The notes beneath the pieces were generated by a model, which ran no database searches, had not been told where the DNA came from, and saw nothing but the letters and a program-made list of their open reading frames with translations. Source: a virus. From it: a stretch of DNA of 40,374 bases. The stretch's first letter is position 1. Each line of letters begins with the position of its first letter. The stretch covers positions 1 to 40,374 of the IMG/VR virus record IMGVR_UViG_3300025407_001065; one strand, given 5' to 3'. The translations under genes and the position numbers were made by a program. Below are positions 1 to 40,374 of this stretch, piece after piece.

Positions 1-101
1 TTGCCATAAGTTAAACTACTGCAATACACTACATAATTTTCCTTATCAGCAATTAACATTGCTGTTTTGATAGGAAACTTATCATTATGATTATTGGTCA
101 T
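1..101 (-). CDS. Partial hypothetical protein, N-terminus only
   Basis: An open frame starts at an ATG at 101 and runs off the left edge. It gives about 33 residues beginning MTNNHNDKFP. It lies 7 nt downstream of the preceding gene's stop, in the same direction, as expected for the next gene of the minus-strand run. No domain can be recognised in so short a piece. No clear ribosome-binding site is visible, so the start is tentative. Confidence 0.45.
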   Translation of the reverse strand, partial: MTNNHNDKFPIKTAMLIADKENYVVYCSSLTYG

Positions 102-108
102 ATAGTAG

Positions 109-1062
109 TTATGACTTTGCTTTGGTGCTCACACGAATTGGTGCCTTGCCACTGCCGCCAGTATCTTTACCGCCACGACCTGCTGCGTTTTGTGCTTTGC
201 GCTTACGAGTAACTGCACTCTTCTTTTGCGCAGCACTCATGCTACGTGCTTTTGCTGCTGGAACACATTTAGCATAACCACTCTTGCTACCACTGGTACC
301 GCATGGGGGATGCTTACCACCGACTTTCTTGCCAATATTAACCCACTTGTCCTTAAACCACTTATGAAGATTGCCGCTTGCTTCTGGTAGCACTAAATTA
401 CCACAGTGCATGCAATAATCAACTTGTTCAAGTAGCACACTTTCTGTAATTGGGTCACAGCGCAGTTCTGTACTTTCTGTGGCCATTTCTGTTGCGATTT
501 TTTTCTTATATACGTATAGTTTGTAACCTGAACTATCATCGTTAAAAATTTTATTCTGTTGAACTGGATCGGTTACAGCCTTAAAACCCATCTGCTCAAA
601 GAATTTTGCTGCCCTATCATATAATTTAATTCTGCTTAATTCGTTTGATTTTGCGCCCATGACAATTACTTCGGCATTGGGATGTCTTGCAATAAAGTGA
701 TTTAAACAATAGGCAACACCGTTAAATATTTTAAAAACAGTATCCTTTTCAGTTCCAGTTGCAGCATGGGTATCGGGTCTTGACTGTGTTTTATTTTCGA
801 AAGCCAATACATAATAATTTTCATTATATTCTTTAAATGTGACTTCAATTTTGGTTTTACCAACAGTGAAATCATAATCAGAACCGTAATTATCTGCATA
901 CACGTCAAAATTTTCTGGCGCTTTATTTACATCAATAAATTCTTCAATTTCTTCGCTTTCGTTCTTGACGCAGTTTGGGTATGTCTTGCCAAACATCTTC
1001 TTGTTACCTTCTTTGTGGTAACCTTTCCAACATGCTTCACCAAGAACATCTTCCATCTTCAT
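109..1062 (-). CDS. Putative packaged virion protein with Cys-rich and basic C-terminus
   Basis: This 317-residue protein is not assigned an enzymatic role. The N-terminus MKMEDVLGE|A (residues 1-10) matches the hydrophobic-x-Glu|Ala site of T4-type prohead proteases. A CWKGY...GK.YPNCVK segment (11-33) follows, of a kind I recognise from phage structural proteins. The centre (about 50-190) is an alpha/beta domain without recognised catalytic residues. A second site-like ITE|S (205-208) precedes a CxxC zinc-ribbon-like motif (C217, C220) and a Lys/Arg-rich tail resembling the DUF5872 family. The start overlaps the upstream gene's stop by 4 nt. The inference is a capsid-internal, possibly DNA-binding protein. 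Confidence 0.7.
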   Translation of the reverse strand: MKMEDVLGEACWKGYHKEGNKKMFGKTYPNCVKNESEEIEEFIDVNKAPENFDVYADNYGSDYDFTVGKTKIEVTFKEYNENYYVLAFENKTQSRPDTHAATGTEKDTVFKIFNGVAYCLNHFIARHPNAEVIVMGAKSNELSRIKLYDRAAKFFEQMGFKAVTDPVQQNKIFNDDSSGYKLYVYKKKIATEMATESTELRCDPITESVLLEQVDYCMHCGNLVLPEASGNLHKWFKDKWVNIGKKVGGKHPPCGTSGSKSGYAKCVPAAKARSMSAAQKKSAVTRKRKAQNAAGRGGKDTGGSGKAPIRVSTKAKS

Positions 1063-1463
1063 TTGGATTTATTTCCCCAATTTTTAGCACCAGCCTTACG
1101 GCACTTAACTAGCGCACCACTTGCGTAAGCACTTGGCCATACTTTGTAACGGCTCTTTACTTTATAATAGCAAGCATCCTTCTTTTCATCTACACGAGAT
1201 TCTGGTAGCATAAGTCCGCCACAATGCGGGCAACTTTCTTCTACATGGTCGTGTGCGGCACTGCCAACAATTTCATTATAATTGTCCATGCAAAGATAAT
1301 CGTGGTGCTTGGATAATTTAATCATCTTTTCAGCAACATCATGCAAATCTTCATCGGTTTTTGCATCTTCACGAGCATATTCCATCATACGTAGCAGTAG
1401 CGGAATATCCATACTAACTGTATCGGTTTTGTCTGCTTCGCTTACAATCTGCCTAATACGCAT
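1059..1463 (-). CDS. Small putative packaged protein with CxxC zinc-ribbon motif
   Basis: A 134-residue protein beginning MRIRQIVSE|A, so its first nine residues look like a capsid-targeting and cleavage peptide. Another VEE|S (74-77) immediately precedes the motif SCPHCGG.MLPES. This parallels the 317-aa neighbour, where CMHCGN.VLPEA also follows an xTE|S site, so the two share a module. The C-terminus (KVKSRYKVWPSAYASGALVKC split around Cys, then AGAKNW) is a basic, Tyr/Trp-containing segment I associate with phage proteins of unknown role. It abuts both neighbours (1-nt and 4-nt overlaps), as in a translationally coupled operon. Confidence 0.7.
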   Translation of the reverse strand: MRIRQIVSEADKTDTVSMDIPLLLRMMEYAREDAKTDEDLHDVAEKMIKLSKHHDYLCMDNYNEIVGSAAHDHVEESCPHCGGLMLPESRVDEKKDACYYKVKSRYKVWPSAYASGALVKCRKAGAKNWGNKSK

Positions 1464-3274
1464 TACTTTTTGCCTTTAGGTTTTTTACCACGTTTTTTCA
1501 TATTAATAGCAATAGCTGCTTGCTGTGCAAGATTCTTTGCTTCATCTAACATACGCATGATATCACGACTGTTGTTACTTTCAGTTCCACTTGCCATATA
1601 TTCGTGATCATCAAAGTTTTCCATTTCTTTCTTTAATGCTGCACGTTCTTGTGCTGAAAGTGTGCCATATGCTTTCATAATGCTACGCACATCTCCTGAT
1701 ACAGGCGCTGCTGCTCCACCTGCTGCTCCACCTGTTGGTGCTGTAGTGGGCGCTGCCGCTCCACCTGCCGCTCCACCTGCTGCTCCACCTGCTGCTGGCG
1801 CTGTTGCTGGCGCTGTTGCTGTAGGAGCAGCTTGTTTTGGCGCACGGGACCCACGAGGGAATGGAATTTTCATATTCTTAAATGTAGTTTTAATTATTTC
1901 ATCGCTAACGCCTTGCTTGCGTAAAAAGTCAAGAACTACTGCACTATCAACGCTTTTAGATTGCCCGCTGTATGAAAAACCAGGACCGTTTTTCCATGCA
2001 TTGTTTAGCTTGTCTGCAGTAACTTTATTGGCTAAATTGCTGCCAATCGTGCTTACTTTATTACCAATAGCACTACCAATATTTTTCAAGCCTTGAACAA
2101 AACCAGCTTCTTCAATTTGATGGAAAATTACAGGAACTGCGCTTTCAAATACCCACACGCTGCGAGCGCCATCATCAAGTACGCCTTCACGTAAGAACCA
2201 ATCTTGCATTGTAGCATCACGATCTACATATTGGCTGCTATTTGTAACTTTCTTAGCACCTGCGGCTGCTACTCGCTTTGCAGTATCTGATGCTGTACCA
2301 ACACCACCTTGATAAATTGGATTACCCGTTGGCTTTGGAATTTTAAGTGTAGCGCCAGCACGAATTGCATCTGGGTTATTAGCATATTGTGGATTTGCAT
2401 CAACTAAATCTTTTACACTTACATTATATTGTTTAGCAATAGTGCTTAAATTAGAACCATTTGGCACCTTCATAGTAGTATAATCTTGCGGACCTAAATC
2501 AGTACCAGCACGATATCCTTGAACACCTGATACATTATTTTGTGCTGCAGTTGTATCATACGGACCACCATCAGTACCAGCATGATATCCTTGAACTCCT
2601 GATACATTATTTTGTGCTGCAGTTGTATCATACGGACCACCATCAGTACCAGCATGATATCCTTGCACCTTTGATGGGGCAGGAGCGGCACCTTTAAGAT
2701 AACTTGCTAATTCACGACCAAGACCAGCAGCACCAGCAGTAACACCGCCCTTAATCATAGCAGCACTTAGTTTATCGCCTTGTAGCAGACGATCTGTCAT
2801 CTTCATAAGACCCAACACTGCAATGGGAGCAGCACCACCAGTTGCTAAGCCAACGACTGCAACAAGTGCGCCATAGATTAGATTTTGAATAATTGGATGC
2901 TTTTTAGCAAGCGCACGATACGCATAAACATGCTTAGCAAGACCTTCGTCACCACCAGTAGCATCTTTTAGTTTTGCAGCCATACTATCAAAAGCATTAT
3001 CAAATCCTTTAACTGGACCTAAATTTCCAATTTTAGAGATAATACCTTGATATGCATTATTTACAGCAGCGCCTGCTTTGCCAGCAACATCTACGCCTTT
3101 GCCAAGCGCAGTTCTGTTAGTGCCACTTGCTCTTGCGCCTTGCTCAATTGCACCAAAAAGCGCAGTAATCTGCTCTGGACTTAGTTTTGCTTCACTAATC
3201 GCACGACCGGCACTAGTCCAACTTTCCATTAGCGGATTAAAATCTGCTGCTTCAAATAACGCTGTTGTATTCAT
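1463..3274 (-). CDS. LysM-containing virion polyprotein candidate
   Basis: 603 residues. Four matches to the prohead-protease consensus are visible: LFE|A (6-9), ISE|A (26-29), IEE|A (387-390) and LDE|A (576-579). The hydrophobic Ala/Gly segment at about 130-160 could be membrane-active. Residues 203-250 are two perfect 24-residue repeats starting VQGYHAGTDGG, with a diverged third copy to about 267. A LysM-like domain (about 267-315, with GSNLSTIAKQYNVS and LKIPKP) suggests peptidoglycan contact. Residues 390-465 form a helical domain, followed by an Ala/Gly/Pro/Thr linker (481-524) and a Lys-rich tail. Inference: cut in the capsid into at least three pieces. Role unknown. Confidence 0.75.
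   Translation of the reverse strand: MNTTALFEAADFNPLMESWTSAGRAISEAKLSPEQITALFGAIEQGARASGTNRTALGKGVDVAGKAGAAVNNAYQGIISKIGNLGPVKGFDNAFDSMAAKLKDATGGDEGLAKHVYAYRALAKKHPIIQNLIYGALVAVVGLATGGAAPIAVLGLMKMTDRLLQGDKLSAAMIKGGVTAGAAGLGRELASYLKGAAPAPSKVQGYHAGTDGGPYDTTAAQNNVSGVQGYHAGTDGGPYDTTAAQNNVSGVQGYRAGTDLGPQDYTTMKVPNGSNLSTIAKQYNVSVKDLVDANPQYANNPDAIRAGATLKIPKPTGNPIYQGGVGTASDTAKRVAAAGAKKVTNSSQYVDRDATMQDWFLREGVLDDGARSVWVFESAVPVIFHQIEEAGFVQGLKNIGSAIGNKVSTIGSNLANKVTADKLNNAWKNGPGFSYSGQSKSVDSAVVLDFLRKQGVSDEIIKTTFKNMKIPFPRGSRAPKQAAPTATAPATAPAAGGAAGGAAGGAAAPTTAPTGGAAGGAAAPVSGDVRSIMKAYGTLSAQERAALKKEMENFDDHEYMASGTESNNSRDIMRMLDEAKNLAQQAAIAINMKKRGKKPKGKK
2474..2668 (-). repeat. Tandem 72-bp coding repeat (2 full copies plus a partial)
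   Basis: Two adjacent 72-bp units (2668-2597 and 2596-2525) encode the same 24 residues (VQGYHAGTDGG...NNVSG). A diverged partial third unit (2524-2474) encodes VQGYRAGTDLGP. The units are nearly identical at DNA level, which points to recent slippage or unequal recombination. The core G-Y-x-x-G-T-D-x-G-P also occurs at the C-terminus of the upstream 310-aa protein (GYWKGTDKGPPGKK). Confidence 0.9.
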
Positions 3275-3275
3275 C

Positions 3276-4208
3276 TTAATTGCTTCCTACCATTTTTTTG
3301 CCGGGCGGACCCTTGTCGGTACCTTTCCAATATCCAGTAAATTTTGGACCAGTTTGACCTTTGCCTTCTACTTTACGCTTTTTCTTTTTCTGATTATAGG
3401 TTCCGCCAAATAGCGAACCAACATTATTGCTGCCTGCACCACCATTCATTGCGCCAACTGCAATACCACCAGCACCGCTTGCGCCAGCACTTGCACTTTC
3501 ACCGATTACATGAAAACCTGCTTGTTGTTTGCTTTTAACTTGTGTGCTTGGCACCATAATAGCCTGACCTTGCACATTGCCATTGGTATCAATCTTTGCC
3601 ATTTTTACCATGCCAGGAGTCTTAGTAGCGCCTGGTGGTGTATTTGGCTTACCGCCTGGTGTGCCATTGTTGGCAGTAGGTTGTGGTGTTCCCATTTGCT
3701 GACCTTGAGGTGGTTGTAATTGACCTGGTACTTGTGGGTCTTCCATCATTTCTTCTTCTGGATAGCGCATTTCATAATCCATATAATCAAATACGCTTTC
3801 AATATAATCTGCAGCACGAGTTAGTTTGCGCTGCACCCATCCATCTAATCCTTGTTCTTCACCAACATTCTTTAGCAGTTCGTGCAACATGATTGCTAAC
3901 TTTGCTGTGCGATAAAGATCAGCACGAGCCATATGAACTTCATTATCACGTGGTTCTTCACTATAATTTGAACCCATTGAATATGAACGTTGTGGCTGAC
4001 TTACAATCTCACAATCACATTCATCAAGACTTGTAATAGTTTCTGGTAATTTAATAAGATAACGACCAGTAGGCAATTTCCATACAGAAGTTCCACGAAA
4101 ACGTTGTAATAATTTTTCTGCATCATCGTAATTTACAATGACAGGACGATCATCCTTGTATAATATTTTTCCATATACTGAACTGTCATGAACTTTGTAG
4201 TTACTCAT
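3276..4208 (-). CDS. Conserved phage protein, Pro/Gly-rich, with GTDKGPPGKK tail
   Basis: 310 residues of unknown function. The N-terminal ~150 residues are a compact acidic/aromatic domain. Residues 155-200 are Pro/Gln/Gly-rich, and 238-270 are Ala/Gly-rich. An IGE|S (235-238) matches the prohead-protease site. The C-terminus YWKGTDKGPPGKKMVGS is a signature I recognise from T4-like phage virion-associated proteins and matches the repeat core of the downstream 603-aa protein. A late-type box AATAAATA (4234-4227) sits 18 nt upstream, with AAGGAT as ribosome-binding site, so late expression is likely. Confidence 0.7.
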   Translation of the reverse strand: MSNYKVHDSSVYGKILYKDDRPVIVNYDDAEKLLQRFRGTSVWKLPTGRYLIKLPETITSLDECDCEIVSQPQRSYSMGSNYSEEPRDNEVHMARADLYRTAKLAIMLHELLKNVGEEQGLDGWVQRKLTRAADYIESVFDYMDYEMRYPEEEMMEDPQVPGQLQPPQGQQMGTPQPTANNGTPGGKPNTPPGATKTPGMVKMAKIDTNGNVQGQAIMVPSTQVKSKQQAGFHVIGESASAGASGAGGIAVGAMNGGAGSNNVGSLFGGTYNQKKKKRKVEGKGQTGPKFTGYWKGTDKGPPGKKMVGSN

Positions 4209-4226
4209 CTAAGATATCCTTTGAAT

Positions 4227-4234
4227 TATTTATT
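4227..4234 (-). promoter_or_regulatory. T4-type late promoter box AATAAATA
   Basis: AATAAATA on the minus strand matches the NATAAATA late consensus of T4-like phages. It overlaps the stop of the upstream gene. Initiation about 6 nt downstream would give a transcript starting AAGGAUAU, placing the ribosome-binding site at its very 5' end. Confidence 0.55.
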
Positions 4235-4565
4235 AGTTTGAGGTAATCTGTATTCTATAATCTGTAGATGAATATGTAAAAGTGTTGCCCATACCATTTA
4301 CTAATCTATCTTTATTGATAAAAAATCTAGCAATTTTTATTTTTTTGTTGCCTATGTTTTGTATATTAACTTTAATATTTTTTATATGTTCATACGAAAA
4401 TATAAATCGTTCAACGAGCATTTTGTCACTTGTAATTGCGGGAAAAACACGTTCTACAAATAATTGATTATTTGCTGTTATTCTATAAACAATATCACCT
4501 TTAACATAATCGTATGTTTCGGGATATAAAACTATAGCAATTTCAATTTCTTTTTCTTCTAACAA
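4233..4565 (-). CDS. Hypothetical protein, TTG start
   Basis: 110 residues, not recognised. It looks like an all-beta protein (alternating hydrophobics, IAIVLYPETYDYV, KIKIARFFINKDRL). The only sensible start is TTG at 4565, which overlaps the upstream stop as ATTGTTAG. The next in-frame Met is about 48 residues in. It contains no Cys and no signal peptide. Its position at the end of a three-gene overlapping run suggests coupled translation. Confidence 0.55.
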   Translation of the reverse strand: MLEEKEIEIAIVLYPETYDYVKGDIVYRITANNQLFVERVFPAITSDKMLVERFIFSYEHIKNIKVNIQNIGNKKIKIARFFINKDRLVNGMGNTFTYSSTDYRIQITSN

Positions 4566-4825
4566 TTAAACACCGCAACTAAATCCTTATATAATTTAGT
4601 GCTACGTGCTCGCTCTTGAAGATTTTCACTATTTTTTATCTTATTGATTTTGGCACTCAAGCGGCGTAAATCGCTGCGAGTAAGTTTTCTGCGCATCTTC
4701 TTGCGTAGAAACGATAACGCCTGTCGTTTTAAATTGACAGGCGGTTGGTATGTTGTGGCGTGTTGGAATTCTTCCCAAAGTTCGGTAACTTCATCCCAAG
4801 TGTCAAGGGTTTGTGTATCATACAT
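4559..4825 (-). CDS. Hypothetical small basic helical protein
   Basis: 88 residues, rich in Lys/Arg/Leu with a helix-forming centre (LRKKMRRKLTRSDLRRLSAKINKI). A good ribosome-binding site (GAGGGAAC) lies 4 nt before ATG 4825. It lies 10 nt after the nucleotidase stop and overlaps the next gene by 7 nt. No family recognised; a nucleic-acid-binding role is possible from charge alone. Confidence 0.6.
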   Translation of the reverse strand: MYDTQTLDTWDEVTELWEEFQHATTYQPPVNLKRQALSFLRKKMRRKLTRSDLRRLSAKINKIKNSENLQERARSTKLYKDLVAVFNC

Positions 4826-4835
4826 AGTAGTTCCC

Positions 4836-5393
4836 TCATGCTAATTCTCCCTGTTTAGCAAAACGCTTAAGTGTTTTGGCAACACGGGCGAAATCTCTAT
4901 CATCATATTTGATACCAATACCACCAGCCATCTGCCATGCCGTTATGTTTTTACCATAGTCATCAACAAGAATGTTGGAAACGCCACGTTCATTGGTAGC
5001 AAACTGTGCTTTATTATGTGTTAATTCAATTCCGCTTGGCAACATGTCATTGAAATGCATATTAATCCAAGCACGTTTTCCACTTTCGCTGCGACTGTCG
5101 CCAGCCAGTGGAGTAGAACAAATATAATATTCACCAAATGTTTCTTTGACAGTGCGAACAAGTTCCCTTGCATGAGGAAGTAAGGGAAGATTTACCCAAA
5201 ATGTAGGATGGTCTCGCACAAGTTGTAATTTGGCTTCTGGGTTATCAATATCTTTATAGTGGTCTTTGCCATCAAGCCTAGCCCACTCACCAAAGAAGTC
5301 AGCCAATACGCCATCCATGTCTAGATAAACTTTGAACTCTGTTTTGACGACTTCATCTATACGCATGCGATTATTTATCCTGATTTTGACCAT
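4836..5393 (-). CDS. 5'(3')-deoxyribonucleotidase-like HAD phosphatase (NT5C family)
   Basis: 185 residues. The HAD motif I DMDGVLADF (D25, D27) and a C-terminal motif NILVDDYGKNITAW identify a 5'-nucleotidase of the NT5C type, which dephosphorylates (deoxy)nucleoside monophosphates in phage nucleotide metabolism. Two starts are supported. ATG 5393 lies 5 nt below a sigma70-like -10 (TATGAT). ATG 5366 (MRIDEVVK) lies 5 nt below a late box GATAAATA. The two products would differ by nine N-terminal residues. It lies amid probable packaged proteins, but VVKTE|F is only a poor match to the cleavage site. Confidence 0.85.
   Translation of the reverse strand: MVKIRINNRMRIDEVVKTEFKVYLDMDGVLADFFGEWARLDGKDHYKDIDNPEAKLQLVRDHPTFWVNLPLLPHARELVRTVKETFGEYYICSTPLAGDSRSESGKRAWINMHFNDMLPSGIELTHNKAQFATNERGVSNILVDDYGKNITAWQMAGGIGIKYDDRDFARVAKTLKRFAKQGELA
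5372..5379 (-). promoter_or_regulatory. Late promoter box GATAAATA, 5 nt before an internal ATG
   Basis: GATAAATA, followed by ATCGC and then ATG (5366). T4-type late initiation about 6 nt past the box would start the mRNA on this AUG. It lies within the coding sequence of the longer nucleotidase form. Confidence 0.5.
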
Positions 5394-5398
5394 GCTAC

Positions 5399-5426
5399 AT
5401 CATAGCATATTCTGTGGATAAGTCAA
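5399..5426 (-). promoter_or_regulatory. Sigma70-like promoter for the nucleotidase
   Basis: TTGACT (5426-5421), a 16-bp spacer, and TATGAT (5404-5399), then 5 nt to ATG 5393. No ribosome-binding site fits between, so the early message is predicted to be leaderless. Confidence 0.6.
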
Positions 5427-5429
5427 GTA

Positions 5430-5594
5430 TTATCCAAAAGAATGGACACGGCGCTCAACTTTGGATACCCATGCCTTACTAGGCTTTCCATGACCTTTAT
5501 AGTATTGTAGCGGCTTGCCAGTTGTTTTACTGACAAGCGCCCAACGACCTTTTACTTTTTTCAATGTTTCGGTTATAAACTCGTGTGCTCTCAT
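5430..5594 (-). CDS. Small putative internal capsid protein (T4 IP-like leader)
   Basis: 54 residues from ATG 5594, which overlaps the upstream stop as ATGA. A longer frame exists, but this start gives the canonical leader. MRAHEFITE|T closely resembles the capsid-targeting peptide of T4 internal proteins (MKTYQEFIAE). The mature part would be about 45 residues, basic, with the pattern GRWALVSK...YYKGHGKPSKAWVSK.ERRVHSF, a small conserved phage module of unknown role. Inference: packaged with DNA after cleavage. Confidence 0.65.
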   Translation of the reverse strand: MRAHEFITETLKKVKGRWALVSKTTGKPLQYYKGHGKPSKAWVSKVERRVHSFG

Positions 5595-8500
5595 GATAGT
5601 TGCCCTACGCTCCAACCAGTTAGTCCAGCACCATTTGCTAGCGGTGTAAAATGGCGCACCGCATCTTGATAAGAATTAAAAGTTCCATTTTCTGATATCT
5701 GTCTACCTTGAACAAATAGCGCATACTCACCACGCCCACCAGGATTTGCAATTCTAGGTCTAGGTGCTGGTGTAAGTTCAGCAGCAGGTTGATTTACAAT
5801 AGCCTCGCCTGGTCCCATATAGAATAATTCTTGTTCTTGGGTATCGGGATCAACAGCAAACATCTGAATACCATTAATGCCACCCAATGTGCCACCCCAA
5901 CGCACCGAACTGCTATTGCGTCGTTGAATATCATTAGCATGCTCTTTTGCTTGTTCTGGATCGTTGTAAGTAAATGAAGTAATGGTTTGTCCAGTATCTG
6001 TGTATTTTAACAGATACTTTACAGCACGACCTGTAGCAGCACCAGAAGCAGTTGTATTTGATTGTGCCGCTTGTGGTGGCAGTGATGGCACACGGTCTTC
6101 GCCTCTACTAGTAATACGCATCATTTCATCACGCAAGTATTGTAGTGAATATTCATCTAATAGTAGAACACCAAAACGATCTGCTCGCAAACCACTTACG
6201 CCCCAATGTTTTTCAGCCGCAGGAGCAGCCATCTTTACTATTTCACTTTGATATGTTGAATACATTTCAACCTGTGGAATAAACACTATTGTTTTACTGT
6301 CCATTTCATTTGGATTAGTAGAATAGTATTGAACACGAACCATACTGTAGCCAGGGTAACGCAGACTTACATCAGCAAGTGGCATCTGACGGTCATGGGC
6401 AAACTTCACTGCTGCCTCAATCATATCATATGGAGCAGTGCCATTGATTTTTACTACTTGCTCGCCGTCTTCATTTTCCAAGAAACCATCAACTGGTCCG
6501 CTGCCTATCGGTGCAATAGGCTTACGACGCTCTTGGGCAGTGCGTAATTCTTTAACAAGTTGTTCTTTGTCAATAGCGCCAGCAGTGTATTTGGCAAACA
6601 ATTGCATAGTATTGTCTTTTTCACCTATACCAGCACTTACAAACTTATACAGTTTCTTTTGATATTCTCTGCTTGCATCTTCAGTATCAGCAGCGGCACC
6701 TATGACACGAACATAACGCAACATAGTATTGCGAATTTTTTCATATTGTTCAAAATAGTTACCACCAGCACTGCGGAACTCAATATAATTTGGCTTGATA
6801 TTCACGCTAACATAACGGTCGCCACGAGGAACCAATAGTTTATTGATTTCTTTTTTGGCAATATCTTGCAATCCACCACGCATCTTATCAAGGATTGCTG
6901 GTACATTCTTTCGGGCATTTCTACCACGCACTTCACGCTTTGCTTGATCAAAACTACTCTTAGTCCATCGTGAACCAGCACGACCAAATGCTTTAAGCAC
7001 ATACTCATCACCAAGCAACATGATTACTTTAAGATGGTCAATGTTTTCTAAGGTTTGATTAGGGATACTAACACCAATATGGAAACCTGTTGTGCGGTTT
7101 GTATAATAATCATTGCTCTTTGCCCAATCAAATACATTCTCTAACGCAGCCAAGCCATCTTCTAGGTTCATTGGAGGTGATACAAGTTCAATACCACCAT
7201 CGCCATCATCATTTGGACTATCTAGCGAACTATCTGGTTCAAATATCCAAGTGCTTTCATCACGAGTTGCTCCGTGATATCCACTGCTTGCTCGTGCTTT
7301 ATAACCAGTTGTGCGTCTAAAATCATCAACAACATCACCAATGTCTGTGGTTGGTTCTTCTCTACTTCTGCTATATGTATAATGCGGCCAAGTTAGCGAT
7401 TCACGAGTATTGCGATTTACCCAACGCATCCAATCATACATGTCATCAATGCTATTACGACTTAAGAATCTGCCCCAAGTATATTCTTCGTTTTCTTCCA
7501 TCCAATTGGTGCGAACATTATCTTTGGCATCATCAAGTTCTCGCTCACTTGCCTCGTCCATAGGCGTATCGCCTAATTCTTCTTGAACTGCGTCTTTGTA
7601 ATCATCAGTGCCTTCAAATTCATTATCATAGGTTTCATATTGGTATTCACTAAATGCTTCATAGAACGATTCTAATGCACTTTCAACATCACTGCGAGTA
7701 TTGTAATCGCTAACAAAAAAATCCATAACATCACGCTGACGATCACGATATGAAGCCGTGCCAGGAAAATCCTCATTGGCATCCATATCCTCTTCTTCTT
7801 CCTCATCGCCTTCTTCACCGCCAAGACCAGGAATATACATTTCGGTTTCAAATCCAACCTTCATGCTCTTGGCAAATGGAGTATCAGCAAACTTTTCAAG
7901 AGATGTAGGACTCATATTGATTTCGTTTAGGATACTTTCTTCAATACTTTCGTTACGAGGAGCAAGTTGAACTTCATAATCCTCATCACCAAGATGTTCA
8001 TCTGACCAAGATTCAGCATAGCGTTCAGCACCACGAGGTGATGCTGCACGGAACTCGTGGACTACACCACCTCTGGCAATGATTTGGTATTTTACACCTT
8101 CCACAGCAGTAATGTTAGAAGATGTGGCTGTTGCATTTGCTGGAATAGCATTGCCCGTAATATCATAACCACGATCTATTTCTAACTGTGAATATTGGCG
8201 TGGTTGTTCTGGTTGTGCGGTTGGTTGAGGAATTACTTGACCTTGCGTATCCCATAGATTATTGTTGTTTGGTGATCTTATAGCAATACTTGCTAATGGT
8301 AGATTACGTTCTTGCGCAAATCTTTGGGCTGCTTGCGTTGCTGCGTAAAAACTTTGTGCTTGTGTTGCTAATAATTCTGTGCCATCGCTACGGTTTACAA
8401 CAACATAGGTTGCTGCGCCACCACTGGGCAATTGTAGTGCTTGTGTACCAGCACCAGGTATTGGTGTATTTGAATCATCGTTTGCAAGGGATAAGAACCA

Positions 8501-10417
8501 ATCGCTATCACGATAACCATATTCACGCGTCAGACGAGCAGCAATGTCTCGTGCTTGCTCATTATCTGGCGCACGAAACTGTGTAACCGCCTGCTGATTG
8601 TTTGATCTGCGGATAACATACATAGGTTGAATAGATGATACAGTTCGATCACCGCCAATTGATAATGGTTGGCGTGTTAGAATATCATCTGCTTGACCAT
8701 CACGATCACGAGTATCTCTTAACGCTACTAGGTCAAATGAACGACCACTTGCTCGCACTATGCGTGTGGCAATATCATATACATCACTGTAAGTCATTCT
8801 TGGAGATACTACAAATGATTGCCATGGGTTGCCAGTTATACGACTGATAATCTGAAATGTAATACCACCAATCCCATCGTAATCTACATACGGTGTATCA
8901 TCATCGTCACCACCACCAACATTTGGTTGCGGTGCTTTTGCTTTCTTGGCAAAATCACGCTTGCTTTGTGCTGTTTTAACATAACTTATAAGTGCTGCGC
9001 GAGGCATATTACCTGTTGCAAATGCTGTGAAATACTTGATAGTATCGGTTTCATCTTTTTTATCAGCAGTAAGCAGTTTGGCAAATTTCTTTTGGTATTC
9101 TTGGCGTTCTGCTTCTGGGTCAAGGGCAATGTTCATAGCATATACAACACGTAACAGTGTGTTTACTACTTCATCAGTATCCATATCAAGCCAGTTACCG
9201 CCTGGTGAACGAAACTCTACACGATTATCTTTTGTATTGATACTTGTAAACTTGTCAGTATAACCACTGTGAATAAGTTTGGATGCTACTAGATTTAAAT
9301 TCTGACGCATCGCATCAACGGCTTTATTAGCCTTTTCTGGATTTTGTTTAATGAATGAGGCAATCTGTTCAAACGCACTACGAGCGTATGAATTACCAAG
9401 ACGACCAAACTTTTCAAGAATATACTTGTCGCCTAAAAATAGTGCAAGTTTAACATAATCAAGTTTATCTAACTTATAACCTGGTATAGAGATGTTCATA
9501 TGCAAACCAGTTTTATCATTGGTATAAGCATTGCCATCTTTTGCCCACGCCTTGACCTTATTGATTTGGTCAATCATAGTTGTGATATCAAGTGGTGGTG
9601 ATACAAACTCTAAACCTTCGCCACCTTTGCCACGAGTAGGTTGTAGACTGCTATCTGGTTCAATAACATACGCATCGTTTGGCTTTGCTATGCCGTGATA
9701 ACTGCCGCTCTTAATAGTCTTCATACCAACAGCACGACGGAAATCACCTACATCAACAGTAGAGCGAGTTCTGCGGTCATAATAATCAGGTTCAGTCCAG
9801 TTTGGCCAAGATAGCCCAAGACTGCTATTATTTGCCAAATTACTCATATATGCGCCACCATAGTTGTCTTCTAAAAATTGTTCAAGATAGTCGTCAATGT
9901 TATCGTCATCTTCAAGATTATCTACCCAAGTTTGGAAATATCGTGATTTAAACTCTTCATATGGATCAATCGTATCAATTTCTTTAAATAGTTCTGCTTG
10001 ATTAGCATAATCACGACCATAACGTTGGTCAATAAAATCTTGAATACGGGCGCTAGTATAATTATCCCATAGCGGACCTTCAATATAATCGTTCCATGCG
10101 TCATGGATCAAAGCAGTTGCAAAGTTTACTTCACGACGACTATTGTGGTCGCCAACGAAGAACTGCGTAACATCTTGTACTAATGCACTAAAACTTGCGG
10201 TAGAAACACGCTCATCTTGGTCATAGTCTGGTTCGCTATCAAAGTCTTCATATGGATCATAATCATCATCTTCCTCTTCTTCAAGATTAGTGACGATAAG
10301 TTCAAATTCAAGACCTGCCTTGGCATTGGGAATCTTTGCCACTGCCGCACGAAGGGCTGACGGACTCATATTCACTTCATTTAGGATTTCTTCAAGGATT
10401 AGGTCTTTGTCGCTCAT
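5591..10417 (-). CDS. Tandem amidoligase-like polyprotein, putative packaged protein
   Basis: 1608 residues built from two related halves. Each half has an amidoligase-like core (COOH-NH2 ligase, Amidoligase_2 pattern). Copy 1 has GLEFE (35-39), EPDSSL (253-258), VSPP (272-275), GLHMNIS (304-310) and VEFRSPGGN (400-408). Copy 2 has GFETE (855-859), EPDSSL (1060-1065), VSPP (1089-1092), GFHIGVS (1111-1117) and IEFRSAGGN (1212-1220). Such enzymes join amines to carboxylates, often on peptides or peptidoglycan. Each half opens with the same signal, ILNE|VNMSP (11-18) and ILNE|INMSP (829-836), each preceded by a second xEE site. Several small alpha/beta repeats follow each core. The late box lies 5 nt from ATG. 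Confidence 0.8.
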   Translation of the reverse strand: MSDKDLILEEILNEVNMSPSALRAAVAKIPNAKAGLEFELIVTNLEEEEDDDYDPYEDFDSEPDYDQDERVSTASFSALVQDVTQFFVGDHNSRREVNFATALIHDAWNDYIEGPLWDNYTSARIQDFIDQRYGRDYANQAELFKEIDTIDPYEEFKSRYFQTWVDNLEDDDNIDDYLEQFLEDNYGGAYMSNLANNSSLGLSWPNWTEPDYYDRRTRSTVDVGDFRRAVGMKTIKSGSYHGIAKPNDAYVIEPDSSLQPTRGKGGEGLEFVSPPLDITTMIDQINKVKAWAKDGNAYTNDKTGLHMNISIPGYKLDKLDYVKLALFLGDKYILEKFGRLGNSYARSAFEQIASFIKQNPEKANKAVDAMRQNLNLVASKLIHSGYTDKFTSINTKDNRVEFRSPGGNWLDMDTDEVVNTLLRVVYAMNIALDPEAERQEYQKKFAKLLTADKKDETDTIKYFTAFATGNMPRAALISYVKTAQSKRDFAKKAKAPQPNVGGGDDDDTPYVDYDGIGGITFQIISRITGNPWQSFVVSPRMTYSDVYDIATRIVRASGRSFDLVALRDTRDRDGQADDILTRQPLSIGGDRTVSSIQPMYVIRRSNNQQAVTQFRAPDNEQARDIAARLTREYGYRDSDWFLSLANDDSNTPIPGAGTQALQLPSGGAATYVVVNRSDGTELLATQAQSFYAATQAAQRFAQERNLPLASIAIRSPNNNNLWDTQGQVIPQPTAQPEQPRQYSQLEIDRGYDITGNAIPANATATSSNITAVEGVKYQIIARGGVVHEFRAASPRGAERYAESWSDEHLGDEDYEVQLAPRNESIEESILNEINMSPTSLEKFADTPFAKSMKVGFETEMYIPGLGGEEGDEEEEEDMDANEDFPGTASYRDRQRDVMDFFVSDYNTRSDVESALESFYEAFSEYQYETYDNEFEGTDDYKDAVQEELGDTPMDEASERELDDAKDNVRTNWMEENEEYTWGRFLSRNSIDDMYDWMRWVNRNTRESLTWPHYTYSRSREEPTTDIGDVVDDFRRTTGYKARASSGYHGATRDESTWIFEPDSSLDSPNDDGDGGIELVSPPMNLEDGLAALENVFDWAKSNDYYTNRTTGFHIGVSIPNQTLENIDHLKVIMLLGDEYVLKAFGRAGSRWTKSSFDQAKREVRGRNARKNVPAILDKMRGGLQDIAKKEINKLLVPRGDRYVSVNIKPNYIEFRSAGGNYFEQYEKIRNTMLRYVRVIGAAADTEDASREYQKKLYKFVSAGIGEKDNTMQLFAKYTAGAIDKEQLVKELRTAQERRKPIAPIGSGPVDGFLENEDGEQVVKINGTAPYDMIEAAVKFAHDRQMPLADVSLRYPGYSMVRVQYYSTNPNEMDSKTIVFIPQVEMYSTYQSEIVKMAAPAAEKHWGVSGLRADRFGVLLLDEYSLQYLRDEMMRITSRGEDRVPSLPPQAAQSNTTASGAATGRAVKYLLKYTDTGQTITSFTYNDPEQAKEHANDIQRRNSSSVRWGGTLGGINGIQMFAVDPDTQEQELFYMGPGEAIVNQPAAELTPAPRPRIANPGGRGEYALFVQGRQISENGTFNSYQDAVRHFTPLANGAGLTGWSVGQLS

Positions 10418-10422
10418 TTATA

Positions 10423-10430
10423 TATTTACC
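10423..10430 (-). promoter_or_regulatory. Late promoter box GGTAAATA, 5 nt before ATG
   Basis: GGTAAATA, then TATAA, then ATG 10417. There is no ribosome-binding site. The box-to-start distance equals that of two other boxes (5379 and 40107), which supports a leaderless late mRNA. Confidence 0.45.
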
Positions 10431-10434
10431 GTTT

Positions 10435-13400
10435 TTAAGGTTTGCGTTGTTTATTCAAATACTGTACTTTTGCGCCATTTTCATCTGGTTCAACCTCACG
10501 ATCCCAAGGAAATGTGGCTACCTGACGGTCAGGATAATCATTGCCGCCACCAACAGTTCCTATGATAGAACCAGCGTGTTCATTTTGTTGCGGTCCAAAT
10601 TTCTTTATAAACTTTGCTTTGTCTTTTGGCATTTCGTAGTCTAATGAAATTTGGTTATCAATTCTGCCTCGCTCATCAACTATTATATCAACTGCAATAT
10701 GCTTAAATCCAAGTGCAGTTTGTGCATATACACGATACATCTTTTTAAGGTCAGGCAAGAAACCTTGAACAAAAAACGAAACGGTTGCTTTTGCAAAACG
10801 CACATATCCAAGTTTAAATGCTTCTTCATATCCATCAATGTCTTTACTATAAAGCCATCCCAGATGTTCTTCCTTCGTAACATATTCAACTTTGCGATTA
10901 GGCAAAATCCAACCATGTGTTTCATTCGGGTCAAGTGCTTCTTCAATGCTTTCACTTTGTTGTGCTTCTGCATCCCACTTCTTGTGTAAGAATGTTAGCA
11001 AACCTTTTACATCGCTAGCACCGATTTTGCGCATTGCTGCAATAATTTTAGTTGCTGCTTCATAACCACTGTTGCCTGGCTTACGAGCATTGGTAATTTC
11101 ATTACGTAACCCAAGGTCATCAGCAAACTGACCACCGCTCCAATAGGTTAAACTATAACGCAGTTTATTTGCTTCTTTGGATAACTCACTGCGTTTCTTC
11201 TTAAAGATAAGTTCTAACCAAGGAGCAAGATATTTCTTACCATTAAAGGTGCTTATATAACCAGTCTTCTTTTGACCACGAATTAAATCTTGGGCTTTGC
11301 TTACTGGTATTGCTCGTTTGGTGTCCTGTAACTTCCACGCATTTTCATTGCTATAAAGATAAGTTGGTAAGCCACGCTTCTTTGCTACAATCATTAACTG
11401 ACGAGTAGTTGGGCTTGCAAATTCACCTGCTTCTTTAAGCAAAATATGAACGGCTGTAATAGCATCTGCTGGTATTGTTGGCTCACGTGAGAATACACGG
11501 TCTTCGCTTTCACTGTGCTTTTGCTTATCAAATCCTGCCCAATAGTCAATTGCTTTAACTGGATAACGACGATTAAACCAATTGCCATCAAGATTAAACA
11601 TAACAGCAGTGCCGCCAGTAAATTCGTGATAACCGCCTACTTTGCTGCGAGTGGTAGATAAGAAATAGTTATAACCTTTTGGCGCATACTGATCTTCTAC
11701 ACTACCAGTAGAAATGCTCAACATAAACTCATTGTTTTTAAGAATGTTTAATGCTGCCCCTACACTGCCTGTATAGTGGAACAGCACTGGTGATGCTGCT
11801 TCGTCAATTTGTGATTCTGCTACTAATTCATTCTTTGTGATAGATTTCATAATCGGTAGATAGCGTGGTTGAACTTTTTCCATATCTTCACGATGTATGT
11901 CAAGATGACCTTTGCGAATAAGTTCTGCGTGATACATAAAATCACCAAAACCATCTTCTTCTTGTGAAATATGTTGATTGGCATAGTCTTCAAGTTCTTG
12001 TGCTATTGCCAACATGTTGCTATTTGGTTCAATAGTTTCATCTAAATCTTTACGATGACTGCGCTTGTAATATGAACACCAACCATTTGGCGCAATCTTA
12101 CCACTAACAGCCGAACAACCATGAGGAGGACGCCACATAGTGCAATGATCACAACGTTGACCATTGCGAGGCATATCCTGGTACTTTGCTACGGCTTTGG
12201 TTGATTTTTCTGCTGCTTCATCTAAATTTTCATTTGCCAAGTCAGGAGCAACCATATAACTGTTCTTGGAACCTGGTGGAAATTCAAAACGTTCCATGCC
12301 TTTCTCACGAGCAGCGGCACGAGCCTTCTTGAACATTAGCGTCCACCAGCGGCGATTAGCATAATCTTTATTGCCCATATAGGCTTTTGGATCAGTAATG
12401 CGCAACTCTGCCCATTGGTCAGGAGTTAGGTCTTCATCTAATTCATACTTTGGCAAACCATATAAATCAAGGTCTGTGCCGTGTGTAGAACCATAATCGG
12501 TATCGTCCTTATTAGGTTCATATGGTTTGCGACCACGTTTTACAAGTTTAGGATTATCGCCCCAATCGCCACCAATGCCTGGTGCTTCGGTAACAATGCC
12601 CATTGCCTTTAACATAGCACGAGCAACTACACGGTCTTTTTCTTTTTCTACTTCTGGCAACTGTGCATAAGTTTGTTGGGCAAGAGCATAACGTTTCTTT
12701 TTCTTGTCGGGAATAGTTGGAGTATCTAACTGCAACTTGCCCATATAATCAGCCACGGCAGTTTTATTCCAACCATCGTGGATAGCATTAGCAATTGCTT
12801 CTACATCTGTAATGCCACTATCAATCATACGCTTTGCAGCAGTGGCACTTTCAATGTTTGCCAACCAACCAAAGTTATTGGTAGGTGTAGATAAACCATA
12901 GTGATAAGCATCATCAAGTGCTTTATCACTTATGTGTGCAAGTTGTTCTACTGATAGGCTTTCACGGATAATGCTTTCACTGATAATACTTTCTTCAACT
13001 GTCTCACTTAGTCCCATGCCACTACGAACTGCTTGGAATAGTGTTTTACCATCTACCATAATATTTTGTGGCACACGGGTAGCACGTTCAAATGCTTCTG
13101 GGTCACCAATCTTCGCTGCTTCACGAGCATTTGTAGCACTCGTTAAGCGAGGGCTTTCCATAAAGGATAACGGTTCAAACTGATAGAAACCGTGTGCTAC
13201 TTGCTTGCCGTTGTATTGTTCCAATACTGGTCGCATTGATGCCATATCGTCTTCACCAGCCACGAAAGTGGCACTACGGAAGCCTTTGTCATAAAGATAT
13301 GCGGCTGCTTGTAAGAATGTTTTAATTGAGGGGTCTTCAACGAGATGTCCTTGTGTTTGTGGATAAAGTGTTTTTACCCATTTTACTTTTTGATCATAGG

Positions 13401-13587
13401 TAAGAGGATTCTTTTTAGTATCTTGACTTTTACTAAGGAATAATGCCCAACTGCCTTTCTTTGCCACGCTGGCAAGAGTATTAATTAACCCTTCGTGTCC
13501 AAAGTGCGGAGGGTTCATACGTCCAAATGCAAATGAAATATGCGGATTTGGTGCTTCGTTAAAAATGGTGCGATGGCTTAAGGTCAT
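10435..13587 (-). CDS. Multidomain packaged polyprotein: nucleotidyltransferase, HiPIP-like, ART-like
   Basis: 1050 residues. MTLSHRTIFNE|A is the leader. Residues 16-190 form a HIGH-superfamily nucleotidyltransferase (FGRMNPPHFGH at 21-31; TSATNARE at 149-156, an ISSTxxR-like motif). Site-like motifs then divide the chain: VEE|S 199, ISE|S 204, IRE|S 209, VTE|A 334, LDE|A 457, IDE|A 596 and IEE|A 883. Residues 479-504 hold C-x2-C-x8-C-x12-C with GWC, a HiPIP-like signature. Residues 597-770 (FHYTGS, YFLSTTRS, ESEDR) resemble an ADP-ribosyltransferase fold. The C-terminus is unknown. T4 Alt is a precedent for a packaged, cleaved ART. The ART call is tentative. Confidence 0.75.
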   Translation of the reverse strand: MTLSHRTIFNEAPNPHISFAFGRMNPPHFGHEGLINTLASVAKKGSWALFLSKSQDTKKNPLTYDQKVKWVKTLYPQTQGHLVEDPSIKTFLQAAAYLYDKGFRSATFVAGEDDMASMRPVLEQYNGKQVAHGFYQFEPLSFMESPRLTSATNAREAAKIGDPEAFERATRVPQNIMVDGKTLFQAVRSGMGLSETVEESIISESIIRESLSVEQLAHISDKALDDAYHYGLSTPTNNFGWLANIESATAAKRMIDSGITDVEAIANAIHDGWNKTAVADYMGKLQLDTPTIPDKKKKRYALAQQTYAQLPEVEKEKDRVVARAMLKAMGIVTEAPGIGGDWGDNPKLVKRGRKPYEPNKDDTDYGSTHGTDLDLYGLPKYELDEDLTPDQWAELRITDPKAYMGNKDYANRRWWTLMFKKARAAAREKGMERFEFPPGSKNSYMVAPDLANENLDEAAEKSTKAVAKYQDMPRNGQRCDHCTMWRPPHGCSAVSGKIAPNGWCSYYKRSHRKDLDETIEPNSNMLAIAQELEDYANQHISQEEDGFGDFMYHAELIRKGHLDIHREDMEKVQPRYLPIMKSITKNELVAESQIDEAASPVLFHYTGSVGAALNILKNNEFMLSISTGSVEDQYAPKGYNYFLSTTRSKVGGYHEFTGGTAVMFNLDGNWFNRRYPVKAIDYWAGFDKQKHSESEDRVFSREPTIPADAITAVHILLKEAGEFASPTTRQLMIVAKKRGLPTYLYSNENAWKLQDTKRAIPVSKAQDLIRGQKKTGYISTFNGKKYLAPWLELIFKKKRSELSKEANKLRYSLTYWSGGQFADDLGLRNEITNARKPGNSGYEAATKIIAAMRKIGASDVKGLLTFLHKKWDAEAQQSESIEEALDPNETHGWILPNRKVEYVTKEEHLGWLYSKDIDGYEEAFKLGYVRFAKATVSFFVQGFLPDLKKMYRVYAQTALGFKHIAVDIIVDERGRIDNQISLDYEMPKDKAKFIKKFGPQQNEHAGSIIGTVGGGNDYPDRQVATFPWDREVEPDENGAKVQYLNKQRKP

Positions 13588-13596
13588 TATACAATC

Positions 13597-13615
13597 CAGA
13601 TAAAATATTTATCTG
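13597..13615 (-). promoter_or_regulatory. Late promoter box inside an inverted repeat
   Basis: An 8-bp stem CAGATAAA/TTTATCTG with a 3-nt loop contains the box GATAAATA (13613-13606), 18 nt before ATG 13587. Initiation about 6 nt past the box falls inside the 3' arm, so a late transcript would lack the hairpin and a read-through transcript would carry it. Confidence 0.55.
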
Positions 13616-13630
13616 TATAATGGGTAGGGG

Positions 13631-14758
13631 TTAATTTGGTGTCCAGCGATGACGAGGCACAAGTTTAATATTAGGTTCGCCATAATTAACATAACCTTCG
13701 CCACCTTTTTGACCTTTGGTAGTTTGTTGAATATCGCCACCTTCACTATCTAATTGGTCAATAATTTGATTCTTAACCGTGCGAAGATTTTCTAATACCG
13801 CAAATGTAGCAATAAATCCTCGTTGATTTTGCGCAATCCAGTCTTGAATTTTTTGTTGCATTGGCGCAGATTGCCTGCTACTGCTAGTTAGCCAAGTTAT
13901 AAATTCACTTGCAAGGTCATTTGTTCTGCCAACCCTTGCCATCTGATTGTTAAAGTTATAAAGAACGCCTTTAAATCCTGCCATTTTCATAGCAGCAAGG
14001 CGTTCATCATTTAAAAAATTATCAATAGCAACTTTATTTGCAGCAACATATTTCTGTAAGTCTTGTAATTTTTTTGTATCAATTTTAACGGGTTGCTGTG
14101 CATATTTTGGACCCAACACAATTAAACCTTGTGTTTTATTAAATGGCGTAAAATCATCAATAGGTTGCTGTTGATCATCGCCCATACCAAACTGTGGAAA
14201 GTATGCATGTCCTACAACTGCTGCGGTTGCTTTTGATATACGTTGGCCAAGTTCAGTTGATTGTGGTACGCTATAGGTAACATTGTTTGGTGTAAATGTG
14301 TATGCATTATTTTCTAATTGGGGACGACGCATAAACAATAAATCACCATACACATAACCACGAAAATCTTGTGGAGTTGCTGCTTCAAACAGCGCCCATA
14401 GACTAGCATACTCATTAGCAAAACGCATACGTTCATCTTCTTTATCGGGCGTAACATTGCCAGTACTCATGATAAATTTAACAAGTTCTGCTGGACTTTG
14501 ACTTTTTCCGCTGCTATCGGGTTTTAACCAACCATTGTGTCCAACCATGATAAATTTACCATTTGGCTCACGTCCCCAATATACTTGAGGTTTGCCATCC
14601 CATTTCCAACGCACGGTTTGTGGATTGCTTGCGAGAGCGGAAAGACGAGAAATGGCAGTAGATGCACCATCACTGCCATTTATCAATACCAAATCTTCTA
14701 CGTGCTGAAATGCACGTCCTACTTTTGGTGCCTCGTTTACTATCTGATTTATGAACAT
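13631..14758 (-). CDS. Ligase-fold (KxDG) packaged protein, DUF6267-like
   Basis: 375 residues from ATG 14758; one codon further upstream is a TTG. MFINQIVNE|A is a perfect targeting/cleavage leader. The body shows covalent nucleotidyltransferase motifs in order: motif I WKWDGKP, motif III-like YVYGDLLF, motif IV GEGYV and motif V IKLV. This suggests an ATP/GTP-dependent polynucleotide-ligase or capping-enzyme fold related to phage DUF6267 proteins. No separate OB-fold domain is evident, so activity is uncertain. Context with other packaged enzymes suggests it is delivered with the DNA. Confidence 0.7.
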   Translation of the reverse strand: MFINQIVNEAPKVGRAFQHVEDLVLINGSDGASTAISRLSALASNPQTVRWKWDGKPQVYWGREPNGKFIMVGHNGWLKPDSSGKSQSPAELVKFIMSTGNVTPDKEDERMRFANEYASLWALFEAATPQDFRGYVYGDLLFMRRPQLENNAYTFTPNNVTYSVPQSTELGQRISKATAAVVGHAYFPQFGMGDDQQQPIDDFTPFNKTQGLIVLGPKYAQQPVKIDTKKLQDLQKYVAANKVAIDNFLNDERLAAMKMAGFKGVLYNFNNQMARVGRTNDLASEFITWLTSSSRQSAPMQQKIQDWIAQNQRGFIATFAVLENLRTVKNQIIDQLDSEGGDIQQTTKGQKGGEGYVNYGEPNIKLVPRHRWTPN

Positions 14759-14762
14759 CAAA

Positions 14763-14770
14763 TATTTATA
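14763..14770 (-). promoter_or_regulatory. Perfect T4 late promoter box TATAAATA, 4 nt before ATG
   Basis: TATAAATA, then TTTG, then ATG 14758. This is the exact T4 late consensus. Its location leaves no room for a leader or ribosome-binding site. Confidence 0.65.
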
Positions 14771-15245
14771 GGTTTTCTAAGAACCACATATAGGTAGGAA
14801 CACTAATAGTTAAACGCCATTCACCATTTAAACCAATAACATTGAGTTTTTCTGGTAACGGTTCATCTTCATATATTGGTTTGCCACCTTTTGTACCAAT
14901 TTGTTTGTAGAATCTGCTATTAAAATATGCAAGCCATTCTAATTCAATTTCATCAATTTCAACTTCTTTAATCCACAAAAGTTGATCAGATAAAATATTG
15001 TTGCTATCATCTACTTCGGTATGTTTTGGTTTTTTGTTAAGCAATCGAATCTTTAACTCATGCTCACCTTCTGGCAATTCTTTAGAAAAAGAAACAGATT
15101 TAATTTCTTTATTACTTTCTAATTCAGAAACTTGTCCGCTTTCAATTGATTCATCATCAATTAAAATTTCATAACTTGGCGGCTCATTGTGCCAAGTACT
15201 ACTAAACTGGATTTTAAATTCTACTGTTTCTAAATCATCAGACAT
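14766..15245 (-). CDS. Conserved hypothetical, predicted beta-sandwich
   Basis: 159 residues. The N-terminal ~100 residues (VEFKIQFSSTWHNEPPSYEI and EGEHELKIRLLNK) have the alternating strand pattern of a carbohydrate-binding-type beta-sandwich. A shorter second part contains IGTKGGKPIYEDEP and WRLTISVPTYMWFLENL. An AAAGGTTAA ribosome-binding site precedes ATG 15245. It lies directly after the glycosyltransferase gene, so a carbohydrate-related role is possible, but this is inference only. Confidence 0.6.
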   Translation of the reverse strand: MSDDLETVEFKIQFSSTWHNEPPSYEILIDDESIESGQVSELESNKEIKSVSFSKELPEGEHELKIRLLNKKPKHTEVDDSNNILSDQLLWIKEVEIDEIELEWLAYFNSRFYKQIGTKGGKPIYEDEPLPEKLNVIGLNGEWRLTISVPTYMWFLENL

Positions 15246-15250
15246 AAAGA

Positions 15251-16117
15251 TTAACCTTTTTTCTTACCTAGCTTTAATTTAATTGGCTGTGGCGAAGCAG
15301 TTGGAGTTGCGGGTGCTGCTTGTGCCTGTGGGTCAAGATGATGTGGGCCACCATTTGAAGTTTGGTTGAGCAGAACTTTCTTAAGTTCTTCAACATTTCC
15401 CTCATACTTGTGATAACCAGTATGGTCAAGCTTAATGCCAGTGTCGGCAAAAATCTTACCACCTGCCATACGCCATAGATAACAGAATGTCCAATCTTCG
15501 GAAAGATAGTTATCATCCTTGTCAATCATAGTATCAAACAAGCCATACATAAGTGGCTCATACTGCGCACCAATGCCGATATTATCACGATACTTAAGTT
15601 CTGGATGCAGGTTAATCAATTGTTCAATAACCTGACGCTTTACCATCATGAAGCCTGTTCCAAGAGTTGAAACTTCAACAAGATCACCCATAGTAATTGG
15701 ATTTGGAACTGTGTTAATAACATAGCGAATTGGGATACGCTTCATTGGATATACACCACCGACGACATCCTGATTGGCGAGTAGCAAACGAATGATCGCT
15801 TCTGGATCAAATCCAAGATCAACGTCAATAAACATTAGGTGTGTTGCTGCTTGGTTAAACAAAAACTTTGCAACAAGGTTGTTTCGCCCACGAGTAATAA
15901 GTGATTCATTAACCATCGTATCAATAGAATAGTTAAGTCCCATCTTACCCGCAATAATGCCAAACTTAATCATTGCAATAAAAGTTGCTTCATTGCATAG
16001 ACCACCATACATTGGTAGGCAGAAATGAATATGTTGTTTTCTTAAAAAATCTAATGCCTCTGGCGGCAAACCAAACGTATTATCTTGTGGTGGTTGTTGA
16101 TTAATTTCTTCTGTCAT
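15251..16117 (-). CDS. GT-A type glycosyltransferase
   Basis: 288 residues resembling family-2-like glycosyltransferases common in T4-like aquatic phages. Visible motifs are NESLITRGRN (70-79), the metal-binding FIDVD (96-100), GTGFMMVKR (153-161), the SED acid motif (206-208) and DHTGYHKYEG (231-240). The C-terminus is a Pro/Ala/Gln-rich tail ending in a basic LKLGKKKG. It would transfer a sugar from a nucleotide-sugar donor, either to virion/host glycans or to modified DNA; the acceptor cannot be deduced. A GAAAGAG ribosome-binding site lies just before ATG. Confidence 0.8.
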   Translation of the reverse strand: MTEEINQQPPQDNTFGLPPEALDFLRKQHIHFCLPMYGGLCNEATFIAMIKFGIIAGKMGLNYSIDTMVNESLITRGRNNLVAKFLFNQAATHLMFIDVDLGFDPEAIIRLLLANQDVVGGVYPMKRIPIRYVINTVPNPITMGDLVEVSTLGTGFMMVKRQVIEQLINLHPELKYRDNIGIGAQYEPLMYGLFDTMIDKDDNYLSEDWTFCYLWRMAGGKIFADTGIKLDHTGYHKYEGNVEELKKVLLNQTSNGGPHHLDPQAQAAPATPTASPQPIKLKLGKKKG

Positions 16118-16135
16118 TGACTCTTTCCATTAAGT

Positions 16136-16157
16136 GTAGATATTATTATATATCTAC
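16136..16157. promoter_or_regulatory. Inverted repeat in the leader of the glycosyltransferase gene
   Basis: GTAGATAT and ATATCTAC are perfect 8-bp arms around a 6-nt A/T loop. On the minus strand they include TATAAT, a possible -10, but no good -35 is seen. It could be an operator or an mRNA hairpin. There is no T-run, so a terminator is unlikely. Confidence 0.35.
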
Positions 16158-16179
16158 TATAGCAAGTGTAACAGAATTT

Positions 16180-16551
16180 TTATGTATTGTAAAGAACTCT
16201 ATTAATATCACCAGCAGAAAAATTTGTGATATGCGCACGGCACCACACAAAATTTCCAGTAAAATTATAATAGCTTGTGCCATTTACAGGATTAGTGCCA
16301 TCACCAACTGTAGTAGTAGTTATATCAAACCAATCGTTCTCTGTTGGATTTGTTAATAAGGTTGCTTGAAATTTAATTATACCAACAAATCCACTTAAGC
16401 TATACGTTACAGTGTGTAAGCCATCTGTATAACCATAGTATCCGTTACCTTTAAAAAGGTTACTGCTCCAAGTAGTACTAACGCCATCATATGGCGGATA
16501 AACTTGTCCAAACTGAATTGCACTTAAAACTACTTGCGGTAAGCTAGCCAT
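16180..16551 (-). CDS. Hypothetical virion-type beta protein
   Basis: 123 residues rich in Thr, Ser, Gly, Tyr and Asn (GNGYYGYTDGLHTVTYSLSGF, CRAHITNFSAGDINRVLYN). The composition resembles phage structural or fibre-accessory proteins. There are no catalytic motifs. ATG 16551 overlaps the end of the preceding 55-aa gene by 8 nt (ATGGCTAG). A small capsid- or tail-decorating protein is the best guess. Confidence 0.6.
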   Translation of the reverse strand: MASLPQVVLSAIQFGQVYPPYDGVSTTWSSNLFKGNGYYGYTDGLHTVTYSLSGFVGIIKFQATLLTNPTENDWFDITTTTVGDGTNPVNGTSYYNFTGNFVWCRAHITNFSAGDINRVLYNT

Positions 16552-16711
16552 TATTTTCCACTTCTACTAAACATTTATCGCCAGCTAGTTCTTGAATAAC
16601 TGCAACTAACTGGTCTATAGTATCGCTATCTAGTTTTGTGTCAGCAGTTTTATTGTCTGCAACTAGTTGCGATACTTTTATTGTAATTGATTCTTCAAAT
16701 AGTTTAGCCAT
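16544..16711 (-). CDS. Small hypothetical protein (55 aa)
   Basis: A 55-codon frame starting MAKLFEESITIKVSQLV and ending CLVEVENNG. Its ATG overlaps the upstream stop as ATGGCTAA, and its own stop overlaps the next start as ATGGCTAG. The same 8-nt overlap at both ends argues for a real, translationally coupled gene. The protein is acidic and predicted helix-rich. Function unknown. Confidence 0.65.
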   Translation of the reverse strand: MAKLFEESITIKVSQLVADNKTADTKLDSDTIDQLVAVIQELAGDKCLVEVENNG

Positions 16712-17054
16712 TGATATTCTCCAATGTATTTATTCTAGGCTTACGCCCACGCTTCTTGCCCGCCCCACGATTCGAGCCATTTGGTTTAATATCATACGCA
16801 AGACCAAGGCGAGTAGGTTCCATGCCATCAATTTCATCAATTTTTTCAATAGGAACACTAAATTTGCGACCGCTGCGATGAGAAGAAATAAACTTTAGCG
16901 TTCCCTCATCACTTACGACCTTATCTACATTGAGAAATAAACGTTTTTCCATTGGCATACCACCAAATGCTGGAACAGGACAACGTGCTAAAATACGAGT
17001 CTTGTCATTTACGATACCACGAGAAATCAATGCTGTTGCTAATTCAATATTCAT
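16704..17054 (-). CDS. Conserved hypothetical phage protein with basic AT-hook-like tail
   Basis: 116 residues. It starts MNIELATALISRGIV and has a central IDEIDGMEPTRLGLAYDIKPNG segment of a type I recall from T4-like cyanophage proteins. The C-terminal GKKRGRKPRIN resembles an AT-hook (RGRKPR), suggesting minor-groove DNA binding. The first ~70 residues could be a small beta domain (SVPIEKIDEID). It sits 4 nt after the upstream gene. Confidence 0.65.
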   Translation of the reverse strand: MNIELATALISRGIVNDKTRILARCPVPAFGGMPMEKRLFLNVDKVVSDEGTLKFISSHRSGRKFSVPIEKIDEIDGMEPTRLGLAYDIKPNGSNRGAGKKRGRKPRINTLENING

Positions 17055-17058
17055 TATG

Positions 17059-17757
17059 TTACGCTTTCACTTTCTTTACTAATTTATAGACTTTTTTGAT
17101 ACCATCTTGAAACAACATATACAGTAGCGGAATATTGTCTGCACTTCTGCAATAAACACGAACTGTGCCATAGTAATAACCTGTTTCAAAACCTGTGGCA
17201 GTACGAGTACACCAGCGATTTAGTTCGTATGGAAATGACAAGTCATCTTTGTTGTTATTAACAAACTCATACAACTCAAGTAGATTTTCTCGCTGTGTTT
17301 TTCTGCCACCATAGCCACCTGTTTGCCAACCCCAATAAGTTTCAAACTCAACCTGATAAGGAATATCTGGGTCATACCTTGTTTCACTTACCAGTTTAAC
17401 ATCAACTGCGATATTGTCAAGGTTTTTAATTTCAGAAATATACTGATTATTGCTTGTGGTAAATCCTTTGACTGATGCAAGCAATGATGGATCAGCAAGA
17501 ATTGCATCAAGCGCAGTGGTGCTATTCGTAAAGAAACGCAAAAATGATTCTTTACGAAGACGACAGTATGGATCAAGCTTTTTTAAGACATTTCGCATAT
17601 TTCCAAAAATATTCCAATCTCTTGGAATTGCTAGTTCTACACGAAAATGATACTTTCCATACCATAGTTTGTTTTCGGTACTAATATGCCATTTAAACAA
17701 ATGGTCTTTAAACCGATCACGGTATTCAATCAGCGTTAATTCTGCTATCTCTGTCAT
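17059..17757 (-). CDS. Hypothetical protein
   Basis: 232 residues, rich in aromatics (WHISTENKLWYGKYHFRVEL, YWGWQTGGYGGRKT, FETGYYYGTVRVYCR). The patterned strands suggest an alpha/beta fold. No family is recognised. The start at 17757 overlaps the clpA 3' end by 32 nt, a larger overlap than usual. No internal start looks better, and the phage-like codon pattern continues throughout. Confidence 0.65.
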   Translation of the reverse strand: MTEIAELTLIEYRDRFKDHLFKWHISTENKLWYGKYHFRVELAIPRDWNIFGNMRNVLKKLDPYCRLRKESFLRFFTNSTTALDAILADPSLLASVKGFTTSNNQYISEIKNLDNIAVDVKLVSETRYDPDIPYQVEFETYWGWQTGGYGGRKTQRENLLELYEFVNNNKDDLSFPYELNRWCTRTATGFETGYYYGTVRVYCRSADNIPLLYMLFQDGIKKVYKLVKKVKA

Positions 17758-19960
17758 CTTCTGCCACCAATTCTAACTTGTCACCATTTAGGTCCACCTT
17801 AATATTAGCATAGTTTCCTGTCTTGTCAAACAGTATTTTCTTTGCTAACGGAACTTTAATGTGTTCATGGATAGTGCGTTGCATTGGTCTGGCACCAAGA
17901 CTTGGAGTATATCCTTTCTTGCATAACCAATCCCATGCAGCATCAGTAAGTGAAACAGATGTATTCTTTAGGGCAAGTTGCTCATTAAGGTCACGAATAA
18001 ACTTCTCTGCAACCTTGCGAATTGTAGCGTTATCAAGTTTGTTAAATGTAACAATCGCATCCACTCGATTGCGGAACTCTGGGCGGAAGAACTCCTTAAC
18101 CGCAGCATCAACTGCATCCACATTTGTACCGCCACCAAAGCCAATAATGTTACGTTCGCTATCAGCAGCACCCAAATTACTAGTCATAATAAGGATAGAC
18201 TGGCGGCAATCTGCTCGTTTGCCATTGGTGCCAGTGATGAAACCTTCGTCCATAACTTGCAACAGCACCTGTGAAACATCAGGATGTGCCTTTTCAATCT
18301 CGTCAAAGAGAATGATAGAATGTGGATTCTTGGCAATCTCACTAATAAGCAACCCACCAGCAAGGTTAGCATCTTCATAGCCAACATAGCCAGGAGGCGC
18401 ACCAATAAGGCGTGAGATAGAATGACGTTCTTGATACTCACTCATATCAAAGCGCAGCAACTTCATACTTAAACGATCTGCCAATTGCTTGGCAAGTTCT
18501 GTTTTACCTGTACCAGTAGGTCCAAGGAACAAGAATGAGCCAACAGGCTTGTTATCAGCCTTTAGACCAGCCTGTGATACCCACACACGGTCAAGGACTT
18601 TATCAACTGCCGTATCTTGATTATACACAACTGCTTTAATCTCAGCGCCAATGTTAGGCATAATCTTTTGTGTATTTTCAGCGCCTAACTGTGCTTCTGG
18701 AATTCCAGTAATGCGAGAAAGTTCGCGACGAATCTGCGCCACATCAATGGTGCGTGAGCCACGTGCTTTTGTACGGCGCAATGCTGCAGCACTGTCAATA
18801 AGATCAATTGCTTTATCTGGAAGTTTCTTATCTGCTTGATAACGAGCAGATAGTTCTACTGCCTCACTAATTGCTTCATCGGTAATTTTTACACCATGAA
18901 AAGTTTCATAGTTTTCTTTAATACCAAGCAGAATAGTTTTACAATCCGCAATACTTGGTTCATCTACAGCAACACGATTGAAACGACGCATAAGCGCACG
19001 ATCTTTTTCAAACTGCTGAGTATATTCTTCCCAAGTAGTTGCAGCAATAACCTTAAAATCACCACGAGCAAGTGCTGGTTTTAACATATTAGAAAAATCT
19101 ACACTGCTATTACTGCCACTGCCAGCACCACGCATCTGATGCGCTTCGTCGATGAATAAAATAATGTTACCAAGTTCGGTAGCTGCTGTGATAATTTCTT
19201 GAAGCTTCTCTTCAAAATCACCACGATACTTTGTACCGGCAAGCAGCGAACCAATGTTTAAACTATAAACTTCATGGTCTTTTAGGAATTTTGGTACGTC
19301 GTTATTGACGATATTATATGCAAGACCTTCTGCAATAGCAGTTTTACCAACGCCAGCGTCACCTACTAGTAACACATTGCATTTGTTCTTGCGAGCAAGA
19401 ATCTGCGTCATATCAGCAATTTCAGTAGTGCGACCAATTACCGCTTCAATCTTGCCATTGCGTACCATCTCATTTAAATTAGTACAATGTTCATCTAGCG
19501 CATTGTTTGCTAGGTTAATATTTTTCTTGTTCTTGCTCTTATTATAAGTTTCAATAACCTTTTCAGGTTCAACGCCATATTTTTTTAGATAAAAAGCAGC
19601 ATGACTATGTGATTCTTTTGTAATTGAAAGATAAAGATCACTGATATGAATAGTTTGGCGACCAAGTAAAATTACTTGTGTAAAAGCACGATTGAATACT
19701 CGCTCAAGACTTTGTGTCTTTTTCGGCTCATCATCTATATTACTTTGTGGATAGTTTTCGAAGATATAATCTTCAATTTCTTTGGCTAGATTCTCTACAT
19801 CTACACCCATTGTCTGTAATACTTGCATAAAACTTTTTTCATGTAGCATAGAATATAGTAAATGTTCAACTGTAAAGTATTGATGATGGTTTTCAGCAGC
19901 AAATTGCTTGGCTACCTTAACAATTTTTTCAAGATCGTTGTTGCTATTAAATTGGGTCAT
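17726..19960 (-). CDS. clpA: ClpA-type Hsp100 AAA+ unfoldase
   Basis: 744 residues, close to bacterial ClpA (about 750), and without the ClpB middle domain. It has an N-domain (1-145), AAA1 with Walker A GDAGVGKT (200-207) and Walker B LFIDEAH (268-274), then AAA2 with GPTGTGKT (480-487) and LFDEIEK (551-557). IGF (606-608) within ERNIIGFGGG corresponds to the IGL/IGF loop by which ClpA/ClpX dock on ClpP, so it should feed the host ClpP. Both ATPase sites look intact. The promoter TTGACT-16-TATATT lies 6 nt from ATG. DnaJ lies just upstream, which suggests a proteostasis unit. Confidence 0.92.
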   Translation of the reverse strand: MTQFNSNNDLEKIVKVAKQFAAENHHQYFTVEHLLYSMLHEKSFMQVLQTMGVDVENLAKEIEDYIFENYPQSNIDDEPKKTQSLERVFNRAFTQVILLGRQTIHISDLYLSITKESHSHAAFYLKKYGVEPEKVIETYNKSKNKKNINLANNALDEHCTNLNEMVRNGKIEAVIGRTTEIADMTQILARKNKCNVLLVGDAGVGKTAIAEGLAYNIVNNDVPKFLKDHEVYSLNIGSLLAGTKYRGDFEEKLQEIITAATELGNIILFIDEAHQMRGAGSGSNSSVDFSNMLKPALARGDFKVIAATTWEEYTQQFEKDRALMRRFNRVAVDEPSIADCKTILLGIKENYETFHGVKITDEAISEAVELSARYQADKKLPDKAIDLIDSAAALRRTKARGSRTIDVAQIRRELSRITGIPEAQLGAENTQKIMPNIGAEIKAVVYNQDTAVDKVLDRVWVSQAGLKADNKPVGSFLFLGPTGTGKTELAKQLADRLSMKLLRFDMSEYQERHSISRLIGAPPGYVGYEDANLAGGLLISEIAKNPHSIILFDEIEKAHPDVSQVLLQVMDEGFITGTNGKRADCRQSILIMTSNLGAADSERNIIGFGGGTNVDAVDAAVKEFFRPEFRNRVDAIVTFNKLDNATIRKVAEKFIRDLNEQLALKNTSVSLTDAAWDWLCKKGYTPSLGARPMQRTIHEHIKVPLAKKILFDKTGNYANIKVDLNGDKLELVAEDDRDSRINAD

Positions 19961-19966
19961 AATATT

Positions 19967-19994
19967 AATATAGCACCTTTTCTATTTAAGTCAA
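19967..19994 (-). promoter_or_regulatory. Sigma70-like promoter for clpA
   Basis: TTGACT (19994-19989), 16-bp spacer, TATATT (19972-19967), then AATATT and ATG 19960. The -10-to-ATG distance of 6 nt predicts a leaderless mRNA. Confidence 0.6.
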
Positions 19995-20869
19995 GTGTTA
20001 ATTGGTTTGATTTTTTGTATTTGTGCAATTAAATCAAGTTGTTGTGCAGTAAGTGCAGATGGTATAAGGATATTAATCTTGGCAATATACTTGCCACGAG
20101 TACCGTTCTGTCTAGGGAATCCTTCGTCAGTTATACCAAACTGGCTTTGATGTTGAGTTCCTGCTGGAATATTAATTTCAATTGTTTTACCACTTGGTAA
20201 CATAATTGGTATATTGCAACCCATGATTGCTTGGAAACAATCAATTGTTATTTCTTCAATAATATTTTCGCCATTTCTTAAAAATCTTGGATGGCTACGA
20301 ACTATTATCTGAACTTCTAAATTACCACGAGGCACTGCTGGATTAGCATCATCGCCACGTCCAGAAATAGTAAAAACATTACCGTTTTCAATGCCTGGTG
20401 GAATTTCTAGTTGCAAAGTATCGGTTTGATTTGTTGTTCTAAATTCAATAACTTTTACTTGACGTTCGAACGTTTCTAAAAAATCCATTTCAATAGTTAC
20501 ACGAATATTACGATTTCGTGGTTGCTGACGAGTGGCAAATCCAAACTGTTGTGCAAATTGTTCGTGAAATGCACCAAATGGGTCTGGTCCGCCGCCAAAA
20601 TTAAAATGAAACTCAAATGGATTACCGCCACCACGGTGTTGTGCCTGGCCATATGGATTATACTGTGGTTGTGGATTGCGCCGAGTATGATCATAATGCG
20701 CACGAGCGTTTGGATCACTTAATGTGCTATATGCCTCGTTAATTTGCTGAAACTTAGCCTGATCACCACCCATATCTGGGTGATGCTGTTTAGCAAGGCT
20801 TCTAAAAGCTGCCTTTAATTCTTCGGGGCTAGCAGTTTCTGCCACTCCCAATGTTTCATAATGATTCAT
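19991..20869 (-). CDS. DnaJ/CbpA-type Hsp40 cochaperone
   Basis: 292 residues from ATG 20869 (MNHYETLGV), which fits the family better than a start 15 codons upstream. The J-domain with the HPD motif (AKQHHPDMGG) should stimulate host DnaK ATPase. A Gly/Phe/Pro/Gln-rich linker follows, then two C-terminal beta domains (LQLEIPPGIENGN, ISGRGD; LPSGKTIEINIPAGT). There is no CxxCxGxG zinc finger, so it is CbpA-like. A TATAAT sits 4 nt before the ATG, but without a convincing -35. It overlaps the upstream gene by 14 nt. Confidence 0.88.
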   Translation of the reverse strand: MNHYETLGVAETASPEELKAAFRSLAKQHHPDMGGDQAKFQQINEAYSTLSDPNARAHYDHTRRNPQPQYNPYGQAQHRGGGNPFEFHFNFGGGPDPFGAFHEQFAQQFGFATRQQPRNRNIRVTIEMDFLETFERQVKVIEFRTTNQTDTLQLEIPPGIENGNVFTISGRGDDANPAVPRGNLEVQIIVRSHPRFLRNGENIIEEITIDCFQAIMGCNIPIMLPSGKTIEINIPAGTQHQSQFGITDEGFPRQNGTRGKYIAKINILIPSALTAQQLDLIAQIQKIKPINT

Positions 20870-21869
20870 TTTTATTATACAATTTTTCTGCGTTTTTATA
20901 AGCAATCTTCTCACAAATATGTGGTGGTACTTGTGCTAAAATTTCACGCCATACATCAATAATTTCTGGATAATGTTCCCAAGCAGCAATAGTATGACAG
21001 TCTGTGCCAAACATGATTTGATCTTGCCAACGATTTAATAAAGCCAACCAGTCACGTTTAATCTTACCATTGGTTTCTAAGAAACTGCTTTCTAATCTTG
21101 CTTGTTTTTCTTTGCTCTTTAAACTATAACGACCTACCCAATCACCATATTTGTTGAGCCATATTTTGCGAAAATGAAACATATCTTTTTTACTAATCGT
21201 CATATAAACATTTTTATGACGATTTAATATTTCATTTGCATGTGCATCATCTGTGTATGCGCAATGTGGAATAATAAAATTAACATCTGAATATTCAGAA
21301 AATAATTTATTAAAATCTGGCCAATCACGTTCCCAATTATAATTTTCCCAATGAACCATTACAGGTATATTACGTCCTCGCAACCAATTCATAAGTATTT
21401 TACTATTTGGTGCTAAACAATTAACATATCGCTCACCAGTTAGATTTTTTTCTTTAAATTCAATAATATGCTGCTTATCAGCATGAACATAATGAAGTTC
21501 GCCAATAAATTTTGCGCCTGCCCGAACTTCATCCATTGTATCTTTAACAAAAGCCGTAGTTAAATCATCACGTTGATCCATACGCTTGTATGTGCCTAAC
21601 ACAATCTGCCCTGGATATTTCTTAGCAATATCTATAGTATGCTGACGACCATCTTTTTCTTGTTGATAACGTCCAAACAGCGCAAGGCGATACACTCCAG
21701 TTTGATTCATCATATCAATAATATGTTCGCCACTGACATTACTATTAATTTGTCCCATTGCGTCAAATATAGGACCATTGTATTTTACTTTTGGTTTGTT
21801 TAGTTTATTGAGTTTTAATCGCAAATATACAAAATATTCACAAAAATCTTGATAAAAATTATTCAGCAT
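20856..21869 (-). CDS. Amidohydrolase-fold protein lacking the HxH metal motif
   Basis: 337 residues with an amidohydrolase-2 TIM-barrel layout: GELHYVHADKQ (123-133), PVMVHWEN (169-176, H173), FIIPHCAY (198-205, H202), IMFGTDCHT (285-293, D290) and a C-terminal AYKNAEKLY. The first motif, normally DxHxH, reads FDAMGQI (35-41), so both N-terminal metal-binding histidines are missing. It may use a different metal arrangement or be non-catalytic. A sigma70-like promoter with a GAGGAGAT ribosome-binding site precedes ATG 21869. Confidence 0.7.
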   Translation of the reverse strand: MLNNFYQDFCEYFVYLRLKLNKLNKPKVKYNGPIFDAMGQINSNVSGEHIIDMMNQTGVYRLALFGRYQQEKDGRQHTIDIAKKYPGQIVLGTYKRMDQRDDLTTAFVKDTMDEVRAGAKFIGELHYVHADKQHIIEFKEKNLTGERYVNCLAPNSKILMNWLRGRNIPVMVHWENYNWERDWPDFNKLFSEYSDVNFIIPHCAYTDDAHANEILNRHKNVYMTISKKDMFHFRKIWLNKYGDWVGRYSLKSKEKQARLESSFLETNGKIKRDWLALLNRWQDQIMFGTDCHTIAAWEHYPEIIDVWREILAQVPPHICEKIAYKNAEKLYNKNESL

Positions 21870-21890
21870 AGAAATCTCCTCACTTAGATA

Positions 21891-21919
21891 ATTATGCCAT
21901 GATAAGGTCTATCTGTCAA
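21891..21919 (-). promoter_or_regulatory. Sigma70-like promoter for the amidohydrolase-dnaJ unit
   Basis: TTGACA (21919-21914), 17-bp spacer, CATAAT (21896-21891). A leader of about 15 nt with GAGGAG follows before ATG 21869. Confidence 0.65.
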
Positions 21920-21922
21920 GAA

Positions 21923-22537
21923 TTAAGTGGTGCTGATTGAGCCACCAGGTGGCTTTGTTGCCCCTGTTGCTGCGCTTGCTGCGGATGTTTTTTCTTGAGT
22001 TCTGCCATAAGCAGAAATACCAAGAATCGCACCAAATGCAAGGTGAATTAACCCACCATTTGACAGTGTAAGGCTTTGCCATTGAGCATAGGTAACTGTA
22101 TTTGCACCTAAACTTTTTAAGAAAATTGGCATCAACATGCTTAGAATTGGTGCAGCAACAAAGTCAAAGAAACAAATTAGCATATAAAGCCAACCCATTG
22201 CAGGACGCCAATATGACTTCATCCAGTGTTCGCTTGCTTTATCTTCTTTTTTATTTTCTTCTTTGGCTATCTGCGCACGTTCATACGCAACTTCATCTTC
22301 TTTTTGGTCTTCATGACGATCTTCAATCGCCATCTTATGATATTCTTTCTTTTCTTCTAACGCAAAACGCATTTCTTCAAGACGAAGTTTGCGAAGTTCA
22401 ATATTATTTTGGTCTGATTCTGATAATACAGGTGCAGGTGGAGCAGCAGTTTTTAGCTGTGCATCATCTGGACGTTCATCATCCGCCATACGACGAGGGC
22501 CAACTGGCTCATCATCATCTTCAATTGGTGCTGCCAC
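21923..22537 (-). CDS. Holin-like 3-TM-family membrane protein
   Basis: 204 residues using a GTG start at 22537, which has AGGA 7 nt upstream and overlaps the lipoprotein gene by only 17 nt. An ATG at 22741 would overlap it by 221 nt. The N-half is acidic, Pro-rich and then a long charged coiled coil. The C-half has WMKSYWRPAMGWLYMLICFF, a hydrophobic hairpin, and GLIHLAFGAILGISAYGRT, the pattern of the phage/GTA 3-TM holin family. It would permeabilise the inner membrane for lysis. It sits next to spanin-like genes. Confidence 0.72.
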   Translation of the reverse strand: MAAPIEDDDEPVGPRRMADDERPDDAQLKTAAPPAPVLSESDQNNIELRKLRLEEMRFALEEKKEYHKMAIEDRHEDQKEDEVAYERAQIAKEENKKEDKASEHWMKSYWRPAMGWLYMLICFFDFVAAPILSMLMPIFLKSLGANTVTYAQWQSLTLSNGGLIHLAFGAILGISAYGRTQEKTSAASAATGATKPPGGSISTT

Positions 22538-22919
22538 TGGTAGTTCCTGACTTGGTTGTACCTTGGGTAGAGGCTTGGGAATCGTAATAAGATTTGTATG
22601 CGTTAATTTGTGCTTGATATTGTCTAATGACTTTAACAAGATTGGCTTGATTAACAGATAGGTCTTCGTAATCTCTTGGGTTAATGGCGAAAAGGCTTTC
22701 GCTATGTGCTTTTCCAAATGCCGTGTCAATGTGATCTTCACTTCCAGGTTTTGCTGATTTATTTACCACGTGCCATTCAACGTCATTTAACTTAACTTGA
22801 TCTACGCTAGGTAGTACAAGTGTTGGACGTTCAACAGTAACAACTGCTGTGGTAGGCTGCATTGTTTGACAAGCAGCGAGTAATAAACATAAGGGAATTG
22901 CTTTAGCAACCTTGAGCAT
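22521..22919 (-). CDS. Outer-membrane spanin-like lipoprotein
   Basis: 132 residues. MLKVAKAIPLCLLLAAC is a signal peptide ending in a lipobox, so Cys17 should be lipidated. The mature part is moderately hydrophilic, with a Ser/Thr/Gly-rich tail. It overlaps the end of an N-anchored coiled-coil protein by 17 nt in another frame, the layout of Rz/Rz1 spanin pairs. Its length exceeds many o-spanins. The lysis role is inferred from context, since spanin sequences are poorly conserved. Confidence 0.65.
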   Translation of the reverse strand: MLKVAKAIPLCLLLAACQTMQPTTAVVTVERPTLVLPSVDQVKLNDVEWHVVNKSAKPGSEDHIDTAFGKAHSESLFAINPRDYEDLSVNQANLVKVIRQYQAQINAYKSYYDSQASTQGTTKSGTTSGSTN

Positions 22920-23304
22920 TGGTTAAACCTTTATTGACAGTATCTTCTATGCAGCGGAATGATTTGGCTGTTGCATCATTCATACGCTTTTGTAATTCTG
23001 TAGGCTTGCTTTGTGCAAATGCGCCAAGGTCACGATTATTCTTTGTGAATTTTTCTTGGATATCTTGCACTTCATTACGAGCAGCCTGATAATCATCAAA
23101 TGTTTTTTGTGAAATTGCTTGCTGTTCTTTTAAATCTGCTTGTGTTTTTTCTAACGTAGCAGTAGTAGTCTTAAGAGCAAAGTCTTTTGTTGCTACTTCT
23201 TGATTTAATCTTGCCAATTCATCTTGAGTATATTTAAAATACCCAACACCTGCGCCTATTAAACCAATGATAACAAATATCTTCCAAAGGCTAAATCCGA
23301 ACAT
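22903..23304 (-). CDS. Inner-membrane spanin-like protein
   Basis: 133 residues: an N-terminal transmembrane anchor (LWKIFVIIGLIGAGVGYF), then a long periplasmic coiled coil (about 28-100), and a C-terminal segment with two Cys. This is the Rz-type i-spanin design. With the overlapping lipoprotein it would bridge both membranes and fuse them at lysis, implying a Gram-negative host. No endolysin is visible in this window. Confidence 0.65.
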   Translation of the reverse strand: MFGFSLWKIFVIIGLIGAGVGYFKYTQDELARLNQEVATKDFALKTTTATLEKTQADLKEQQAISQKTFDDYQAARNEVQDIQEKFTKNNRDLGAFAQSKPTELQKRMNDATAKSFRCIEDTVNKGLTNAQGC

Positions 23305-23825
23305 TAGATAATCCCACTTAATCGCTTGATGTCTTCTATATCACTATTTAACTTTTTAGTTTCATTTTTTATTCTTGTGAAATTTTTTACACTTTCATCA
23401 TATTTTTCAGCAGTAAGCGGAACTATTTTTTCAAAATTTTCTTCGTTCATCTGTACATAATCGCCGCTTTTATACCAACGAAATTTCCATGAATCAGGTT
23501 TAATACCAGTTAGATGATCGAGGTCACCTAACATTTCTTTTATATAATTAAAGATGCCTGGTTTGCGTTGCACTTCAACAAATACTAAACGTTCATTATC
23601 GCTAACTTCACCTGTGCTTACGTCAGCGTCTAACACCCAATCGTAGCCATTTTCTAGATAGCTAACAAGATCATTTGCTGGCATAATATCACGAATTTTA
23701 AAACTTAAAGTGACAACATCACTTGCTTGTCCCATCTTGCTGTTATATTCATCAATGTGAATAGTTTCATCAACAAGATAGTTAAGGTCGCCCATTTGCA
23801 AACCTTCAGATATTTGGTTGCGCAT
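23304..23825 (-). CDS. Conserved phage protein of unknown function
   Basis: 173 residues from ATG 23825, chosen because AGGAG lies 9 nt upstream. The N-terminus MRNQISE|G also resembles a prohead-protease site. The body has YLVDETIHIDEYNSKMG and ENGYDWVLDADVSTGE, a conserved family in T4-like aquatic phages as I recall it. A helical C-terminus follows. The stop overlaps the i-spanin start by 1 nt. A virion role is possible but not shown. Confidence 0.7.
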   Translation of the reverse strand: MRNQISEGLQMGDLNYLVDETIHIDEYNSKMGQASDVVTLSFKIRDIMPANDLVSYLENGYDWVLDADVSTGEVSDNERLVFVEVQRKPGIFNYIKEMLGDLDHLTGIKPDSWKFRWYKSGDYVQMNEENFEKIVPLTAEKYDESVKNFTRIKNETKKLNSDIEDIKRLSGII

Positions 23826-24366
23826 TTTCTTCTGCTCCTGGTACTTCTTGTGGTGCAGCCTGAGGTGGCGCATTATTTGCAGTACTCTTATCAGTTAGAC
23901 CTTTTTCTATACTAGTTTGTAAATCAGCCAAATCAACTTCTTCACCTGCAATTTCAACACTTCCTTGCTTAATATCACTCATAAGTTTTTTTGGCAACAT
24001 CATTTCCACATACCAAATTGGAAAATCAACTAATTTTCCTTTATGGCTACCTGGTCTAATATCTGCTGGACTGCGAATTTCTACAGGAACTTGAACTTTA
24101 TCTTTGGTATAAGTTATCTTTGCACCATATGGCATAAGACGTTTAGCTGCAGATGGGTCTGGCATACGATCAAGTGGCCACATAAATTTGCATTTTACCC
24201 AATAACGACTAATAATTGGACCTTCTACTAACTCACCCAAACGCCAGTTTGGAAATGCATAAAAATCCATACTATCTAACACACGTTCAAAATCACATAG
24301 CATGCTTAAGCTAGCATCGCTCATATATAATTTCTTTATGCTTTCTAAATTTGCTTTAACACTCAT
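23806..24366 (-). CDS. Conserved phage protein of unknown function, late-expressed
   Basis: 186 residues from ATG 24366 (MSVKANLESIKKLY), with AAAGGTG 5 nt upstream. Conserved-looking stretches are FPNWRLGELVEGP, SPADIRPGSHKGK and WYVEMMLPKKLMSDI. The C-terminus is Ala/Pro/Gln-rich. No enzyme motif is seen. The late box CATAAATA (24390-24383) predicts late expression, consistent with a morphogenesis or virion function. Confidence 0.7.
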   Translation of the reverse strand: MSVKANLESIKKLYMSDASLSMLCDFERVLDSMDFYAFPNWRLGELVEGPIISRYWVKCKFMWPLDRMPDPSAAKRLMPYGAKITYTKDKVQVPVEIRSPADIRPGSHKGKLVDFPIWYVEMMLPKKLMSDIKQGSVEIAGEEVDLADLQTSIEKGLTDKSTANNAPPQAAPQEVPGAEENAQPNI

Positions 24367-24382
24367 AGCAACACCTTTGAGA

Positions 24383-24390
24383 TATTTATG
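24383..24390 (-). promoter_or_regulatory. Late promoter box CATAAATA
   Basis: CATAAATA lies 16 nt before ATG 24366. Initiation about 6 nt past the box would start the mRNA AAGGUGUU, with the ribosome-binding site at the 5' end. It heads the leftward run through the spanin/holin genes. Confidence 0.6.
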
Positions 24391-24477
24391 ATTGTTAATG
24401 GTCTTCAAAGATTACAACATAATTGTCATATTATGGCATTAAATAATTATGTGTTACAACCAACACAGGAATCTCAA

Positions 24478-25251
24478 ATGCAGCATAAGCGTAAACAGAA
24501 ATATAATCAGCCAACAAATAGTTTTAACAATGGAAACGGAAACTCAAACAAACGAAATTATAATAATGTTATCGAACCTGACCAATTCTTACCTGCTAAA
24601 AAAAGAAATGTAGATATAATCCCAAGAAACCTTAATCAAGAACATTATCTTGACCTACTAATGGATGATAGTGTAAGTATCATCATTGCAAGCGGACCAG
24701 CGGGAACTGGTAAAACCTTACTTGCAATGCAAGCCGCAATTAAAGCCTTAAAAAATCGTGATATTGAACGTATCATCCTTACTCGTCCAGCAGTGGGCGT
24801 AGAAGGTGAAAAACATGGTTTTCTACCAGGTGATTTAAATGCGAAAATGGAACCTTGGACCAAGCCACTGTTTGATGTTCTCCATGAGTATTATAGCACT
24901 CGTGAAACTCAACAGATGGTAGAAAATCAAGTAATTGAAATTTGCCCACTGGCATTTATGCGTGGTCGTACCTTCAAGAACTCTATGATTATTGCTGACG
25001 AAATGCAGAACGCAACACCTAATCAAATGAAAATGTTGCTTACTCGTATCGGTGAAGGCAGTCGGATTATTGTGACAGGTGACGTTCGTCAAACTGATAG
25101 AACAGAAGGCGAGAATGGTCTATTAGACTTTAGCCGTCTTATTGAACGTTTTACTGATAGTGATCATGTTGGCACAGTTGAGTTCAACGGTGGTGACATT
25201 GAACGTCATCCTGCAGTTGAAGAGATTCTACGCATTTATGGCGATATTTAA
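24478..25251 (+). CDS. phoH: PhoH-like ATPase
   Basis: 257 residues from ATG 24478, which has AGGA 7 nt upstream. Earlier in-frame ATGs at 24388 and 24433 lack this. An Asn/Lys-rich N-tail precedes the P-loop GPAGTGKT, then LTRPAVGVEGEKHGFLPGD, Walker B-like IIADEMQNA and TGDVRQTD, all diagnostic of PhoH. PhoH family members are induced by phosphate starvation in bacteria and are frequent in aquatic phages; the exact role is unsettled. It is the only plus-strand gene here, divergent from the late gene at 24366 and convergent (4-nt overlap) with the next gene. Confidence 0.93.
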   Translation: MQHKRKQKYNQPTNSFNNGNGNSNKRNYNNVIEPDQFLPAKKRNVDIIPRNLNQEHYLDLLMDDSVSIIIASGPAGTGKTLLAMQAAIKALKNRDIERIILTRPAVGVEGEKHGFLPGDLNAKMEPWTKPLFDVLHEYYSTRETQQMVENQVIEICPLAFMRGRTFKNSMIIADEMQNATPNQMKMLLTRIGEGSRIIVTGDVRQTDRTEGENGLLDFSRLIERFTDSDHVGTVEFNGGDIERHPAVEEILRIYGDI

Positions 25252-25583
25252 TTATTAGGACGACTTAATATCTTTAATAATTGCCAATTATTATAAGCTT
25301 CTTCAACGGATGGGTTTTCATGAGTCATATCTTTTACCCAACTGGTTTCTTTGACCCATCCGTTGATTTTATTTTCATATGAAGCAACCATCCATGCTTC
25401 TACTAGGTATTGTTCATACCAAGTGTCATTTCCATTATCATCTTTTTGCAATCCAAAAAACGCATTGCCATCCATAATAGCAATTGTTTCTGCAATAGGA
25501 CGCAACATGCGTTTTTCTTGGGCAGTAAATTTCTTTTTGCGTGTTTTCTTATACGTGTTATATATATGACTAAGAATTTCCAT
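25248..25583 (-). CDS. Conserved hypothetical protein downstream of the clamp loader
   Basis: 111 residues, helix-rich, with RPIAETIAIMDGNAFFG and repeated Trp (WYEQYLVEAWMVAS, EAYNNWQLLK). I recall similar small proteins in T4-like phages. It occupies the position where T4 carries gp62 (clamp-loader small subunit) after gp44, but the sequence does not convincingly match gp62. It overlaps gp44 by 14 nt. Confidence 0.6.
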   Translation of the reverse strand: MEILSHIYNTYKKTRKKKFTAQEKRMLRPIAETIAIMDGNAFFGLQKDDNGNDTWYEQYLVEAWMVASYENKINGWVKETSWVKDMTHENPSVEEAYNNWQLLKILSRPNN

Positions 25584-26505
25584 TAACTTCCGCTAACTCA
25601 CACAATGTCGCACTAAGATTAATTTCTGCATCGGCAACCATAGAATGATTGACTAGCCCATTACGAATGATAACAATAGCACGATCTTGCCCCTCATCAC
25701 TTGTTGAGAACAATTCAAGATTGTCATACATCCAACGAAATACTTCTTCAATTTCATCAGCACGAACTTGGTTGCATAACAATTTACGTGCTTCTCGCAC
25801 CTTTCCATTCTTAAATAATTCAACTGCGGCAATGCGGTAATCGCTACTGCTTTGCGTATCATTACTCGCAGAACTTAAGGTTCCACCATTACTTGCGCTT
25901 TGCAAACTGTTAATGCATTTGCGCAGATCAGGATATGCTGCAGTTACATAGCTATCCAGTGTATCTAATTCAAAATCAACGCCTTCTTCAACAAGAATGG
26001 TAGCAGCACGAGCAGTAAATTCTGTTTTATCAAGACGTTCAATATGAAAACCTTGACAGCGGCTATGAAGTGCTGGGATAATCTTATTAGGATAGTTACA
26101 GGTCATAATGAAACGTGCGCTTGCACTATAAGTTTCCATCAACCCACGCAACACTGCTTGCGCACTTGGTGAAAGATAATCTGCCTCATCTAGCAGAACA
26201 ATCTTAAACTCACCAAATGGCATTGTAGATACAAATCCTTCAATCTTATCACGAATGAAATCTACACCATTATCACGAGAAGCGTTGATCTGCAACACAT
26301 CAAAGTCATCTACGCCCAAGTCATGGATAAGAACTTTGGCAAGCGTTGTCTTGCCTGTACCAGGTCCGCCACTGAATAATAAATGTGGAATAGTACTGTC
26401 ACTAATCCATTGACGAACTTGTGCCTCTTGAGCAGCATCACGCCATACATAATCGACCACGCTACTTGGACGATACTTTTCAACCCAAAGATAATTTTTT
26501 GTCAT
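25570..26505 (-). CDS. 44: Sliding-clamp loader ATPase subunit (T4 gp44-like)
   Basis: 311 residues against about 319 for T4 gp44. Motifs: LWVEKYRPSSVVDYV N-terminus, Walker A GGPGTGKTT, Walker B VLLDEADYL, the SRC motif (ALHSRCQGF) carrying the arginine finger, and sensor-2-like PDLRKCINSLQ. It loads the gp45-type clamp at primer-template junctions for phage DNA replication. The promoter is TTGACA-17-TAATAT, with ATG 6 nt after the -10. No gp45 or gp62 is seen in the window. Confidence 0.93.
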   Translation of the reverse strand: MTKNYLWVEKYRPSSVVDYVWRDAAQEAQVRQWISDSTIPHLLFSGGPGTGKTTLAKVLIHDLGVDDFDVLQINASRDNGVDFIRDKIEGFVSTMPFGEFKIVLLDEADYLSPSAQAVLRGLMETYSASARFIMTCNYPNKIIPALHSRCQGFHIERLDKTEFTARAATILVEEGVDFELDTLDSYVTAAYPDLRKCINSLQSASNGGTLSSASNDTQSSSDYRIAAVELFKNGKVREARKLLCNQVRADEIEEVFRWMYDNLELFSTSDEGQDRAIVIIRNGLVNHSMVADAEINLSATLCELAEVNGNS

Positions 26506-26511
26506 AGGATT

Positions 26512-26540
26512 ATATTAACACTGTGTTAGAGGAATGTCAA
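26512..26540 (-). promoter_or_regulatory. Sigma70-like promoter for the clamp-loader gene
   Basis: TTGACA (26540-26535), 17-bp spacer, TAATAT (26517-26512), then AATCCT and ATG 26505. No ribosome-binding site fits; a leaderless early message is predicted. Confidence 0.7.
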
Positions 26541-26544
26541 TTGT

Positions 26545-26937
26545 TTAATAAGTTGGATTTAAACCAACAGTTAAATCTTCTTTTGGTGGCTCATCGCTGC
26601 TCATAAGAATATCTTTGGGATCAACTAGACGAATGGTAGTTGATACACCATCTTCATCTGTCATGTCAAGCCCACGAGTCCAACGACCATGTGCAACAAG
26701 GATATATTCACCTACTTTTACATCTTCTTGTTTTGGTCCAATCGCTACTACTTCTGCCCAACGAGGACGAATACCCTGACCTTTCTTATCATCGTCAAGA
26801 ATAATAATACCACCAAGAGTCATGCGTTCGCCAAAATCCATATCTTTGACCATAACATTATTCTTAGTTGGTTGAATTTTACGATAATCTTGATTATAAT
26901 GTAATGTGCTACTGCGTGGTCCAATGGTAGTTTTCAT
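26545..26937 (-). CDS. GroES/gp31-like cochaperonin
   Basis: 130 residues with a Cpn10 layout: KIQPTKNNVMVK (conserved first strand), a mobile loop GERMTLGGIIILDDD whose GGIII should contact GroEL, then AEVVAIGPKQEDVKVGEYILVAHG. T4 gp31 replaces GroES so host GroEL can fold the large capsid protein gp23; the same role is inferred. The acidic/Pro C-terminal extension (about 110-130) is longer than in GroES. The start overlaps the upstream stop by 4 nt. Confidence 0.82.
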   Translation of the reverse strand: MKTTIGPRSSTLHYNQDYRKIQPTKNNVMVKDMDFGERMTLGGIIILDDDKKGQGIRPRWAEVVAIGPKQEDVKVGEYILVAHGRWTRGLDMTDEDGVSTTIRLVDPKDILMSSDEPPKEDLTVGLNPTY

Positions 26938-27356
26938 ATTCTGTTTCTCTGATTTCTTAATTTTTCTGCTAATTCTTGACTACGAACAAGTGCATCTGCA
27001 TATCCACCACTTGTTGGTGCAGCAGTTGTTGGTTCAACAACTTGTGGATTTTCTTTACTTGCAGCAATGTCACTTGCTGGATCAGTGATAGGTGTTTCAA
27101 ATATATCAGCGATTGCAGCCTGCGAAGCTTGATCACTATTAGCATATATCGGGTTATCACTTAATACCGAACCTTTTTGTTGTTCATAAACTTCTTTCAT
27201 GATTTCATCCCTCGTTTTAGCTATTACGCCGCCTGGACCAATAATGTCACCACGTGCATTTTGACGACTGTTTCCGACAGCAATAGTACGTTCTTGATGA
27301 ATCTTTAATGCATTGATATCTAAATATTTTCCAGTTGCTGTTCGATACACACCCAT
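26934..27356 (-). CDS. Conserved phage protein, Ala/Gln-rich C-terminus
   Basis: 140 residues. The N-terminus MGVYRTATGKYLDIN...AVGNSRQNARGD.IG.GG is a pattern I recognise from a conserved T4-like phage protein of unknown function. The C-terminal half is disordered (Pro/Thr/Ala) and ends in a short helix. The possible late box GTTAAATA (27381-27374) is followed by AAAGGA as ribosome-binding site. It is coupled to the cochaperonin gene by a 4-nt overlap. Confidence 0.7.
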   Translation of the reverse strand: MGVYRTATGKYLDINALKIHQERTIAVGNSRQNARGDIIGPGGVIAKTRDEIMKEVYEQQKGSVLSDNPIYANSDQASQAAIADIFETPITDPASDIAASKENPQVVEPTTAAPTSGGYADALVRSQELAEKLRNQRNRI

Positions 27357-27373
27357 TTCTATTCCTTTTACAC

Positions 27374-27381
27374 TATTTAAC
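27374..27381 (-). promoter_or_regulatory. Possible late promoter box GTTAAATA
   Basis: Overlaps the stop of the DnaE-fragment gene. Five nt later comes AAAGGAATAGAA-ATG, so a transcript starting at the usual distance begins with the ribosome-binding site, as for the boxes at 4234 and 24390. The third base deviates from the NATAAATA consensus. Confidence 0.4.
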
Positions 27382-27892
27382 GCATAAATTCATTGAAGTT
27401 TAAATTATTTTTAAGACTATGAATACGATGGACGCCAATTAGGTATAGCACGAAACTTGCTACACTTGAACCACGACCAACACCCCATACTACACTATTT
27501 TTACGCATCGTGTCAACAAGATATTTTAAGTATTGCAGCAGTGGCAATAAACCTCTGTCAGCATATTCCATCAATTCTTGACCAGCACGTTGCAATTCAT
27601 TTTGGTCTGCACACTGTTCCAATACCCACTTGGCAATATCCATATTCTTATATTCATCGGGCATAAACCATTCTTGTTGGTTCATGCTATGATATTCTGC
27701 TACTGAACCATTTAACGTTGCTAGTTTTTTAAGTGGCTTGTAATCAAGATATAAACTCTTAATAGCAGAATTATACTTTTCTGGATTTACAATGGTAATA
27801 TCATCAATGGTAAGTTGCGGATTTGTATATAGTAATTCCGCTAACTCACTGTCGCTAATTATACTGCGACCATATTCGTCAAGATTTGTCAC
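27377..27892 (-). CDS. Truncated DNA polymerase III alpha (DnaE)-like protein
   Basis: 171 residues from a GTG start at 27892 (then TNLDEYGRSI), with AGAGG 9 nt upstream and a 14-nt overlap. A longer frame from 27934 would overlap 56 nt. The C-terminus VVWGVGRGSSVASFVLYLIG with NLNFNEFMR matches the DnaE core WGxGRGSSxGS...FERF segment. The rest of DnaE, including the catalytic aspartates and OB-fold, is absent, so it cannot polymerise alone. Similar short genes occur in T4-like cyanophages as I recall. Its function is unknown. Confidence 0.75.
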   Translation of the reverse strand: MTNLDEYGRSIISDSELAELLYTNPQLTIDDITIVNPEKYNSAIKSLYLDYKPLKKLATLNGSVAEYHSMNQQEWFMPDEYKNMDIAKWVLEQCADQNELQRAGQELMEYADRGLLPLLQYLKYLVDTMRKNSVVWGVGRGSSVASFVLYLIGVHRIHSLKNNLNFNEFMR

Positions 27893-28535
27893 CCTTAATA
27901 ACCTCTGGCTTCCACCCTTTTTTAAGTGGAACAATGTTGTTTTCTGATTTCTTCTTGGTTATTATAGCAGGTGGTTGATCCCATTGCAATATTGTTGGCC
28001 AATCATTTTCATCAGTTTCAACTATAAATTCTTTATTCTTTTTAATTGGAACGTCCCACGTAGTAGGAGTTGGTCTAAACCACCATGCTGGTTTTTCCCA
28101 ACTTTTCATCGCCAAATCATCCATTACTTCTTCATTAGTAACAATATCTTCATCGATGTTTAATGCAATATCATCACTTTTATCGCTGCTAACAGAAATA
28201 TATTCAAGAGTCGTTCGACCCTGTGTAATACTCAAAATCTTATACCACGTAACAACACCAATAACAAAGTTATTTGGTTGATATGGTAAGGTTACGATGC
28301 GAGATTTAAATTTCTTGTGCAGCGTTGGAAGTAACGGATTTTCTAAATGCACAAATATTGCATCTTGATATAAATCTTTTATTAAACTACGTATTCTACC
28401 AAAAGAAGTTTGTGGGTCTTCTTCATTGATAGATTCATCATTAAACCCAATGCTAATAGTATAATCGCATGGTTCAAGATAATCTTTAAAACAATTGATA
28501 GCAGTAAAATTTACATTCCAACTTACATCACTCAT
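27879..28535 (-). CDS. Conserved hypothetical phage protein
   Basis: 218 residues. The N-half is an alpha/beta or beta domain (MSDVSWNVNFTAINCF, VIGVVTWYKILSITQGRTTLEYISV). The C-half is Trp/Pro/Lys-rich (SWEKPAWWFRPTPTTWDVPI, KKGWKPEV). Not recognised beyond general resemblance to T4-like phage hypotheticals. The start overlaps the upstream gene as ATGA, and its end overlaps the DnaE-like gene. Confidence 0.65.
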   Translation of the reverse strand: MSDVSWNVNFTAINCFKDYLEPCDYTISIGFNDESINEEDPQTSFGRIRSLIKDLYQDAIFVHLENPLLPTLHKKFKSRIVTLPYQPNNFVIGVVTWYKILSITQGRTTLEYISVSSDKSDDIALNIDEDIVTNEEVMDDLAMKSWEKPAWWFRPTPTTWDVPIKKNKEFIVETDENDWPTILQWDQPPAIITKKKSENNIVPLKKGWKPEVIKGDKS

Positions 28536-28765
28536 CCTATATCCAAACTATCCTTGAAAATTGGGTTTTCTTTTGCAGCATTTGCTTCTGCACGATAACG
28601 AGCGTTAATTTCTTCTTGGTAAGTATCTGCAACCATCCGCAACTGATTTAACATAGCAGTGTTACCCATCTTACCAGCAAAAGACATTTTCTTGTATGTT
28701 TCGTTGATAGTTTTGAGCAACTCATCCAATGTTTTTTCAGTTAAATTGCCCATCAATGGATGCAT
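28532..28765 (-). CDS. Small helical hypothetical protein
   Basis: 77 residues, almost wholly helical (LTEKTLDELLKTINETYKKMSFAGK, MLNQLRMVADTYQEEINARYRAEANA). The start ATG 28765 overlaps the MazG stop as TAATG; a second Met four codons on (28753) is also possible. It resembles small conserved T4-like phage proteins of unknown role and is translationally coupled to MazG. Confidence 0.65.
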   Translation of the reverse strand: MHPLMGNLTEKTLDELLKTINETYKKMSFAGKMGNTAMLNQLRMVADTYQEEINARYRAEANAAKENPIFKDSLDIG

Positions 28766-29181
28766 TATAGATCACCCTTCACACGATTTTCACTATGCCA
28801 AGCATCAAATTTGCCACCTGGATAGCGTGATTCTAACTTCTTTACATTTTCATTAATAACATCGTTTGGATCAAGTCCAAGTGCAGTACAGGCATTCATC
28901 CAATACCACATGATATCGCCTAACTCACGCTTCATATGGAATACGTTTTCTGCATTAAGTGGCTTGCCTTGAAAAAACATCTTCTTGATGATTTCATTAA
29001 ACTCACCACTTTCAGCACTCAAGCCCATGCCAGCCGTCAATAACAATGCTGGACGAATATTGGTGCGGTCTTCTTGATATTCACTTAGTTCTTGGAAACG
29101 TTTTTCGAAAGCATATTCATACTTGCTTTCAGCACTAGTTACTTCTAGTACAAAGTCTTGGTACAGTTTAAGGTCTGTCAT
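28765..29181 (-). CDS. mazG: MazG-like nucleotide pyrophosphohydrolase
   Basis: 138 residues with the MazG signature: ExxE (E57, E60, in GLSAESGEFNE) and ExxD (E86, D89, in KRELGDIMWYW). The ending VKKLESRYPGGKFD.WHSENR is typical of phage MazG. It would hydrolyse NTPs/dNTPs to monophosphates; roles in (p)ppGpp or dNTP control are debated. The promoter is TTGACT-17-TATATT with a short leader carrying TAGGAG. It heads a run through the DnaE-like gene. Confidence 0.88.
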   Translation of the reverse strand: MTDLKLYQDFVLEVTSAESKYEYAFEKRFQELSEYQEDRTNIRPALLLTAGMGLSAESGEFNEIIKKMFFQGKPLNAENVFHMKRELGDIMWYWMNACTALGLDPNDVINENVKKLESRYPGGKFDAWHSENRVKGDL

Positions 29182-29197
29182 GATTTACTCCTACACT

Positions 29198-29226
29198 AAT
29201 ATAACGTTAGATAGGCTAGTAGTCAA
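29198..29226 (-). promoter_or_regulatory. Sigma70-like promoter for mazG
   Basis: TTGACT (29226-29221), 17-bp spacer, TATATT (29203-29198), then a leader of about 10 nt with TAGGAG before ATG 29181. Confidence 0.65.
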
Positions 29227-29228
29227 TA

Positions 29229-30134
29229 TTAAATTTGTGTTTTAAACCATTTCTCAATGCCAGGATTACGTGGCGCACCAACGTAAGTATATCCCAAGTG
29301 AGCACCAGCACTTAATGTAGTAACATTTCCATTGATTGTATTAGCATGTAACAAATATAGATTAGAAACATTAACGTTTGCAGAAATCTGAACTACCTGA
29401 CCATCAACTGCATAAGCAGGAAATGTAACATTAACGTTGCTAAGTTGTGTTCCAGTAGTACTGTCAAGGATAAGCTTGGTAGCCATTGTAATGGCAGTTG
29501 GGCTAGCAACTGTTCCATTTGCAACGTTAGCATACTGATAATCAGTATTATTACGCTGGCGAGATAGTGGGAAAACAGTAATGGTTGCGCCAGCGTTGTC
29601 GCTTACGAACTCATACCAGTATGTTCCAGTTCCACTCTGAGTGTAACCAATGCTATTATTGCTTGCATTATATTCTTGTAGATATTGCGTACCAATGCTT
29701 ACTGCGCTTGGTAGAATCATGCGATGTGAAGAATCTCTAACAATTAGCTTTAAACGGATACGACCAACCGTGCCTGCTGCTGGAAAATTTGAAAATGCAA
29801 CAGTAAATGTACCATTAGTTGAAACTATTTGGTAATGCCCACGGGTATGATCTAGTGTTACGTTTGTACTTACAAGACTATTATCATATTCTGTTTCACG
29901 AAAATCTTGAATTTGAGCACTGCTTAATAATGTACCAGCCATATTGTTATTAAGTGTGGTACCAGTTAGCGCACTCTTAACAATAACCTTGTTTTGCAAA
30001 TCAGTGATTTCACTTGCAGCATATGCAAAGTTGTTAAGGATGTTGGTAAAGTTGTCACGAAATCCTTGACTGTCATTGTCAACGCCTGCTACAGGATATG
30101 CGCCATTGATATTGTTAGGATTAATATTGCTCAT
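29229..30134 (-). CDS. Tail-fibre-type virion protein
   Basis: 301 residues. The N-terminus INGAYPVAGVDNDSQGFRDNF is a conserved opening of fibre/neck proteins in T4-like aquatic phages and may be the virion-attachment module. The remainder is Thr/Ser/Asn/Val-rich beta structure. The last ~55 residues (VNVSNLYLLHANTINGNVTT onward) resemble the C-terminus of the 741-aa-class fibre at 34053-36260, suggesting a shared cap domain. The late-type box ACTAAATA lies 22 nt before ATG. Confidence 0.75.
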   Translation of the reverse strand: MSNINPNNINGAYPVAGVDNDSQGFRDNFTNILNNFAYAASEITDLQNKVIVKSALTGTTLNNNMAGTLLSSAQIQDFRETEYDNSLVSTNVTLDHTRGHYQIVSTNGTFTVAFSNFPAAGTVGRIRLKLIVRDSSHRMILPSAVSIGTQYLQEYNASNNSIGYTQSGTGTYWYEFVSDNAGATITVFPLSRQRNNTDYQYANVANGTVASPTAITMATKLILDSTTGTQLSNVNVTFPAYAVDGQVVQISANVNVSNLYLLHANTINGNVTTLSAGAHLGYTYVGAPRNPGIEKWFKTQI

Positions 30135-30156
30135 TTATTGGTTTCCATGTCTGTGG

Positions 30157-30164
30157 TATTTAGT
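30157..30164 (-). promoter_or_regulatory. Late promoter box ACTAAATA
   Basis: ACTAAATA lies 22 nt upstream of ATG 30134, with TGGAAA as a possible ribosome-binding site between. Same CTAAATA core as the boxes for the other two fibre genes (34049 and 36288). Confidence 0.5.
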
Positions 30165-30212
30165 TGTTTCATTTATTTATTTTAACAAATTTGTTTGTTT
30201 TAGATTTATCCA

Positions 30213-33200
30213 TTATTCAAGAATATTTTCACGAGGAAATTTTAAGTAACTGTCATTGGCAAATGGTATTGTATATTGGTCTTCGTTGTTAATAAACACT
30301 GTTGCTTTTTTATCAAAAGTAGTAGGTGATTTAAGTTGAATTGTGCTAATATTTACTGACACATACGTTGGTACTGTTTGACCAGCAATACCAATACTTG
30401 CAGCACTATATTCTAATGTTTTGCCAGATTTTGCACCGAAGCGTACTGATACTACCTGATTAACTGTTATTTCTTTTACAAATGTAAGTGTTACTAAATT
30501 ATTTGCGATAGAAATACTCCAAACACCAGCACGTTTGTTAGTGTTAGCAGTTCCTTGTTGAACTTCTGCATAACCAGGTACAGGCGTATTATTTTGTATC
30601 CATCCGTCATTTGTCAATGATGGAAAAAGTGTAGGGTTGTATTTTTCTTGCGTACTAAAAATTATTTGCTTACCGTTCCATCCGCCAGTAGTATCGCCAT
30701 CTAGCCCACCGAGCGCAATAATACTAGCAACTGTGCTATTATCAACATAGTTAAATGGTATATCAATAGCATAATCAACACTTGCACTCGGAGTTATGCT
30801 TTGGATATAACCTGTGTCAAATGTAGTATATGCTTTCGCATCCCATTTTCCTGTTGCAATGTTGAAATTACGATCTTGATTATTATCTAAAATATATCTA
30901 TCTGCAACAAATGGTACAGTTTTAATGTCTGTTGGTACGCTATGTTTTAACTTATAAAGAACTTTTTCACCAGTTCCTGGTTTTAAGTAAGCAAGCACTG
31001 CTGCTGTTTGAAAACCAATAATTTTTCCATTGTTTTGAATACTAGTTTGCCACTGCGGTAGTGTATTTGAGTTTAATTCGCCTACTGCAACAATGATGTC
31101 ATTTATCATCAAGTCTAAATCATTTGGGTATAATTTTATACTAGATAGATGATCAGCAAATATAGTATAACGATTATCAAAGAAAGTAGTTTGTAAATCA
31201 ATGACAGTATCTAATTTATAATTACCATTAAAAAATGTTATGAAATCATTGGGTGGAATATTCTTTTTAGTGACGCCATTAACAGTAGTATATGTTTTTG
31301 TATCTTCAATAAGATCAACATAAATTACATCATATAACGGATTACCATATTTGTCAGTAGCACTGGCATAATGATAATCACCAAAATAAAACTTTTTATT
31401 AAAATGGCGTTTTTTCATCGCAGCAATATATGCACTACTCTGGCTAGGGTTTAATCCATAACCAACCAAAATTTTAATATCATTTTGTATGCCCCACCAT
31501 GGATCATTTGGTCTATAAATGTCATCAAGTGCAAAATAATCAGTATTGCCCAAAATAGTATTCAACAATGTTCTTTTATTTGCACTTGGCAAACATGCAA
31601 TGTATAGGTTATCATATGGACTATAGGTTACAGAGTTAATCTGAAGTGTGAAGGTTTTTGAACCACTGACATTTGCACTGTAATCTTTAGCAAATACAGT
31701 AAATGTATAAGTTTTATCCAATGTGGTTGGAGCAGTATAAATTCCCAATCCAACATTCGTAACATCAAAGGTAGTTGAACCCTTATCCAAACTAAATGTT
31801 TGAAAACTTGTTTTACCACTCAACGTACCATCACTTAGCAATTGCATACCTTGTGGTAATCTACTGCCTTCTGCTAATGTATAATACAATTGACGCCCAC
31901 TTGGCGCAGTTGCACTTATAGATAACGTACTAACACTGCCTGCATCAATATAACCTAAATTACTAGGTGTGTTAAACGATACACTCAAATCTAGCGCACC
32001 TAAAATAGTAACTGTGAAAATTTTAAGCGGACTTATAACACTTGAATCTAGGCTATTATATACTTGTACGCCGAATGAATATGATTGTGAAACTGCGCTT
32101 TGTGCAGGCACAAAACCAGTCATCCAACCAGTTATATTGTCAAGAACAAGACCTGGTGGCAATGCTAAATCACTTTGATCCCATGGTGAATTATCCCACG
32201 AAATATTATCACTATCAAATCCTGTTCCGCTTGAAGCAGACAAACTATAATTTACAGGAATACCATCGTAATCAATGCCATCAAATTTAAATGCAAAATA
32301 ATTTCCACTAACAAATGTAGAGTAGCTACCTAATGAGGTGGTCAATAAAATCGGTGTGCGTACATTAGTAGTATCACTTGTGATTGCAGAACTGTCATCA
32401 GTGACAGTTGAGTTATCTGCTCTAATATCACTGTGATTATGTACTATAATTGCATATTGTTTTGTGTCAAAACTTTTGCCGTCAGTTAAACTAACTACAA
32501 AATTATAATTATTTGTTGAACTTGGTGTATTTTGTGGTATTAATATACCACTAATTAACCCGCTACTTGAAAGAGTGATACCAGGTGGCAAACTTCCTGA
32601 CAAAATAGAATAAGTTAATGTGTCAGCATTTAAATCTATACCGCTTAATTGTATAGATATCTGTGTGCCATCTAAAAATTCACCAAGTGGCAAGTAATTG
32701 TTTGTTAATAACTGTGGTGGATAATTTCCAGTAACAGTTATAATAAATGAACGGTCTGTTATCTTTCCACTACTGCTAATTGCACGTATTGTAAAATTGC
32801 TTGTACGGTCTTGTGTAACTGCTTGTGGCACACCGTCAATACTATAGGTATCTTTTGGGTTACCAGTAACTTTACCACTATTATCAATTTGCATGCCTGC
32901 AGGCAATCTGCCAGCAACTAATTTATAATTGACATCACTACCATCTGGATTTCCAGTTGGATCAACTGCTTGCAAACCTAATTCAAAAAATTGTAATGCT
33001 TGTATTTTTCCTAAATTTCCACTAGGAGTAACCCATTCTGGATAACCACTTCCATAACCAACGGATTGTTCTAATGTTAGTACATCTACGTCGCCATAAT
33101 ATGTATTACCAATCACATAAGGATATGCTGGTTTATTATCCACACCAATAGTACAAAAATATGCATATGTTCCAAGAGGAAAATCAGGAGTAACACAAAA

Positions 33201-34025
33201 TCTACCATTATGAGTATCTAAATCACCTGCATTTGTAAATTCATAATCTTCAACAAAAATACCCATTGGATAAACTGACGTATTTTCTGCGGGTGTATTG
33301 CGACGATATAATGGATTTTTTAATGTATATCCACTAGCTACAGCCTTGATACCACTTGTATTGCTGCTTGGATTAGTATATCCATATGGTCCATAGATAG
33401 GATAACCGTCTAGTGAAAATCCTATTATTTTACTGTGTCCGTCTGGATGTGTCAATCCACCATTCAAATATGGTATAACATTAACTTCTGGCAATCCATG
33501 GATGGTGCTACTATATGGTGCGCCGCCAAGACCTGTAAGCCAAGCATTTGCAAAGCTATAGCTATTATAATGATATACGCCTTTTTGATCAGCAACACCG
33601 CCTGACAAATCTTCGTGAAAAGTATAACCAATAGCTTGCTCTTCTGCATAACTTGCATTAAAGTGATAACCAGATGGTTGAGAATATCCAAGAGGCGCAT
33701 TATTGCCTGCACTTGGATTAAATATTGCCACACCATTTAACCAAAAGCCAATTACAGTATCTGCTGTAGTAGTTTGAGGAGAAGCAGCGCCTATGTCTAA
33801 TCCGCCACGATATACCCAACTGCGATTATAGTATTGTGCAAGTGGAGTATTTGTTTGTGTAATATTGCCATAACCATGATATGGCAAACCAACAGCAGTT
33901 AAATTGATGCTAGTTTGGTAAGAACCATTGATAAAAGTATTAGGTACTATTGTCCAATTGCTACTAACATTGATTAAACGACCTAAATCTTTGTTAATAG
34001 CAATACCATTGTATGATGCTGTCAT
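30213..34025 (-). CDS. Giant tail adhesin with YHYH and four putative Ig-like domains
   Basis: 1270 residues. Residues 145-225 hold a YHYH-type domain (YHYNSYSF, HPDGHSKIIGFSLDGYPIYGPYGY). Four He_PIG-like Ig modules follow, each with an LPxGxxLxxxGxxxG core: GRLPAGMQIDNSGKVTG (372-388), GSLPPGITLSSSGLISG (477-493), LPPGLVLDNITGWMTG (622-637) and RLPQGMQLLSDGTLSG (722-737). Residues 800-1270 form a distinct C-terminal region (DDIYRPNDPWWG) of a type seen in large T4-like phage structural proteins. Likely receptor-binding or fibre component. The late box sits in a hairpin. Confidence 0.82.
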   Translation of the reverse strand: MTASYNGIAINKDLGRLINVSSNWTIVPNTFINGSYQTSINLTAVGLPYHGYGNITQTNTPLAQYYNRSWVYRGGLDIGAASPQTTTADTVIGFWLNGVAIFNPSAGNNAPLGYSQPSGYHFNASYAEEQAIGYTFHEDLSGGVADQKGVYHYNSYSFANAWLTGLGGAPYSSTIHGLPEVNVIPYLNGGLTHPDGHSKIIGFSLDGYPIYGPYGYTNPSSNTSGIKAVASGYTLKNPLYRRNTPAENTSVYPMGIFVEDYEFTNAGDLDTHNGRFCVTPDFPLGTYAYFCTIGVDNKPAYPYVIGNTYYGDVDVLTLEQSVGYGSGYPEWVTPSGNLGKIQALQFFELGLQAVDPTGNPDGSDVNYKLVAGRLPAGMQIDNSGKVTGNPKDTYSIDGVPQAVTQDRTSNFTIRAISSSGKITDRSFIITVTGNYPPQLLTNNYLPLGEFLDGTQISIQLSGIDLNADTLTYSILSGSLPPGITLSSSGLISGILIPQNTPSSTNNYNFVVSLTDGKSFDTKQYAIIVHNHSDIRADNSTVTDDSSAITSDTTNVRTPILLTTSLGSYSTFVSGNYFAFKFDGIDYDGIPVNYSLSASSGTGFDSDNISWDNSPWDQSDLALPPGLVLDNITGWMTGFVPAQSAVSQSYSFGVQVYNSLDSSVISPLKIFTVTILGALDLSVSFNTPSNLGYIDAGSVSTLSISATAPSGRQLYYTLAEGSRLPQGMQLLSDGTLSGKTSFQTFSLDKGSTTFDVTNVGLGIYTAPTTLDKTYTFTVFAKDYSANVSGSKTFTLQINSVTYSPYDNLYIACLPSANKRTLLNTILGNTDYFALDDIYRPNDPWWGIQNDIKILVGYGLNPSQSSAYIAAMKKRHFNKKFYFGDYHYASATDKYGNPLYDVIYVDLIEDTKTYTTVNGVTKKNIPPNDFITFFNGNYKLDTVIDLQTTFFDNRYTIFADHLSSIKLYPNDLDLMINDIIVAVGELNSNTLPQWQTSIQNNGKIIGFQTAAVLAYLKPGTGEKVLYKLKHSVPTDIKTVPFVADRYILDNNQDRNFNIATGKWDAKAYTTFDTGYIQSITPSASVDYAIDIPFNYVDNSTVASIIALGGLDGDTTGGWNGKQIIFSTQEKYNPTLFPSLTNDGWIQNNTPVPGYAEVQQGTANTNKRAGVWSISIANNLVTLTFVKEITVNQVVSVRFGAKSGKTLEYSAASIGIAGQTVPTYVSVNISTIQLKSPTTFDKKATVFINNEDQYTIPFANDSYLKFPRENILE

Positions 34026-34032
34026 TGGTGCT

Positions 34033-34051
34033 CCACTATAATATTTAGTGG
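34033..34051 (-). promoter_or_regulatory. Late promoter box in a hairpin masking the ribosome-binding site
   Basis: The stem CCACTA/TAGTGG with loop AATATTA contains the box ACTAAATA (34049-34042). The 3' arm runs into TGGAG, the ribosome-binding site of ATG 34025. Late initiation about 6 nt past the box would begin GUGGAGCACC, removing the 5' arm. Confidence 0.6.
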
Positions 34052-34052
34052 A

Positions 34053-36260
34053 TTACCCCACACGTATCCAACGTGGTCCGCCAGGCAGTGTCTGTGGAAT
34101 AGGATTGCCATTAAAGGGAGCAAATTTTACATAATGCCAACTGTAAGGAGTTGATGGACTTATACTAGTAACATTGCCCTGAACAATACTGTCGTTTGCA
34201 ATAATACGTAAGCTAGTTACGTTGATATTACTTCCGATAGTAATTTTTGTTCCGTCACTAATATTAGTATTTGCTGGTAGATATATGTTTGCAATAGCTA
34301 CTGTCTGTCCGAGAGTATTGTCAATAATTAAGGTCGATAAGTTTCCATACAGTGTTGTTGTATTACTTGTTGTATTAGCAAGGTTTGCAAGAGCATAACC
34401 ATTAATAGAAATATAACCTAACACATAACTTGCGCTACTTACACCATTTGCTGCCAAGTTAGCGGTAGTATAATATGTTGGTAGATAGTTAGCCACGCTA
34501 GCATTGCTATAAAGACCAGTTAGATATTGTGAGCTACCAATAAAATACGTTGCATTAACGTTGCCAGTAGTATTCACGTTGCCAGCATTGATATTACCAC
34601 TATAAGTTGGCAAGTATGCAGCAGCTTGAATGTTACTGTATAAACCTGTTAGTAGGCTACCATTACCGATAAAGTAAGTTCCACCTACATTGCCAGTTGC
34701 TACAAGATTGCCTGCAGAGACGTTTGCAGTATTGGTTGGCAAATATGTTCCAAGATATGCGCTTGCCTGTGTATTACCATACAAGCCAGTAAGTGTGCTA
34801 CCATTACCATAATGATAGGTTGCGGTGACATTACCAGTACTAGTAATATTAGCAACAGTAACATTACTGTTAAACTTAGCGGTGCCAGTAACTTGAAGTT
34901 TGTTTGTAGCATCATCGCTGCCACCAATTACCCAACGGCTGCTGGTGATACGTCCTGCCTCATTAGCAGCCAACGTACCATCAGTATGGAATACTATTGC
35001 CTTACCAGTTGTTTGGGTGCCAACTGAAATGTTACCACCATTTACATATAGATAACCATCGTGTGCGGTTCCAATAGTGAAACTTGCATCGCTGTAATTA
35101 TTACTATTGATACCCATATCAATATAATTTGCAGTATCGGTTCCATCATTTGATGTTGCAACAACGTCAGCACTGGTTGCACTGCCGTTGCCAATATTCT
35201 GAATATTAATCTGTGTATAGTAAATGCTGTTATCTACAAAACTTGCAGTAAGATTTGCAGTTGGAACAGTTCCTGCTGGTCCCACAATAATATCATATTG
35301 TGATAACAGATTACCCGCATAAACATTGCCAGTAGCATTAATGTTTGCAGCATAAACATTGCCACCACTATAAATGTTACCTTTAATACCCATGCCGCCT
35401 TGTATAATGATTGCGCCACTGCCTGTACTTGTGGCTGGCGTTGTATCATTCAACCAAACTTGAGTAGCAGGAGCAATAGCAAGGTCGCCAGTTCCATCAG
35501 CATTAATATTAATGTTGGCATTTGTGCCTGCTGGCGTAATAATATTACCAGTTGGACTTACTACAAGATTAGCAGCAGCGGCAAGTACAACATTGCCATT
35601 AACATTAATATTACTGACTAAAACATTGCCATTGTAAGTTGCAAGATACGCTGCAGCATTGGCATTGCCATAACTGGCAGGTCCAACACTTAGCCCACTT
35701 AAGTAATAACCATTACCTGTTACAAATCCACTAGTGCTTAGATTACCTGTTGCATAAATGTTGGCGTTTGTGTTGATTGTGGCAACGTTCATAATACCAA
35801 CGTTAATATAACTTAAGTTACCAATAGATGTAACGTTTGGTAATTGTGTGCCACTATAATTTTGTGCATTAATAGCGGTTGATGCAGTTCCCGCAGTGGT
35901 AGCATAAGTTGCTGCAGCAGCCGTAGTTGCGCTGCTTGCTACGCCAGTAAGATTACCAATAAAACTATATGCAGAACTTACTGTTACTGTGCCGTTAAAC
36001 ACGGCATTATTGGCTACAAATTGATTTTGAGGAGCAACAACCACACTGCCGATAGCAGTAACATTACTAGTTGGTGCAAGATTGATATTTGCACCCGTAA
36101 CAGAAGTAACAATTGAATTTCCACTAAGATATAGCCCACTAGTACCAACTAGTGTGAATAATTGACTAAAATTATTATTTGTTTTTAATAAAGCTGTTCT
36201 TAGCGGGTCACCTGTGCCGTCATTGGCATAAGCACCCAAATTAATTACTTCTTGACCCAT
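34053..36260 (-). CDS. Repetitive long tail-fibre protein
   Basis: 735 residues from ATG 36260 (MGQEVINLGAYANDGTGDPL), with AGGAG 9 nt upstream. The frame also extends six codons to a TTG. The NDGTGDPLRTAFxKxNxNF-type opening is typical of phage fibre/neck-attachment modules. The body is extremely Asn/Thr/Ala/Gly/Val-rich, with repeated TGNVxATYFIGNGSxLTGLY units of about 45 residues, suggestive of a beta-helical shaft. The C-terminus resembles that of the 301-aa fibre. Its late promoter box lies in the loop of a hairpin. Confidence 0.8.
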   Translation of the reverse strand: MGQEVINLGAYANDGTGDPLRTALLKTNNNFSQLFTLVGTSGLYLSGNSIVTSVTGANINLAPTSNVTAIGSVVVAPQNQFVANNAVFNGTVTVSSAYSFIGNLTGVASSATTAAAATYATTAGTASTAINAQNYSGTQLPNVTSIGNLSYINVGIMNVATINTNANIYATGNLSTSGFVTGNGYYLSGLSVGPASYGNANAAAYLATYNGNVLVSNINVNGNVVLAAAANLVVSPTGNIITPAGTNANININADGTGDLAIAPATQVWLNDTTPATSTGSGAIIIQGGMGIKGNIYSGGNVYAANINATGNVYAGNLLSQYDIIVGPAGTVPTANLTASFVDNSIYYTQINIQNIGNGSATSADVVATSNDGTDTANYIDMGINSNNYSDASFTIGTAHDGYLYVNGGNISVGTQTTGKAIVFHTDGTLAANEAGRITSSRWVIGGSDDATNKLQVTGTAKFNSNVTVANITSTGNVTATYHYGNGSTLTGLYGNTQASAYLGTYLPTNTANVSAGNLVATGNVGGTYFIGNGSLLTGLYSNIQAAAYLPTYSGNINAGNVNTTGNVNATYFIGSSQYLTGLYSNASVANYLPTYYTTANLAANGVSSASYVLGYISINGYALANLANTTSNTTTLYGNLSTLIIDNTLGQTVAIANIYLPANTNISDGTKITIGSNINVTSLRIIANDSIVQGNVTSISPSTPYSWHYVKFAPFNGNPIPQTLPGGPRWIRVG

Positions 36261-36269
36261 AAAGAAAGA

Positions 36270-36293
36270 CTCCTGCAAGATATTTAGCAGGAG
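36270..36293 (-). promoter_or_regulatory. Late promoter box in the loop of an RBS-sequestering hairpin
   Basis: Perfect 7-bp arms CTCCTGC (36293-36287) and GCAGGAG (36276-36270) flank the loop TAAATATCTT. The box GCTAAATA spans 36288-36281. AGGAG in the 3' arm is the ribosome-binding site of ATG 36260. Late transcripts should start at about 36275, without the 5' arm. Confidence 0.65.
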
Positions 36294-36299
36294 AATTTC

Positions 36300-36650
36300 T
36301 TAGACACTAATACTTGTTCCGCATCCACATGAACTCTTAGCCATTGGATTTGACACAACTAATTGACTGCTTACAAAATCACTCTTATAATCAATTTCAC
36401 TACCTAACAGATACATTAATCCGCTGCCATCTACGATAAGTGACTTACCTTCGCCTAAAGAGATCATCTCATCAATTTGCGGTGAGCCATTCTTAGCATA
36501 CAATTCATCATCAGCAGGTTCCCAGAAATATTCGAAGCCTGCACAGCCACCACCTTTAAGTCCGAATACAAGATATGGCTTGTCAATATTGATAAGTGTG
36601 CGACGAATATGAGTTTTTGCTGCTTCTGTAATAGTTACTGCTGTTTTCAT
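36300..36650 (-). CDS. IscA/HesB-type iron-sulfur carrier
   Basis: 116 residues with the A-type carrier layout: MKTAVTITEAAKTHI start, GLKGGGCAGFEY (C36) and C-terminal SSCGCG (C108, C110). All three cluster-ligand cysteines are present. Such proteins deliver Fe-S clusters to apoproteins; in phages they are auxiliary genes of unclear target. It sits with a 2OG-Fe(II) oxygenase-like gene, a possible iron-related pair. AGGATAAG ribosome-binding site. Confidence 0.9.
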   Translation of the reverse strand: MKTAVTITEAAKTHIRRTLINIDKPYLVFGLKGGGCAGFEYFWEPADDELYAKNGSPQIDEMISLGEGKSLIVDGSGLMYLLGSEIDYKSDFVSSQLVVSNPMAKSSCGCGTSISV

Positions 36651-36654
36651 TGTC

Positions 36655-37170
36655 TTATCCTAATTTCGCTAACCAGTTATAAGTGCTCCAACGTTCTTTA
36701 GTTATTGGAGATAGCAATCCATGACGTTGTTGCTTGTTTATCATTAAGTAACCACAATTTTTCTTAAATGGAATAATATAAGAAAAATCTCCTTCTAAAC
36801 TAAAAAATGTTGTTCCAGAACTTGATGGACCATCTTTTAAATAAACTTGCATCGCACCAATAACGCCAGGATTATCTGCATGCTCGTCCATTTCGTGACC
36901 AACGCTGTCTATCCATAGCGCACTACTTGATACTCTATAACCCAACTCATTAATACCGCTTTGGTCTATACTTGCAAATAAAGAATTCCATTTACTGTTT
37001 GAGGGGAAAGATTCAATATTTTTCCTAAGAACAAAACGCTCTTGCATTTCTAAAGATTTGCTATCACTGGCAGAAACATCTTCTTGCAAGAAAGATTCTA
37101 AAATGTCTAAATCATATACATTTTCAACTGTAAAAAGACCATCAATATTTTCAACTGGAGTAATAATCAT
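36655..37170 (-). CDS. 2OG-Fe(II) oxygenase-like protein
   Basis: 171 residues. An HxD (H97, D99, in MDEHADNPG), a distal His (H150, in KQQRHGLLSP) and an Arg (R160, in KERWSTY) follow the order Fe-His, Fe-Asp, Fe-His and 2OG-binding Arg of prolyl-hydroxylase-like dioxygenases. AMQVYLKDG and GTTFFSL match the core strands. The substrate is unknown. It is packed 4 nt after IscA's start region and adjacent to the IF-1 gene. Confidence 0.72.
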   Translation of the reverse strand: MIITPVENIDGLFTVENVYDLDILESFLQEDVSASDSKSLEMQERFVLRKNIESFPSNSKWNSLFASIDQSGINELGYRVSSSALWIDSVGHEMDEHADNPGVIGAMQVYLKDGPSSSGTTFFSLEGDFSYIIPFKKNCGYLMINKQQRHGLLSPITKERWSTYNWLAKLG

Positions 37171-37386
37171 TTACTTAAACCTATAGGTTATACGACCACG
37201 AGTTAAATCATATGGAGTTAATTCAACTGACACTCTATCATCTTGGATAATCTTGATTTTATTTTTGCGCATATTACCACTTGCATATGCAAGAATAATA
37301 TGGTTATCAATATCAACTCGGAATACACCGTTAGGTAGAACTTCTACCACTTTGCCTTCCATCGTTATTAGTTCTTCCTTAGCCAA
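37171..37386 (-). CDS. infA: Translation initiation factor IF-1
   Basis: 71 residues, the same length as bacterial IF-1, and alignable end to end by eye: [59 protein letters not shown]. It would bind the 30S A site during initiation. The start codon is TTG with AAAGGAT 4 nt upstream, 2 nt beyond the upstream stop. An IF-1 in a phage is uncommon; it may bias initiation toward phage mRNAs, including the leaderless ones proposed here, which is speculation. Confidence 0.93.
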
Positions 37387-37387
37387 G

Positions 37388-38074
37388 TTAATCCTTTATC
37401 TCAGTTCCATATGGCGCTAATACACCACTTACTCCCATGCTACCCCACGGTAGATTATTTATAAGGTAGGATGGCATATGTTTATATAGCGCATGTTCTG
37501 TATCACAATATTTGCCAATCGTAACATGATCTAAAATTTCTTGATGCATCTTTTTGTATGTCTCTGCCATGGTCGAAAGCAACTCTGTTCCATACACCAT
37601 GCAACGCACACTATACCAAAATTTTATATCACTAAAATGTTCTGGATTACCTGTTTGTACAGGACCACTTAGCGTAATCTTATTTGCAACATAGTTTAAT
37701 GAAAATGTATCATCTAAGGTATATCTTCCACTCAACTTAACTACTACACCATCTTCAAGTTTTTCATTTTGTAAGAATACACCTAGCGCATAACTCTCAC
37801 ATAAATTCTTGCATATACTATCTACGTTCCAGTTATTATATATTTGCTGCAAATATTCATCATTAATCGTAACAACTTTATGTGAATATTGTTTTATAGC
37901 AGATATTTGTGCGTCGTTTAATGAATCTTTGCTGATATCAAGTGTAATAATATGTGCGTCAGGAAATTTTTCTAAGATATTACGATATGTAACAAGTTGC
38001 TGTTGCAATCTTTCGTCTGATGAAAATACACCAAAACTACTATTGACAGCACTTGTTACAATAAAGTTTATCAC
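37388..38074 (-). CDS. Hypothetical protein, possibly glycosyltransferase-like
   Basis: 228 residues from a GTG start at 38074 (then [14 protein letters not shown]), overlapping the upstream stop. It has an alternating alpha/beta N-half ([25 protein letters not shown]), then [14 protein letters not shown] and [17 protein letters not shown]. The KLSGRY segment recalls sugar-processing GT-like proteins, but no DxD is seen. Low-confidence family call. It lies in the run leading to IF-1. Confidence 0.6.
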
Positions 38075-38553
38075 TTATATTTCACCGACATAGAATCACC
38101 AGTGTCTGGGTCAAACATTGTAAATGCATCCAAATCAGTAGGCGATGCTGGCATTACTGTTCCACTAGTTGTAGATGTAGTAACAGGATTTCTATACATA
38201 ATGTCTGTTAATTCTGCTATTTGATCATCAGTCAATGTTACATTGGGTGTATATGGCATTGTGGTGATGCCCCAATTATTATAGTTTCTGCCACGCTCAT
38301 AGGTATCTTTTGACCAATATGTGCCACGTTCTCTATTGACAGTTTCAAATTTAAGTTGGTCTAATTCACTACGCATATTTTGCAATTCACGCCACATTTG
38401 TTCAAGTGGTCCAACAGGATTAATGTTCATGCTGTCTTCTGCTACTTTGGTCAATACAATAGCTTGCTTAAAAGCATCAAGCACGGTTGGATCACGTGAT
38501 ATCAAAACTGCGTCTAATTCTCGCAATTGTTCTACTAAATTAGTTTTGGCCAT
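38071..38553 (-). CDS. Hypothetical protein with helical N-terminus
   Basis: 160 residues from ATG 38553 (MAKTNLVEQLRELDAVL); an ATG two codons upstream is possible. The N-half is helical/coiled-coil (LEQMWRELQNMRSELDQLKFETVNRE). Then come ERGRNYNNWGITTMPYTP and a Thr/Ser/Pro-rich acidic end. Not recognised. It overlaps both neighbours slightly. Confidence 0.6.
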   Translation of the reverse strand: MAKTNLVEQLRELDAVLISRDPTVLDAFKQAIVLTKVAEDSMNINPVGPLEQMWRELQNMRSELDQLKFETVNRERGTYWSKDTYERGRNYNNWGITTMPYTPNVTLTDDQIAELTDIMYRNPVTTSTTSGTVMPASPTDLDAFTMFDPDTGDSMSVKYK

Positions 38554-39115
38554 TGTCAAGCAAATCCTTTCTGCAATAAAGTAGTGTTAGACCAGGTGCA
38601 TAATACATATTTTCAGCGATATGCCATGGGTCATTGTTTTGTAAGAAACTGTTAAGACCAAACACAACACCGATTGCCTGTACGCCATTGCCTAGTCTAA
38701 CCGTTGGGTCAGGCTGATGCGCATGTTTAAATGTGTTATTAACAACAATATAGCGATTAACACACTTTTCAAACTTTTGACAAATAGTCATTACTACATT
38801 GCCTTCGGCAAACGCATCAACTATCAACATATCAGTTTGCGGAATGCTGTCCAATTCAACAATCATCTTATTGTGAAATACAAATTGGATACCATACTGA
38901 TTAGCAAGTGCTTGATAATCACCAATGCCATCAGGCAATACATGATCATATAGTGTAATGCTCTTTGGCTTGGTGCTTAATGCCACAAGAGTGCTAAGAC
39001 CGCTCCCAAACCCAACAATAGTAATATTATCCACTCTGCGACACCAATCCATGAGACGAAAAAATTGAGGATTGCTGCTAATGTTCTCTGCGATGTTTTC
39101 ATAAATTTCCTGCAT
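38540..39115 (-). CDS. Class-I methyltransferase-like protein
   Basis: 191 residues from ATG 39115 (MQEIYENIAENI), which avoids a 55-nt overlap. A Rossmann-type motif I, ITIVGFGSGLSTLVAL, is followed by SITLYDHVLP (acidic strand-2 end) and DMLIVDAFAEGN (motif IV region), fitting a SAM-dependent methyltransferase fold. The GFGSGLSTL glycine pattern resembles small-molecule methyltransferases. Substrate unknown. The ribosome-binding site is weak (AAGG, 13 nt). Confidence 0.6.
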   Translation of the reverse strand: MQEIYENIAENISSNPQFFRLMDWCRRVDNITIVGFGSGLSTLVALSTKPKSITLYDHVLPDGIGDYQALANQYGIQFVFHNKMIVELDSIPQTDMLIVDAFAEGNVVMTICQKFEKCVNRYIVVNNTFKHAHQPDPTVRLGNGVQAIGVVFGLNSFLQNNDPWHIAENMYYAPGLTLLYCRKDLLDNGQN

Positions 39116-39123
39116 GATTATAA

Positions 39124-39402
39124 TTATACCTTGTGATGTTGCTTTGCTAAATTTAATAGTACCTGATACTGTTCCCATGCTTCCATGACAGTAGGATACT
39201 GCTCACGAATCATGGCTTCATAAAATGCGTTCTCTACAATGTCATGGGCAGCATTTTTCGTAGTCCAAATTTCTTCACGTTCATTATTTGGCAGCGTGTT
39301 TATACGCACACGAATTTCTTTAAAATCTTCTTCATGGTTGTTCCATGGACGACGAGTGACGGTTTTTCCACCGTCTGGACTTTCATAAATCCAAGAGGTC
39401 AT
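39124..39402 (-). CDS. Small hypothetical phage protein
   Basis: 92 residues. The N-terminus MTSWIYESPDGGKTVTRRPW is a pattern I associate with small T4-like cyanophage proteins. The remainder is helical and acidic (NNEREEIWTTKNAAHDIVENAF, YQVLLNLAKQHH). Overlaps the upstream gene by 20 nt. Function unknown. Confidence 0.65.
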   Translation of the reverse strand: MTSWIYESPDGGKTVTRRPWNNHEEDFKEIRVRINTLPNNEREEIWTTKNAAHDIVENAFYEAMIREQYPTVMEAWEQYQVLLNLAKQHHKV

Positions 39403-39625
39403 TTTTAATTCCTAATGTTTGTGGAGAATGGTCAAGATATTCTGTCTGTCCATTGCTATAAAAATAAGCATCTTCATCATTGATGGTTACTCGTAAATCA
39501 CTGTGACAAATTTCATAATCAGTAAATTCGCCGTCCTCGTGATAGACACGGAATACCCAATGATCATCCATTGGATGAGTGGGTATCAATACTCCAGTCA
39601 CGCCATTTGCACTTTTTAATTTCAT
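39383..39625 (-). CDS. Small hypothetical protein
   Basis: 80 residues, acidic, predicted beta-rich (GVLIPTHPMDDHWVFRVYHEDG, DYEICHSDLRVTI). Not recognised. It is preceded by the strongest sigma70-like promoter in the window, and its ATG lies 6 nt past the -10 hexamer, so it is probably an early gene made from a leaderless mRNA. Confidence 0.65.
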   Translation of the reverse strand: MKLKSANGVTGVLIPTHPMDDHWVFRVYHEDGEFTDYEICHSDLRVTINDEDAYFYSNGQTEYLDHSPQTLGIKNDLLDL

Positions 39626-39631
39626 AGTACT

Positions 39632-39660
39632 AATATACGGATTAATTAGGCAAGTGTCAA
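39632..39660 (-). promoter_or_regulatory. Strong sigma70-like promoter, 6 nt from ATG
   Basis: Consensus TTGACA (39660-39655), 17-bp spacer, TATATT (39637-39632), then AGTACT and ATG 39625. The -35 overlaps the TGA stop of the upstream gene. No ribosome-binding site fits. Confidence 0.75.
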
Positions 39661-40094
39661 TAATTATTTTGACGATTTCTTACTGCAATGCTTAATTGGT
39701 CTGCGGGTATGCCGTTCATTTTATACCCATCATACACATGTTTTAGGTATTTGTGGGATGGTGATCTTGATATATCGTCTCTGCTCTTGATCATAACATA
39801 GGTTAAGGCTTTGTATAATTCACCTTTGTATAGCACTTCAATGAACGCATGACTATAATCTTTGCCATCGCCTTCATACCAATCTAATATTTTTAATGAA
39901 TCCATATCAACAGCCCATAGCACACCATAGGTTTTTGCGCCATCTTTTTGAACAATATTAGTATAATGATTTATTTTTAATTGCTGATTTGGTGCAACAG
40001 CAACCCCAATGCGTTTTGCGTTGGGAATACGGTTTTTTAATTCAGGTATATTAGTATTATGTCCGTATGAGAAATATAAAATGCTGTCAGCCAT
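39657..40094 (-). CDS. Gamma-glutamylcyclotransferase (AIG2/GGCT)-like protein
   Basis: 145 residues. YFSYGHNTN (7-15) corresponds to the YGSN substrate-binding loop of GGCT-like proteins, and LDWYEGDGKDY carries the expected catalytic Glu (E74). YGVLWAVDMDSL matches the family's central strand. Such enzymes release 5-oxoproline from gamma-glutamyl groups. The presence of amidoligases in this phage makes a gamma-glutamyl or amide substrate thinkable, but this is inference. Late box 5 nt before ATG; terminator of the previous unit just upstream. Confidence 0.75.
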   Translation of the reverse strand: MADSILYFSYGHNTNIPELKNRIPNAKRIGVAVAPNQQLKINHYTNIVQKDGAKTYGVLWAVDMDSLKILDWYEGDGKDYSHAFIEVLYKGELYKALTYVMIKSRDDISRSPSHKYLKHVYDGYKMNGIPADQLSIAVRNRQNNY

Positions 40095-40099
40095 AAAAA

Positions 40100-40107
40100 T
40101 ATTTATA
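40100..40107 (-). promoter_or_regulatory. Perfect T4 late promoter box TATAAATA, 5 nt before ATG
   Basis: TATAAATA, then TTTTT, then ATG 40094. It lies directly after a terminator, so it should be the sole entry for the GGCT-like gene. No ribosome-binding site fits; the mRNA is predicted to be leaderless. Confidence 0.7.
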
Positions 40108-40110
40108 ATA

Positions 40111-40136
40111 AAAAAGGGGAAGTAAAAACTTCCCCT
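40111..40136 (-). terminator. Rho-independent terminator
   Basis: Perfect 9-bp stem (AGGGGAAGT/ACTTCCCCT) with a 4-nt loop, followed on the minus strand by a T-run. It ends the transcription unit of the nuclease gene entering from the right edge. It is the only convincing intrinsic terminator seen in the window. Confidence 0.85.
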
Positions 40137-40165
40137 AATCAGTGTCCATTCGCATGAACTAATAT

Positions 40166-40374
40166 TTAGTCGTTACCTGGATCGCCCTTGCAAAGAGTCT
40201 TCTTTGCAGCAGCAACTGCCTTAAAATCTACTGGCCATAGAGCAGGTTTTGCCTTCTTGTCAGCGCCTGGTGGAAGTGGGAATACCAATCCACTTGCTGC
40301 TTCAACATCAGCAACACTAACCTGAACCTTAGTTAGGTCATTGCCCTGATTTTCAGCCTGTGGAAATAAGAATG
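40166..40374 (-). CDS. DNA/RNA non-specific endonuclease, C-terminal part
   Basis: About 69 C-terminal codons; the 5' part lies beyond the right edge. The segment VQVSVADVEAASGLVFPLPP matches the end of the NUC1/NucA-type beta-beta-alpha-metal nuclease domain (V.DVE..TGL.F), followed by a tail LWPVDFKAVAAAKKTLCKG. The catalytic DRGH-type motif is not in view. It is followed by a strong terminator. Possible roles are host DNA breakdown or a virion or secreted nuclease. Confidence 0.65.
   Translation of the reverse strand, partial: FLFPQAENQGNDLTKVQVSVADVEAASGLVFPLPPGADKKAKPALWPVDFKAVAAAKKTLCKGDPGND

Follow-up and report, generated by a model that had tools for sequence, protein, structure and literature searches.

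A putative multi-effector head polyprotein with prohead-protease-like sites at its module borders in an uncultured T4-like phage

Related systems

In RNA viruses and retroviruses, a viral protease splits a polyprotein, made as one translation product, into a number of mature proteins, sometimes within the particle as it assembles. The reading frame described here likewise combines several autonomous domains, each flanked by candidate virus-protease sites, with the protease gene found in relatives only; it differs in that it belongs to a dsDNA phage, that its putative cargo comprises effectors and not the proteins needed for replication or structure, and that fused and separate states of its domains interchange freely.

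Among phages, the internal head proteins of T4 (IPI-IPIII, Alt) share with this locus a leader of about 10 aa ending in an xE site (PMC9026906), an S77 prohead protease together with gp23 (here in relatives), and enzyme cargo that includes an ADP-ribosyltransferase-like fold. However, T4 has one cargo per gene, and Alt loses only propeptides, one from each terminus, whereas about eight modules with internal sites occur here in one ORF. In T4 IPIII, Asp in place of the P1 Glu inhibits processing (PMC9026906). In phiKZ-like giant phages (SPN3US gp245; 201phi2-1), the prohead protease also cuts many head proteins after Glu, with several cuts inside one protein (PMC10052503, PMC9026906), but the cuts identified in SPN3US, the protease's own excepted, give N-terminal propeptides and not several separated effectors (PMC10052503). 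Polyvalent proteins (Iyer et al. 2017, PMC5512222) similarly carry many rapidly shuffled effector domains per polypeptide, and the same ART-PolyVal domain (PF18760, in L069) and ParB recur in polyproteins related to ours; the portion of that account considered here proposes either delivery in intact form or self-cleavage by a metallopeptidase that the protein itself contains (P1 DdrB), and describes no modules separated by prohead-protease sites. A literature search that left aside most subscription journals and bioRxiv preprints returned no published prohead-protease effector polyprotein, and no cultured phage with the full architecture was found.

Modules and candidate cut sites of the 1050-aa reading frame

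We analysed a 40,374-nt stretch of viral DNA (IMG/VR record IMGVR_UViG_3300025407_001065; hereafter the window), in which a sequence-only reading had proposed a polyprotein delivering multiple effectors into the capsid. This proved the best-supported explanation, in view of in-register leaders, module exchange at the sites, and gp21/gp23 in a relative: judging from sequence and by analogy, the ORF probably encodes a head polyprotein built of modules, from a T4-like freshwater myovirus; this polyprotein would be cut at its module borders and its cargo ejected with the DNA. The ORF itself is real, on the minus strand and 1050 aa long, and the seven residue positions named in the earlier reading (199, 204, 209, 334, 457, 596 and 883) are all correct. 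The modules and neighbouring genes are listed in Table 1, where a slash marks the predicted cut, as in the text.

Table 1. Features of the 1050-aa ORF and of the surrounding gene block (window coordinates).
Feature	Position	Strand	Remarks
DUF6934-like protein	109..1062	-	leader MKMEDVLGE/A; three sites
Cys-rich protein	1059..1463	-	leader MRIRQIVSE/A
LysM protein	1463..3274	-	leader MNTTALFE/A; six sites
Separate NT5C gene	4836..5393	-	
Companion protein, 1608 aa	5591..10417	-	leader MSDKDLILEEILNE/ then two amidoligase copies
Polyprotein ORF, 1050 aa	10435..13587	-	relatives L001-L021
Module 8, C-terminal domain	10435..10938	-	residues 884-1050 and stop codon; after IEE/A
Module 7, ART-like domain	10939..11799	-	residues 597-883; HYT and E..EDR motifs
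Module 6, helical domain	11815..12036	-	residues 518-591
Module 5, HiPIP-like [4Fe-4S] domain (predicted)	12037..12216	-	residues 458-517; four Cys
Module 4	12217..12432	-	residues 386-457; after LDE/D
Module 3	12433..12585	-	residues 335-385; after VTE/A
Module 2, helical domain	12586..12960	-	residues 210-334; weak RyR match
Multi-site linker	12961..13002	-	residues 196-209; VEE/S, ISE/S, IRE/S
Module 1, nucleotidyltransferase (predicted)	13003..13554	-	residues 12-195; HxGH and SATNAR motifs
N-terminal capsid-targeting-like leader	13555..13587	-	residues 1-11; MTLSHRTIFNE/
Upstream leader-bearing gene, DUF6267	13631..14761	-	MFINQIVNE/AP; PF19782, 99.8 bits

All 13 relatives that have a leader keep F/L at P3, E at P1 and A at P1', with P2 varying (N/A/K); P3 is mostly F, unlike the L/I of T4. 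L020 lacks the leader (it starts MANNPHIAF) yet keeps internal sites, which we counted against the polyprotein reading. The earlier assignment of a nucleotidyltransferase agrees with matches of module 1 to phrog_3041 (E 4e-35) and phrog_395 (E 6e-25) and with the HFGH and SATNAR motifs visible in its residues; by signature motifs and family profile the module is predicted to be cytidylyltransferase-like, and it scored 17.1 bits against PF01467, under the cut-off of 21. It also occurs stand-alone or within shorter proteins in cyanophages, Melnitz and C48C1. The proposed four-Cys HiPIP-like module was recovered by a match to PioC (PDB 6xyv, E 5e-11 over 49/60 residues), and scored 40.9 bits against NCBIfam Iro (cut-off 100) and 20.4 bits against PF01355, just under the cut-off of 22. 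Its four-Cys spacing and match to solved HiPIPs mark residues 458-517 as a predicted HiPIP that would bind [4Fe-4S]; a genome collection scan with this module gave no cellular relative. Module 7, with its invariant HYT and E..EDR motifs, yielded no match in Pfam and nothing useful by sequence in PDB or PHROGs, so that DarT is indicated by fold comparison only: in Foldseek, the top PDB match of its AF2 model (pLDDT 76) was DarT1 (8baq; E 3.2e-3, prob 1.00, TM 0.31/0.40). The remaining five modules are domains without known function, among them module 2, whose match to PF02026 (16.7 bits) falls below cut-off.

Outside the leader, [LIV]xE/[AS] occurs nine times in the ORF (199, 204, 209, 334, 457, 591, 596, 719 and 883) against 1.84 expected, a count reached in 0/5000 shuffles, A/S at P1' being a post hoc choice of the sequence-only reading. 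Since [LIV]xE counted without this restriction is not enriched (16 vs 12.3, P=0.155), the P1' residue matters. As a control, strong multi-site enrichment and leaders were located across the window and proved concentrated in the contiguous gene block 109-14761, where 7/10 ORFs have leader-like sites in their first 20 residues, against 3/32 elsewhere (Fisher P=4e-4). Two small ORFs outside the block, at 25248 and 39124, hold two sites each (P about 0.01, uncorrected).

That the sites fall at domain borders, as proposed, is borne out along three lines: the AF2 model (shallow alignment, mean pLDDT 55) places every site except 719 within low-confidence coil or at its edge, the points where homology between relatives breaks off fall on [LIVMF]xE more often than expected, and the piece 458-517 makes up a complete HiPIP domain the size of PioC. 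The expectation that all sites would lie in linkers thus held, as far as linkers are predicted, for nearly all, with the exception of 719 (LKE/A); we rejected this as a cut site and regard it as probably a chance match, because it is located within the ART-like fold and relatives do not conserve its P1'. Used whole, the 1050-aa model matched nothing significantly in a fold search because it is of low confidence. Likely borders overlooked earlier are 195 (LSE/T), 385 (LDE/D), 517 (LDE/T) and 591 (VAE/S); in relatives, modules meet at 385 and at 517. P2 drifts across relatives (LDE, IDE, LGE, LYE and LTE at site 596), whereas P1 is Glu almost without exception and P3 stays hydrophobic, as expected from protease specificity; some junctions without a hydrophobic P3 (ANE/G, TNE/A) were counted against cleavage.

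Exchange of modules among relatives and neighbouring genes

Related phages have gained, lost or exchanged modules at the candidate cut sites. Module 2 is swapped en bloc for other modules in L008 and L049, module 3 is missing en bloc in four relatives (L016, L017, L019, L013) and module 4 in another set (L004, L008, L011, L021), module 6 is missing or replaced by other modules in six (L004, L014, L016, L017, L019, L049), module 8 is partly deleted past its site in L016 and L021 (SVGE/H, DIEE/H), and the linker at 196-209 differs in site number. A motif [LIVMF]xE was present at 43/79 junction families, against 14.7 expected and a maximum of 29 in 1000 random draws; the other 36/79 have no motif within 5 aa (many lie inside modules or at fuzzy alignment ends).

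Modules that also exist as separate genes carry leaders in register with the internal sites. The ART junction of the window (QIDE/AASPVLFHYT) corresponds to the leader ends of stand-alone ART proteins in L042 (MQIKELITE/SLSPIVFHYT), L043 (MRAIEFIIE/SLSRIVYHYT), Salicola SCTP-2 (MNLNE/SLSATVFHYT) and Vibrio K566 (MKKFNEFANELAE/AVNDTVYHGT), and the nucleotidyltransferase of Methylophilales phage Melnitz starts in register with MKKFSEIIE/ARGDTAV. This 650-aa Melnitz protein also has internal sites, and Melnitz is the nearest cultured candidate for such a polyprotein that we found. A ParB-like module is preceded by Glu in 24/24 different N-terminal contexts; polyproteins of the wider set include ParB_N and ART-PolyVal (PF18760, L069; 63.2 bits).

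The element is wider than was first seen, taking in neighbouring genes and polyproteins with KQGVAE/G. The adjacent amidoligase, DUF6267 and NT5C genes share one exchangeable set with the polyprotein modules. The 1608-aa companion (PF12224, 47.1 bits, 2 stretches) has IEE/SILNE/INMSP ahead of its second amidoligase copy; in L004, L011, L014, L016, L021, L049 and L076 the amidoligase gene is fused to the polyprotein, with junctions (ELLNE/VNMSP or DLDE/VNMSP) that compare with the amidoligase leader ILNE/VNMSP. One family model, phrog_455, covers both DUF6267 and the nucleotidyltransferase, an NT5C domain sits inside the L070 polyprotein, and a domain resembling the Cys-rich protein follows QSVAE/G in the L067 polyprotein.

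Scanning at the DNA level recovered a 20-nt cassette encoding KQGVAE/G from at least 120 stretches, in frame in 88/88 copies examined, the two shifted frames giving 1 and 0. It is set among 43 upstream and 59 downstream families, with the 59 downstream families near one cassette spread over 75 stretches. Copies share an identical 15 nt in 11/18, with synonymous-site variation present; the QGVAE DNA-variant count cannot on its own demonstrate peptide selection because its copies were picked by peptide, and an unbiased test comes from counting in-frame copies in the DNA scan. Polyproteins linked by KQGVAE/G are widespread in uncultured viruses, which have standardised this sequence as what appears to be a module border; isolates gave no matches to them apart from one domain in Vibrio nt-1-like phages.

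Proposed processing and alternative explanations

The 40-kb window fragment holds no gp21 and does not cover that region, so gp21 and gp23 are deduced from relatives. A 111-kb relative (G002) has genes for the gp23 capsid protein and for a gp21 protease of T4 type (S77), gp21 S77 is present within these families in 13/13 contigs that yielded gp23, and the MCP leaders in gp23-bearing contigs hold a fitting site (LAE/N, LRE/N, LVE/T). Counted against this link, neither S77 nor gp23 was detected in two large contigs with the cassette (262 and 200 kb).

We propose that the N-terminal leader would direct the polyprotein to the prohead core, where a gp21-type S77 protease, as motif, register and co-occurrence suggest, would cut after [L/I/V/F]xE at each module border. 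Some eight mature proteins would thereby be freed: one nucleotidyltransferase, one HiPIP-like Fe-S protein, one protein with a DarT-like ADP-ribosyltransferase fold, and five others. As T4 Alt and the internal proteins suggest by analogy, these may be ejected with the DNA and act on the next host. Bounded by a self-sufficient cut site, each module could be gained, lost, reordered or returned to a leader-bearing gene without harm to its neighbours, which would account for the observed mosaicism.

An alternative, which we consider unlikely, is that a polyvalent protein is packaged and injected intact, the leader alone being removed and the internal motifs being gene-fusion scars. Packaging without processing is described for polyvalent proteins such as N4 vRNAP (PMC5512222), and many modules also exist as separate leader-bearing genes. 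Scars should decay, yet P1 Glu and hydrophobic P3 persist here while P2 drifts; site tracts have multiplied (several sites at 195-209), the cassette is reused in frame (88/88), and any LxE lying exposed within the prohead ought to be cut regardless. Less probable still, the motifs could be DNA recombination points, that is, short module-shuffling repeats instead of protease sites. The near identity of the cassette as DNA favours this, but borders in the window's own lineage (LDE, VNE, VTE, IEE, VAE) are not DNA repeats, cassettes vary at synonymous sites and keep one frame, and the register with N-terminal leaders would be left unexplained; a recombination role may nevertheless exist alongside cleavage, both being true. 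We give little credence to a core or scaffold protein cut up and discarded in maturation like T4 gp22: T4 core proteins are indeed cut into multiple fragments by gp21 (PMC9026906), but motifs of enzymes and of a metal site (HxGH, four-Cys HiPIP, HYT..EDR) are preserved in the modules here, which have homologues among autonomous proteins and are exchanged as complete domains. That the motifs arose by chance in flexible, acidic linkers is very improbable: the lack of enrichment for [LIV]xE by itself would fit, but site enrichment, breakpoint bias, block concentration, site conservation, the in-frame cassette and in-register stand-alone genes all argue otherwise.

Beyond the cleaved polyprotein of this window, we lean towards a general packaging-and-delivery architecture in aquatic T4-like phages, in which interchangeable prohead-protease linkers (LxE tracts or KQGVAE/G) would turn any acquired domain into separately released capsid cargo, and the head protease would serve an evolutionary 'cloning site' as its enzyme. 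If confirmed, this would be a little-known phage route for loading many host-manipulating proteins into the particle at once: large aquatic phages would deliver many different early-acting proteins together from one gene, and the capsid maturation protease would double as a processing enzyme for injected cargo. It would also explain why domains alternate between separate leader-bearing genes and polyprotein modules, and the cut sites would allow long unannotated phage proteins to be divided into their individual mature effectors.

Judged by capsid protein, the nearest isolate found was PA5oct (68% to the G002 MCP), which has annotated virion mass spectrometry (MS); we found no polyprotein in it, and a stand-alone nucleotidyltransferase is present. 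Taken for single genes, the motif alone is weak evidence, because leader-like motifs were not enriched in MS-detected over other PA5oct proteins (14/92 vs 26/229, P=0.35). As an anecdotal observation, several MS-detected PA5oct proteins have leader-like starts (MKKVFE/A, MFLKDVKITE/S).

Predicted cut sites and modules of the polyprotein

The sequence-only reading had named seven prohead-protease sites in the polyprotein (cuts after residues 199, 204, 209, 334, 457, 596 and 883), and all seven positions were correct. In the polyprotein body, nine [LIV]xE motifs had A or S as the next residue; 1.84 were expected, and 0 of 5000 shuffles gave as many as nine. With the residue after the cut (P1') unrestricted, there was no [LIV]xE excess (16 vs 12.3, P = 0.155). 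Further borders are likely at residues 195, 385, 517 and 591. Cutting probably does not occur at site 719, since this site falls within a domain modelled with confidence and the residue at P1' varies among relatives (A, R, K, Q or T). Strong multi-site excess and N-terminal leaders cluster in the gene block 109–14761 of the window, where 7 of 10 ORFs carry a leader-like site among their 20 N-terminal residues, compared with 3 of the 32 ORFs outside the block (Fisher P = 4e-4).

Features of the window (slash, predicted cut after Glu)
Feature	Position	Strand	Description
LysM protein	1463-3274	minus	603 aa; near-identical tandem repeats (GVQGYHAGTDGGPYDTTAAQNNVS), six predicted cut sites
Amidoligase gene	5591-10417		start MSDKDLILEEILNE/VNMSPSAL
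Polyprotein ORF	10435-13587	minus	1050 aa
Cyanophage-matching protein	30213-34025		1270 aa
Fe-S carrier-like protein	36300-36650	minus	116 aa

By sequence, residues 12–195 can be assigned to a cytidylyltransferase-like domain. Residues 458–517 matched the HiPIP PioC across 49 of 60 residues (E = 5e-11), and the two flanking predicted cuts would therefore free a whole Fe-S protein of known size. An AF2 model of residues 597–883 (pLDDT 76) had as its best PDB match the ADP-ribosyltransferase DarT1 (E = 3e-3, prob 1.00, TM 0.31/0.40), which is suggestive, although not proof, of a DarT1-like ADP-ribosyltransferase. Elsewhere in the window, the 116-aa protein looks, by eye only, like an A-type Fe-S carrier of the IscA/ErpA kind with a CGCG end; it is possibly linked to the HiPIP-like module on the same genome fragment.

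Phage type and head protease genes

The window is a 40-kb record from an uncultured virus, which its gene content places among T4-like myoviruses because the 1270-aa protein and the nucleotidyltransferase (NTase) match cyanophage-type T4-like phages. When a close relative's capsid protein is compared with those of isolates, the jumbo phage PA5oct and related phages come nearest, at 68% identity. Cultured PA5oct itself has an MS-detected 395-aa structural protein (156341–157528) with the leader MFLKDVKITE/S and five [LIV]xE/[AS] sites.

The 111-kb contig carrying the related locus L011 encodes S77 gp21 (E = 2e-27) and gp23 (E = 3e-98), whose leader holds LAE/N. Among the examined contigs gp21 was present wherever gp23 was found (13 in all, including the 111-kb contig), and those with neither were mostly fragments. 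Profiles detected neither S77 gp21 nor gp23 on two cassette-bearing contigs (L141 and L149; 262 and 200 kb), which are either incomplete or use a different head protease.

Modules as separate genes and shuffled blocks

The ART-like module, entered at QIDE/AASPVLFHYT in the polyprotein, recurs as separate leader-bearing genes in viral loci (MQIKELITE/SLSPIVFHYT in L042; MRAIEFIIE/SLSRIVYHYT in L043 and L044) and in other phages (Salicola SCTP-2, MNLNE/SLSATVFHYT; Vibrio K566, MKKFNEFANELAE/AVNDTVYHGT). NTases start with MTLSHRTIFNE/AP in the window and MKKFSEIIE/ARGD in Melnitz. In L011 the amidoligase lies within one 2286-aa frame, joined at ...IITEELLNE/VNMSPSAL; in L004 and others the junction reads ...LDE/VNMSP, and L076 carries everything on a single 2851-aa ORF. 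NT5C is its own gene in the window and a domain within the L070 polyprotein. Two counter-examples were found: the ART-like gene of Dickeya JA13 lacks a leader, and the L020 polyprotein (7929–10196) has its leader deleted exactly to the cut site, starting MANNPHIAF, with internal sites kept. A small domain (AAWKTGHRPGTTPQQW; L090, L091) is a separate gene after LEE/G in phage C48C1 and lies within the NTase protein in Melnitz, the same fusion/fission in Kyanoviridae.

Across twenty-one aligned viral-contig loci, and others recovered with single modules, whole blocks come and go, with edges coinciding with the cut motif. Module 3 (residues 335–385) is missing from L013, L016, L017 and L019, which read GVQINE/DLTP in place of YELDE/DLTP, and module 4 (386–457) from L004, L008, L011 and L021; ParB-like modules are inserted between LANE/ and KVNE/AAEKS, and KDLDE/ is followed by various modules (P1' T, A or S). 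In the ORFs of these loci, 43 of 79 junction families had [LIVMF]xE at most 5 residues from the breakpoint; the expectation from positions drawn at random within the same proteins was 14.7, and none of 1000 draws gave more than 29. At site 596 relatives keep L or I at P3 and E at P1 while P2 varies (D, G, Y or T; one row is a misaligned non-homologous segment), and site 457 has D, E, N, K or S at P2, substitutions such as would be expected for an [L/I/V]xE protease.

The in-register leaders, fused or split neighbours, breakpoint bias, free P2 and protease genes make a polyprotein cut by the prohead protease into separate capsid cargo the cheapest account. The protease would cleave at module-border sites, and the modules would be packaged, ejected and then act on the host. 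The strongest rival, intact delivery with the internal motifs as fusion scars, leaves both the motif's continued usability and its multiplication unexplained. Cleavage into cargo would join the capsid-targeting principle of T4 (PMC9026906) to the design of polyvalent proteins (PMC5512222). We found no description of many mature effectors separated by prohead-protease sites in the literature searched, outside which lay most subscription journals and bioRxiv preprints.

The ParB-like module and the KQGVAEG cassette

The ParB-like module occurred in 31 viral loci, preceded by Glu in 24 of 24 distinct contexts, many reading KQGVAE/G. An isolate search with two cassette polyproteins returned none sharing that architecture; domains of related polyproteins include ART-PolyVal, ParB, GNAT, cytidine deaminase, LysM and SLT. 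When the viral collection was scanned for the 20 nt that encode KQGVAEG, at least 120 stretches matched. Among the matches listed, all 88 copies examined fell within ORFs of 100 aa or more that read them as KQGVAEG (shifted frames, 1 and 0; random positions, 32%), 75 usable downstream stretches grouped into 59 families and 75 upstream stretches into 43, and the cassette ORFs held 269 other [LIV]xE/[AGS] sites against 107 expected. The cassette is identical in DNA across many unrelated viral contigs (L115–L194), and for this reason may also be a recombination point.
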